Shown: piece after piece, positions 1 to 64,000 of the stretch
How positions within the stretch are numbered: position 1 is the stretch's first letter
How the letters are laid out: the number at the start of each line of letters is the position of its first letter
Assembly: GCF_018446385.1 (NCBI RefSeq)
Contig: NC_056003.1
Coordinates: 22,875,198-22,939,197, forward strand
From: Zingiber officinale
Taxonomy: Eukaryota > Streptophyta > Magnoliopsida > Zingiberales > Zingiberaceae
DNA: 64,000 nucleotides
Reading direction: 5' to 3'
Program-made: the position numbers and the translations under genes
The notes under the pieces: model-generated
Database searches by the model: none
Seen by the model: the letters and a program-made list of their open reading frames with translations, nothing else
Told to the model about the DNA's origin: nothing

Positions 1-299
1 CAACAAAAGTAATATAAGGTCATGTAATGGTGACATATTGTAAGGCACCAACAATACTTCGGTAGATCTAGGGGTTAGCCAATGAAGAGGAGGATGAAGG
101 TATAGTGAAACCACCTTCAATGATTAGTGTGGAGATAGGACGTGCACCATCCATTTTAGCTTGTTGTAGAAGTCCAGTAATATATTTGCTCTAAGAGAGA
201 AGACAGTCTTCAAAATGTAAGAGAAACTCTATACCAAGGAAAAAAATGAGCATTGCCAAGACCTCGAATAGAAAACTCTTGATGAAGAAGATAGAGTAA

Positions 300-794
300 A
301 GTAGTAATGACTTTTTGATCACTACTAGTTATTAAGATATCATCTATATAAATCAAAATAAATATTGAAAATTTCTTATTACATTTGTAGAATAGGGAAG
401 AATTAGTTTTTGAGATAGAAAATCCCTGAGTATGAAGCTAGGTAGATAAACAATGAAATCATGCACAAGGTGCTTGTCGAAAATTATATATAGATTTTTG
501 AAGTTGACACACATGTGTTAGAAGTTGCAGGTGGATGAATCCAAGTTGTTGCTCCATAAAAATAGTTTCTTCAAGGTGTTCATGGAGAAAAACATTGAAA
601 ACATCTAATTTTCGTATCGGCCAATTGGAGCTAACAATTATAAATAGTAGCAATCTAATAGTTGTAATTTTAACGACTAGACTAAAAGTATCATTGAAGT
701 CAATACTCATCTTTAGTAATAAGACGAGCTTTGTAATATTCAATAGATCCATCTGCACGATACTTAATTCAGTAAACCCATTTATAGCCCACAA
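300..794 (-). pseudogene. Copia reverse transcriptase fragment
   Basis: The minus-strand translation contains the copia RT signature around NWPIRKLDVFNVFLHEHLE (family form LDVKNAFLHG.LEE), followed by a GFIHxQ-type stretch. The catalytic YIDD is intact at 339-350, in a different frame from the upstream part. The domain would copy element RNA into DNA. Frameshifts separate the finger and palm portions, and the usual KQAPRA reads RQAPCA. It is a relic domain of the element spanning 1-8302. Confidence 0.8.
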
Positions 795-1363
795 TATTCA
801 TAGATGGAGTACGAGGAACTAAGCTCCAGGTTGCATTACGAAGAAGAGCATCAAACTCTGTAGTCATCACAACATGCTAATTTGGATCTTTGACTATCTA
901 TGTAAAGCTAGAAGGTTCAATAAAATTTGAAGAAACAATAAGAACACGTGGAAGAAAATAATGAGTAGAAACTAGTTGACATCATGCATAATATCACTTA
1001 GAGGAAGCATTCACTGAGGAATATCATCATCAGAGCTACTCAGATATGAGTGGTCAAACGGATTGGAATCAAAACTAGAGAGTGGATCACCACTAGCCGT
1101 TGAGTCTATAAGAATTTATGGAAATGGAGCAAAACCCAATATATCATCCTCTCTTATACTTTCAATATGTCCTGATGAAGTAATCTATGGAGATTCTAGT
1201 ATATTACTCGGTGATATTAGATAGGTTCCTTAATTATTTGAAGGAGGCCGGATCTGAGGTAGCAACTACAAACGGAAAAAGAGATTCATCAAAAATAATA
1301 TATCGAGAAATATATATTCATCCGGTCGAAATATGGAGGCAACGATACCAACGATGAAAATTA

Positions 1364-1822
1364 CTATAACCAAGGAAAAACATATTGTTGAGAGTGAGGG
1401 TTTAACTTGTGTTTAGAGTAAGCTCGTAGCCAAGGATAACATGCGCAATCAAAGATATGGAAGAAAGAGTAATCTAGAGGATAATTATAAAGTCTTTCCA
1501 AGAGACACTTGTTTTGAAGTAGTGGAGTGGGTAAACAATTGATAAGGTAGACTGCGATTTGGACAACGTCATCCCAAAATTTACGTGGAACTGAGGCATG
1601 ATTAAGAAGAGCTAAGGCAGTTTCAATCACATGATAATGTTTTCTCTCGGTAGATCCATTTTGTTCAAGAGTGTAAGGACAAGCGACTCGATGAAGGATG
1701 CTAGAGGAAGTATGATAACGATGAAGCATTTGATACTCTCCACCCCAATCAGAATGAAGGAAGAGTATTTTATGATCAAAATAATGCTCAACTTGCTTTT
1801 GAAAATGATAAAAAAATATCAA
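1364..1822 (-). pseudogene. Copia integrase core fragment
   Basis: A 152-residue open stretch carries integrase catalytic core landmarks: the second acidic residue in LHSDWGGEY, and the glutamate region EQNGSTERKHYHVIE (family form EQNGVAERKNRHI.E). The downstream SVPRKFWDDVVQIAVYLINCLP block is also typical of copia. The family domain inserts cDNA into the chromosome. The first catalytic aspartate lies upstream, outside the open stretch, and a frameshift near the C-terminal end removes continuity with RT. Confidence 0.85.
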
Positions 1823-2186
1823 AACGATTATATTTTATTTTCATAGAAAAATCTAAGTGAACTTGCTAAAGTTATCAATAAAAATAACATAGTAAAGAAA
1901 ACCCTTATTAGAAAGAATAGGAGCATGACCTAGAGTGAATAATTTCTAAAGAAAACTAGAGTTCTGAGTAGATGATGCAAAAGGTAGTTTATGAGATTTT
2001 GCTTTTATACAAACTTCACATAAATAAGATGATGATGATAAAGAAGTTGGTAAACTAAAACGATTAATAATATCCTAAACAAGACGTAGAGACAAATGAC
2101 CAAGACGTGCATGCTAAGAGAATTTGTCCGTGCATTCCCCAACAATGGTTTTGAGAGAGGTGGGTTGAAGATGATAAAGATCATTT

Positions 2187-2520
2187 TTAGTATTCCCTTG
2201 GAGTAGAATAGTTCCTGTCATGAGATCTTTCACAAGATAATGATGAGGATGAATTCAAAAAACACATTATTATCAAGAGCAAATTGACGTACGAAAATAA
2301 ATTTTTAGTGATAAAAGGAACATGAAGAGTGTTGCGCATGCAAAAAGTACGACCACATGAATGAAAGGATGTGTTTCCAATGTGAGCAATTTGCAAACCT
2401 AAGTCATTGTCTATTTGTACCATGTCGAGTCCATGATAAGGCAAAGTTTCTATAAAAATATCATACTCCGATATAACATGAAGAGTTGCTCCAGAATCCA
2501 GATGTCATCCTATGATTTTA
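2187..2520 (-). pseudogene. Copia aspartic protease / pre-integrase fragment
   Basis: The minus strand reads LDSGATLHVISEYD just upstream of an open stretch beginning MPYHGLDMVQIDNDLG. DSGAT is the active-site motif of copia proteases, and the following block (RNTLHVPFITKNLFSYVNLL) is the usual protease to GAG-pre-integrase transition. A stop precedes the motif and frames change within the domain, so it is a relic. Confidence 0.75.
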
Positions 2521-2573
2521 GAAACCGATGATGTTGTATTAGGAGGGATGGAGAGTGAGAATGTTCCAAAATG

Positions 2574-2578
2574 AGATG
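2574..2578. repeat. Target duplication AGATG, left copy
   Basis: AGATG directly precedes the TGATCC terminus of the LTR element at 2579. It is repeated exactly at 7680-7684, directly after the CA terminus at 7679. This fixes the boundaries of the insertion. Confidence 0.9.
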
Positions 2579-4183
2579 TGATCCTATCTAAAAGTTAAGA
2601 AGACGAAACGACCGGAATGAGGTGGCTGGAATGTCGACCAAGATGACATGACCCAGAGGGGGAGGGTCTAATGAGTTATCTTCTATGTTGACCAAGTCGT
2701 CAAAAGACCTTTAGTCAATGCTACCTGCAGACAGCGACTGAGTTATCCTGATCACTGGTACTCCGATGCTCGAGTTAAGTCCCAAAAATATATAAGGAGC
2801 TGAATAAATAGTAAAATAATAAAATGTGTTGAGGATAGAAAGTGAGTATGGTGATTTAGCCTAGCCCAGGAAAGTGCCCTTAATAGATCGATAAGCTAGT
2901 CATGATACTAATGAGTCATCGTGACTTGGAAGAGTAGATGAATGTGAGCCTAATGAGGAGCTGGATCTGATGGCACAGAATCAGATGCAGCATGAATCTG
3001 GAAGGCAACACGTAGGACAAAATATGATAGCAGCATGCAAATCATAATATGATAACGACACGTAGGTCGAAATACCACAACGACTCAAAGGTCGGAACAC
3101 GACACACAGACTAAAATATAACAATAGCTCGCAAGACAAACGACTCGAAGTCGAAACACAGCGACTGCTTGAAGGTTAGAACACAGCATTGGATCAAATG
3201 TCGGATCGATGTCGGAAGCATACTACAGTGCGGATCACCTAGAGGGCGGCGTTGGCCGACCATGGCGCAAGGGCAACGAGGAAAAGAGGAGATCAAAGAT
3301 CTACCCTGCGTAGTCGGTCAGAGTTGAGGAGGATAGTGCGGTGTACAAGGCCAAAAGGAGGCGGTAGTTGTGGACGGTGAAGAGGAGATCGTCGGTGGGC
3401 GGCTATGGACACCAAAAAAGATGGAGATCAAGGCGGCGTTGAGCTACCGATGACCCGGAGAGCGATGGCCACTGGAGACGGTGATGTTACCGATGTACAA
3501 GGGGAAGGGGAAGGTGACTGTCGGCGTCGACGTGGAGAGGGGAGATGAAGCGGCCTAATTGGCGAGGGAGGGAGGCGACAATGCCCTCACCCGTGAGTGA
3601 GGCGGGCCAACTCCCTTTTTGTGCTAATGCGACAAGTGGCACGATGGCAAGGAGGAAGAAGAGGATCTCGTGGAGGCGGTGGTGAGGTCGCTTGCGTGAG
3701 GTAGACAGAACAAAGAAAGTGTGATAGGGGCGACGCTTGGCCGCTGGATACAGTGGCGATTGCTGGAGGCAATGTTGGTCGACTGTGGCGCAAGGAGGGA
3801 GATGATGTATGGGCTACCAGGGTGTTGGCGAGCTCAGGCGACGATCGCTGGAGATAAAGCTAAAAGTGGCGTGGGCAGTGACGTGTGTTAGACGACGTGC
3901 AGTGGCAGCGTGTATCCGACTGCAATGGCTACGAAAACCACGAAGAGCCTTCCTCGGTGGCGATAGCATATGCGAGGCGGGTCAGCGGCATGAGGAGAAA
4001 GAGAGAACGAAGGGATATCTGACGGAGCTAGCTTCGCTGGACTTGTGTGGCCACCTGTAAAAGAGCATCAGAGAGGAGAGGCAGCGTGTAGGAAGCCCAA
4101 AAAAATCCAATCCTCAACATATGAAAAGACCAAAATGTCCTCCCTTCTTCCACGTGTTTTCTTCTTTCCTCTTCATCGTATCA
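2579..4183 (-). repeat. 3' LTR of the Tat-like element (left copy)
   Basis: About 1605 bp, starting TGATCC and ending GTATCA. It aligns along its whole length with 6085-7679. The GC-rich second half (3240-4060) produces long open frames on both strands in both LTRs; these are compositional and not genes. Confidence 0.88.
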
Positions 4184-5030
4184 CAAGCCTCTCCCTTAAA
4201 TCTAGTCGAAGGAGAGGCGAGTTCGACTTACTAGATAGTCAATCAAAAAGGTTGAATCACTCCTGAGAATAGAGTTAGTTCGATGGGCTTATCATATAAC
4301 TTCGAGAAATGGTATCGAGTGAACGACGATAGCCATGTCCATCAAACGACGATAGTGATGTCGAGCAAGCAGCGAAAAATAGTGCTGAGTGAATGCCGAG
4401 CAGGTGATCGAGCGAATGCCAAGTGAGCAATCAAGCGAATACCGAGTGGGCCACCAAGTAAATGTCGAACAAGTGACCGAAAGAATGTTGAGTAGGCAGC
4501 TGAGCGATGCCGAGTGGGAGTTGATCTGTGAACTGAGTGGGAGCAAATCCCAAGAAATCAAAGGGCATAGAGCCTATGTAATTGAAAGTGAACGGGAGTG
4601 AAACCCACAAGCTGAGCGGGAGCAGATCCCATAAACTAAGCGGGAACGAAACTCAAGAGATCAAAGGGCATGGAGCCCGTGGAATACTCTGGTCCGAGAA
4701 TAATAGAGATAGCTTGACCCTGAACGGGGGAGATTGAGGCCTGAAGAAGATATACTAATAGAGATACTCTTGTCTGATACGAGTAGCAATACTCTGGTGT
4801 AAGAGCAAGCTCGCTTATAACCTGGCTAAACGACTCAGAAGTCTGGAATATAAACGCGAGGGTAGGCTCGTTTATAGCCTAGTTGGCTGCTCGGGAGTCT
4901 AGAATATGGTGTGATAGCATGCTTATAACCCGACCGAATGGATCGGAAGTCTGGAATATGGCATGAGAGCATGCTCACTTATAACCTGGCCAAACAGTTT
5001 GGGAGTTTGGAATATAAGCCATAACTGTTA
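4184..5030. repeat. Interior with degenerate units related to the 26.7-28.3 kb minisatellite
   Basis: From about 4780 to 5030 the sequence repeats a unit of the form CTTATAACCTGGC...GTCTGGAATAT roughly every 60-70 bases. In reverse complement it matches the unit of the large Tat element (CCAGACTCTTGAGCC...CAAGTTATAAG). The segment 4300-4700 repeats motifs such as GTGAATGCCGAGC and GAGCGGGAGC. No coding sequence is seen. Confidence 0.7.
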
Positions 5031-5725
5031 AAAAGAGCGAAGCTTATAGTAATACGAGGGAGCAGATCCCATAGCAATAGGAGGAAGCAGAGCCCCATGG
5101 GTGGAGGGTACAAAACCTATAATCATAAGAGGGTGCAGAGCCCCATGGGTGGAGGGTGCAGAGACTATAGCAGTAAGAGGGTGTAGAGCCTGTAGCAATA
5201 AGAGAGTGCAGAGCCCATAAGTGGAGGGTGCAGAGCCTATAGCAGTAAGAGGGTGCAGAGCCCCATGAGTGGAAGGTGAAAAACTTGTAGCCATAAAAGA
5301 GTACAGAGCCTCATAGGTGGAGGGTGGAGAGCTTATAGCAGTAAGAGGATATAGAGTCCCATGGGTGGAGGATGCCAAGTCTGTAGCCGTGAAAGAGTGT
5401 AGATCCCCATGGGTGGAGGTAGTAGATCTTGTAGTTGTAAAAGGGTGAGAACCTCATGTATGGAGAGTGCAGAGCCTGAAACAGTAAGAGGGTGTAGAGC
5501 TCCATGGGTGGAGGGTGCAGAGCCTGTAGCGGTAAAAGAGTACAGAGCCCCATGGGTGGAGGTAGTAGAGCCTGTAGCTGTAAGAGATTGTAGAACCTCA
5601 TGGGTGGAGGGTGCAGAGTCTATAGCAATAAGAGGGTGCAAAGCCCTATGGGTGGAGGGTGCAGAGCTTGTAGTTGTAAAGGAGTGTTGAGCCCCATGGG
5701 TGGAGGGTGCAGAGCTTGTAGTGTA
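5030..5725. repeat. ~48-bp minisatellite
   Basis: About 14 tandem units centre on AGCCCCATGGGTGGAGGGTG followed by a GCAGAGCCTGTAGCAGTAAG-type segment. Units start about 48 bases apart. All frames stay open for long stretches because the unit length is a multiple of three and stops are rare; the resulting frames (for example the repeated PSTHGAL) are not taken as proteins. Confidence 0.85.
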
Positions 5726-6084
5726 CTTGATAGAGGAGTCATGCCGACCGATTGAGAATCCACCTCGGTCCCTTGACTCCAAAATACCTGTGGAGTCAGA
5801 GGGAAAATATAAAATAATAGAAAAACTGACTTGTCGCCCAGCTAAGACACTGACTCAATCCCTCGACTCCTGAATACCCGTGGAGTTGGGAGAATATAAT
5901 AGAAAAATTCACCTGCTGACTGTTGATCCAACTTGATCCCTTGACTCCCAAATACCCGTGGAGTGAGGGGAGAATATAATGTGTTCGTCGAAATCCACTG
6001 AGATCATGGTGATGAGAGAGTTTTCCAACATCATCCATCTTCACGTTTCAAATCAGGCGAACTTTCCACAGATGACACCAAATA

Positions 6085-7679
6085 TGATCTCGTCTAAAAG
6101 ATGAGAAGACAGAACGACCAGAATGAGATGACTGGAATGTTGATGGAGCTGCCATGACCCGGAGGGGGAGGGTATAATGCGTTGTCTTCTGTGTTGATCA
6201 AGTCATCAAAATACCTTTGATCAATGCTACCTGTAGACAGCGACTGGTTGCCCCAGTCACTGGTACCAGATGCTCAAGGAATGCTCCAAAAATATATAAG
6301 GAATCAAATAAATAGTAAAATAATGAAATGCATAGAGGATAAAGAGTGAGTTTGGTGGCATATTATGGCTCAGGAGAGCGCCCCCAATAGATTAGTGAGC
6401 TGGTCATGACGTTGAGGAGTCGTCGTGACACGGAAGAGTAGATGAATGTGAGCTGGATGAGGATCTGGATCTGACGACATAAAGCTAGATGCAGCATGGA
6501 TCTGGAAGGTAGTAAGTAGGCCAAAATATGATAGCGACATGTAGACCGTACTATGACAATGACATGCAGGCCGGAATACCACAACAGCTTGAAGGTCGGA
6601 ACACGACATGCAGACCAGAATATAACAATAGCTAGCAGGCCAAATGACTCGAAGACTGAAACACAACGATGTCTCGAAGGTCAGAACACAGAAATAGATC
6701 AAATGTCGGATTGGCGTCGGAAGCATACTACAATGAGGATGATCAGGAGGGTGGCGTTAGCCAACCATGGCGCGAGGGCAACGAGGAAGAGGGGGAGATC
6801 GGAGACCTACCTAGCGTCGTCTGTCGGAGTTGAGGAGGCTAGTGCGGCGTACGAGGCCAAAAGGAGGCGGTGGTTGTGGACAGTGAAGAGGAGACTGCCG
6901 GTGGGCGGCTGTGGACACTGAAAAAGATGGAGATGAAGGCAGTGTTTGACTGTTGACAACCCGGAGAGAGGTGGCCATCGGAGGCGACGATGCTGTCGAT
7001 GTAAGGGGGAAGGGGAAGGTGACTGTTGGCGTCGGCGTGGAGAGGGGAGATGAGGCAGCCTGGCCGGTGAGGGAGGGAGGTGGTGGTGTCCTCATTCATG
7101 AACAAGGCGAACCAGCTCCCTTTTTGCACCAGCGCGACAAGCGGCATGACGACGAGGAGGAAGAAGAGGATCTTGTGGTGGCAATTGTGTCGTCTCTTGC
7201 GTGAGTTAAACAGAATGAAGGAAGTGTGATAAAGGCTACGCTTGGCCGCTGGATGCGATGGCAGTCGCTGGAGGCGATGTCGACCAACTGTGGTGTGAGG
7301 AGGGAGATGGCGTATGGATTGTTGGGGTGCTGGCAAGCTTAGGTGGCTGTCGTTGGAGGTGACGCCGGAAGTGGCATGAGCGGTGACATGCATTTGATGA
7401 CGTGCGGTGGCAGCGTGTATCCAGCGGCAATGGCGACGAAAACCATGAAGAGCCTTCCTTGGCGTCAACGACATACGTGAGGCGGCTCAGTGGCGTGCCT
7501 GCCGATCAAAAGAGCATTGAAGAGGAGAGAGGAGAGGCGGTGTGCAAGAAGCCTAAAAAATCCCCCCTCCTCATGCGTGATGAATAATTCTCCATAAATA
7601 CCCAAACCCTCAGCATATGAAAAGACCAAAATGTCCTCCCTTCTTCTACGTGTTTTCTACTTTCCTCTCCACCGCATCA
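6085..7679 (-). repeat. 5' LTR of the Tat-like element (right copy)
   Basis: About 1595 bp, starting TGATCT and ending GCATCA. It is a direct repeat of 2579-4183. The left-flanking bases form the primer site on the minus strand, so this copy is the 5' LTR. Confidence 0.88.
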
Positions 7680-7684
7680 AGATG

Positions 7685-8056
7685 ATTGAGTACTACATTG
7701 CCAAGATGAGGGAGGGGGTCAATTTGATGATACAAGTCCTTCTCAAAAAATTGAATCATATCTTTTATAATAATTTTAAGTATAATGCCCATAGTTGAAG
7801 CAAATCTAACAGCATTTTCGACATCGACCTCGACCTCAACCTCTAAAACCTCTAATCTGATTTTGTTGACCATGTTAGGGAGGAGGCTGATTATGCTGAT
7901 CAGCTTGTGAAGTTTTACTAATCATATGTGCCGATAAAAATATAAAATCCAACATCCTTTGAGATTGTATTTGTAGAAGCATTTCATGAGAAGATAATAT
8001 ACCATGAAGAGTTTCGAGTGAAAATTGATTCACGCAGAGTCGTCACACTGGTACCA
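7685..8056 (-). pseudogene. Copia gag remnant and primer site
   Basis: This is the continuation of the copia element after the insertion. The minus strand encodes a low-complexity run alternating E/V (from RG-type repeats) and then a histidine-containing block like the zinc-knuckle region of copia gag, with stops. At 8045-8056 the minus strand reads TGGTACCAGTGTG, similar to the initiator tRNA-Met primer site TGGTATCAGAGC with several mismatches. No intact gag frame remains. Confidence 0.6.
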
Positions 8057-8302
8057 TATTAAAACTAATAGATAAAGAAAAGAAGTAGAATAGATAATTA
8101 ATTCTTTGATCTATTATTTACTAAAATCAATAGACTTATTTATATAAGTTGTCCAAATAATAATTGAAAGATTAAATATGACATAGATTTGGAAGTATTA
8201 TTTTTACTATTTGATTCATGTCGATCTTAATTTTGATTATAATATCAAATATAATAAATCTCAATTGATTAAAATCAATTCGAAAATTTTCCATTATTGT
8301 CA
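8057..8302 (-). repeat. Probable 5' LTR of the decayed copia element
   Basis: An AT-rich segment between the primer-like site and a CA-ending boundary (TTGTCA at 8302, that is TGACAA on the minus strand). A TATAAATAAG box lies inside on the minus strand. The partner LTR is outside the window, so the outer boundary is not confirmed. Confidence 0.5.
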
Positions 8303-8343
8303 TTAGCCGCCTCCTACTCATCTTCCTTGTTGCGGGCGACCTC

Positions 8344-8542
8344 TTTTTTATCGGATGTCTCCGAAGAAAAAATGAGGTTTGAGGTTCGAATCTCGGTAAA
8401 TCTGAGGTAATTAAATGTCTTCATTATGTGTAAATCACTATTCTAAAAGTTAGTAGTCGCCTATGATTTACCTCCTCCGTGTTAGTCTTGGGACAGATTG
8501 ACGAAAATATTAGAGACGAGCATATTCATTTTTTACCATAAT
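8344..8542 (+). mobile_element. tRNA-derived SINE
   Basis: A 199-bp insertion between near-identical 15-bp duplications, GTTGCGGGCGACCTC (8329-8343) and GTTACGGGCGACCTC (8543-8557). It holds a pol III B-box-like GGTTCGAATCT (from 8373) and, toward the 3' end, GATTTACCTCCTCCGTGTTA plus a CTTGGGACAGATTGACG-type tail. The same 3' domain occurs in the SINEs at 46886-47100 and 12094-12372. It ends in a T-rich stretch. Confidence 0.75.
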
Positions 8543-8557
8543 GTTACGGGCGACCTC

Positions 8558-9067
8558 GATAATCTCACCCTACTTTAAGTTCTCTAATTTCCCAACTTGA
8601 GAGAAATCTACATTCCGTTAATTAGTTTTGTTGTTTTAAAAGTTCTAAGTTGATTACTTTGATTGATTAAAGCACGGTACTGACGGCGGAGCTCATCATC
8701 CGAGAAAAAAAAAAAAAAAAGTTGATTCAGTGAGAAAGGAGACGACGGTGAAGCGAATTTATCGTGAATTCATTCTTCATCTGATTAATCAATTAAAATT
8801 AAGAATTTAATATTTAAATTATAATTAAATACGTGGCTGATAATATAATAAATTATATATTGTTAATTTTGTAATCCATAAATTTATGAAGTTCACTTAT
8901 ATATATCTATAATAGCCGTCGAATGTTAAACTTGACAGAAAATTTCGTCACCTGCCTCCGCCCATGTGGCAGTACCGATTTTTGTTTTATTAAGCAGTGA
9001 TTGCTTCGCGTTCATTTGGTTAAAAGAAAATCTTTATAAGATTATCATATCATTTGTCAGACTTTAA
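8558..9067. other. Intergenic, AT-rich
   Basis: No gene or complete element recognised. It contains a run of A residues at 8706-8720 and ordinary AT-rich sequence. Confidence 0.6.
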
Positions 9068-9984
9068 GGGTGCGTTTAGATGAGATTATTCTTAATAATT
9101 TTAGTTATTTATTTAAAATTATCAAAAAAATCCTATTTAATTTAAATAAGTAATATTTCATATTTGACATATTAATTAAAAGAGCATACAAAACAAAAAA
9201 ACCTCATAAAACTAAACATGCGTCTAATTTATTTACATTTTCATTTCATTTTTCATAAAACTGTATTTTCTCATTTGTCATTTTCTATGTTTTTTAATTT
9301 TTTAGAAAATACTCCTTTGTTTTTAAAATGAAGGTAGAAAATACAAATTAAACATATTTTTTATTTTCTCAAAAAATAAAAATAAAAAATAACATAAAAA
9401 ATACAAACCAAATGCTCCCTAAGATTTTTTTTTTTTATTTTGAGGTTAACGAATTTTTTTACCAAAGATACTCTCGATAGGAGAAAAGCATGAAAAATAT
9501 TTTAAAAAATAAAAAAACTTAAAAAATAAAAAAGACATAAAAAATAAAAAAAGTAAAAAAAAAATTAACAAAAAATTTAAAATTTTAAAAAATAAAAAAT
9601 GCATTTTTTTAAAAAAATAATAAAATGTAAAAAAATTAAAAAATAAAAAAACCTAAAAAAATTAAAAAATAAAAAACGTAAAAGATTAATTTTTTTTTTT
9701 AAAAAGTAAAAAAATATTTAAAAAGTAAAAAAATAAAAAAAGGAAAAAAATAAAAGAAAATATTAAAAAAATAAAAAATATAATATGTATGATAAATTTT
9801 GTAACTGAGGATAATATAATAAAATATTAAAATAGATTATTCATTAAAATTTTTAAACAAACAAATTTTTATTACATTACCTAAATTGAATCAAATAATA
9901 TTTGATTATATTTTATTCTCTATAATCTTCATTATGTAATCACATAATTAAAATTATATATAATAATTGGAATCAAACGTACTC
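9068..9984. mobile_element. Candidate AT-rich terminal-inverted-repeat element
   Basis: The left end GGGTGCGTTTAGAT...ATTATT mirrors the right end, whose reverse complement begins GAGTACGTTTGATTCC...ATTATT. This start is common in plant PIF/Harbinger-type MITEs. The interior is dominated by A/T runs (AAAAAATAAAAAA). The flanking TAA/TAT does not make a clean target duplication, so boundaries are approximate. Confidence 0.5.
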
Positions 9985-11044
9985 TATAAATTAAAAAATT
10001 GAGCACTTTTGTCTACTGCATAAAAATGATTTATTAAAGTATTGAATTTGCTAAGAAATAATTCGAGATATGCCCAAGCAAATGAGGATCGACATTAATG
10101 AAAACCTATTAAAAATTGACTCAAAATGAGCCGCAAAGTTAAAAAAAAAAAACGTCTAGGCCCAAACTAGAAAACTACTTTGACTTATGATAATGTTGTC
10201 TCTATTAAATGAGTATGATTTATCAAGTTTAAATTTATTGAATATGCTAAAATCATATTTAAAATATGTTTAAGAAGATGAGATCCATCGTATTTTATCG
10301 ATTAATTTGCAAATCCAAGACATTTATCCCAAAGAGAGCATTCCATAATAAATTTACAAATCTAAAACAATTATCCTTGGGGTATGGAAGAATAACAATT
10401 TGATATTTATATACGAATATAAAGTTATTGCCTTAATGGATACATCATCAAGGATTTAGGTTAGAAATTAAAAGGAAAGGTAATATATTTTCATATACTA
10501 TAATAAGGAATGTGTATTATAATGCTTTAACAGACTAATACTCCCTTAAGCACTTGAGGAAATCTATATAAAGTAAATCCTTACTTAATCCAAAGATTTA
10601 AAGACAATGTTCAAAACCTATAGTTACTAACCTTAGAAGGCCCCCAAGATAACTTAATTTTAGAAAAATATAGTTATTAATTTAAACCTAAAAGATTTCT
10701 AGTAATTTTACTTTAAAGGATTCTGGTGATGCTTTGATGCTCTGAGTGTAGAAAAAGAACATCTGGTTATTTTTTCCTCTATGAAAATAAGAGGTCCTTA
10801 ATTAAACATTGATAAATCATCAACACATACCAAAAACTTTTATATGGAAGAGTGATCCTATCCATAGCACATAAGAACATCCAAACATACTCTAATATTG
10901 AAGACTAAAATAGCTCTCTAATAAAAAATTTTACATTGTAAAGAACACCTAACACGAACTCAATGATATAACTACTAGAATTTTGCCATATTTAGTTAAC
11001 ACTTATCCTAACAATCCTTTAATTATACTGCCTTAAGAACCATT
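9985..11044. other. Intergenic, AT-rich
   Basis: No open frame, RNA gene or bounded repeat recognised in this stretch. Confidence 0.6.
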
Positions 11045-11300
11045 TTTTTACTTGAATCTTCTCAAGAGCACACTAGTAATCCTTTACTCTCCTAAAGTTC
11101 TCATGATGATCCTTTGCTCAAGCTTTCTCAAGAGCTCTCTAACAATTCTTTGCTTAAGCTTTTTAAAGAGTCCTGATGATCCTTTATATAAGCCTTCTAA
11201 AGAGTTGTTTGATGATCCTTCACTTGAATCACCTATTGAGTTCCTTGTCTAAGCGCCCCTAGTCATCTTTTATTTGAATCTTCTCGAAAGCCCTCTCACA
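11045..11300. repeat. Degenerate ~45-bp tandem repeat
   Basis: About six diverged units built on GATGATCCTTTGCTTAAGC followed by TTTCTCAAGAGC. It may be a remnant of an old LTR. No bounded element could be drawn around it. Confidence 0.55.
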
Positions 11301-11656
11301 ACTCACTGCATTTAAGAAGATCACATGCGATTGACTATGATCCAAGCTTTAAGGACGCAAAAGAACTAACTAAATTAAAAGAACAAAAAAACAATGTGCA
11401 AATTGATAAACTTATTTATAATAGTTTTAGTAAGACATCTACAAGTATTTATAATAACTTCCGAGTTTAAAAATTGGTTAGCAATAAAAACTAAAAGTTC
11501 TACTATGTGTACAAGAGAAATTCATACTAATACTATGTGGCAAATGGTGATAATGCTCATTCGAAGTGCCCTTCCATGGTCCACCCCAAGGCCTATGGAA
11601 GAGTGGTAAATCACGATACCGAATAGCCTCCTAGGTGAGAAAATCTTACTCCTTAA

Positions 11657-11990
11657 GGGCATCCGCATTAATTTGAACGTTACTCTTCAGAAAGCATAGG
11701 ATTCACATGTCACATATCCATTATATTAACACATCTCTTTTATTAACACATTCATATTCATTTTAATATTGGCACTCATTATTTGTGAGTCTCACTGTCC
11801 GCTCATTCATCTTTATTTTTATTTTATATTAAATAAATAAATACATTTTCAATTTTATTCTTGCTCATTAACTACATTCAAAGAATTGAACGCTAGTGTG
11901 TATGTAAGTGTTATAACACACACTCACATTGATTGTAACATCATTTGGATGTTATAATATATCTACACATTAACCAAAATGTGGATGTTC
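11657..11990. mobile_element. Tourist-like MITE (PIF/Harbinger type)
   Basis: A 334-bp segment with terminal inverted repeats GGGCATCCGCATT and, at the right end, AATGTGGATGTTC (reverse complement GAACATCCACATT, 10 of 13 matching). It is flanked on both sides by TAA (11654-11656 and 11991-11993), the usual 3-bp target duplication of this superfamily. It has no coding capacity. Confidence 0.72.
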
Positions 11991-12003
11991 TAATGGCATG
12001 AAC

Positions 12004-12070
12004 CACAGGGATTCAAACCTTGCTCATGCATAGCAATTCTACTACCAAGTACCAACTCGGTTATGCCCGT
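12004..12070 (-). mobile_element. SINE 5' head or tRNA-like fragment
   Basis: On the minus strand this reads like a degenerate tRNA: GGGCATAACCGAGTTGGTA (A-box region) and GGTTTGAATCCC (B-box, plus-strand 12008-12019). It resembles the head of the SINE at 46886-47100. No cloverleaf acceptor stem closes it and no SINE body follows, since the MITE at 11657-11990 lies immediately downstream. I treat it as a truncated SINE. Confidence 0.55.
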
Positions 12071-12093
12071 GAAGAGAAACTCATACTAATACT

Positions 12094-12372
12094 TAAAAAA
12101 ATGATAAACCCAGCTAGCCGGTGACCGGCCCGACCCTACGGATTTTTCCACTGACCACCAAGGTAAATCAGAAAGTACTCGCAGCGGACGATCGAGAAAC
12201 CCAACATCCTTTAGTCGAGCCCCATTTAGAGAAAAAATCCTTACAAATTTACCATAGCTGTGGATCAAATGAGGAAGAAAAATTCTTACAAATTCCCCAT
12301 AGCTAGGGATCAAACCATAAATATTTGGATAACAACCTAGATACCTTATTGTTGTACCATAGCCCCACGAAT
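12094..12372 (-). mobile_element. tRNA-derived SINE with 13-bp target duplication
   Basis: Flanked by TCATACTAATACT at 12081-12093 and 12373-12385. On the minus strand it starts with a tRNA-like head (GGGGCTATGGTACAACAATA, then B-box-like GGTTTGATCCC). It has an internally duplicated segment and ends with a GATTTACCTTGGTGGTCAGT domain, GGGCCGGTCACC and a short T run. A 3' T tail instead of poly(A) is typical of Au-type plant SINEs. Confidence 0.78.
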
Positions 12373-12385
12373 TCATACTAATACT

Positions 12386-13506
12386 AGAAGAAAGACTAAG
12401 TTGAGTAATGATTATAATTAAAAAAAAATATACATCAATGCACTAAGTCGACTCAAAGACAACCTATAAAATATACTTAGACACTCATTAGCCCTAGAAA
12501 TCCCATAAGGAATCTATGAAAGCATTTATATTCATTTTTATTATGGAAAAAAAACTTAATACTTGTTTATTTAATTTATCAACTTATTTAAACATTAAAG
12601 TTAGTGTCTCCTAACTTTTTGGAAAGGGCATTTGAAAAAGTTGAAAACAAATGATAAACTTCTTAAGGAAAAAAAACAACGATGATCCACCAATTTCTCA
12701 TTCATCGGAAAGGTCACCCAAAAACACAACAATAAGCAAAGACTTGGCAAGACCATCACGAATTATGCACAAAAACAATGACTAAATTAAGTGCCAATAA
12801 TTTGTCTAGAGTTGAGTTTTCTTTTATCGAGGAGTACAATATATTTTGCAATATTGCTGAGATTTCAAAATCCTATGTAAAATCATCTAAAAGAACTATT
12901 AATATGTAGACATCATATGTGACATAAGACTATGAACCATGGACTTACAATCATCATTGTCATTAAATCGCTTTGTTCTAATTATGGTGGTTGGTTAGTG
13001 AATCTTTTTCTGTTAACGATAATTATTGCATGATGGGCAAAGAAACACCCTAATGGAAAAACTTCTAAACGCTAATAATTGATAAATCAACAAAATGGAA
13101 GAAATACATATATGAGTAATCAAGATCACAAAGAAATCCAACCAAAATTAAATATGACAGGCAGATAACAAATTAACTACACGAAATAAGCTCTTGGTCT
13201 GAAACCATTCCTGAATGGCTGGTTTGATGGCTTATGAGTTGTAACAATTCATATAGATTCGGTTGAAAGTTGAACTGGTGTATTAAGCCCTTAAAAACAT
13301 TCCAAGAACTCACAATTGTAGAATATTTACACATGCATTCTTTTTATCACAATGCATTGTCATTATGAAAAAAAAAACTATATATGAAAGACTGTCTATG
13401 CATAAGCAATACCAGGGCTAGAAAGGATCATTGCCAAATTTACATTCAACGTAATATCTGAACTTTGCACAAGATGAGACTTAGATCATACCAGTAACTT
13501 CATAAA
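12386..13506. other. 3' flank of the EXO70 gene, intergenic
   Basis: AT-rich. No bounded repeat or frame recognised. The bases nearest 13506 will include the EXO70 3' UTR; no polyadenylation site could be assigned with confidence. Confidence 0.5.
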
Positions 13507-15552
13507 CTAAGTCTTTTTTTTCGGAGTGGCACCAGATAAACCTTCAAACAGATCTGAAAGCTGGCTCTCCAAATCATCTGGTGTATACTTTATATATTTT
13601 GTCGCATATCTTCCACCATCTAATTGACTACCATACCTTCCCATAAATGCTCGATATGCTGGGATGACCCTCTCTGATATTGAAATTCTCAGTTCTTCTT
13701 GGAGCTGAGGATCTGGAACCTTCCAAGTGGTCTGAACCCTATAAATTTCTTCAAATGCCAAGTTGAAGCTTTTAAACTTCTCCTTTAGAGTGACCTTTGA
13801 GACACTGCTGGAGTTACCACTCCCCATTCCTTCATCCTTCAAACAAGACAACACCTTGGTCCAGGAAGTTCTAAGGTAGGCTGTGGCATACTGCCGAATT
13901 TGGCTGCGGCGCTTTCTTATCCAGTGGTCTCCCAAAAGCTTCCCAAGATCTGAATCCTTCACTTTATTGACAATATAGAGTATATTGTTCATAAGAAATA
14001 TATACTGCATTGCTCCATCTTCATAAATTTTGGATTTTTCATCCAAATTAGATTCCAAATATGAAATTGTCAGAACCATATGACGACCTAATGGAGTTGT
14101 GCTCTCAAAAGTCTCTCCATCAGTGTTCCTATTGTCATGAACTTCAGAATTGCCCTGATCACTGCTTGTCGTTCCATCATCTAAAAGCAAATTTATGGTA
14201 TTCATGTAGTCCGCAAGTAATCTTCCATAGTTCATGACATAGCGTGTCATGGGATGGATCTCACACCACTGTGTTGGCTTCCGAGATGACTCCCCCTTGA
14301 TTGCACTCCCAAATTCCATAAGAGTTCCTTTCGCTGCATCACCTAATCTATGCAAAACCCCTTCGGCCTCTACACATACGAGGTCCTCTGAGTCTCCAAC
14401 AAACAAGGTCTGAAGATCTGGCAAAACATCAGCAAGCACCTCATACATATCCAGGATACGAAAGAGCTTTTCAGCAGACCGCTGGCATATAGTAACAGCA
14501 TCACCAAAGTTAAGTAGCTGCATGACTGACCCCTTAACAGTTTCTGTGAAACACTCTTCCTTAAGCTCCTCTGAAGAAGCCAGAATCTGGTCACAGAGCC
14601 GTTTCTCTCCCCAGAGCAGAACTCGAACAACGATCTTCAGGGCCTGAATCCACTTCTTCATCTTGTCATCAAGCATCCTCCACTCAATTCTCTGTACCTC
14701 CTCTATGCTCATCCTATCAATGCCAAGAATAGAGAGGCACTCCTCGAGGATATCCCGGCGTACTGTGCAGTACACCTGATGGAGCTCACGGTCATACTTG
14801 GCCCATATCATAAGTTCTGCGATTGCAATGAGATCAGGGACAACTTCAGGATGAATCAGATCTAAGCTCCGCTCGTCCACCAGACTTCTTCCAGATCTAT
14901 CTTCAGGACTTCCTTCTTGGTGCTGTGGTGGCGACTGCTGCTGCTGATGGTGTTGGTTTTCATCTTCAACGGAGCTCTCAAAGTATTCTATAGGCTCTCC
15001 GATGTCGGATGCAAAAGAGATGGACAGACGACGAATGGAGGAGCTTAAGTCATTGGAGTCCAGGGGGACCGCGTTGCGAACCATCAAATTGCTAAATTCC
15101 TCCTCAAGCCGGGACATTGCCATCTGGAGTGCAATATCCGCGCGATTAACGAGGCCGTCAGGCGATCCACTGCAGCCGCCTGGAGAGGTTTTATAACCTG
15201 TTAAGCGGATAAGATCACCAACCGCAGCGCGGTACTCCTCTGCGTCCTCGGGAGACGAAGACTCCCACACAAAGGAATCGGAGGCGTCCCAGCGGAGTAT
15301 GACCTTCTCGGCAGCCTCGAGCCGGAGTTCAGCCTCCGAGGCACCGAAGCCATCTCCGTCGGGACAACCTCCGCCATCGTCGGCAGAAGGGAGGATGAGA
15401 TCGTTGATGGTGGAGAGGCGGTTGTCGAAGCCGGAAAGTATGCGGATCATATCCTCGGCAGCGTTCTTCGACGAGGCGAGGCTGCTGACGATGTGCTTCG
15501 CTACCGCGATCACCTTTTCCTGCCCGTCGCCGCTCGCTGCGTCCGCCGCCAT
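13507..15552 (-). CDS. EXO70B1-like: Exocyst subunit EXO70 family protein, EXO70B-like
   Basis: One uninterrupted 681-residue frame; most plant EXO70 genes outside the A clade are likewise intronless. EXO70 is the exocyst subunit that binds plasma-membrane phosphoinositides and tethers secretory vesicles; B-clade members are also tied to autophagy-related transport and immunity (family knowledge). Visible: an N-terminal helical region (about 10-160); an acidic linker with a His/Gln run near 200-212; and the Exo70 helical-rod domain from about 260 to 665, including MKKWIQALKIVVRVLL near 298-313, then GKLLGDHWIRKRR, TTWKVPDPQLQEELRISI and the C-terminal KYIKYTPDDLESQLSDLFEG. The wording of the last three blocks points to clade B. 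The ATG at 15550-15552 begins MAADAASG and is the most upstream in frame. The C-terminal KKK tail could aid membrane contact. Confidence 0.93.
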   Translation of the reverse strand: MAADAASGDGQEKVIAVAKHIVSSLASSKNAAEDMIRILSGFDNRLSTINDLILPSADDGGGCPDGDGFGASEAELRLEAAEKVILRWDASDSFVWESSSPEDAEEYRAAVGDLIRLTGYKTSPGGCSGSPDGLVNRADIALQMAMSRLEEEFSNLMVRNAVPLDSNDLSSSIRRLSISFASDIGEPIEYFESSVEDENQHHQQQQSPPQHQEGSPEDRSGRSLVDERSLDLIHPEVVPDLIAIAELMIWAKYDRELHQVYCTVRRDILEECLSILGIDRMSIEEVQRIEWRMLDDKMKKWIQALKIVVRVLLWGEKRLCDQILASSEELKEECFTETVKGSVMQLLNFGDAVTICQRSAEKLFRILDMYEVLADVLPDLQTLFVGDSEDLVCVEAEGVLHRLGDAAKGTLMEFGSAIKGESSRKPTQWCEIHPMTRYVMNYGRLLADYMNTINLLLDDGTTSSDQGNSEVHDNRNTDGETFESTTPLGRHMVLTISYLESNLDEKSKIYEDGAMQYIFLMNNILYIVNKVKDSDLGKLLGDHWIRKRRSQIRQYATAYLRTSWTKVLSCLKDEGMGSGNSSSVSKVTLKEKFKSFNLAFEEIYRVQTTWKVPDPQLQEELRISISERVIPAYRAFMGRYGSQLDGGRYATKYIKYTPDDLESQLSDLFEGLSGATPKKKT

Positions 15553-15720
15553 CGCTCGGCAGGAGATCCGGTGGTGGAGATGGTGCGTGGAGGTTTCGGG
15601 GAGGTCGGAGTCGGGATCGAGAAGGGCAGGGTCCGGGAAGGGTTTCGAGACGAAGAAGAGGGAAGAGTCGTCTACGTGGATGGGAATGGGATATATATTT
15701 AATAATTAATATATTAAATG
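15553..15720 (-). promoter_or_regulatory. EXO70 5' UTR and core promoter
   Basis: Reading on the minus strand, an AAATATATAT TATA-type sequence lies at 15691-15700, about 140 bases before the ATG, with an ACGT-core element (CCACGTAG, about 15672-15679) just downstream. The short GC-rich leader between them contains no upstream ATG with an obvious long frame. Transcription start is inferred, not seen. Confidence 0.5.
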
Positions 15721-17215
15721 ATAGCGAGGGTTTCTATAATTCTATTGAGTTATGTTGGTTTGTAACATGTGAACTCAATGATGGTACTGTACAGGTGTAA
15801 AATTGAATTGTCAACTTTGAATTTAATTTGGAACAATGTCCAAATATTGACTCGTCAAATGTTTGAATTCTAGGAACGGATTCAAAAATATAGCAGCAAG
15901 TCCTACTTCCAGAGTCAAATAAATTATTAATATTTATATTCATGAACAATAAATTTCTTATTAAGCGTGTAAATACAAAAACTCTATAAAAGGAATAACA
16001 TTTAAAGTCTCATAAGGAACTAGAACGATATACTCTGACATACTTTCACCGTAGACCGATTTTTCAATTTAAAACTAGAGAGATAATAAGATGTAAAATT
16101 AATTAAATTCTATAAGGAATTGAATTATATGTTATAAAATATATTAATATTTTTAAAGTAAATTATAATTTTTTATTAACTATTCAGATGCGTATTATAT
16201 CATTTTTAAATGTTACCTTAATTTTAGGTCATGTTATCAAATCTTGTTCTATCTTGTGTCACCTTGGACAAGTAAGATCCAACCAGCTGAAGGTGAAGGA
16301 ACCTGTACCCATCAAGTGTATGTATATCGATTTCCAGATTGAACACATTAATGAGCCTCTCAAAAACGGTAGTCGATCAAAAATCTTCCGCCATAAAATC
16401 AGAACAGTCGAAAACAAAAACTACAACCTAAATCATATATAACGAATCCAAAGCTAAATAAAATTTAGTGTTTCCAGGAAAAGGGACTCTAATTTCAATA
16501 GAAATCAAACTAAAACCTTATTTTGCTGAAGAATAAGTGTATCTTTTAATAAACTAATAGCTGTTAGCTAAAATAGATTTTCATTGATAACCACACTAAA
16601 CATAGAACATGAAGAAAGAAGGGAAAAAACTCGAATACTACCAAACTCTACTACCTAATCAGTTTCAAATTTGTTGTCCTACCTGGCACAGTGTCACGAT
16701 GAAATTTAGATGACTAGGATCAAAAGATCATAAAATTTCATAAGCTAATATAACTTTAATATTCCTTAAGTAATAAAATGAAAAACTATACCAGTATCGC
16801 ATAGGAATATTTAAATTTAATCATACTCAACCAAGACTGAGCATAAGATATCTTACCAATGTTCTCAATCAAATTTGAGCATACGGCTCCAAAGCTTTCA
16901 TGTTCATTATCCAACTATATCATAATAATTGCTACTGATATTCTAAATCTAAACAAAGCTACATACAATCAAAGCTAAAAGCTATGCGGGATATGGCAAC
17001 CACATTGATGTCATAAGCAAACATACACATGTTAAACTACATAGCCAATCAACTAAGCATAACTCAAGTGATCTACACTAAAAAACTAGCATGATCATTT
17101 AAAAGCATTTTTTGCTTATCTGGTTTTTCCAAAGAACAACATATAGAAATCCTACAAACTACAGGCCAATTCATATCTAGAATTTGCAGAGAATACTTTG
17201 ATCGTCAGTCTTCTT
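15721..17215. other. Intergenic between the two host genes
   Basis: AT-rich, about 1.5 kb. It includes the upstream region of the EXO70 gene and the 3' flank of the SWP73-like gene. A short open stretch at 16188-16442 has no recognisable similarity and is not called. Confidence 0.55.
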
Positions 17216-18867
17216 TCATATGCTACCTGGATTATCATTACCAGCTGCAGGTTTATGGTTCAAATAGCGTATAACAGCATCCTCCACCCTAAAAAATATA
17301 TATAGTTAATTCATAGTCAGCACATAAAAAATTAACCACCTGATGCAAAGTGAAATCAATGAAAACTTAAGAGAAAAGCATACCATGGTTGGTTATAGAA
17401 GTCAGAACGCCGTTCCCTCTCACTGTTGCGGCTTGATTCACCAGCAACTAGTTTCAAATCCCTACTCTGAGAAGCAATCAAAGCATTAATGAACTCCACA
17501 GGGGACTGACTAAATCCAAGAAAGAAAGCTCTTCTCCTTCGATGCTCATGAATCTTCTTAATTGAGGCACATATCACTTCATCACAAGCCTCAATATCTC
17601 GGTGTTTCTCAGCGTTGGCAAGGAAGGATGCCATTTCCTTCTGCAATGGAAATGGAACATCAACAAGAACATCATAGCAAGCATTGCCTACTGCCCCATT
17701 TCCAGAAAGCCTGATCCTATGTTCCAAGTGTATGGGTTGTGGGGGAGACAAGTGTGGTGAAATCTTCTGCGAAACTGTGGCAAATTTTATCCTGTCTTCT
17801 CCAAACACTTTCTTCAAAGGTGGATCACAAACAAAATAGGAAGGATCAGTAGGGTTCTGCAACTTCTTTGCTTTCACATATTGCCATATCCCAGCTATAA
17901 TTCTAGCTCGTGTATCAACCTCAATTCCAAGCACCTCCATAAGCATTGGTGACAATCTGAACTTCTCAGGATTGTAATTCATCTCAAGCCTAATACTAGC
18001 AGTGAACTCCTTATCCCCCCTCCGCTTGATCTCGAAGCCCTCATGCATTGCTGGTGAGCGAGACTGCTCCCACACAATTGTTGGGTTCTCTGGGTAGAGT
18101 GATGGGTCCAGCGCAATTGTTACCCTCTTAAAGAATGAAGAGAATTTGGGAAGCATGGGGTTTGGCTTAGGCAATCCACCAACAGGATCAGGGTCAACCC
18201 CATCTTCCAAGATCCTTCCAACTATCTTCAGTGACCATGATGGAGGCTCTGTATTCTTGGGCTCAGGGATTGACCGTGTCTGGTCTGCGAAGGTATTAAA
18301 GACATAAATCCTAAGGGTCCTTTGCATGGAAGGTGAGCTTTTTAGAGCTTCCTGGATGTCGATCTTCTTCCTAGACAGGGCTGCATCAACTCGGGATTCA
18401 AACTCCAGCAATTGAGTGTAGAGGGCCGACTCAGGCAAGAGAGCTGCGACTCGATCAGGCAGATGCTTCTCCGGAAGCTTTTGCTTCTTCCTCCTGGCAG
18501 CAGCAGTTATATCAACGGCCTTGATGCCTGGGATAGCAGACATAGGAATGGGAGCTGGGGGCTTCTGAAGGGATGGTCGTTTGACGCCTCCAGACATACC
18601 GGGGGTGGAGAAGGAGGGGGAGGAGGTGCCAAGATGACCAAGCTGAACCTGGGAACCCATCTGGATCTGAAAGGGAGAGTGGACATGCGGCTGGACTTGG
18701 GCCTGCGTTTGGGAGTGGAAAAGATTCTGGAAGGGGGACGAGCCCGGGGGAAGCGGGGGACGGAGATGGGGAGGCTGGTTGGCCGACGCCGGCGAGCCCA
18801 TTCCAGCGTGGGCGAGGGACGGCGGCCCACCCATGGCCCGCTGTTGGTTGTTGCTGTTGGAAGCCAT
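17216..18867 (-). CDS. SWP73B-like: SWI/SNF complex BAF60/SWP73-type subunit (SWIB domain), 2 exons
   Basis: Exon 1 spans 18867-17384 and exon 2 spans 17288-17216, giving 518 residues. The intron has a GTATGC donor at 17383-17378 and a T-rich AG acceptor at 17290-17289. Joining them turns the exon-1 end NQPW into [17 protein letters not shown], the conserved C terminus of plant SWP73/CHC1 proteins. These are accessory subunits of SWI/SNF chromatin remodellers in the nucleus. Visible: a Pro/Gln-rich N terminus (5-120), a basic RRKKQK cluster near 125-130, and a SWIB/MDM2 fold near 300-375 ([20 protein letters not shown], then [14 protein letters not shown]). The start MASNSNNQQ is chosen because an ATG 13 codons upstream would add [13 protein letters not shown], read from a likely 5' UTR. 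Length fits the family. Confidence 0.93.
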
Positions 18868-19260
18868 CAGACCAAAAAAAAAAAAACACCGTCTCGATAC
18901 CTTCAAACCCTAAACTGTACATTCCAAAAAAAAAATCGAAATTAAAACATTTCTGCAAAAGATCGAAGAAGTCATCGGATCTAAGGATGGAGAAAGGGAG
19001 ATGGCACGCGACTGCAGATAAAGATCTCACCCGTTTCGAAGGAGGCAGAACGCAGATCTGAGAAGAAATGATTATTCCCCTTTCTGATCCCCTTGAACCA
19101 GATCGCCGTCAGTTTACTGGCTGAAGAAGAAGAAGAACCCCAACAAGAATTAGGGTTTAGATGACGGAGATGATGCAACCTCTGCCTGCTCTCCGCGCTT
19201 GTTCGCTGCCTTCCACCATTTCGTTCGGCCTATTTTCTCCCTCAAAAAGATTAACAAAAA
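18868..19260 (-). promoter_or_regulatory. SWP73-like 5' leader and upstream region
   Basis: The minus strand carries two telo-box-like motifs (TTTAGGGTTTG next to the start, and its inverse CTAAACCCTAATTC near 19145-19160). Such motifs are frequent upstream of plant housekeeping and chromatin genes. A GGTGAGATC sequence near 19028 followed by AG-ending tracts at about 18983 or 18920 could be a 5' UTR intron; this is inference. Confidence 0.4.
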
Positions 19261-19867
19261 ACAAAGGTAAATTTCCCAACTGCGTCCCTAACTTTAATAA
19301 ATTCTATAAAACCACCCCTACGTTTTAAATTCTTAAACAACACCTGTGTTAAAAAAATTAAAATAAAACAGCATCTCTATATTTGTGAAATTTCCTAATC
19401 ACACCCCACCACTTTCTAAATTCTCAAAAGATACTATTGCTCTTGCCTATTTCTTTTATACCCAAAAAACTCTTAAAAAAATTAGTCAATCATTATAATA
19501 GTAATTTAAGTATAGTAGATATACCTCTTACTCGATTATGTGAGTTGCACCTACAAACTTAATAAATTATATAAATTTCTAATTAAATCATATAAGTTAT
19601 CTAATCTTCAGTTAATCCATTTCTTTAGATTCAATGATTCTATTGAAAAAAAAAATCGGATTACCGTGCAGCGATAGGACGCTCGTGTAGTGTCCCAAAA
19701 ATATGATTCGATTTTTAACTAAGGATACTGTAGGTATATTATAGGGTATTTTTTTAATGGGATAATAAATCTGGAATGTTAAGGTATAAATATTTTTAAG
19801 AATTTTTATGGAATCAAATTACTTATTTCAAAGATTAATATATGGATATACAATGTTAGTTTAAAAA
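19261..19867. other. Intergenic, AT-rich
   Basis: No gene or bounded element recognised up to the AATGA target site (19868-19872) of the large Tat element. Confidence 0.6.
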
Positions 19868-19872
19868 AATGA

Positions 19873-21304
19873 TGATACTGTGATGAAAGAGGGCCCATCA
19901 AAGAAGGGTCAAAGTAAGAAAGTATGGTTGACCTAGAGATCAAAAACCCACATCCATTGATATGACGAGTTGGCCGAACAAGCTCCAAGGCTAGTCGGAC
20001 GTGACCATCCATGCGACTGTCTACGAAAAACCTATGACTGAGGTTAAGAGGTAAGAGACAAACAATAAAACACCTAGGCCACCGTCTCGGTCGACCAGTC
20101 GTCATGGTCGGTCGGATAAAAGACAGTCCTCAGATAACCAGACTGTTGAGTGAAGGAAAATAGCTATGTTCGGTAGAGCTGTCAGACGGGCCAACCCGTG
20201 GCGGGCTAACCATTTGGCGGGGCGGGGCGGGCCAACCCGCCAACTTGGCGGGTTGAGAAATTTCCAACCCAACCCATTCTAAAGCGGGTTGCGGATTTGA
20301 CGGGCCAACCTGCAAGCTCATCAAAAAATTTTAAAAAAAATTAAAAATATTTCATATATTCAACATTTTAATTCGAAAAAGTTTTCTACACTTAAATATA
20401 TAAATAAACATGTATTTTAAATATAAATGAAAACAAATGAGTACTTATGTTGGATGAAAAGTACTATTTTTATTTCAAAATTATAACAAAGAAAGATAAT
20501 AAATTGACCTAAAATTTAGCTTACATGTATTTTTCAACCCGCGGGCCAACCCAAGCCCGAGCGGGCCGACTCGCGCGGGTCGCGGGCCTAGGCGGGTCGG
20601 CCCACGACGAACTTGGGTTGATAAAATTCCAACCAAACCCGCTTAAATTGTTTGGCGGGACGGGCCAACCCGACGGGCCCAACCCAAATTGACGGCTCTA
20701 ATGTTCGGTGCGACCGAGCTGAGACGTCTCGGTCGAGCAACTTCTGGTCGGCATACAGTGGGACCCCTTGCATATTTCATCGTATCCTTTTGGAGGTTTG
20801 TGTCACTGACAACAGAGCATGTCCAACAAGCAAATCGTACTTTAGAAGTTTCCAATCTGTCACATCAGAGATTTGTGTCCTCGCTTAAGAAAAGGTGTCA
20901 GAGACATTTTTTAACTTATCTTTTCTTAGGATGCTTTGGAAAATATGCATACGCTTTGAGATACGTGCATAGACACTACAATGGTGACAACACCTCATGT
21001 GCTAGCCACTAGACCGTCCTGAGGGGATTGTGCATAGAGATTGCAATGACATTATAAAAGAGGGTTTCCATCCACAGATAGAGAAATGTGTTATTTTGCT
21101 ATTCAACACGCTCATTGCTACAGCTTTTCTACTATTCTCCAATGTATCGAGAACTAACTTGAGCATCGAAAGGTCAACGCTGGGAATCTCATCCCAGCCC
21201 GGCACTAACACTCCTTGTCTTGTAGGACCGCGTGAAGTCTTCACCTACTCAACCGCAGAGCCACATCTCCTACCAACCATCTTCTCCATTTTTGAACATG
21301 ATCA
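19873..21304 (+). repeat. 5' LTR of the Tat element (contains an hAT insertion)
   Basis: Starts TGATAC and ends CATGATCA. Removing 20174-20700 and one target copy leaves about 897 bp, against 833 bp for the 3' LTR. About 55 bases near 20980-21035 (ACACCTCATGTGCTAGCC region) are missing from the 3' copy. A TATAAAAG box at 21053 (ACATTATAAAAG) is a candidate LTR promoter; the 3' copy has ACACTATAAAAG at the same place. Confidence 0.9.
20174..20700. mobile_element. Non-autonomous hAT element
   Basis: 527 bp with terminal inverted repeats TAGAGCTGTCA and TGACGGCTCTA (reverse complement TAGAGCCGTCA), flanked by the exact 8-bp duplication ATGTTCGG at 20166-20173 and 20701-20708. Subterminal arrays of CGGGCCAACCCGC-type motifs at both ends are the kind of clustered sites hAT transposases bind. 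The centre is AT-rich and has no transposase. Confidence 0.88.
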
Positions 21305-21327
21305 TATTTGGCATCTTCTGTGGGAAC
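21305..21327 (+). other. Primer-binding site of the Tat element
   Basis: Directly after the 5' LTR comes TTTGGCATCTTCTGTGGGAA, a mutated form of TTTGGCGCCGTCTGTGGGAA found in Tat-lineage elements. The GC to AT changes sit at CpG positions, as expected after methylation-driven decay. Confidence 0.75.
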
Positions 21328-21549
21328 TTCACCTGTAGTCGAAACGTGAAGATGGAAGACGCTGGATGACTCACCATTGTGACGCTAACCCAAGAAGATT
21401 TGGAGATGTTGATAAGTGTTCGAGCTGCAAAATGGTGCAGCAACAATAAAAAATGGTCGTCAACTGTCAAGCACCGAACGACCCAGCCGCATCGGCGACA
21501 AGCCAACAAGCCGACCCAAGAGCCTGAGCGGAAGACCACATTGACTACA

Positions 21550-22740
21550 AGTTGAACAACAGGTCGACTGACACCTTCCGAGAAGCTTCGAACGCTCTAA
21601 GCCCTTATCATCACGTGTTATTCTGCACGCCCTCGAAAGAACAAGTCCGAGCGGAAAGGACACAAGGATCCTCTTCAGAGAACGCGCCCGTCCGGGATAG
21701 GCAGAAAGGCAGAGCACCCTGGCTCGACGACTCGAGCGGATCAACAAATAGTTCTTCTAGAAAATTCTCGATGATCAATTGTCGCCTCATTATAGGCCTC
21801 TGACAATCGAAGAGTACACGGAGACAACTGACCTCGAAGGTCATTTGATTAAGTTTGACAACATGACCACACTCCATCAGCACACCGACGGAGTCAAGTG
21901 CCGGGTATTTCTCACCATGCTCTTTGGATCAGTTTAGAGGTGGTTGAAGCGCTTGCCGATCTGATCCATCTACATCTTCAAAGACTTTCGAATGGCTTTC
22001 CAACAACATTTTGTGAGCATCCACTGCTATCAGAAGACAACATTTGCAGTCAAACAGGGGCCCAAGAAAGCATTGCGGACCTATATTAAGAGATTCAACC
22101 AAGTGGTCATGGATGTCCCATCGGCCATCCTTGAAATCTTGGTAAGTTCCTTTTCTGAAGGACTTATAGATGGCGACTTCTTTCGCTCCTTCATCCAGAA
22201 ATCCCCGATAGACTTTGACCATCTGCTCGGGCAAGCTACGAAGTAAATCAATGTCAAGGAAGCCCAGTTAGCTCGGAAGAAGGAAGCGATTCCCAAGCCA
22301 GCGGTTCCCTGAGCATCGGACGACGCATACCCACCAACCGCTAAAGGGGCCCCAAGCAGTTGTAGTGCAGCCACACCAAGAGCCTCGAACCCATGCAGTC
22401 TAACATGTGAAGGTTGAGTGGACGAAGTTCACCGAGTCTCGACCGTGGACCCGCTATTATGTAGTTATCACCGTTAGACAACCCACAACACAAGGGATTG
22501 TTATCATCTCAAACCCAAGCTCCACCGACCGACTCCTTAAGATTCCGCCACCCATCCCCGTCTCCTGATCACCGCCATCACCGTTGATCAGGAGGATGGC
22601 ATGAGGAAGGCAAGTCGACCCCTGAACATCACCAACAGCAACCTGAGCGAAGAGATTATGAAAGGCCCACCTGGGCATCAACAGAGCGGTCACACCCATC
22701 AAGTCGGGAAGAAGAGAATCGCAGCAACACTACTCGAGGC
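21550..22740 (+). pseudogene. Tat gag, decayed
   Basis: The clearest portion (21992-22246) carries the retrotransposon gag core: FAVKQGPKKALRTYIKRFNQ, then MDVPSAILEILVSSFSEGL and DFDHLLGQATK. Upstream frames share Pro/Ser-rich sequence and the motif FDNMTTLHQHTDGVKCRVF in a shifted frame. Gag would form the particle. Several stops and shifts prevent a continuous product, and no zinc knuckle was recognised. Confidence 0.82.
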
Positions 22741-22774
22741 GACATTAGCATGATCGCAGGAGGCCAGAGGGACC

Positions 22775-23330
22775 ATGATTCCAACCGAGCTTGGAAGTCA
22801 CATGCTCGGCAGTTGGAAATCTATGCTATTGGATGCAGCAAAAAAAAAAAAAACAGAAGAGCCAGAGATCAATTTTGGTCCTCAAAATTTAGAGGGAGTA
22901 GAAGTCCCTCATGATGACGCCTTGATTATCCGAACGGTAATTACTAACTATAATATTCACCATACTTTTGTAGATATAGGCAGCTCGGTGAAGATCATAT
23001 TCAAGAAGACGTTTGATCAACTACAAATCGATCGGAGTGAGCTACAACTCATGACAATGCCCTTATATGGGTTCACTGGCAATGAAGTGTTGTCGATCGA
23101 CCAGGTGCGACTGGCCATATCACTCAGAGAAGAGCTGCTCAAGAGGACGAGGATGACAAATTTTATTGTGATGGATGCTCCGTCCACCTATAATGTTATA
23201 TTGAGCTGACCAACATTGAATGAATTTCAAGCGATCGTCTCCACATTCTGCCAAAAGATCAAGTCTTATGTGGATAACTTGGTTGGCAAAATCAAGGGCA
23301 ACAGCTAGTAGCTCACCGGTGCTACATAGA
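22775..23330 (+). pseudogene. Tat aspartic protease region
   Basis: A 144-residue open stretch ends with the protease fold: TFVDIGSSVKIIFKKTFDQL, where the family has FVDTGSS, so the catalytic aspartate remains but the following threonine is isoleucine. MPLYGFTGNEVLSIDQVRLA and TNFIVMDAPSTYNVIL follow, with the flap and second structural half. A stop replaces the usual G of ILGRP, terminating the frame. Confidence 0.82.
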
Positions 23331-23479
23331 AATGATAAAGACTAAGTCGTGAGTCACCTAAAAGGCCTAGTGGTTGGAGGTAAATGTCATTCTGGAGGAG
23401 CCTTCCACACTAGTATATGAAGAAAAAGAAGAGGTGCAAGTGCATCCCAGTCGACCGGAGGCCACTGCCTTTATCACGG

Positions 23480-24330
23480 CTGATCTGAGCTTGGAAAAGA
23501 AGGCAGAGCTGGTTGCCTATATGAGGTAAAACCATGATGTGTTTGCGTGGGCAACGCATGAACTCCCGGGTATCTCGCCAACGATAGCGCAGCATGAGCT
23601 AAATGTCCAATTGTAGGCTAGGCAAATGAAGCAAAAGAAAAGATATTTCAACTCGTAACAGAATCAGATCATCCAAGTGGAGGTGGAGAAGCTACTGGAG
23701 GTCGGACACATCCGCGAGGTACGGTTCTAGAGTTGGCTCGCCAATATGGTGCTAGTCTCCAAATCGAGTAACAAATGGTGGGTCTGCATCGACTTCCGAA
23801 ATTTGAACAAAGTCTGCCTAAAGGACTACTACCCGCTGCCTCGCATAGATCAGATGGTGGAGTCCACCGCAGACTGTGAGTCGATCTGCATGTTGGATTC
23901 ATATCAAGGCTACCATCAGGTTCCGCTCGCAAAGGAAGATTAAGAAAAGGTAAGCTTCATCATGACAAACAAAACCTTCTGCTACAATGTCATGTCGTTC
24001 GGGTTGAAGAACATCATGGCACCTATCAAAGATTGATGAACAAGGTGTTTTGAAGGCAGATCGGAAGAAATATGGAGGTATACATCGATAATATTTTGAT
24101 AAAATCCCTCCAAGCTGCTAACATTTGTGCAGATATAGATGAGACCTGTCGGACCTTAAGGAAGTATGAAGTCAATCTCAACCCCAATAAGTGTTTATTC
24201 AGAGCAAAGAGCGGATGATTCCTTGGTTATATCGTAATCGAGCGGGGGATTGAAGCAAATCCAAGCAAAGTGAAGGCGCTCCAAGACATGCCCCCTCCAT
24301 GCAACTTGAAGGAAACTTAGCGGCTGACCA
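23480..24330 (+). pseudogene. Tat reverse transcriptase, decayed
   Basis: N-terminal landmarks DVFAWATHELPGISP (23539 onward), then VSKSSNKWWVCIDFRNLNK, KDYYPLPRIDQMV and LDSYQGYHQVPLA (23746-23943). After a stop and shift comes the active-site strand MEVYIDNILIKS at 24072-24107. The normal YxDD box reads YIDN, so one of the two adjacent catalytic aspartates is replaced. Further frame breaks follow. Confidence 0.85.
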
Positions 24331-24479
24331 GATGGATTACAACCTTGTCAAGATTCATCTCCAAATCGTCCGATCGGAACCACCCATTCTTCAAAGTCCT
24401 ATGATGAGCTACCAAGTTTCAATGGGGCGCTGTTTGAGACAAAGAGATGGAGGATGTCAAGAATTATTTAGCTTCCTTA

Positions 24480-25300
24480 CCTGTACTGGCAAAACTCATT
24501 GTCGGTGAGCCACTTTGGATGTACATATCATCTAGAGAATGAGTGGTTTGATCGGCTTTGGTGTGACAGAATGACACTAAACAACTGGCGGTGTACTTTT
24601 TGAATCACTTATTGAAAGATGTTGAATGTCGCTATACCTGTCTTGAGAAATTGGCGTACAAGCTGGTCCTCGCCACTCGGAGGTTACGACTATATTTTTT
24701 ATCGCATCCCATAATTGTGTTAACTAACAGCACACTAGGGAGAGTTCTCCTCAACCCAGAATTATCCAGGCTGCTAATCAAATGGAATACGGAGTTGTGT
24801 GAGTTTGATATACAATACCAACTCAGATCGGCGATCAGGGCGCAAGCCTTAGTCAATTTTGTAATCGAAGTATAGAACGCCAAGTCAAAGACAACTTAGA
24901 GAATATATGTAGATAGGTCGTCCACCCAGCAAGATAGTACAGTAGGAGTACTCTTAATATTACCACGGGAAGATAGAATGCAATTGTATGTTCGACTTGG
25001 CTATCGAGCTATAAACAATGTGCAAGAATAAAAAGCATTGATAGTCAGCTTACAAGCAGCCAGACATGTGGGAGTCACAGGGATCCTTATCCACTCGGAT
25101 TCCCAATTGGCATCCCAACAACTCTCAGATACTTTCGAAATAAATAACGCTAGACTGAAATTATATGCTGAGACTTTCGAGAAATTAAAGGCGGGATTCT
25201 AAGAGGTGAGCATATAAAAAATCCCCCGGGTAGACAACTAATATGTGGATGAGCTAGCCAAGTTAGCGAGTTTCTTAAGTCTTGTAGTGCTGGAAAAGCT
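24480..25300 (+). pseudogene. Tat RNase H region
   Basis: The segment 24591-24875 encodes VYFLNHLLKDVECRY-type sequence followed by EKLAYKLVLATRRLRLYF and the TNSTLGRVLLNPELSRLLIKW block, the connection/RNase H region of gypsy pol. Downstream fragments (IYVDRSSTQQDSTVGVLL-like, in frame pieces around 24900) fit the RNase H start. Stops are frequent. Confidence 0.7.
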
Positions 25301-25339
25301 GATCGAGCAAGTAATGTTGGTGGCTCACATCGATAGATC

Positions 25340-26590
25340 AGTTAAAGTGGGAGCTTCAAGCGATTGAAGGACACCTCTGATTGAGTTCCTCTAATTGGGA
25401 AGCGTGCCAGCCGATTGGGAGCAGGTTTGGTTGATAAAAAAGAGGGTCGGATGGTTCGCATTAATTGGAGACCACTTATACAAAAGAGCTTTCTTGAGGG
25501 GCATTGCTCAAGTGCATCGGATCATATGACATTCAATACATATTTCAAGAAGTCCACCAAGACTCTCGTGAAAGTCATCCGGGCGACCAATCACTTTCTC
25601 AAAAATCTTATTGGATGGATATTTTTGGCCTACACTACAAGTAGATACTGGCCGGACAGTGACAACTTGCCTATCTTGTTAGAAATACCAGAACATGCTC
25701 CACCGACCTACTGAAGAACTGAAGGCATCCATCGTGTCTTGTGTATTTGACTAGTGAGGCATGGATATTGTTGAACCTTTTCTCATGGCGACTGGTCAGA
25801 GGAAGTTTCTTCTTGTAGCTGTAGACTACTACTTCTCTAAATGGGTGGAGACAGAACCGCTTGCCAAAATAACCGAGCATATAGTTATTAAATTTTTATG
25901 CTAAAATATTGTGTGCTAATTCAGCGTCCCTCACAAACTTATCTCTGACAATAAAAGACAATTTCAAGGGTGGAGGCTGAGAGAGTGATGTGTTGACTAT
26001 GGTATTATGCATGCTTTCACTTTAGTAGTCTACCCCCAAAGCAATGGTCAAATGGAAGTCACCAACAGAGAAATTCTCAGAAGACTCAGAGCTCGACTCG
26101 ACCATGTTAGAGGAAGCTAGGTTGATGAACTGCCGAGCATGCTGTTGGCCTACCGCACCATGCCCAGAGAGGCCACTGGCATAACCTCATTCTGCTTTGT
26201 ATACATGGAGGAAGCAGTGGTGCCGATCAAGTTAGATGTGGAGTCCAATCAGATGCAGCTCTACGACAAGGAAAATCCCGAGTGGTGTCTTATGGAATTA
26301 GACTTGATAGATGAAATCAAGGATAAAGCGGTCGTTCGACTAATGGCGTACTGGTAAAGGATAAAGCAGAACTACAATAGAAAAGAGATTCCCAGATCTT
26401 TTCAGGTCGGTGACTTAATCTGGAAAAATGTCAAGCCGGTTGGCGACGTCAGCAAGCTAGAAGCCCCCTAGGGAAGACTATATAAAGTGATTCAGAAGTT
26501 CAGTTCGGGATCTTATTATTTACAAGATGAAAAGGGGAGGAATTTGGAACAACCTTGGAGTGCAAACCATCTATAGCCCTATCGGGTCGG
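25340..26590 (+). pseudogene. Tat integrase, decayed
   Basis: Pieces of the DDE core are visible: GMDIVEPFLMATGQRKFLLV with AVDYYFSKWVE (about 25760-25855), a shifted SDNKRQFQG near 25945, and VYPQSNGQMEVTNREIL near 26022-26070 with the third catalytic position. The C-terminal part (LLAYRTMPREATGITSFCFV at 26139 onward, then SFQVGDLIWKNV and QPWSANHLQPYRVG-like) is well preserved. Multiple stops abolish the frame. Confidence 0.85.
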
Positions 26591-26674
26591 GTAGTAAGTT
26601 TGTGATTGAATTTATGTAAATTGTAAAAATATTTGTTCCATGAATACAGGAAGATTTGAATGAAAATTTATTAA

Positions 26675-28312
26675 GTATCAAAGACTTTCGACCCGTTCAG
26701 GCGAGTTATAAATGAGCTGAGTTCTCACGCTTCCAGACTCTTGAGTCATTCGGCCAAGTTATAAGTGAGTAAAACCTTTGCTTTAAGTGTCGAAGACTCT
26801 CGATCCATTCAGGCGAGTTATAAGTGAGCTAAGCTCTAACACCTCCAGACTCTTGAGCCGTTCGGCTAAGTTATAAGCAAGCAAAACCCTCACGCTAAGT
26901 GTCAAAGACTCTCGACCCGTTCAAGTGAGTTATAAGTAAGCTAAACTCTCACACTTCCAGACTCTTGAGCCGTTCGGCCAAGTTATAAGTGAGCAAAGCC
27001 TTTGCGTTAAATATCGAAGACTCTCGACCCTTTCGGGCAAGGTATAAGTGAGTTGAGCTCTCACGCCTCCATATCGTGAGCAATTCAGTCAAGTTATAAG
27101 CGAGCAAAGCCCTCTCACTAAGTGTCGAAGACTCTTGACCTGTTCAAGAGGGTTATAAGTGAGCAGAGCTCTCACGCCTCCAGACTCTTAAGCCATTCAA
27201 ACAAGTTTTAAGCGAGCAAAACCCTCGCGCTAAGTATCAAAAGACTCTCGCGCCATTCGGGCGAGTTTTAAGTGAGCTGAGCTCCCACACCTCCAGACTC
27301 TTGAGTCGTTCGGCCAAGTTATAAGTGAGCAAATCCTTCGCGCTAAGTGTCAAAGATTCTCGTACCATTTAGGAGAGTTATAAATGAGTTGAGCTCTCAT
27401 GGCTCCAGACTCTTGAGCCTTTTGGCCAAATTATAAGTGAGCAAAGCTCTCGCTCTAAGTGTCAAAGACTCTCGACCCGCTAGAGCAAATTATAAGTGAG
27501 TTAAGCTCTCACTCCTCTAGACTCTTGAATCGTTCGACCAAGCTATAAACAAGCAAAGCCCTCGCGGTAAGTGTCAAAGACTCTTGCGTCGTTCGGGCAA
27601 GTTATAAGTGAGATGAATTTTCACGCCTCTAGACTCTTGAGCCGTTCGGCCAAGTTATAAGCAAACAAAGCCCTCACGCTAAGTGTCAAAGACTCTCAAC
27701 CCGTTCAGGAGATTTATAAGTGAGTCAAGATCTCATATCTCCAGACTCTTGAGCCATTCAACCAAGTTATAAGCGAACAAAGCCCTCGCGCTAAGTGTCA
27801 AAGACTTTCGACCCGTTCGAAAGAGTTATAAGTGAGCCAACCTCTCACTCCTCCAGACTCTTGATCTATTCGACCAAGTTATAAGCGAGTAAAGCCCTCG
27901 TGCTAAGTGTCAAAGACTCTCACGCCGTTCGGGCGATTTATAAGTGAGCCGAGCTCTCACATCTCTAGACTCTTGAGCTGTTTGACCAAGTTATAAGTGA
28001 GCAAAACCCTCATGCTAAGTGTCAAAAACTCTCAACCCGTTCAGGTGACTTATAAGTGAGCCAAGATCTCACACCTCTAGACTCTTGAGTCCGCCGACCA
28101 AGTTATAAGCGAGCAAAGCCCTCACATTAAGTGTCAAAGACTCTCAACCTATTTGGGCGATTTATAAGTGAGCATGCTCTCAGGTCTTCAGACTCTTATG
28201 TTGTTCGACTAAGTTATAAGCAAGCAAAGCTCTCGCACCTAAGTGTCAAAGACTCTCACACCGTTTGAGCGAGTTATAAGTGAGCCAAGCTCTCACGCCT
28301 CCAGACTCTTGC
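26675..28312. repeat. 112-bp minisatellite, about 14-15 units
   Basis: Units start with AAGTGTCAAAGACTCTCG and contain CCGTTCGGGCGAGTTATAAG, TGAGCTCTCACGCCTCCAG and ACTCTTGAGCCGTTCGGCC. Starts at 26785, 26897, 27009, 27120, 27232 and 27345 give spacing of 111-113. Each unit is itself two related halves, both ending in CAAGTTATAAG or GAGTTATAAG. The array is interrupted at 28313 and its last units lie at 30491-30660. Confidence 0.92.
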
Positions 28313-30485
28313 TGTAAGATACGATAAATTAAATAATAAGTGTTATTGAAGGAATAATCTTATTAGATTTTTTGGGGGGTTTTTAGAAATTTTTGAAGAT
28401 TTAAACGGAGTTCGTATGACATGTTTAAGGGGATAAATCTATTAGGCTTATGAAAACCGGTTTAAGACATTCAGTTAAAGTGGGAGTTAATTGAGGAATT
28501 AAACTTAAGCTTTAATTGATTGAGATGTTGCATTGATGATGATCGTGTGAGTATCATGATTATTTATATTATATTCATCATTGCACTGCATACTGATGAC
28601 CATTTGTTTCCTTGTGGTACGAACTAGTCACCAGTCATATATATGTATGTTGATGACCACTTGCTCCCTTATAGTATGAGCTAGTCATCATACATGTTAG
28701 CTACCCATTCGGCCATTGTGGAAGAGTGGTAGCTAAGAGTGGAGCAAATCTTATCGTGCTCACTTGGCCACTCAGTGTTATACTTTATCCTCCTCGACCA
28801 CTAGTGAGTAGTGGGTCTGGAGGGTACAATAGTCAAGGGGCTAGAGATATGAGTAGTTAGGGACCCTGATGCTAGGGATGACAATGGGTAGGATTTCATA
28901 TCCTCCGTACTCATCCTCATTTATTATATTTATACCTATACTCATCTCCATACTCATCGGGTATTTAACTTTCATACTCATCCTTATATCCGTTGGAGTT
29001 TCGGGTATCCATATCCTACCCATCATCCTATTACTCCCTACCATTCTTATTTTTTTTTAAAAAAATATTTTGATCGGGTGAACATTTCCTGTGGAAAAGA
29101 AGATGAGATACGTGTTAATGACCGGATAAAGAGACAAACTAAGTTTTTTTCTAAGACGGAAAATATATACAGGCATCGAGTAGGGTATGGATAAGATTTT
29201 ACCACATCCACCTCCATACCCATACACGAATACCCATTTACTATAATCGGGTATAAAAATTCTCTCCATTTCCTCCTCCATTCGGGTCGGATGTTGGATT
29301 ACCCATCGGATTCGTATGAAATTATCATCCCTACCTGACGCTATGTAGCTAGATAGCTACTTAGAGAACTGTTTGCCTCAACCACTCTATTGTGGTATCT
29401 GGAGGGTAGTACAGTTATCATAGACCCAAGTCTATCAGCCATATAGGGGGCGTGATGTCTTGAGAGGTGGCGAGGGTGACTATGTGGCATGCATGCGCAT
29501 TTGCATATGATGCATAGTGCATTTATGGAAATATATCTGTAAACATATCTTATAGTTACTAGTTACATGTGATTGTGATATGTTACACTTGTTTGAGATA
29601 TGATTGTTGCATATGGTTGTCATGCTTTATACATATCATTTATCATATATGTATATGTTGTCGGTTATATTGCTCAGATGTTATGAACAAATCTGTTACT
29701 GATATCTAGTGAGTATACTGATCATTATGCCATATGTGTTAGTTCTAGATTGAGTATGTGTATTTGTTATGTTAGTTATGATTATGTGCAGTCGTTATGT
29801 TAGCTATGGTTATGTGCAGTCGTTATGTCAGTTATGGTTATGTGCATTGATTATGTCATATATAATCATGTTCTTATTTCTTACTGAGACTGTATACTTT
29901 GATCTTCACATTTATATAGACCATGTACTATTTTATCTATTATCCGCTGAGTGACCCACACTCACCACCCTGTTTGTATCTTGTCTTTTTCCTTAGGTAG
30001 CAGGTAGATGATTGTGGAGTCGCTTGGAGCATTCTATATGTTGGTCCCATGTCACATCTGAGAACAGTTTCTAGTTCTGTTTCCTATTTTACTTGCACTA
30101 TGTTTTGTGGATTTGGCACTGTATAACTTTGATTTTGTTTTGAAGTTTTGCTATGTTAGTATCTGGTATTTGTCTTGTTGCGATTGTGTAAAGTCTAACC
30201 GGCTAGTAGTTTGTGGTTCTTGATTTATGGGTCTTCCTTTCATTTTTGGCTGTGCTTTTAGTACAGTCGTATGGGCTATTTATTATACAACTGCATGGTT
30301 ATGATCATTTTGTTCCAACCGAGTGTGATGTGTATATAACTGCGTGGTTGTGTATGTTCCAGTCATGTGAGTTGTTGATTATAACTTGTGAGTAACCTTG
30401 TGACATTGTATACATATTTCATTTATCACTGTTATAGGGGAGATGCTGTCTATTTATCGGGCAGGGACTCCTTTAGGACGTGACA
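28313..30485. mobile_element. Solo LTR inside the minisatellite
   Basis: Starts TGTAAGATAC, ends ACGTGACA, flanked by CTTGC at 28308-28312 and 30486-30490. No internal retrotransposon sequence lies between these ends, so it is a solo LTR left by LTR-LTR recombination. It is 2173 bp long including an hAT element. A three-copy 28-bp repeat (GTTATGTTAGTTATG...GTGCAGTC) lies at about 29767-29850. Family not identified. Confidence 0.87.
28873..29333. mobile_element. Non-autonomous hAT element
   Basis: 461 bp with terminal inverted repeats TAGGGATGACAAT and ATTATCATCCCTA. Flanks CCTGATGC (28865-28872) and CCTGACGC (29334-29341) differ at one of eight positions, fitting an hAT 8-bp duplication. The interior holds degenerate GGGTATGGGTA-type subterminal motifs and no transposase. 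Confidence 0.8.
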
Positions 30486-30490
30486 CTTGC

Positions 30491-30790
30491 GCCACTCGGC
30501 CAAGTTATAAGTGAGAAAAACCCTCACATTAAGCATCTAAGTCTCTCGACTTGTTCGGGCAAGTTATAAGCTACCAAAGCCCTCGCGCCTAAGTATCCTA
30601 GAGTGTCGAGCTGTTTGGCCAAGTTTCGAGCACACTTAGCACTTGCACTCTGCATGACACTCATGTTAAGTAAGTGTTGAGGACAAAACGTAAAGGTTAA
30701 AAGGAATAAGAACTCTGAAATGTCAAATGGATGCACATTGAGTTAGACTTAGAAAATTCTTACAAGAGCTATTAAGTTGCCACAAAAAGT
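30491..30790. repeat. Minisatellite tail and spacer
   Basis: The last 112-bp-type units resume right after the solo LTR and fade by about 30660. The rest is non-coding spacer before the end of the antisense ORF. Confidence 0.75.
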
Positions 30791-31416
30791 TGTTGATAAA
30801 TACAAGCTAAAGCTATGCTAGATCGGCGGTTACATCATTGGGGAGTGAATCCACGACTTCTCCCTCTTGATGAACTTGTCTGAGATCTCGGTAGAGAGGT
30901 GGCCACCTTCTTTTAGCTATTGAAGGGTTCCATCGATGCCAGTCAAATAGTCGGAAGGACCGATCAGTCAGCATTTGATTAAAGCCCTCTAAACAGAGAT
31001 ACTCAACTCTGAAGGCTTCCAACCGGGTAGGCTCATCTTCTTGGAACTTGGTGAGTTGGGCCTTGGATGCCTCTAGCTCGGCCTTCAACGACTGTAGCTC
31101 GACATCCTTTTCAGTGATTTTTTGTAGGTGTTCCTCAATTTGGAGCTCGCTAGCCACTTGGTCAGTCATTCGACCAACTTGCTCCTCGGACAATGTTGCT
31201 TCTGCCTGTTGAAGTTTTTTGCCCAAGACTCAGGCTTCTTTGTTTTTCATTTCTAAGTCCTCGATGGCCTAGAGTTTCATAGCATTCACTGAGTTGATCT
31301 TGGCATTAAAATTGTGAGCCTACTTGGTCTGCTGGTCGAGCTAGAGGGCTTAATCATGATTCTTATTCTTCTCAAGCTTCAGCACCCACTCGAACCCTAG
31401 CAGTTGTTCGGAGGTC
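30790..31416 (-). pseudogene. Tat antisense extra ORF, C-terminal coiled-coil part
   Basis: The minus strand encodes a heptad-rich, charged stretch (137 residues open at 30813-31226), for example GKKLQQAEATLSEEQVGRM and DVELQSLKAELEASKAQLTK, ending NDVTADLA. This matches the coiled-coil tail of the antisense gene that many Tat-lineage elements carry between integrase and the 3' LTR. Function is unknown. The ORF continues upstream (higher coordinates) at 48648-49410 and 52786-54069, beyond insertions. Confidence 0.7.
31128..31416. repeat. 289-bp duplicated segment, left copy
   Basis: This segment is repeated in the same orientation at 48648-48936. I count 23 mismatches and no length difference. 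The left copy abuts (after AA) the left LTR of the minus-strand element; the right copy abuts the right LTR. See findings. Confidence 0.92.
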
Positions 31417-31418
31417 AA

Positions 31419-32377
31419 TGTCACGTGGCACATCAAATTAATAAAGATTAGGAACTCATTAAAATTAAGACAAGTGTTGTAGCAACGAGTCCCAAGTCGT
31501 ATTTTTTCAAGGATAACTAGTGAGTGTATATAAATTCTAGAATTGATTCAAATTGAATTCTCTCGTAAACAAGATCAATGCTTTTCCATTGGACTTACAC
31601 TTCAAATTAAATTCTTCCACAATCACAAATAGATCAAAGAAGGTCCATTCTCACCTAAACATGATTAAACTCCTGGTGGTCAAGTTAACAACAATTACTT
31701 TCGGATTCTTAAGTATCATCTCATCAAATGAGTTAATTCATATTCCTTCCATTCAAATTCACAGAAAGAAAGCAACATTGCAAACCGAAATATAATACAA
31801 TTACAATCCCAATAAACTCAAGAACTAAATACAATTGCAAACTGAAATCAACATTGCATTCATCATTACAATCCAATTCAATACTCAACTCACTTACCAA
31901 GTCTTCAATTCTTAATCACATTTAGCTAAATATCACTGAGATTAATCATGAAAATCATCAAGAAATCCATTCAACAATGAAGCATAAAAATAGTCTCAAC
32001 AGATCCAATGAATTGAACAAGGGGGTTTCCTAAATCTATAAATTGAAACTAAGCACTAACTTGTAAAGAACATGAAAGGTAATTCAAACTAGAAATTAAA
32101 ATGCAATCTACTCTATCAGATCTTTAGATCCGAGCAAGTTTAAGAACAATCCAAAGACAAAGATAAGGAAACCAAAACCTAAATGGCATTCCATAACCAA
32201 ACCCAAGACTAAACTCCTTCATCTCTGCCGTGCCACTGTGCTTGCTTTTGGGAACGCCTCTTGAGCAATCACAGCAACCCACTGATTCCATAGCGCACTC
32301 AGAAGATATCCAAAGCTACTGGGAACGCCTCTCGAGCTCAGACTTATCTGAATTCTCCAATCGACAAAGAAACAGAG
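31419..32377 (-). repeat. 3' LTR of the LARD-like element, first part
   Basis: Begins TGTCACGTGGCAC and aligns with 46639-47835. It is interrupted at 32378 by the gag-only copia element and resumes at 39715. Total LTR length without the insertion is about 1.77 kb. Confidence 0.88.
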
Positions 32378-32894
32378 TGTTGGGACCGAAAAATAGCTAG
32401 AGGGGGGGGGGGGGGGGGGGGGGAATAGCTCATCGCGTGCTTCGTGGTTGGCGTTAGTTGTTTCTTCAAAAATGTGCAGCGGAAATGTACAAGAAACAAA
32501 ATACAACGCTAACAAATGGATTTTACTTGGTTTCCACGTCACAAGAGGTGACTAATCCAAGGATCTACACACTCACGCACCCTCCACTATGAAACACACT
32601 CCTTTACGGTAACTACCGAAGGAGGAGAAGCCTTTACAAAACTCTCAATACAAGAAGAAAGGAAAGGATATGAAATACAAGCAAAAGCTTACAATAAACC
32701 CTAACCCTAACTTCTCTTCTTGCTTTTGATCCGCCTCTTGACTTGGAAGAACCTCCAAGAATCTTCAAGAACTGGCGATCTGAACTTGAGAGAGAGCTGT
32801 GGAGTTGCTGGTGAAGATCGGAGATGAATTGTGTAAGCACTGCTGAAGGAAACGCTCGCCTGCAGCTAAATACGACGCCAACGGTCGGATCCAG

Positions 32895-33262
32895 ATCGAT
32901 TGGATTGCTCCCAATCGATCGGGGAGGCTTTGGATCGATCAACCGATCGATCCAGAGTGCCTCTGTGCTCTCTGGAATAGCCTGGATCGATCGGCTGATC
33001 GATCCAGGGCTTATCACGCACAAACAACAGCTCCCAATCGATCCACTGATCGATTGGGACCACTGGATCGATCCACTGATCGATTGGGACCACTGGATCG
33101 ATCCACGAATCGATCCAAAGAGGTTATGTTCGTGGGGACTCACTCGATCGATCAGCTGATCGACTGGGCATGATCCAATCGATCGACTGATCGATCTAGA
33201 TCTGCTGGATCGATCGGCTGATCGATCCAAATCTGCTGGATCAATCAGCTGATCAATCCAGA
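32895..33262. repeat. GATCGATC dyad array in the LTR
   Basis: About nine short inverted repeats with a four-base centre, such as CTGGATCGATC/GATCGATCCAG and CCCAATCGATC/GATCGATTGGG. In most units both arms are of the same type (GG or AA flank), so the dyad symmetry survives sequence change. One unit pairs a GG arm with an AA arm, and the last unit (TCAATC on both sides) shows CG to CA decay. Confidence 0.9.
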
Positions 33263-33302
33263 TCTTGGTTTTTTGCCCAAAAGCAAGTTCAAAACCCTCT
33301 AA

Positions 33303-33776
33303 ACCAACATCCAGTCAACCATGACTTGTTGGTACATAAAACCTAGCATCCGGTCACCCTTGACAAGCTAGGACTCTCTCACCAAGTGTCTGGTCAATCC
33401 CTTTGACCCACTTGGACTTTTCTCCTCTTGCCAAGTATCCGGTCAATCCCTTTGACCTACTTGGACTTTCACCAGATGTCTGGTCAACCTTGACCCATCT
33501 GGATTTCCCCGTGCCTGGCTTCACTCACCAGGATTTCCCTTCTTCCTAGCTTCACTCACTAGGACTTTCACCTGGCTTCACTCACCAAGATTTCCCTTCT
33601 GCCTAGCTTCACTCACTAGGACTTTCACCTGGCTTCACTCACCAGGATTTTCCTTTCTGCCTAGCTTCACTCACTAGGTCTTCTCATCTGCCTAGCTTCA
33701 CTCACCAGGACTTTCACCTAGCTTCACTCACTAGGATTTCCAGTCAAGTATCCAGTCAACCTTGACCTACTTGACT
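33303..33776. repeat. Array of hairpins with changing outer stems
   Basis: Six units share a core of the form atccGGTCAA..TTGACC. Each is bracketed by a different perfect stem: ACCAAC/GTTGGT (33303-33333), CCTAGC/GCTAGG (33342-33372), CCAAGT/ACTTGG (33382-33415 and 33431-33464), CCAGAT/ATCTGG (33472-33502) and AGTCAAGTA/TACTTGACT (33742-33776). Between them (33514-33735) lie eight hairpins of the form CCTGG-cttcactca-CCAGG or CCTAG-cttcactca-CTAGG. Confidence 0.88.
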
Positions 33777-33937
33777 CTCCTTCACAATCTCCCCACATGA
33801 ACAATTGCACCTGCAATGTTCATGTGTTGTCTACAAGTATTGTCGAACATCGAAACCAAATCATCAAGACTCGAGCTTGACTCACTTCAAGCCCAGTCAA
33901 ACAGGTCAACCTTGACCTAGGGAATATTGCACCAACA

Positions 33938-36276
33938 ATCTTCCCCTTTTTGATGTTTGACAATACCACTTGTAAGTTAAACTAATCCCATAGCCTAAAC
34001 CTCCTTCATGCCACTAGGTAATGAAGGCATAAGTTAAACCCTTCATTCTCCTCCTTAGAGGGCAAACTCCCTCTAGGTAATGAAATCCTAACTTAAACCC
34101 TTCATTCTCCCCCTATTGGCACACATCAACAACATGCTCCATCCTTGGGCACACATCAACAAATTCACTTGTTGAAAATTCTCCCTTTTGAGACTCTCCC
34201 CTTGAAAAGTTGCTCATCGTTGTTCACAACTTCACTCGTTGTGATCAATACGATAATGAAAGTCTCATACCCTTCATTATCCTTAACCCTACATTCTCCC
34301 ATTAATGTAGTCAAATGCCCATCCGTGAGCTTTTTTTTTTTTTTTTTAACTTCAACCATTTGAACAATGAGGATATCCACGCCCCATTAAAGTTCAAACG
34401 CTCAACCTTGAGCATGTTCTGAAAAGAAGGTTAATCACCTTCCAAGGTTCATGAAAAAATAGTTTTCATGTCTTTAAAGAATCCCTCCCCCTAAAGACAT
34501 GGTGGTAACTTCTGTCATTGCACCAACAATGACTTGGAATTCCTAAACCTTTAGGAACCCCAAAGTTAGAAGTTTTGAGGTTCAAAAATTCAATATTGAA
34601 ATAAACCTCAACCAAAACTTCAATTTAGTCTTCCTTAACCAATCCATCCTTGTTTTCAACATGAAAAATACCTTTTTTATGTATACAAATGTATTTTTAA
34701 GGGTTTGGAATGGTTACCTAGACTAACCATGGTTCAAAAGTGCTGAAATCAGGCTTTACTAGCCAAAATCAGCAACTTCAATCGATTGGAGTTGGGTCCC
34801 AATCGATCGGACCATGCTAAATCGATCCACTGATCGATTCAGGAGGGCTAGATCGATCGGTGGATCGATCCAGACGGCTTCTGTTGGCGAGAAGCTTGCT
34901 CTCAATCGATCGCCAGATCGATTGAGACTCTTCAATCGATCGGGTGATTGATTGAGGTCCTGATATTTCTGAAATTCACTTTCAGTGAATTTCAGAAACC
35001 CCTAGAAAACTCTACAAAATTCCAAAAATCATAAAAATTTGTGTAGACATTATTTAAGGTATACTTTATCATGGAAAAATAGTTTTCTAAGAAAATACTT
35101 CATATTTTCAAAGATTGACACAAACTTGAAAACTTGCAAAAACTTTAGTGTTTTTTTCAAGTTTGTGTCTAACTATTCAATGGTGATTACTATCAAGAGA
35201 TAGCCTTCACCAAGGTTTTCCAAAATCATTTTAAAAACATTTTCAAAACCAATATCCCACCATGTTCCTTGGGCTTAATGCACATGACTTGTACATTAGC
35301 TTTCCCAATGATGGGAAAACACATAACTATGTGTTTTGATGAACTCAAAACTCAAAAGAATGCACTAAATCAACATCTTGAGTTTTGTTCATCATCCTAA
35401 CATCTCACTTGTATCTAAAGTGCACAAAACACATACAAGTCATCTTATAGGTCTTTGTGAGATGTAAAGTTTGGTTTTGCCCTAATCTAGGGATCATGCA
35501 TATTTATCTAGACATTTCGTAGATATTGGACATCCACCTAGGATGTTACTTGTTGACACACTTGTACCACTTGTTACCACTTGTTGGTAGCACTTGTTGG
35601 TACTTGTTGATAAATGTCATTTGTCCTTAATTTCAAGGAATTAAAAATAATGCATGATAATGTTATGACATACATAAAAAAGAAATAATTTTCAAAAGAA
35701 AATTTCCTATAACTACATGATGGATGTATGTCATGACATGGTATTTTTGTGTTTTTCATCATAAGGTATGAATGCAAAAATAAAACATGATGTCATGGCA
35801 TATAATGGGCAAGCAATCATGGTAAGGTTTAGCATAAATAAAATACACCTAGATTATCTATCTAAGTATCCTTAAGCTTAGCTAATCCTAAACCTTAAAC
35901 CCTAGATTGCCCAAAGTGCTTCAAGAAAGTGCCAAAACCTAAATTGGCATTTCTAACTCTCTTGATTGATTTATGCCAATTGAAATTAAGCATATTCCAT
36001 TTTCCCACAAGAGTAGCACTATAAATTAAGGCTTAGATTTGCCTTAAATTACTAAGAAAATACCAAAGTCCCAACTTGGTATTTCTTATGTTTTCCCAAA
36101 TTGTGCCAATTAAGATTAAAATCAATATCTCCGGAATCTGGCACACTTTACTCTTCCAAAGAGTAATGATAATTCTATTTCATTTTCAAAGGTTAATAAT
36201 AACCTTGAAAATGCTACTTGAGTGTCAATTTCTTCAAAGTTGGGTTAACTACCCTTCTTCTTAGAGTTGACACTCT
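33938..36276. other. Non-coding interior of the gag-only element
   Basis: This lies between the purine tract and the end of gag on the minus strand, where protease, integrase and RT would sit in an autonomous copia element. No pol motif is readable in any frame. It contains further GATCGATC-type dyads at 34779-34958, including CTCAATCGATC/GATCGATTGAG, so the dyads are not confined to the LTRs. Confidence 0.8.
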
Positions 36277-38085
36277 CTAACCCATATATGGGGTAGAGAA
36301 AATGCTCCTAGGAACCCAAAACCTATTGGTGGTCCTTGGATGCTCTAGGTATTCACTATGGATAACTTCCCTAGATACCTTCCTAGTGACCTTGTTTGGC
36401 TTCTTAGAAGCCTTGGTCATCTTTTCTAGATCAACCCTAGGGATTGCTTTCCTTGTGACCTTCTTTGTGACTTTCTTAGACTTCTTAGAAGTCTTAGTCA
36501 CATTTGTTGCAAAAATACTCTTAGGGATGACCTCCCTAGTATTTTTGGCTTGCCCACTAGACCTAGGATTGGTTCCATAGCTATATGGAACCCTATGGTA
36601 AGAAATTTCATCCTTCTTGGTTTTAGGTTTGTATCCCAAACCCTTATGACCATTGGATGACTTTGATACTTCTAGACCTAGGTTTTTACTCTTGGACCCT
36701 TGTGTCATATTTGTGATTTTTCTAAGAGTCCTCTCTAATTTATCAAGTCTTGACCTCAAGACTTGATTTTCCTTCCATAATCCCTCAACCATAGATTTTT
36801 CACTAAAATCATGACTTTTCTTTTTCTTAAGCAAATACCTAGAATCCTTAGGGTTCTTGCCTAAATTCCTATCTACCTTTCTAAACCTAGGTTGAGAGGT
36901 TTTAGCATGAAAAGCTACATGATTTTCCTTAACTTTGTCATGCCTCCTATTCTCATGATAAATAGCATTGAAATGATAGAAATTAGAACTATCATGCTTT
37001 TTACCATTTTTTAAAGGGATAGACTCAATGAATGATACTTTCCTTTTTACATTGGAGGCTCCCCCTTGAGTTGAGCTTCCTCCTTGAGCCTTAACCACCT
37101 TCTTCCCCTTAGGGCATTGACTTCGGTAATGCCCTCTTTGTTGGCACAAGAAGCATACAATGTGCTCCTTACTCTTCTTTGTTCTGGGGATGGTCTCCTT
37201 GGGCTTCTCCTTGCCCTTGGGTGCCACTTGGTCCTTCTTTTTGGCCAATTTAGGGCACTTGCTCTTGTAGTGTCCATGTTCCCTACACTCAAAACATATA
37301 ATATGATTTTTATTATTAATTGAAATATTTTTACCTTCACATGTAGGGATGGCACTTGGTCCTCCATGTGATGTGGATGTAGAGGCTTCCTCTTGATCCG
37401 AACTTAATACTCCTCCAATAGATTTATCTTGACTTGTGGAGATGGAAGCTACTTCATCCTCTTCTTCTTTTGACCCGGATATGGAGGCTTCTTCTTGCTT
37501 CGGGGTCAATGATCTACACTCCCCCTCAATCCTAGAGGTGGAGGCTTGATCTTCTTCTTCATCCTCTTGTTCATGAAACAAGGAATATGCTCCTTCCTTG
37601 CTCTTTTGGTTGCATTCCTTTGAGGATGAAGCTTCTTCTTGGACTTCTCCTTCAGAAGTTGAGCATCTCTCAACTTCGGAGTCCTCCTGTTGGTCTTGCT
37701 CCAATGAGTCACCCTCTTTGGATTCCTCTTGATTCGGTACAGTGGAGGGAATCTCATGAACTTTAGCCAATTTGCTCCAAAGATCCTTGGCATCCTTGAA
37801 CTCTCCAATTTGCTCCAAAATGTGGCTAGGCAATAGATTGACCAAAAGCTTGGTCACTTTATCATTGGCCTCACATCTTTGTATTTGTTCTTGGCTCCAT
37901 TTGCTTCTCTTGAGAATTTTGCCCTTTGAATTCTTGGGAGCTTCGAAGCCTTCCATTAGAGCAAACCATTGCTCTATCTCCACCATCAAGAAATTTTCGA
38001 TCATTGATTTCCAAAGATCGAAACTAGTAGATGTATACGGTGGAGCCACCCTTGTGTCAAATCCAAGTCCATCTTGGAATTGCAT
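36277..38085 (-). CDS. Copia-type Gag polyprotein with two zinc knuckles, no pol
   Basis: 602 residues, uninterrupted. Residues 15-112 resemble the plant copia gag (UBN2/DUF4219-like) start: APPYTSTSFDLWKSMIENFL, EQWFALMEGFE, CEANDKVTKLL and DAKDLWSKLAKVHE. An acidic Ser/Glu-rich linker (115-245) follows. Two CX2CX4HX4C zinc knuckles sit at about 264-277 (CFECREHGHYKSKC) and 311-324 (CFLCQQRGHYRSQC), which in this family bind element RNA. The C-terminal third is Lys/Arg/Ser-rich with repeated KKVTKKVTRK-type segments and ends FWVPRSIFSTPYMG, normally followed by protease in full elements; here a TAG stops it. The start lies 120 bases inside the primer site, as expected for the first ORF. Confidence 0.88.
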   Translation of the reverse strand: MQFQDGLGFDTRVAPPYTSTSFDLWKSMIENFLMVEIEQWFALMEGFEAPKNSKGKILKRSKWSQEQIQRCEANDKVTKLLVNLLPSHILEQIGEFKDAKDLWSKLAKVHEIPSTVPNQEESKEGDSLEQDQQEDSEVERCSTSEGEVQEEASSSKECNQKSKEGAYSLFHEQEDEEEDQASTSRIEGECRSLTPKQEEASISGSKEEEDEVASISTSQDKSIGGVLSSDQEEASTSTSHGGPSAIPTCEGKNISINNKNHIICFECREHGHYKSKCPKLAKKKDQVAPKGKEKPKETIPRTKKSKEHIVCFLCQQRGHYRSQCPKGKKVVKAQGGSSTQGGASNVKRKVSFIESIPLKNGKKHDSSNFYHFNAIYHENRRHDKVKENHVAFHAKTSQPRFRKVDRNLGKNPKDSRYLLKKKKSHDFSEKSMVEGLWKENQVLRSRLDKLERTLRKITNMTQGSKSKNLGLEVSKSSNGHKGLGYKPKTKKDEISYHRVPYSYGTNPRSSGQAKNTREVIPKSIFATNVTKTSKKSKKVTKKVTRKAIPRVDLEKMTKASKKPNKVTRKVSREVIHSEYLEHPRTTNRFWVPRSIFSTPYMG

Positions 38086-38204
38086 CTTGAAGATGAGTTT
38101 CTTAAATTCTTTGACTTTGATGAATTTGCTCCAACTTCTTCACCCTCTAGCTTTGCTTGTTTTGTTTGCCCCTTTCGGCGATGATTCTGGTGAAGAGCGG
38201 CCTT

Positions 38205-38216
38205 GCTCTGATACCA
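38205..38216 (-). other. Primer-binding site (initiator tRNA-Met)
   Basis: The minus strand reads TGGTATCAGAGC, an exact complement of the plant initiator tRNA-Met 3' end, two bases from the LTR boundary at 38219. Confidence 0.9.
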
Positions 38217-38218
38217 CT

Positions 38219-39709
38219 TGTTGGGACCGAAAAGTAGCTAGAGGGGGGGGGGGGGGTGAATAGCTCGTCGCGTGCTTCGTGGTTGGCATTGCTTGTTTCT
38301 TCAAAAATGTGCAGCGGAAATGTACAAGAAACAAAATACAACGCTAACAAATGGATTTTACTTGGTATCCACCTCACAAGAGGTGACTAATCCAAGGATC
38401 CACACACTCACGCACCCTCCACTATGAAACACACTCCTCTACGATAACTACCGAAGGCGGAGAAGCCTTTACAAACTCTCAATACAAGAAGAAAGGAAAG
38501 GATATGAAATACAAGCAAAAGCTTACAATAAACCCTAACCCTAACTTCTCTTCTTGCTTTTGATCCACCTCTTGACTTGGAAGAACCTCCAAGAATCTTC
38601 AAGAATTGGCGATCTGAACTTGAGAGAGAGCTGTGGAGTCGCTGGTGAAGATCGGAGATGAATCGTGTAAGCACTGCTGAAGGAAACGCTCGCCTGCAGC
38701 TAAATATGACGCCAACGGTTGGATCCCGATCGATTGGATTGATCCCAATCGATCGGGGAGGCTTTGGATCGATCAACCGATCGATCCAGAGTGCCTCTGT
38801 GCTCTCTGGAATAGCCTGGATCGATCGGCTGATCGATCCAGGGCTTATCGCTCACAAACAGCAACTCCCAATCGATCCACTGATCAATTAGGACCTCTGG
38901 ATCGATCCACGGATCGATCCAAAGAGGTTATGTTCGTGGGGACTCACCCAATCGATCAGCTGATCGATTGGGCATAATCCAATTGATCGACTGATCGATC
39001 CAGATCTGCTGGATCAATCAGCTGATCAATCCAGATCTTGGTTTTTACCCAAAAGCAAGTCCAAAGCCCCCTAAACCAACATCCAGTCAACCATGACTTG
39101 TTGGTACATAAAACCTAGCATCCGGTCACCCTTGACCAGCTAGGACTCTCTCACCAAGTGTCTGGTCAATCCCTTTGACCCACTTAGACTTTTCTCCTCT
39201 TGCCAAGTATCCGGTCAATCCCTTTGACCTACTTGGACTTTCACCAGATGTCTGGTCAACCTTGACCCATATGGATTTCCCCGTGCCTGACTTCACTCAC
39301 CAGGACTTCCCTTCTGCCTAGCTTCACTCACTAGGACTTTCACCTGGCTTCACTCACCAGGATTTCCCTTCTGCGTAGCTTCACTCACTAGGACTTTCAC
39401 CTGGCTTCACTCACCAGGATTTTCCTTTCTGCCTAGCTTCACTCACTAGGTCTTCTCATCTGCCTGGCTTCACTCACCAGGACTTTCACCTAGCTTCACT
39501 CACTAGGATTTTCAGTCAAGTATCCAGTCAACCTTGACCTACTTGACTCTCCTTCACAATCTCCCCACATGAACAATTGCACCTGCAATGTTCATGTGTT
39601 GTCTACAAGTATTGTCGAACATCGAAACCAAATCATCAAGACTCGAGCTTGACTCACTTCAAGCCCAATCAAACAGGTCAACCTTGACTTAGGGAATATT
39701 GCACCAACA
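38219..39709 (-). repeat. 5' LTR of the gag-only copia element (right copy)
   Basis: 1491 bp, TGTTGGGACC...CACCAACA. It has a run of 14 G (38243-38256), dyads at about 38725-39035, and the changing-stem and nine-base-loop hairpins at about 39075-39545, in the same order as the left copy. Confidence 0.92.
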
Positions 39710-39714
39710 CAGAG

Positions 39715-40529
39715 CACTCTTGTTGTTACCGGATTGCAAGGTGAAAATGAAGATGGATTGGTCTCTGGAGAACCGGGGAACACCCTCAACTACTCCAAAG
39801 AGAATGGCAAAAGCTCAGAATGGGGAACACCCTCAAATCTAGCTCAGATGAAGCTCACGGACAACATGATCATGAACGGGGAACACCCTCAAATCGCGGC
39901 TCTGGGCTTCGATTATTGGTCACTGGTTTGACCTCAGCTCACCGGAGAAGAAGAACTAGGTTTTCATATATGAAAATGGAATGGGAGGCTGCGGCAGGGA
40001 TGAAGAAGATGGATGAACAGTGTGGAAATCGCGAACACGCCGAGCTCGGGGAAGCACTTTAGCTTCTCAAAGCTTTTAAATCCTCTCCCAATCTGATCGG
40101 ACGGTCCAGAATGTTTCGGGCTTGATCAACGGCTGGATGAACTCAGTTCTGAATCAAAACCTCTAGATCTTCATCTACGGCTGAGATATACTCCTCATTA
40201 GGTTAGATGGCCCAGATCTTCAATGGATGACTTAGATCTGCTTGATTCTGGATGAACGACTACAATTGTTCTAGAGCTCGATCACCTAGTTTCACCCTAG
40301 ATTTGATTGTAAATGTGATCTGATTTGATCGGGTCCATGATCCTTTTGATGCCTACAAAATAATAATCAAATATTAGCATCAAATACCATGATAATAAGC
40401 CAATTTGCAATTAAGTCCAAGATCAAATGTAATTTATGAAATGTAATATAAATGTGAATTTAAGCTATGAGTAAACCATTAAAAATATGCATTATGGATC
40501 AAAATAATGTAGCAAAATCATGATTATCA
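39715..40529 (-). repeat. 3' LTR of the LARD-like element, second part
   Basis: Resumes after the CAGAG duplication and aligns with 47836-48647. It ends ATGATTATCA. A purine tract (minus strand) follows directly at 40530-40545. Confidence 0.88.
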
Positions 40530-40545
40530 AATCCCCCACACTTAA

Positions 40546-43500
40546 TCTTGGACGTCCCGTTCAAGTAAAGAAAACCAAAAATCATCTCCACACAAATTCC
40601 CTAGCAATACCTAGAAGATAATAAAAGAAATTTAATTAAGACCATCTAAATATCACAAACAACCATGAATACAATCCCAACAATAATCAGTAGGTATGAT
40701 AGTTTCAATCCAATTGAAAAATTAAGCAAGTTGCAAACTCACAAGGGATTTACCTATTCTAACTCTTACACTCAATTATGCATATAAGTGGAGCTCACTC
40801 AATGCCACTCACAACATTTCACTATCATAAGCTTGCTTATTTTCTAATTCTCCACCACTATAGAACATAGCATACATGAATCAAAAAGATTTTATCAACA
40901 AGAATTGAAATGGAATCAAGAAGAACAATTAAAGTGGATGAAATAGGCAAAAGAAAAGAATTTAGTGAAGAAAATGAGAAGATACTTGTATTGGAGGAAT
41001 ATACTTGTTGAGTTGACCAGTTTGATGTGTAAAAAGATGAATACCATTTGTTGTTACCAATTCAAAAGATCAAGCTAACCACTCCTTCAATTTGATGGCA
41101 ATCCGAAATTCTTGATACTGTATCTTCACATTTGATACACTCTTGATTTGCCATTTTTTTTCTTTACTGTTCTTCCACTTAAATTCCATCTCTTGAAAAC
41201 TCAAATAATTTCAAATCAACCTATGGAGAAGAATTCTCTCCCCCACACTTAAAATGATGTCCGTCTCGGACAATGCAACAATTCTTCCTATACAAATACT
41301 AGATACGTTTCATAATTCAACATTTTTTATTTCCTTGTTGTGTCCCATATTCAGCTACACATACCTCAGAATACATCTTCTATTTAAACAGAATTTCACA
41401 ATAAAGATTTGGCACAACTAGTAGCTTCAGATTTTTGATTCTCTCATGTAATCCTCTACTTAAACTCTGATCATACACCAATGATACAAAATAAAAAATT
41501 TTCTCTGACTAGACGATAAGGCTTCCTTGCTCCATATCAGAACTGGATTTAAAAGTTGACATAAAACAGGGTTGATCTTTGATTTCTAACACTTAATTAC
41601 AGAATCTGAATTCTAACAAAATCTGTTTACAGAATCAGCTTCAAGTTCCAGAAAATATAGCTCGGTAGCTAATTCTCAAGTCCAATGTATCAACTTACAT
41701 ATGTGCAATAACACAAAAATATAGCTTGAATATAACTTCAACTTGCTGCAATTACAAACTGCAAAACCCAAACTGCAGATTTGGTATCCAGTTTCAGTTC
41801 CCAGCTTTGTATATCTGTTTTCATCCAATTCTCAGTCTTAAATCTTGTGAACTATGGAGAAACAAAATCATCATTAAATAATGCTTGAACAACAACTGGA
41901 TTATAATTTTAAGTGATCCAATGGCTCTAAACACCAATCTAAACAGATTCTGAAATTCTGTGTCGTGAAGACTTGGCATGTTTTGGAATTTTCAGAATCC
42001 ACTCAAGCTTCAACCAATAAGATGTGCAACTACACATTTAAGAAAATAGTTTCACTGAGTTCACAGAAATCCTGCTCTTATATTTCACACATCAACTAAC
42101 AATTCTTGCTTTCCAGTTATTTTGTGAGATTGCAATTTCAGTTTTCTATCCAGTTCCAGTTTTCTTGTTCCTGATCACAAAATGGGTTGAAAGGTTGGCA
42201 TCATTTCATTACTGCACTTAATCGTTTCCTGAGATCATATTTCATAAGCTGTTCTGTAAGTCATACAAAAATTGAGCTTCAGCTCCTGTATATGCAGCAT
42301 AGTAACAAATTCCCAAGTTCAGTGTATTAAGTTTAAATGTGCCATTTAGATCTTAACGTAAGACTTCAGCTTCAACGAAATCGCAGAAGCTACACAGGAA
42401 TGAATAAGAGGTTGAATTTCAGTTGTTGCTGATCAGAATTAGCACACAGAATTGGCACTAAACAGTACAGTGCCATTGGACAATTTCAAGTTCTATATCT
42501 TGGAAATTCATGCTCTACATCATAATACTGGTTATGAAATTCCTTAGTAGAAGTGTAGGAGCATTCTCTTAGAATATTGTTATCAAAGATTGCATTAACA
42601 TTTGACTGTAGCTCTTGAATTCCAACTCTAGAAATAAATCATCTTCCTGTGGTTTTATGAAAATTTTCAGAACTCAACTGGCTCCTAATCCTTGTTGCTT
42701 CAATTTCCAGTTCAACATTTGGAATGCAAGGAAGTTCTGGCTCAAATCATTAAAAATTAAGTTATCAATTGGCTCTGTAATACAGAAATTCAAGTTCAAG
42801 TTGTAACTAGTTTGAGCCAACAGCAGGTTCGTCTACAACTCATTCATTCCAATTCTAGAATTTTGAGTTTGTCATTGATTAGCTGCATAACTCTTCATCC
42901 AGTTATCTTCATTCCTCAAAAGATTGACTCCAGCAGCTGCCCCCTCAACATAGAATCCGTACAAAGTTGAGTTTCAATTCCTGTTCTTTAAAATTAGCAA
43001 GTAAGCTTGGCACTAAACAAGACCTTGAGGACTTACTGCTCCAACTAATTACAGACTTCACATACTTCTCTTTGATATGATTTCTGATAAACAGTTGGTT
43101 CAACCTTGATACCACTTTTAAATCTGAATTCTGTTTGCTTCATTCTACAATTTATAGCCTTTCAGCCTTTTCCCACTATTCCTTCATGTGTCTTAAACAC
43201 TTGTTCCTTAGTTGGATGGAAAATGATTTCGCCTGTGCGATATATGAAACAACAACTTCCATTTCCATAAGCATTTCCTTTTCTTCCATCAAATTTACTG
43301 AATAAAATTGGACAGTTTACAGACACTGCTGTTCACTTCTCTTCTTGAAATATCTTGTAGATTGTATCCTTACTGTCAAATGCAGAAATTCTAAATTTCA
43401 AATAGCTACTTCAAATTCTGCTTACAACAAACTCTAATTACTAGCAGTGCAGTGAAGTCTTGCAGTTTCAGAATTTGAATTCCAAGTAATGGCAGGAATT

Positions 43501-46500
43501 TAATCTTCAACAATGATGTCAAAAATCTAGAGTCATAAATCAGATTCAATCCATGTTTTAGAATTCAATTTCAGAAATTGAAGTTCTAGGAAATCTTCTC
43601 TTAATCCAACTTTTCACTGATAAGAATTGGCACATGGATTCCTTACTAACATTTGCATCAAAATCAACTTCAAAACTCAGATATTTTGCAATGTAGTCAC
43701 ACAATCCAAATCCAAAACTTATATTCCCTGGAAATCCATTTTGCATGTTGAATTCTGGTTTTCCAGTTTTCAGTTTAAGCAATTAGAATTCAATGTTGTA
43801 CACTTCTTACTTGTCATATTTACGTAAAACAGTACCAGAAATCTTTAATAGTTCTTGTATTTTAAAACTCCCAAATTGAAGAACTCAGAACTAGAATTTT
43901 CAGAGTTCTGAAATCTGCTGAAATAGAACTTCACAATAATTCAGAAAGTAGGCACATCAAATTCTAGCTTGTTGTAATAAGAAAGTAGGCACATCAATCT
44001 CCACTTATATGCATGTTTGATGTTCATTTCCTGAAAATTTCAAAAACTATACTCAGTTTTCAATCTAAAAAATGTGGTTTTAGCAGGATGTTTTCCAGGT
44101 TTGAACAATCTAGCTTGTTGTAACTCATTTCCGAAGTAGGCACATCAAATTACAACTTCTAAATTCCAAAAATCAGCAACTTCTGCATTTAAATTTTGGA
44201 TTCGTAATTCAAACCAAACTAAAATAAAATAGCTCCATGAAATTCTACCACAACCAATGCTCAACATCATTAATCTCTATCAATACATCCCTTGAATTTA
44301 TTCCACCATTTCAGAATTTCCAATCAATTGAAGTAGAGAACCTCCATAAACTCAAAACATGTGAGCTTTAAATGTATCAACATAGTATCAAGTCTCTAAA
44401 TCCAAAGAAATTGTGGCTTGCTCTTGACATGATAAAACTCAAGAAATGGATACATTTAGCATACAATCTTAAGAGCACTTCATTCTTAACAACATTTTCA
44501 GCATTTTCTTTTTCGGAATAGTAGAAACTCCATCATTGGCTTGACTTTGAATCCCGACCATTAACAATTGTATCCAAACCTTCAAAAATACTACTCACCT
44601 CCCCCACACTTAATCCTTTGTCCACATCTTGGTAAAACTAACTCATCAGGGATATTATCCACACTCTCAATGAAAGAATAACAAGCAAAGTGATCAAGAG
44701 TTAGAATACTAGATGAGAATGCTTAAAGAAAATTGTGGGGAAAGAAATTGGAATTTATGATGGAACAAGAATAAGAAATATCCTTTATCTCCATGTACAC
44801 AAATGCTATTGTGACCTTGAAAAGAAACTAAGCAAGTTATAGAGTTCAATTGTTATGAGTACATGTCACACAAAAATATAATAGAGGATAGGTTTAAAGT
44901 GGCACTTTCTAGGTAATTTTCATGCAATCAAGCTTAATCAATCAAAATAGAATCCACCACCATACTAACCAATATCATGTAAGTAGAGCATCCAATAATG
45001 TCTAATGACCTAAAATTGATGATCAAATTTAAGAGACTTTTACCATCTTAAAAATATTACTAGAACAATTCATGGATAATTTATTTGAAAATGAAATGCT
45101 ATATAAACTAAACAAAATGCAAAATATGGAAACAAAATACAAATGTAAAGTATTAAACTAAAGAAAATTGCCCACAAAGAATTTATTAACAAAGCACGAA
45201 TTAAAATGCATAAAAAAAGAAATTGGAACCAACTCCCCTTTAATTCTGGGCGGTTGAAGAAGATTAAAAAGAAGAATCCACGCCGATAGAGGTGTCATTG
45301 TGGTTCCACTCAAATTCTTTTTATTCTTCATTTTTCTATTGCAAATTCTTTCTGGAGGACAGAGGCGGTTCAGTTCAAGCATCCACTCCGGGAGCTTGTA
45401 TTCTCCTACAACATCATTAAAAGAAAACACCTCCTACATGTATGTGGGATAAGAAGAAAATAGGAGAATATTAGTGTGGGTAAAATATATATCAAGAAAT
45501 GAATCACATCTAATAAAATCAACAATTGGTACATTTATTAAATTTTTTGAAAAATCACAAAAAAATACTCACCTTGTCATGGTGAAAGGTATCTAGAGTG
45601 GTGTTTGTTACCTCCTTTTCATCAAGTAACGACACAAGCTCTGGCTCTGGAGAATGTACAAACAAAGGTAGTGATTCTTGAGTACTTGGCTCCATAGCAC
45701 AAGTCCCTACACTCTCTTCATCATCATCATCATCAAATCCAGGTGGTCCTTAGGGTATTGCTTCCAGTAAGCAATCCTCTACACTTAAATTCTCTTCAGG
45801 TAAATTTTCAATTCTTGCATCTTCAACAACATCTAAAGCAACACTATTAGCAGAGTCAAAAGTATGTTCAACTACATTATCACAACAATAAAAAGTACTT
45901 AAAGAATCTAGTGAAGTAGTAGATGCAATGTCAGGCCTGACAAGAGCTCCACAATCACCTCCTCACTGGCGCTTTGTGTTTGTAACTGAATAATGGATGA
46001 TGCAATTTGATCTAACTGACTCTATATATTTTGTATCCTTGAGAATTGCTGCTCTCTCATTTGTTGCATAATCTCCTTGATTTTCCATGTTGACTCATCC
46101 AATTGATGATCATTTTGTTGAAAAGGATGTTGCAAAGAAGATGTCGAAACCTCTTGAAACCCATATGAATTTTGATAGGCTGGATATGACTCAATAAATT
46201 GTCCTTGTGCACTTTCATACCTGAAACATGAATTATCCACCCAATTAGCGTTATAAGCATTAGAAAATGACTCATACCTATTTTATTGTTCCATTGTTGG
46301 GTAAATTTGATACTCAGGCTGAAAATACTGATTTTCCATTCCACCTCCAAAATTCTGAAAATATAGATCCATGCTTCTGAAATCTCCTGTTCTTACACTA
46401 CACACTAACAATCAATGTTAGAAGATTCAAGAGCATAAAGTTTCAAACACATGAAAATATGAACATTTAAGGCACTTAACAATTCAAGAATAAGCCAACA

Positions 46501-46596
46501 TGTAAACACAAAAGATAAGCAATCAAAACAAGAAATATGCTAACAAAATAAAATCAATCAATGCTCAATCTAAAATAAACATACACTACTAATTAT
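40546..46596 (-). other. Interior of the LARD-like element
   Basis: About 6 kb with no recognisable pol. Near the 5' side (minus strand) there are short gag-like remnants: a 72-residue stretch at 46022-46240 with a Gln/Tyr/Ser-rich sequence ending in a short helix (WKIKEIMQQMREQQ), an acidic patch encoded near 45730-45750 (five Asp in a row), and a 90-residue stretch at 45158-45430 of unknown identity. From 40600 to 44600 the sequence is AT-rich with recurring CAGAATTC/AAATTC words and no long frames. I see no host gene in it. Confidence 0.65.
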
Positions 46597-46618
46597 TTCC
46601 CCGGCAATGATGCCAAAA
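46597..46618 (-). other. Primer-binding site of the LARD-like element
   Basis: The minus strand TTTTGGCATCATTGCCGGGG differs from TGGCGCCGTTGCCGGGGA mainly at CpG-derived positions. It starts about 20 bases inside the LTR boundary at 46639. Confidence 0.7.
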
Positions 46619-46638
46619 TTTGGGTTGGCCATTTTGCA

Positions 46639-48647
46639 TGTCACGTGGCACATCAAATTAATAAAGATTAGAAATTCATTAAAATTAAGACAAGTGTTAT
46701 AGCAATTAGTCCCAAGTCGTATTTTTTCAAGGATAACTAGTGAGTGTGTATAAATTCTAGAATTGATTCAAATTGAATTCTCTCGTAAACAAGATCAATT
46801 AAGCTTTTCCATTGGACTTACACTTCAAATTAAATTCTTCCACAATCACAAATAGATCAAAGAAGGTCCATTCTCACCTAAACATTGTGGCAAAAGGAGA
46901 AACACTCGCCCCCAGCGCCCCCCGCCGTACCCGACCCAAGGCCATCACGAGGGAGGTAAATCGCAGCATCCGAGCGAGCATGTGACAGACAGGGTATAAT
47001 ACGAGGATAGGGGATTTATTCCACAGCTGCCCAAGGATCGACCCTGCGACCTCATTGTGGCAACACCCGCCACATACCAACTCGGATGACCCGCGGGGTC
47101 CCATTCTCACCTAAACATGATTAAACTCCTGGTGGTCAAGTTAACAACAATTACTTTTGGATTCTTAAGTATCATCTCATCAAATGAGTTAATTCATATT
47201 CCTTCCATTCAAATTCATAGAAGGAAAGCAACATTGCAAACCGAAATACAATATAATTACAATCCCAATAAACTCAAGAACTAAATACAATTGCAAACTG
47301 AAATCAACATTGCATTCACCATTACAATCCAATTCAATACTCAACTCACTTACCAAGTCTTCAATTCTTAATCATATTTAGCTAAATATCACTGAGATTA
47401 ACCATGAAAATCATCAAGAAATTCATTCAACAATGAAGTATAAAAATAGTCTCAACAGATCCAATGAATCAAACAAGGGGGTTTCCTAAATCTATAAATT
47501 GAAACTAAGCACTAACTTGTAAAGAACATGAAAGGTAATTCAAACTAGAAATTAAAATGCAATCTACTCTATCAGATATCAGATCTGAGCAAGTTCAAGA
47601 ACAATTCAAAGACAAAGATAAGGAAAACAAAACCTAAATGGCATTCCATAACCAAACCCAAGACTAAACTCCTTCATCTCTATCGTGCCACTGTGCTTGC
47701 TTTTGGGAACGCCTCTTGAGCAATCACAGCAACCCACTGATTCCATAGCGCACTCAGAAGATATCCAAAGCTACTGGGAATGCCTCTTGAGCTCGGACTC
47801 ATCTGAATTCTCTAACTGACGAAGAAACAGAGCACTCTTTCTATTACCGGATCGCAAGGTGAAAATGAAGATGGATTGGCCTCTGGAGAACCGGGGAACA
47901 CCCTCAACTACTCCAAAGAGAATGGCAGAAATTCAGAACAGGGAACGCCCTCAAATCTGGCTCGGATGAAGCTCATGGACAGCAGGATCACGAACGGGGA
48001 ACACCCTCAAATCGCGGCTCTGCGCTTCAATTGCTAGTCATTGGTTTGACCTCAGCTCACCGGAGAAGAAGAACTAGGTTTTCAGATTTGGAAATGGAAT
48101 GGGAGGCTGCGGTGGGGACGAAGAAGATGGATGAACAGCGTGGAAATCATGAACATGCTGAGCTCGGGGAAGCACTGTAGCTTCTCAAAGCTTTTAAATC
48201 CTCTCCCAATCTGATCGGATGGTCCAGAATATTTCGGGCTTGATCAACGGCTGGATGAACTCAAATCTGAATCAAAACCTCTGGATCTTCATCTACGGCT
48301 GAGATCTACTCCTCATTAGGTTAGATGGCCCGGATCTTCAATGGATAACTCAGATCTGCTTGATTGTGGATGAACGGCTACAATTGTTCTAGAGCTCGAT
48401 CGCCTAGTTTCGCCCTAGATTTGATTGCAAATGTGATCTAATTTGATTGGGTCCATGACCCTTTTGATGCCTACAAAATAATAATCAAATATTAACATCA
48501 AATACCATGATAATAAGTCAATTTATAATTAAGTCCAAGATCAAATGTAATTTATGAAATGTAATGTAAATGTGAATTTAAGCTATGAGTAAACCATTAA
48601 AAACATGCATTATAAATCAAAATAATGTAGCAAAATCATGATTATTA
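46639..48647 (-). repeat. 5' LTR of the LARD-like element (contains a SINE)
   Basis: 2009 bp including a 233-bp SINE plus target copy, so 1776 bp originally, the same as the partner LTR. The terminal base triplet is TTA where the partner has TCA. Confidence 0.88.
46886..47100 (-). mobile_element. tRNA-derived SINE with 18-bp target duplication
   Basis: 215 bp flanked by CCATTCTCACCTAAACAT at 46868-46885 and 47101-47118. The partner LTR (near 31650) shows the unoccupied site with a single copy, proving insertion. Minus-strand order: tRNA-like head with GTCATCCGAGTTGGTATG (A-box region) and GGGTCGATCC (B-box-like), then GATTTACCTCCCTCGTGATG, CTTGGGTCGGGTACGGCGG and a short T-rich end. It shares its 3' domain with the SINE at 8344-8542. 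The 78-residue frame on this strand is incidental. Confidence 0.9.
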
Positions 48648-48936
48648 GTGTTCCTCGATTTGGAGCTCGCTAGCCACCTGGTCAGTCGTTCGACCAACTT
48701 GCTCCTCGGACAATGTTGCTTTCGCCCGCTGAAGTTTTTTGCCCAAGACTTGGGCTTCTTTGTTTTTCATTTCTAAGTCCTCGATGGCCTGGAGTTTCCT
48801 GGCGTTCACCGAGTTGATCTTGGCATTAAAATTGTGAGCCTGCTTGGTCTGCTAGTCGAGCTAGAGGGCTTGATCGTGATTCTTATTCTTCTCAAGCTTT
48901 AGCGGCCACTCGGACCCTAGCAGCTGTTCGGAGGTC
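48648..48936. repeat. 289-bp duplicated segment, right copy
   Basis: Copy of 31128-31416 directly abutting the right LTR. This copy retains more CG and GG sequence; most of the 23 differences are C to T or G to A changes in the left copy. Confidence 0.92.
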
Positions 48937-49410
48937 TTCTCTAGGTCTTCTTTTAGCTGAGTCACCTCAATGGTGAGCCTATAGACCATGACTTGCGAGG
49001 AGTTCGACGTCCCGATCGGAGCTTGTAGCTACCGATTCTCATGTTCAAGGAAGGCTAGTCTTTGGCACATAGCCAAGTTCTCTACCTAGAACTGCAAGTA
49101 AAAGATGTCAATTATAGTCGGTGGGGAAAATTAATAAGAAATTCCAAATAAGCTTATCCTAGTGGATTTCTGAGTGAAGTTGTCAGCAAGCTCCTCGGGC
49201 GGAATAGTCGCCACCCTGGCCCTAACATCTGCCTAGGACTGGGCTAGAGGACCTTGTATCTTGATCTGATGTTCAAGGGAGCAAGGTTCGACGTCGTCTG
49301 GATGGCACCAATCATTGGAACACAATATGATGATGGTCGTAATATGCCGACAGCTACTCAGATTTGAAGGCTCCGAAGTAGCTTTGCCTTTAGACTTATA
49401 CATGGGGGAG
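48648..49410 (-). pseudogene. Tat antisense extra ORF, middle coiled-coil part
   Basis: Minus-strand translation is again heptad-rich (KEAQVLGKKLQRAKATLSEE, DQVASELQIEEH) and includes the right copy of the 289-bp duplication (48648-48936). Upstream residues near 49300 include CHPDDVEPCSLEHQIKIQG. The frame is broken by stops and then by the solo LTR at 49416. Confidence 0.65.
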
Positions 49411-49415
49411 GAGTA

Positions 49416-52400
49416 TGTAACGCCCGCCCCTCCTGCTAGTAGGGCGGGGTTACTTACTACTACTTGCGGAAACATTCATGCATATTAAAATTTCTCTCTA
49501 AAGTAAAACAACGGAAGTATCATGAAGTCATGCGGAACATTAACATAAATAAACCTAGTTCATGTCAACATAAAAAAAAAATAACATAAGCAGGTCTCTT
49601 ATTTTGTCTTAGCCGAGCCACCACCACACACATCTCCTGCCTCTCCTGCGGCTCCCCTAGTTCATCCATTCTTTGCCCTTATCTGTGGTACAAGGAAAGT
49701 AAGCTATAAGCACACCGACTTAGTAAAATCCTTTCCTACTCACAAAAAACCATATATTAAAGCATAATCACATAAACATATGACAATGGAAACATAATCA
49801 TCTAACATCATATTGTGAAAACATAGCATCATATCATATCATCTCATAAAGATCATCATGTTATATCATATCGTAAATCATAATAGCATCATGTCATACA
49901 TATCATAAAGAAATATCATGATGTGTCATATCATTAATAAAAGAACATCATGTCATATAAATCATAAAAGCATATCATATCATAAATCATAAGAGCATCA
50001 TGTCATGTATATCATAAGGCAAAGCATATCATATCATAAATCATATCATGCAAGATGTCTTTTAAAACATGTGTCATGTCATATGCAAGATGTCTTAAGA
50101 CATATCATATAGTACTTGAACATAATATCATCATGAGGGCCCGACTTGTACCACATACATACATAAATGCGCGCAATCCCTAGGATAGGGTAGCTAGCCC
50201 CGAACCTACTAGGGAACTAGGTCCGTACTACGACCGTCGACCTAGGGGCGTACTAAGGAGTCCATCCCTTTTTACTAGACCCGTTCATAGTCCGTCGGCC
50301 TAGGGGCGCTTATGGAGCCCACCCTTGGTACAAGCCATACAAAGTAAAATAACATATCATGGTACATGTCATAACATAGCATATCATATCTTGTCATATC
50401 ATGAAGAGTGCTCTTAGTCCCCAAGGGGAAGCAACTCTTAGGCCTTCATTTGTCATGTCATAAAGAGTGCTCTTAGTCCCAATAAAGGGAAGCAACTCTT
50501 AGGCCTTTACTTGTCATATCATAAAGCATGCATACTTGAGCACATAGCACATCATAAGAGACATTTTCATGCATGGATCATAAACGTACATAAATGAGCA
50601 TATTACTTGTCATATCATAAAGCATGCATACTTGAGCATATAGCACATCATAAGAGACATTATCATGCATGGTTCATAGACATACATAAATGAACACATC
50701 ACTTATCATAGAAAAACATAATCATGCATGGTATTATTAACTAACATCTCTTAATTCATAACGTAGGATGTGAGGCACATAATGATTCCCAATTGGATCT
50801 CAATCACCCATTACTATAGGGAGGCCGAAAACATTCAAAGTATTGTCCTAGGGTACAAGCAACATAAAAGCATATGAACCCTAAATCAATTTCATAACAT
50901 TTATCACAAAGAACATCATGAGTATGTTTTGCTTAGGTTCCAAGCTTCCTAGGTATTTAGTTCTTGTTCTTGGCCGAATAGTAAGGAGCATGAAACTAAG
51001 TTCTAAACAACATACAAGCATGAGAACATCATGTTAACTTCATATCATATCATAAGGAAAGTCATGAGCATGTTAATTCAACTTTTAAACTTTCCTAGGC
51101 TACTAATCTCATCATGGCCGAAAGTTCAAAGGGTATGAACCTAAATTCTAAACAACCTTCAAGCATAGAATTTCATGTTAGCTTCATATCATATCATAAG
51201 GGAAGTCATAAGCATGTTAAACCAATTTTTAAGCTTTCCTAAGTCTTGAATTCTATCATGGCCGAAAGTTTCATGAAGAAGGAAAATAAGCTCTAAACAA
51301 CATACAAGCATAAATATCAAGCTAACTTCATATCATATTATAAGGGGATCCATGAGCATGCTAGATTAAATTTTAAGCTTCCTTGAACCCTAGAATTAAT
51401 CATGGCCGAAACTTCATGAAGAGGGAAATAAGCTCTAAACAACATACAAGCATGAATATCAAGCTAACTTCATATCAGATCATAAGGGGATCCATGAGCA
51501 TGCTAGATTAAATTTTAAGCTTCCTTGAACCCTAGAATTAATCATGGCCGAAAGTTTCATAAAGAGGGAAATAAGCTCTAAACAACATACAAGCAAGAAT
51601 ATCAAGCTAACTTCATATCATATCATAAGGGGATCCATGAGCATGCTAGATTAAATTTTAAGCTTCCTTGAACCCTAGAATTGATCATGGCCGAAAGTTT
51701 CATGAAGAGGGAAATAAGCTCTAAACAACATACAAGCATAAATATCAAGCTAACTTCATATCATATCATGAGGGGATCCATGAGCATGCTAGATTAAATT
51801 TTAAGCTTCCTTGAACCCTAGAATTGATCATGACCGAAAGTTTCATGAAGAGGGAAATAAGATCTAAACAACATACAAGCATAAATATCAAGCTAACTTC
51901 ATATCATATCATAAGGGAATCCATGAGTATGCTAGATTAAATTTTAAGCTTCCTTGAACCCTAGAATTAATCATGGCCGAAACTTCAAAGAAGTGATCCT
52001 AGGTTTTTAAGCATTCTAACCTCATGGAAAATACGTAACAACTTGTACCACAGGTGAGGGGATACTTACAACTTGTTGCTTGCTTTTCCTAAAGAAGATG
52101 GTACCCTTGTGAAGAGGAAGAAGAAGCTTCTCCTCTTATTTTTCTCCTTTCTTCTCTTGCTTGTAAGGAGTAGATCTTTGAGGAATCCTTCTTGTGAATT
52201 TGTTTTTCTTAGCAAGAAGAAACTTAGCTTGGATTTTTGGAAATGAGGGAGGAAGAGGTTTAGGTTTCGGTGGAGAGGGAAAAAGGAGAAGGAAGAAGGA
52301 GGAAGAAGAAGAAGAAGGAAGAATTAACTAATTTTCTTTCCCTTTTCTTCTCTCATTCCTATTTATTCCCAATGATAATGAACATGTCCTCATTCATCCC

Positions 52401-52780
52401 CTTAACTCCTCTATCTCCTCACTCTCTTAATTCCCACGAAAATAGAGAAGAAGGGAGAAAAGACAACTTGTCTTTTGCTTACTTCTTTTCTTAACCAAGA
52501 GGAAGAGGAGGTAAGCTACTTGATTTTCTCTTGTTCCTTTACTTAACTATCTTCTCACTTTTAACTACAATTTCCATTCTTTTCTATTCATCTATTATTC
52601 ATTACTCTAGTGGTAACCATACACCAATTTAACTCTATCATTTGTGGGAGGTTCAAGGTTCAAATCTTAACCTCACTTTCTTTTTATTTCATTTTGGTTT
52701 CTATTTCCATTTCTCTTTTTCTTTTATTCTAAAGAAAAAAAATACTCATAGATATATCTTATCATTTCGTGGGTGTTACA
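49416..52780. mobile_element. Solo LTR, chromovirus-like (TGTAACG...GTTACA)
   Basis: 3365 bp flanked by GAGTA at 49411-49415 and 52781-52785. The ends TGTAACGCCC and GGGTGTTACA are typical of long Tekay/Del-type LTRs, and a GGGCCCGACTTGT...GCGCGCAATCCCTA block near 50140-50190 is shared with the solo LTR at 61424-63868. There is no interior, so it is a solo LTR. It contains CATATCATATCATAAA-rich sequence (49790-50130) and a tandem array at 50930-52000. Confidence 0.9.
50930..52010. repeat. ~143-bp tandem array in the solo LTR
   Basis: About seven units containing AAGCTTCCTTGAACCCTAG, AATCATGGCCGAAA and CTAACTTCATATCATATC. CATGAGCATG occurs at 51351, 51493, 51636 and 51779, and CATGAGTATG at 51922, giving 142-143 spacing. 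The units to the left are more diverged. Confidence 0.88.
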
Positions 52781-52785
52781 GAGTA

Positions 52786-54069
52786 GATAATTGAAATAAG
52801 GGATATTGGGTCGACATGCAGAGGTGGCAGGTAAGAAATCAACTGCACTAGAGTCATCCCAGCTGGTAGTTCAGACAACAAGGGAGTTCGATTGGACGAT
52901 GGAAGTGTCAGCAGGACGACCATCCTCTTAGGGACAGCAGATGAAGAGCTCTCGTCTCACTCAAATGGAGGTCAAGGAGTTGATGCGGCTACAGACGACT
53001 ATGGAGTAAGGGCCTCCGAGCGGGAGGTAGCCTCCAATCGGAGCCTTTTCCTTCGTTGGTACTAGATCAGGGGCTTGCTGAAAGTGGTCAACTTGGAGGG
53101 GACTACCTCTGGGACCATAGAGGGTCGGGCGGGTGGAAGCTCACCTATGGTACCCATGGCGTCGCTTCCCGCCGCTCAGCTTACTTCTCCGGTATGTTCC
53201 TCTAAAGTGTCGGCCAACAAGCACCCCTGGCTTTCCAGCTCAGCAATGCCCCTGGCATTGATCTCGACATCGGTTATCTTACCCTTGCCGCTCATCAATG
53301 ACTTAAACATGACTTGAGCTGCAAAATAGAAAAAGAAACTAGTTAGAATCAAAAAATAGATACAGAAATAACGTACCTAAGGAGTCGAGCAACTGGGCTC
53401 GGATGGGACTTAAACCAAACATATATAGCACGCCCTACAACAATAATTTATGGATATAATATTTCTGACCTGCCATGTGCATGGCCACTTGTAGGTAGGT
53501 TGGCTCTCATAGATATTTTGTTAACGTAGGGGACTTTGGCAGCTCCATTTGCTGACTGGTCGAGAAGGTGGGCAGGTCAGGAAGTCGAACGTAGAAATAA
53601 TTGTCCTTTAGCCCTTATTAATGTGAGCATCTTGTCAAAGTAGACAACACCCATTAGGGCCTGGAAGAGAAAAGTGCCCAACTTGGATAATTTTGGATAA
53701 TAAAGATAATGAAAAATGTAGGGCAAAAGAGGGATATCGTATAAACGGAACATGACAACAACCCCGCACAATAGTCTAAAGGAGTTGAGTACCAACTCGT
53801 GCGAGGGAATGTAGAAGTACCTATAAACGTTAGAGAAAAATGGATGAATGGGAAATCGCAAACTAGCATAGAATTGGTCTTTAAAGAAAGGGAGAAAGCC
53901 ATCCGAGGGCATATAAGGGTGAGCATAGCAGAAGGGATTGCGATTGTATAATCGTCGGGAATGTGGTAGGTCATCTTCATCTGATCGACCTCATCACCAT
54001 TGAAATCAGACGTGATGGAGGTGTACCATAGCTCAGGAACAGCCGGGGTGGAGAGGGAGAGTGTGCCAT
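52786..54069 (-). pseudogene. Tat antisense extra ORF, N-terminal part
   Basis: Minus strand. A candidate start MAHSPSPPRLFLS lies at 54069, followed by MKMTYHIPDDYTIAIPSA. After a frameshift comes a well-preserved block, MPSDGFLPFFKDQFYASLRF and FPIHPFFSNVYRYF, then LLCGVVVMFRLYDIPLLP. This is the domain often annotated as 'putative gypsy type transposon' protein, the N-terminal part of the antisense gene of Tat-lineage elements. Its role is not known. The rest (52786-53540) is low-similarity linker. Confidence 0.75.
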
Positions 54070-54927
54070 GGAATAAAAGAAAGAAATTAAAGATAGAAAG
54101 GGAGAAAGGAGAGGAAGCTTGCTAGAGAAAGATCGTCGATGACAAGCAAAGAACCGAGAGCAAGGAAATGAACGAGAAGGAGAAAAAGGCAATGCAGGAG
54201 AGAAGAAGGAGAAGAAGGGTTTAAAAACGGCTACCCTGATCCATCTGATCAAGGGTTTAGGAAAACAAGGTGCAATCCTGGTCGCTGAATTTGAAAAGGC
54301 AATTGTCTCATTGAATCTAAATAGTCGCATGTCACATCACACATGCGGCGAAAGGAAAAAGTGACACATGACATTCGATTACATGTGGCATTAATGAGGA
54401 ATGAAATCACATGATTAAAGGGTGCGGGTGGTGTCTTTTACATTAATGGCCAGGGATTTGAACAATTTCTAAGAAATCTTGGTGATGTCAGCAGTAATTA
54501 AAAGATACTAAGTGAGAGGCACTAAGGGAGGAGGGTCGGTCGGAGAAGAGGGCAGAAAGAAGTTACCAAACGGCTAAGTGTTGTCTGTGTTAGATCTTAG
54601 GGGCACCAACCTCGGAGTACAAAGTGGTCGAGCTAGTACTTAGCCAACAGCTCAAGGTTGTTTGCGTCGAATCCCGGCGGCATTAGCCTTAGAGAAGAGA
54701 TCAACTTCCTGAAAAGCGATGAGAGCAATAATATTCATAGCCGAGTGACAACTCTAAACCCTAGTATGTCCGGTCAAAGAAAAGTCAATTTCTTAACAAA
54801 CATCAAGAATAGTGAAGGCCTTATTCGAGCAGCATATCTAAACCCTAGAACACTCGATCGGGTGGAAGAGTGTCAGAACATACTAATCGTCCAGTCAGTC
54901 GGACTTACAACCTCCTTCGACTAGACT
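54070..54927. other. Tat 3' non-coding region
   Basis: Between the antisense ORF start and the purine tract. It would include the promoter of the antisense ORF if one exists; no clear TATA box could be assigned. Short open stretches here are not called. Confidence 0.55.
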
Positions 54928-54943
54928 TGAGGGGAAGACTTAA
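54928..54943 (+). other. Polypurine tract of the Tat element
   Basis: TTGAGGGGAAGACTTAA directly precedes the 3' LTR start TGATACG, consistent with plus orientation. Confidence 0.7.
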
Positions 54944-55776
54944 TGATACGATGATGAAGGAGGGCCCCACTAAAAAGGGGTCAAAGCAAGGAAGCGTGGC
55001 TGACGTGGAGGTCAAAAGCCCATGCCCATCGATCGGGCGTAGTTGGCCAAACGGGTCCTAAGGCTGGTCGGACGTGATTGTTTAGGCGACTATCCGTGAA
55101 AAACCTATGATTGTCGTTAAGAGACAAGAGACAAACAATAAAACACCCAGGTCATCATCCTGGTCGATCGGGCATCATGGCCAGTCTGATAAAAGAAAGC
55201 CCTCTAACAGCTAGACTGCCGAGTGAAGGAAAATAGCTATGTTCGGTGTGACTGAGCCGGGACGTCTCGACCGAGTGACTTTCGGTCGGCATACAGTGGA
55301 ACCCCTTACATATATTATTGTACCTTTTTGAAAGTTTGTGCTATTGACAATAAAGTATATCCAGCAGACAAATCATAATTTAGAAGCTTCCAGTCTGTCA
55401 CATCAGAGATTTGTGTGCTCGCTTAAGGAAAAGTATCAGAGATACTTTTTGACTTATCTTTTCCTAGGATACTTTGGAAACGTGCATACGCTTTAAGATG
55501 CATCCGCAGACGCTACAGTGACACTATAAAAGGAGGTTTCCATCCATAGGCAGAGGTATGTGTTACTTTACTATTCAACACGCTCATTGCTATAAATTTT
55601 CTACTATTCTCCATTGTATCGAGGATTGACTTGAGCGTCGATGGGCAAACACCGGGAACTCCTTCTCAGTCCGACACTAACACTCTCTGTTTTGCAGGAC
55701 CACATGAAGTCTTCACCTAGTCAACCGCAGAGTCACATCCTCAGCTAACCATTTTCTCTACTTTCAGACATGATCA
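54944..55776 (+). repeat. 3' LTR of the Tat element
   Basis: 833 bp, TGATACG...CATGATCA, homologous to 19873-21304 without the hAT element. It retains a single ATGTTCGG at the position where the hAT element entered the other LTR, so it is the empty-site reference. Confidence 0.9.
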
Positions 55777-55949
55777 AATGATATTATTGAATCTATTAGA
55801 ATTAGCATTTGAAATAAATCTATTAGAATTAGCATTTGCATACTCTTTTTTTTAGTTGGCATATAGTTTTAAGTTGGTATTTAATTATGCCTAGGTAGCC
55901 CACCGGTTTAGTATTTTTAAATATCTATTAAGAAAAATTTATTTATTAA

Positions 55950-56690
55950 TTCATTGAGAGACTCTATGAAATTTTTGTATATGTGTTTCTGGATACTCTT
56001 TTATTACTTCATCCCATAGGAATAGTTCTTCTAATTCTATGTGATCATATCCGAAAGCGTGAAATTGAAAAGTCGAGGATGTGACGACTCTGCTGACTGG
56101 ATGAAGATATTGCTCCTCTCTGCAAAACAAACCAAACCAGGGAAGGGGTCCTGACATTGACCCTCCGGCACTCAAGTTAGAAACAGAAGAAGAGAAATTG
56201 AAAATAATAGGGATGACAGAGATGAATCTTACTTTCTTCATACTCAGCATACTCTTTTATACTTTGCTTAGTGACCATCCATCTTTCCTTATTTAATGAT
56301 ATTAATTATCGAAAGAAGACATCTTTGTCTTGGCTTCTTACATTCATGGAACTAGTATTAATCATTGGCAGAAGACTATTTTATCTTGGCTTCGTTGCAT
56401 TCAATGATAGATGGAATGTTCTCTTTTATTTTCTCTTCTTCTTATTATTACATTCAATGCCACATCCCAGGTCGGACGGGTGGCCTGCTCTCCTGCCGAC
56501 CGAGCTGACCAAATATTGGTTCATCCAGATGGCCAACCGAATAGTGATTCATTCGATCGGCCGATGTAGCCACTTCTCGCTCGGGTCATGCGGACGAGTC
56601 TTACTTAAGCCTTGATATTAATCGCCTTGATTTTGACCTAAACTATGACAACTGACCTGTGCCAGATAAACTTTTTCTTATCACCGCATC
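55950..56690 (-). repeat. Degenerate LTR-like sequence
   Basis: The minus strand at 56040-56190 reads TAACTTGAGTGCCGGAGGG, then CAGGACCCCTTCCCTGG and TTGTTTTGCAGAGAGG. This is similar in kind to the 3' part of Tat LTRs (compare TTGACTTGAGCGTCGATGGG and TTTTGCAGGACCACATG at about 55630-55705). A 99-residue frame on this strand is probably incidental. GACCGAGCTGACC-type sequence at 56480-56580 may be the other half. Ends were not found. Confidence 0.45.
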
Positions 56691-57430
56691 ACTATGAATC
56701 GTTTTAGAATATTTTTTCTTTAATATGATTCTATTATTCTACCAATAAGTAACCTAAGGTTCTAAATATTTATTAAAAGAGGCAAAGATCCACCAGGAAA
56801 ACATGAAAGATAGGGGAGACTCATGCTTATTTTCTTTATTTTTCATTTTGACATGTGAATTGAAATTTTTTTAATGAACCTATTTTATTCATTACTCTAT
56901 CTTATTTTTTTCTAAAGCACGAGTTGTATAGTAAAATAGTATCTCTGGATCTATCTTTTTTTTTTCCTTTTTATTTGTAATATATTGAAGATATCGTAAT
57001 TAGATAAATTCAAACTAATTTTATTTTTATTTGTCCCTTTGGATATGAATACTCCAAAATCCACTTTAGTAAAGAATCAAATTCTAAGAAAAAAAACTTA
57101 CGTTGTCCTTTAATGCCTTAAAAAATTAAAATATGTCACGTCATTACATCATTATCCAGGCCGAGATGAATTATGTAATATATGTTTTAATTAATTAAAA
57201 AAAATAAGTCCATTATCTTAATGGTCTTCTAGTATAATTTCATGAATATGGACGAAGGTACAGATACATAAGCCACAGACATATGATGGGATAAACCCTA
57301 AGTAATTAGTTTCTGAGAATCGACCATGACCATTACGCTTTTGATAATTAAATCCTTACTAAATGGCTCTTAAATAATTAAATTCTTAATATCTAAAAAT
57401 GAGTTTTCCCTCTTAATAGGGTAAAGTAGA
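56691..57430. other. Intergenic, AT-rich
   Basis: No gene or bounded element recognised. Confidence 0.6.
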
Positions 57431-57447
57431 GAAAAATCCCCAATGAC

Positions 57448-58325
57448 AACTTGAATTTGGCATGTAATCTCCACCCATAAAAAACTTTGTTTCCACTCCC
57501 TGCATGCAAAGTTTTATTTGCTTCAACTCCCTCATGCAAATATTGTGACCTAATTGCCCCTCAGATTTTTAGGTCCAAAAGGTCCAAAAATGAGTATAAT
57601 TCCTCTTAAATTCAGCACTTTACATTAGAATCGAGTACATTTTCTATTAAATTGAGTATATTTTTTTCCTATTTTAATATAATTCCTCTTAAATTCAGCA
57701 CCATGTAAAAAGAAAATCTAGTATATTTTCTATCCAATTAAGTATCATTTAAAGAAAATCTAGTATATTTTCTATCCAATTGAGTATCATTTAAATAAAA
57801 TCTAGTATATTCGAGTATATTTTCTATTAAAATTGCCCTTCATATTTTTTAGGTATAAATAGTCTAAAAATGAGTATAATTCCTATTAAATTCAGCATTT
57901 TAAACTAGAATCGAGTATATTTTCTATTTAATTGAGTACGATTTTTTTCCTATTTAATATAATTCCTCCTAAATTCAGTACCATTTGAAAAAAATCTAGT
58001 ATATTTTTTATCCAATTGAGTATCATTTAAAGAAAATCTAGTATATTTTCCATCCAATTGAGTATCATTTAAAGAAAATCTAGTATATTTTCCATCCAAT
58101 TGAGGTGGAAAAAGAATCGTACTTAATTTGATATAAAATATACTAGATTCTAGTTTAATGTACTGATTTTAAGAGGATTTATACTCATTTTTAAACTTTT
58201 TATACTTAAAATATCAGGGGCAATTAAGTAAGTATATTAGACTAGGGAGTGAAAACAAAGAATTTTTCCAATGGGGAGTGCATGCAAAGTTGTGTTTGCC
58301 AATGAGGACTACATGCAAATTTTCC
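57448..58325. mobile_element. Inverted-repeat (foldback/MITE-like) element
   Basis: Arms of roughly 200 bp are inverted copies: the left arm AATTTGGCATGTAATCTCC...CACTCCCTGCATGCAAAGTTT...AATTGCCCCTCAGAT pairs with the right arm GGGGAGTGCATGCAAAGTTG and GGACTACATGCAAATT. The centre (57690-58110) has tandem units AAAGAAAATCTAGTATATTT and CCAATTGAGTATCATTT. A direct repeat TTCTTAATATCTAA lies just outside both ends (57381 and 58327), although not flush with the arms, so the exact termini are uncertain. Confidence 0.62.
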
Positions 58326-58344
58326 CTTCTTAATATCTAATAAT

Positions 58345-58690
58345 GTCTTTGTACGCATCAATCTCCCCTTGCGGCCTCCGCCGACGGTGAGCTCCCGATC
58401 ATCCTCTATTTTCATGGAGGCGGTATCTGCGTATTCTCCTCTGCCTCCCCCATCCTCCACGACCACCTCAGCAACCCCATCGCTGCCTCCTCTGCTCTCG
58501 TCCTCTCCGTCCACTATCATCGTGCCCTAGAGCACCGAATCCACGTCCAGTACGATGAAAATTTTGAAATCATGGAGAATAATTTTGAATTTCGCGAGCA
58601 GAACAGTGGCTAATAAAGCATGCTGACTCTGACAGAGTCTACCTCACCGACGACAGTGAGGGAGTCAACATTGCACACACACAATCGGGT
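58345..58690 (+). pseudogene. Carboxylesterase (GID1-like/CXE alpha/beta hydrolase) fragment
   Basis: Plus strand, split over frames. VFVRINLPLRPPP shifts into ELPIILYFHGGGICVFSSAS, then HDHLSNPIAASSALVLSVHY and HRALEHRI, a stop, and DSDRVYLTDDSEGVNIAH. HGGG is the oxyanion-hole motif of plant carboxylesterases. The last block corresponds to the nucleophile region D.DRVFLAGDSAG.NIAH, with GDSAG changed to DDSEG. The serine is present but flanking glycine and alanine are lost. The N terminus is missing (the inverted-repeat element abuts) and the C-terminal His/Asp part is missing (a copia LTR begins at 58717). It is clearly a pseudogene. Confidence 0.85.
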
Positions 58691-58716
58691 AATGCAAAAG
58701 GAAACGTGGCAAAAAG

Positions 58717-59129
58717 TGTTGGAATTTTTTATGGAACTTTGATGAGGAAACAAGAATATAAGAGAATCTTGGTAATAAAATATGAGAATGGGAGAAAAAT
58801 TCTATGAAGAGAAATGTTTACTATTTTCTATTCTTCATCATACAAGGTCCTATTTATACATTTAGATCGATGCCTCCACATCCTCTTATAATTAATGCAT
58901 CACAAGACAATTAGATTTTGTTCTTTTCTATACTAAGGACTCTTGTCATAAAGAGTTTCATTAAACTTAATAAGATAATTGAACTTTACTTTGTTAATGA
59001 AGAGTCATATGAAGTTAAATTAATTTTGACAATTCCCTTGCATGGTTGATGAACTCAAGTTGTTATTGACATTGTTCTTATATAGTTGAAGAAGTCAATT
59101 TGGCCTTGGAATAAGTTTATATGCCAACA
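58717..59129 (-). repeat. Copia 3' LTR
   Basis: 413 bp, TGTTGGAATTTT...ATGCCAACA. On the minus strand the purine tract AAGGGGGCAGA (59130-59140) directly precedes it, so this is the 3' LTR of a minus-strand copia element whose RNase H end follows. Confidence 0.85.
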
Positions 59130-59314
59130 TCTGCCCCCTTAAACTTGTTCTTCCTTGAACTCTCAATAAATTCCTTAGGTGTTGGAAAGCTTCTGCTTTT
59201 AGAGGCTTTGTAAATATATCAACTACTTGATAACTTGACTTCACATGGAGTAATTCTATTTCTTTTGACTTAACATACTCCCTTATGAAATAAAGCGAGC
59301 ATCGATATGCTTTG
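59130..59314 (-). pseudogene. Copia RNase H C-terminal fragment
   Basis: The minus strand reads YFIREYVKSKEIELLHVKSS, then QVVDIFTKPLKAEAF and LRNLLRVQG, the conserved C terminus of copia pol. The usual KHIDARYHFI segment is split by a frameshift. At 59315 the sequence changes abruptly to another LTR, so the remainder of pol is missing here. Confidence 0.85.
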
Positions 59315-59901
59315 TGTAGGACCGCTGGGCCGGCTAGGAGAGGGTTGTTGGATAGTCCTGTAAACACAAAAAGCAAACAACAACCTTCCTTGAACTCTTT
59401 AAGCTAACACTTGCATAAATAAAGCAGAGCAAATAAATAAAGCATTAAAAAGACGAGACACAAAAGGTTTACTTGGCTATAACCGATGTGGTTGTTAATC
59501 CAAGGAAGATTAAGCTCACTTAAAAACTCCTTCTGGCGGAGAAGCCTCGTACAACATTGAAGTGCAGAAAACAGAAGCTCAACTCTAGACTAAAGCTTAC
59601 AAGCGTTGGAATTACAATTCAGAGTTCATTGAAAAGCTTCTGGACCAAGGCTATATTTATAGCCTTGGTCGGGGCGCCTGGAAGGGTTCCGGGCGTCCTG
59701 GGGGGGATAAAACTTATCCCCCAACGTTCAGATCGAGATAAATCTCGATCTGGTCAACTTTACTGGTCCGGGCGCCCCGGTCAGCTCCGGGCACCCCAGA
59801 CCCCGAAAGTCAATAGAGTTGACTTTTTCGTCCGGGACCTCTGCTCCGTTTCAGTCCCGCCTCGGTTTGGGTCTTCCGCTTCGGATCCGCTTACTTAGGT
59901 G
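59315..59901 (+). repeat. LTR fragment rich in palindromes
   Basis: Begins TGTAGGACCGCTGG immediately after the RNase H fragment and is cut off at 59902 by another LTR. It includes a TATA-like CTATATTTATAG at 59651-59662 and five inverted repeats between 59643 and 59826 (see findings). Its 3' part and any interior are absent. The family was not identified, but the start and the GGGCGCC..GGAAGGGTTCC block look like a plant copia LTR. Confidence 0.6.
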
Positions 59902-61390
59902 TGTTGGTGCAACATCCCTCAGGTCAAGATTGACCTGGTTGACCAAGCTTGAGTCTTGGTTTGAGTTTCGATGTTTGACAATACAAGGTTGATTGAAGAA
60001 GAGTCAAGTAGGTCAAGGATGACCAGATACTTGACTGGGAAGTCCTAATTGGGATATTAGGCAGAAGGAAAGACCCAGTGAGTGAAGCTAGGTGAAAGTC
60101 TTGGTGAGTGAAGCCAGACACAAGAAAATCCTGGTGAGTGAAGCCAGGTGAAAATCCTAGTGAGTGAAGCTAGTTGAAAATCCTGGTGAGTGAAGCCAGG
60201 TGAAAATCCTAGTGAGTGAAGCTAGGTTAAAGACCTGGTGAGTGAAGCCAGACAGAAGAGAAGTCCTAGTGAGTGAAGCTAGGCAGATTGGAAGTCCTGG
60301 TGAGTGAAGCCAGGCACGGAGAGATTCAGATGGGTCAAGGTCGACCAGACATCTGGTGAAAGTCCAAGTAGGTCAAGGTAGTGACTGGATACTTGGCAAG
60401 ATGAAGAAAAGTCCAAGTGGGTCAAAGGGAGTGACCGGACACTTGGTGAGGGAGTCCTAGTAGGTCAAGGGTGACCGGATGCTAGGCATGGTGAACCAAC
60501 ATGTCAAGGTTGACCGGATGTTTGTTTGGGAGGCTTGGGACTTGGTTTTGGGCAAAAACCAGAACCCGAATCGATCAGCCGATCGATTGGCTGGAGCCCA
60601 ATCGATCGGTTGATCGATTGGGGCGTCCCTGCGAGAAGCCTTCGTCCCAATCGATCAGTGGATCGATTGGGAGGAAGTCGCGAGCACACAGAATGCCTCT
60701 GGATCGATCAGCCGATCGTTCCAGAGGTCCCAATCGATCAGTTGATCGATTGGGAAGGTGTTGTATGTCGCGAAAAGCCCTGGATCGATTAGCTGATCGA
60801 TCCAGGAGAATTTCCAGAGCACAGAGGTGCTCTGGATCGATCCGTGGATCGATCCAAAGCCTCCCCGATCGATTGGGAGCAATCCAATCGATCGGGATCC
60901 GGCCGTTGGCGCAGATAAAGGCCGTTGGTGTGCATCTTCTTCGGCAGAACTTCTACTGTTCAATCACGATCTTCACCAGCAACTCTACAACTCTCACTAA
61001 GCTCCAGATCGCCAGTTCTTGAAGGTTCTTCCAAGTCAAGAGGCGGATCAAAAACAAGAAGAAGAAGCTAGGGTTAGGGCTTTTGTACTCATTGTAAGCT
61101 TGTGCTTATATTTCATTACCTTTCCCTTTCTTCTTGTATTGAGAGTCTTGTAGGGCTTCTCCGCCTTTGGTAGTTACCATAAAGGAGTGTTTCATAGTGG
61201 AGGGTGCGTGAGTAGGTGTGGATCCTTGGACTAGTCACCTCTTGTGAGGTGGATACCAAGTAAACCATCCTTGTTAGCGTTGCGTGTTTTTGTTTCTTGT
61301 ATTTCAGCTGCATATCTCTGAAGAAACAAGCAACGATGAGCACCTAGCACGCGATGAGCTATTCACCCCCCTCTAGCTACTTTTTGGTCA
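59902..61390 (+). repeat. LTR related to that of the gag-only copia element
   Basis: Starts TGTTGGTGCAACATCC and runs to TTTTTGGTCA at 61390; it is the reverse-oriented, diverged relative of 38219-39709. The last bases (CCCAACA in the intact copies) are replaced, and no target duplication is visible, so it is truncated or chimeric. It keeps the same inner order: changing-stem hairpins (60000-60060 and 60330-60520), nine-base-loop hairpins (60075-60315), GATCGATC dyads (60571-60900) and a run of six C near 61366. Confidence 0.78.
60571..60900. repeat. GATCGATC dyad array
   Basis: Seven dyads such as CCCAATCGATC/GATCGATTGGG (four-base centres GGTT, AGTG, AGTT) and CTGGATCGATT/GATCGATCCAG. By eye all seven have arms of matching type. 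Several frames stay open across it, giving Arg/Ser/Ile/Asp-rich translations that are not real proteins. Confidence 0.9.
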
Positions 61391-61423
61391 TTTGAATTGG
61401 ACAATCCTAGATAACTCTCTTTT
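61391..61423. other. Short host segment of another gypsy-type element
   Basis: The 33 bases before the solo LTR continue, after the LTR and its CTTTT duplication, at 63874. Together they form the sequence leading to a purine tract near 63966. Confidence 0.5.
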
Positions 61424-63868
61424 TGTAACGACCCGCCTTCTAGGTACTAAGCTGTAAGGCCGATCGCTACAGTTATGCTGAGCTAACTGGGCGGAAAACT
61501 GATCTAATTTAAATTTTAGTTGCTAACTGATAACTGTTCCTGGTTCTACATGTACTGAAGGATGTAATCTAAAGTATACCTAACATATACTACATCCCCT
61601 ATGGTCAAGGAACTGAAATAAACGTTCTCCGGCTGTTATCAGACCTCCCAATCGATCCGTTGATCGATTGGAACGTCGGATCGATCCAGGGATCGATTCA
61701 GCCGGCTACTGTACGCGGGACATAAGTTGGATCGATCCAGTGATCGATCCAGCACGCTACTGTGCTCGGGACGATATTCTGGATCGATCGGCTGATCGAT
61801 CCAGGCTGACCAATCGATCCAGGGATCGATCCCCGAACCTTCTGTTCGTGACAGAAATTGCTGGATCGATCGGATGATCGATCCAGAAACCTACTGTTCG
61901 TGGAGCAAGTTGCTGATCGATTGGGACCCCCCAATCGATCAGCTGATCGATTGGGACCCCCCAATCGATCCACCGATCGATTGGGACCCCCCAATCGATC
62001 CACCGATCGATTGGGGTGTCTGATTTCGCACTGAAACTCTGATTTCAGCACTGGTTCGTGCCAAAACCTCACACTACAACTATCTAATGCATAATAAACA
62101 CTCTAATAACATATGACTAGCAATCTAACTTGTTATAGTGCATGGTTCTTTAATTTCTAGCATCGAACAACTTAAAATGCATAAAAAGCAAAATACTAAA
62201 AGTTCATAATTCTAAGCTAGAATGTTTAAGTCCCCTAAAGATCTTTGATTCCAGTTCCTGCCACACACACCATCTTTGCATTGCCCTCCAGCTTCCTATG
62301 TTAGTCCATCTTTCCTTTACCTTTATCTGCAGTATAAGGAAAAGTAGAATCTGTAAGCTTAAAGCTTAGTAAGAAACCATCTACCTCACAAAAACATGCA
62401 TTCGATGCAATATGCTTTTAAAACATGCTGGTTGAAATATGTACTGATTGAACTAAAACATGGCGTACCATCATACAATACATAGCAATCAAAGCTAGTC
62501 ATGGCATACTATCATCTAAAGCATGTGTACATGAACTGAACATAGAGCTATCATACCCAATCATAGAAAGAAACTAGCTGAACATATAATGAGCTAAACT
62601 GAAGCTAAACTGATACTGAATTCAAACTCAACTAACATAACAAATTTTGAGTTTTGAAAACTAATTCATAATAAGTGAAAATACATAATCATGCTGTTTG
62701 GGCCCGGCAACTGTACTTGCTGTGCGCGCATCCCTAACTAGACCCGGGTTTGCAAGTCCCGAATTTAGTAGGGTTAACTAGGTTATCTAAACCTAGGGAC
62801 AACTGTGGGAGTCCAACCCAATGGATATCTGATCCAGTACAGTGCCACTGAAAATAAAATACTGAATATAGCTAACTATTTAACTTGCTGTTTCTAGGTT
62901 ATCTGAACCTAGAGCTAGGTTATCTGAACCTAGAGGCGACTGTGGGAGCCCACCCATTGGACCGTAGTCCCATAAGACTGGACTAAACTAATGTGCTATT
63001 TTAAATGCTCCTAATGCATTTAACTGAGCTATTAAACACAACTGAGGTGGCATTTAGCTACACTAACATTTTACCGAACACTTAGTGTGCTCAAACTCTC
63101 TCCTCTAATAGGGAGATCACCTCTAGGCACCCGACAACATCTAAAATCTCCAACTAAAGGGGAACAACGTGTCCGGCCCGTCTAGAGATGCTCAACTAGA
63201 TCCCTAATCCTCGAGGAGGGTTAAAACACACCCTATGTGCCGAAAAACCTGCATATAGCTAAATCTAAAAGTATGCAATCAAACGAAAGCTATTATACTG
63301 CAGGTGAGGGGTTTCTTACCTCCTATTCGTAATTTCTTACGATTCTATTCGCTAGAACTCCGGTGGAGATGATCTTCTCGACGATCCGCTCGCGTCTACG
63401 GGTTCTTCTCGCGAAGGGGAACGTCCTCGTATCGAAGATCTCGCCGGAAGAAGTTCCCTTGGCCCTTGGGCTTGGTGTGCCGTGAGAAGGAGGAGGAAAA
63501 GAGGGGCGCCGGCGTGAGGGTTTGAGAGGAGGAAGTGGCGTGAGGTTTTGTGAGGAGAGGGCTGCCGAACCAAATTGAACCAAACCCAACTTAAGTTCTT
63601 AATTTATATTAAGTGGATTATTAAACCCAACTCTAATATAAATATAATTGGTTCCTCTTTCTTTCAGCACGGCCCTGCTGGGTTCAACTGGTTCCCAACA
63701 TTATCCCTAAGCCATAGGTCTCGGGTTCGATTCCCGCCTAAGCTATTTTGCGGATCTAATTATTTTTGCTACTTCCGTTACTTGGAAAATTCCGGAAAAA
63801 TATCTAAAAATTCTAGAAAAATAACAGAATATTTCTAAAATAGTTTTGAGAATTTTTCGGGCGTTACA
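61424..63868. mobile_element. Solo LTR, chromovirus-like, with GATCGATC dyads
   Basis: 2445 bp, TGTAACGACC...GGGCGTTACA, flanked by CTTTT at 61419-61423 and 63869-63873. It shares a GGGCCCGG...TGCGCGCATCCCTA block (62700-62735) with the solo LTR at 49416-52780, so both belong to one superfamily. It carries the dyad array at 61648-62015 and a tRNA-like B-box (GGTTCGATTCC) near 63725. No interior is present. Confidence 0.9.
61648..62015. repeat. GATCGATC dyad array in a chromovirus-like LTR
   Basis: About nine dyads of the same design as those in the copia LTRs: CTGGATCGATC/GATCGATCCAG and CCAATCGATC/GATCGATTGG with centres such as AGCT, GGCT, CACC and CAGT. Seven of nine have arms of matching type by eye. 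The three at 61930-62015 are consecutive copies of one 38-base unit. Confidence 0.9.
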
Positions 63869-63873
63869 CTTTT

Positions 63874-63979
63874 CACTATTTTCTATGTATGATTAAGAAT
63901 AGTTAAGGGAATGCATTTTAGTTATTTTTCTTGTTCTATTTTACTTGCTTGATGCGTGCAAGAATAAGTGTGGGGGAGT
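63874..63979 (+). other. 3' end of a gypsy-type element with purine tract
   Basis: The sequence leads to AAGTGTGGGGGAGT (about 63966-63979), nearly the same purine tract as that of the LARD-like element (AAGTGTGGGGGATT). It is the remnant into which the solo LTR inserted. Confidence 0.6.
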
Positions 63980-64000
63980 TGATAATGAGTATTTTTGTGC
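63980..64000 (+). repeat. Start of a 3' LTR running off the window
   Basis: TGATAATGAGTATTTTTG follows the purine tract directly. It shares its first bases with the LTR of the LARD-like element (TGATAATCATG on the minus strand), suggesting a related family. Confidence 0.5.

Follow-up and report, generated by a model that had tools for sequence, protein, structure and literature searches.

Palindromic repeats in the LTR are a published trait of Sireviruses. In the parts of their description covered here (Bousios et al. 2010, PMC2829016), the primer binding site (PBS) TATCAGAGC follows the CA of the LTR and a 5-nt spacer, ATTGG or AGTGG, and the polypurine tract (PPT) AGGGGGAG starts 10 bp ahead of the 3′ LTR, the junction being AT/TG; a variant with a terminal G is given for two elements, and extra PPT octamers are reported as rare outside the linker. 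The same parts describe an inverted repeat with a mean start 28 bp into the LTR, and palindromic repeated motifs (8–32 per element and 3–14 per 3′ LTR, concentrated in the upper half) that mainly matched sites of stress-related factors. Later work, as far as the covered portions of PMC5311732 and PMC10760457 go, links Sirevirus palindromes to folding and small RNAs. Template switching that creates or maintains hairpins has been proposed for DNA replication in the covered part of PMC8794818.

The locus described here lies in a window of 64,000 nucleotides of Zingiber officinale DNA, the whole stretch that was analysed. An earlier note on this DNA had described an LTR built from hairpins whose stems change together and knew of no described LTR of such architecture; given the published Sirevirus arrays, that statement is not supported. 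The array belongs to this known architecture, and the more surprising fact is the hairpin load of the element as a whole.

Layout of the element and its Sirevirus traits

The insertion (32378–39709, minus strand) is a gag-only copia LTR retrotransposon flanked at each end by a CAGAG target-site duplication. The region 33303–33776, taken in the earlier note for an LTR, does lie within one, but is only a part of the U3 of a longer, minus-strand LTR (Table 1). The element is inserted in another repeat (31645–32377 and 39709–40527), of which an uninterrupted copy (47101–48645, 93–96% alike) is found about 7 kb away; its unoccupied version of the target lies near 47827. Two tandem arrays were also found by self-comparison in the window, at 26671–28311 (period about 112 bp) and 50857–51993 (period roughly 145–150 bp).

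Table 1. Positions of the element, its LTRs and their hairpin arrays in the window
Feature	Position	Strand	Basis or remark
3′ LTR, TGTTGG...CCAACA, holding the array	32378..33937 (1560 bp)	−	self-comparison, boundaries, CAGAG target-site duplication
ATCGAT palindromes (class III), downstream U3	32894..33261	−	
Array in U3: six class I hairpins, class II between	33303..33776	−	
Eight class II hairpins CCTRG-T-GAGTGAA-G-CYAGG, CCTAG and CCTGG types alternating	33513..33736	−	
Non-coding linker (about 2.3 kb) with PPT octamers; inverted repeat around the PPT/LTR junction	33938..36276	−	
Terminal PPT AGGGGAAG, then AT/TG	33940..33947	−	
gag ORF (620 aa) with CCHC zinc knuckle and weak copia-type gag match	36277..38139	−	Pfam; hairpin excess over synonymous shuffles
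PBS TATCAGAGC after AGTGG spacer	38205..38213	−	
5′ LTR	38219..39709	−	K2P 0.0345 versus 3′ LTR
Array in 5′ LTR matching that of the 3′ LTR	39075..39548	−	
Third LTR copy, diverged, solitary, final bases absent	59902..61390	+	K2P 0.19

The internal region between the LTRs (4281 bp) consists of the gag ORF followed by the linker. The gag ORF matches the CCHC zinc knuckle with an E-value of 1.4e-7 and the copia gag family below threshold (E 3e-4). None of the eight minus-strand linker ORFs of at least 45 aa matches a Pfam family; as gag is thus the sole Pfam match in the 4281 bp, no trace of pol was found. A protein search returned no gag homologue at E ≤ 0.001 among 7197 candidates, and none of 11 pattern matches in viral contigs was a relative. 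Ten other ORFs of the window comprise an Exo70 ORF, a SWIB-protein ORF, one with a weak gypsy-type match and seven with no match.

The PBS junction reads CAACA-AGTGG-TATCAGAGC, as in the published definition. The terminal PPT differs from AGGGGGAG by one mismatch, which is not that of the published terminal-G variant, and is found in the expected place with AT/TG following. Measured from the 3′ LTR, exact AGGGGGAG octamers occur at 169 and 547 nt, both in the linker, and two more at 3121 and 3581 nt, inside gag. The inverted repeat around the PPT/3′ LTR junction has 20-nt arms with three mismatches; its left arm borders the PPT, and its right arm corresponds to LTR positions 82–102. The palindrome arrays, with at least eight motifs, occupy positions 160–640 and 677–1044 of the 1560-bp LTR and lack the CGG-CCG core, as does Tnd-1. 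Runs of C followed by TCTAGCTA were seen by eye in the last 50 nt of the LTR. Apart from the mismatch in the terminal PPT and the two octamers inside gag, these signals fit the published definitions, and the element resembles, and most likely is, a non-autonomous Sirevirus.

Hairpin classes of U3 and matched change between units

A class I unit, read in the sense direction, opens with an outer arm of 7–9 nt and a GTCA-centred core; after a short loop come TGAC(C/T), the three nucleotides RGA and the arm that matches the first. Six such units occur per LTR in each of the three copies, and none of the 18 has lost the one-sided RGA bulge. The least variable part is an inverted pair of TTGACY hexamers, which we take to be W-boxes, bound by WRKY factors. 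The opening 640 nt of the 5′ LTR hold 15 of these hexamers, where 1.2 would be expected (maximum of 5 in 500 controls), and the class I cores look like candidate sequence-specific regulatory sites. What the outer stems, the class II hairpins and most linker and gag hairpins have in common is self-complementarity over a short distance, with no obvious shared sequence. In unit 1 the matching arms reach into the flanking AGT common to other units.

Class II hairpins number eight in each LTR of the element and nine in the third copy near 60 kb (25 in total); together with the ATCGAT palindromes they take up a large share of the U3 not covered by class I. Their varying pair is A-T in 12, G-C in 12 and G-T in one; a reading as many independent compensations was rejected, the alternation of the two types being better read as duplication, as a dimer, of one paired change. 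The ATCGAT block of the 3′ LTR (32894–33261) contains 30- and 31-nt repeats that are missing from the 5′ LTR and the third copy, representing either a duplication in one LTR after insertion or a loss in the other. The arms quoted in the earlier note are present at 33303–33776, at 39075–39545 and, inverted, at about 60000–60525, some with one-base damage in one copy. Its count of six units is right for class I, but it is an undercount, six being a minority once the class II and ATCGAT hairpins are included. No Rfam family matched at the gathering score, and four stretches of viral contigs with the class II pattern were taken for chance. By eye, it seemed unlikely that the array derives from coding sequence.

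The class I units were aligned as six positions in three LTR copies (18 units, 15 distinct rows, 180 cells). Standard pairs fill 96.1% of the cells, compared with 83.6 ± 1.4% when the 3′ letters are redealt among the sequences (0/500 reach the observed value) and 17–36% when the partners are slid. Between units, two-sided change is found in 7 of 12 pairs, and the outer stem accounts for six of these, out of its seven. The 15 distinct rows are invariant at three core pairs, GTC with GAC. The covariation score is 0.454, against 0.201 ± 0.025 in shuffles (0/500) and 0.03–0.14 with slid partners, while the number of further pair types is unexceptional (13 versus 11.7 in shuffles, 121/500); the rows are related, so that all of these counts overstate the independent events. 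When each position is represented by a single, hand-chosen arm pair, all 42 pairs are Watson-Crick except for a single G-U, and the resulting 41 is reached only by the true assignment of the 720; the 5′ arm for unit 5 was taken here from the 60-kb copy, a T-T mismatch being present in the two others. These data support the conclusion that arm pairing was kept or restored as the units diversified, which the composition and sliding controls fail to give. The proposal that pairing is kept or the arms are homogenised is therefore upheld between tandem units, but not as regards RNA pairing as the selected trait (see below).

When the class I and II stems of the three LTR copies were compared pair by pair, no change was clearly compensated, and among these three copies the covariation from copy to copy to which the earlier note had looked was not borne out. 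The element's own two LTRs differ at seven class I and II stem sites, all one-sided. Relative to the 60-kb copy, no class I pair has a compensated change; some of the one-sided changes keep a G-U pair and others break the pair. Eight class II units of the 60-kb copy align with the 5′ LTR, and one of them has a matched two-sided difference (CCTAG/CTAGG versus CCTGG/CCAGG), for which a register shift is as likely, because the unit numbers differ and neighbours of both types are present.

The outer arms changed less than R-U5 between the two LTR subfamilies (6/86 versus 82/444 sites, Fisher p 0.007), which suggests constraint on these arms; core arms (9/69) and the spacers between units (11/62) are not clearly different from R-U5. 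The 5′ LTR and the 60-kb copy differ by five U3 segments of at least 16 nt. By raw count, three of them are, or complete, a hairpin; the remaining two are a class II unit and a segment that touches a palindrome arm. One segment has an extra GCTTGA immediately before TCAAGC, its reverse complement. The segments at 33880–33895 and 33794–33836, both with counterparts in the partner LTR and both absent from the third copy, comprise one hairpin and one that completes a hairpin. The occurrence of whole hairpins in one LTR subfamily that are missing from another, whether gained or lost, is compatible with hairpin-templated copying.

Hairpin load and folding across the element

The whole window was scanned for near-perfect hairpins with a score of at least 8 and loops of 3–40 nt. 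The segment 32001–40000 contains 51 hairpins against 5.8 expected, 40001–50000 contains 9 against 10.5, and 59001–62000, with the third LTR and an ATCGAT block, 22 against 2.0; the rest of the window has 91 against 55.6. The linker alone holds 32 hairpins, compared with 9.6 in Markov controls, and by eye these look unrelated in sequence except for three of ATCGAT type. Its perfect stems reach 16 bp, and one of 15 bp has a 3-nt loop. For perfect arms of at least 8 nt in the linker, the excess declines with loop length, as snap-back predicts: 9 against 0.27 for loops of 3–10 nt, 6 against 0.43 (11–20), 9 against 1.1 (21–40), 8 against 2.9 (41–80), 13 against 5.0 (81–160) and 10 against 9.0 (161–320). 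The gag ORF contains 15 hairpins. Synonymous shuffling gives 6.8 (0/600), and shuffling that preserves the dinucleotides at codon boundaries as well gives 7.2 (1/600); the stringent set has 9 against 2.2 and 2.5 in the two shuffles (0/600 each).

R-U5 contains two hairpins against 0.8, where the gag or linker rate would itself give only 4–7. The flanks, with loops up to 40 nt, have no excess (3 versus 2.8 in 29000–32377; 2 versus 2.8 in 39710–43000), nor does 40528–50500 (6 versus 8.7). The Exo70 ORF control has no hairpin excess, and the SWIB-protein ORF is borderline, with 3 against 0.8 in the stringent set (3/100). A genic control (13510–18909), comprising the Exo70 and SWIB-domain ORFs and the region between them, has a weaker excess (10 versus 2.8, loops 3–40), so that, given also the 91 against 55.6 outside the element, some of the signal may not be specific to the element. 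The excess spans U3, linker and gag, and is not clearly present in R-U5. An explanation confined to the LTR was rejected because the excess extends into the linker and gag, and base composition was rejected as the cause because Markov, dinucleotide and codon shuffles fall short.

Two hairpin-rich segments lie on either side of the third LTR. The ATCGAT block at 61600–62030 (eight hairpins, 46% of bases in arms) is not part of that LTR copy and seems to belong to another repeat; with the three ATCGAT hairpins of the linker, it indicates that class III is not confined to the LTR. Four perfect hairpins with loops of 3–5 nt, one enclosing TATATTTATA, are found at 59640–59830; they are unlike the classes described above and are perhaps another hairpin-bearing LTR.

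Folding z-scores were calculated with a span limit of 70 against shuffles (codon shuffles for gag). The sense values are −9.3 for U3, −10.9 for the linker, −8.8 for gag and +0.2 for R-U5; the antisense values are −7.2, −9.5, −10.6 and −0.4 respectively. The controls gave −1.8 (sense) and 0.2 (antisense) for the Exo70 ORF and −1.1 and −2.4 for 29000–31600. Folding is not specific to the sense strand, the difference between strands being within about one shuffle standard deviation in U3, linker and gag; a sense bias as the mark of genome-scale ordered RNA structure is our own expectation. With G-U pairs forbidden, the z-scores become larger (gag −12.5, linker −11.9, U3 −9.7). Fragments of 350 nt have a mean folding excess of 41.7% (linker), 39.5% (U3) and 22.9% (gag, 21 fragments), compared with 4.2% in the Exo70 ORF; R-U5 reaches 14.5% (three fragments) without the span limit, so that its lack of excess holds for local hairpins only. 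By a similar, though not identical, method, the covered part of PMC7642675 gives mean values for viruses of 7.5–10.7% (HCV), about 15% (SARS-CoV-2) and at most 23.4%. The gag values thus include a folding excess of the coding region over composition-matched shuffles.

Among 871 pairs, 25 (2.9%) are interrupted: 8 by G-U, 5 by A-C and 12 by other combinations. This level is near the 3.5% expected from decay after insertion (LTR distance 0.0345), which implies near-perfect stems in the parent, although the figure is biased low because hairpin detection favours perfect stems. G-U is not significantly in excess over A-C (8 versus 5; 9 versus 4 in class I and II units), although both counts lean that way.

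Origin of the hairpins and comparison with known systems

Hairpin-templated copying accounts best for the data, since the hairpin excess pervades most of the element; stems that were near-perfect in the parent, in a region that folds similarly on both strands, are the trace that it would leave. The earlier note's option of hairpin-templated repair is to that extent favoured, but no template-switch event was caught between the copies. Our leading account, offered tentatively and at slightly less than an even chance, is that a Sirevirus-type, gag-only copia element carries a cis-regulatory palindrome array in U3, whose hairpins were made or re-perfected by hairpin-templated copying combined with selection on the W-box cores. 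Template switching onto the other arm or onto the nascent strand would both create hairpins and re-perfect them, most plausibly during single-stranded cDNA synthesis by reverse transcriptase, a stage that we infer. A mutation in one arm would be copied into the other, or erased; tandem duplication would spread the units; and selection would retain units with activator-binding cores (W-boxes, WRKY) and tolerated copying. A broader version is possible, though well short of an even chance: the element's own replication would write palindromes, switching by reverse transcriptase would fill U3, linker and gag codons, and Sirevirus LTR palindromes would be the selected tip. Several observations count against copying. 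The RGA bulge is kept, although a copy of the whole arm would erase it, and R-U5 is quiet despite the same reverse transcriptase. The asymmetry proposed for intrastrand switching (G-C over C-G, U-A over A-U) is absent (GC 109, CG 115; TA 164, AT 202), and no loop inversion is visible by eye in the class I units.

The main rival is selection on the folded RNA of the element, for compactness in packaging, dimerisation or shielding, as in RNA viruses with ordered genomes. The high folding excess of 350-nt fragments in gag, linker and U3 relative to the Exo70 ORF speaks for it, as do the persistence of the gag excess under protein- and codon-preserving shuffles and the one-sided RGA bulge, a structural rather than palindromic feature. 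Against it, the antisense strand folds as strongly relative to its own shuffles, the z-scores rise when G-U pairs are forbidden, G-U does not significantly exceed A-C among interrupted pairs, and the three copies have no clear compensated change between them; we consider it rather unlikely. On the first and third of these grounds, RNA pairing as the selected trait, suggested in the earlier note, is not supported.

If selection acted instead on palindromes in double-stranded DNA, as sites for dimer-binding transcription factors (inverted W-boxes, ATCGAT boxes) with the outer stems included, then the symmetry between strands, the 15 W-box hexamers in 640 nt and the three invariant GTC/GAC core pairs would be accounted for. 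The stress-factor sites in Sirevirus motifs (PMC2829016) and the WRKY binding to W-boxes reported in the EVADE LTR (PMC12786077) would agree with this in the parts of those papers covered. A factor requires a sequence, yet the outer stems vary and keep only complementarity, and the linker and gag hairpins, whose sequences are different, are left unexplained, which makes this account improbable. Tandem duplication on its own, amplifying a few chance hairpins with nothing to maintain pairing, would explain why the CCTAG/CCTGG alternation resembles a duplicated dimer, whose single varying pair may be one event, why differences between the element's two LTRs touch one arm only, and why the 3′ LTR has 30- and 31-nt repeats that its partner lacks. 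The class I positions, however, differ at six of seven stem pairs with matching partners, the outer arms differ less between subfamilies than R-U5, and again the linker and gag-codon hairpins are not covered; such a history, too, is improbable.

Claims of functional RNA structure usually rest on covariation, which here accompanies hairpins that are strand-symmetric and present in both coding and non-coding DNA. A mutational origin of covariation is a live alternative that can be tested in genomes with many copies. If replication does write palindromes, paired change would be a mutational signature and no proof of a functional RNA fold. Hairpin-templated copying could also explain the origin of Sirevirus palindromes, which in maize are small-RNA hotspots, and the inverted W-boxes provide a concrete activator hypothesis for the LTR described here.

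With the template-switch hairpins of PMC8794818, as far as the covered part goes, this locus shares perfect stems of diverse sequence, short loops and matched arm changes; there, switching is described for the DNA replication of RNA genes and not for LTR retrotransposons or reverse transcription. With the genome-scale ordered structure of RNA viruses, as described in the covered part of PMC7642675, it shares consecutive stem-loops through coding and non-coding RNA. Unlike that structure, it belongs to a plant retroelement, both strands are similarly structured and the stems detected are nearly all Watson-Crick. The LTR palindromes of maize, known here from a 2016 study through the covered parts of PMC5311732 and PMC10760457, likewise form a palindrome-rich, variable and foldable region, which is a reported small-RNA hotspot, and the palindrome cited there, CACCGGAC-GTCCGGTG, is different from the units here. 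Among the matches listed in a literature search, no title or abstract opening mentioned matched arm change in LTR hairpins, which may be in the 2016 maize study, or a hairpin load in the gag of LTR retrotransposons; the words "gag" and "compensatory" do not occur in the maize folding paper (PMC10760457).

A further comparison is with the Sireviruses themselves. In the parts of PMC2829016 covered, they share with this element the PBS with its spacer variant, the extra PPTs, the AT/TG junction, the inverted repeat at the PPT and the poly-C, and their LTR motifs share the presence of at least eight palindromic units, mostly in the upper LTR half; the ATCGAT palindromes recall the Tnd-1 motif ACAATCGATTGT. 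The published motifs have one fairly uniform sequence per element, with a CGG-CCG core except in Tnd-1. In contrast, the element described here has three classes of hairpin, a core made of W-boxes and stems that vary between units, and its hairpins continue into the linker and the codons of gag.
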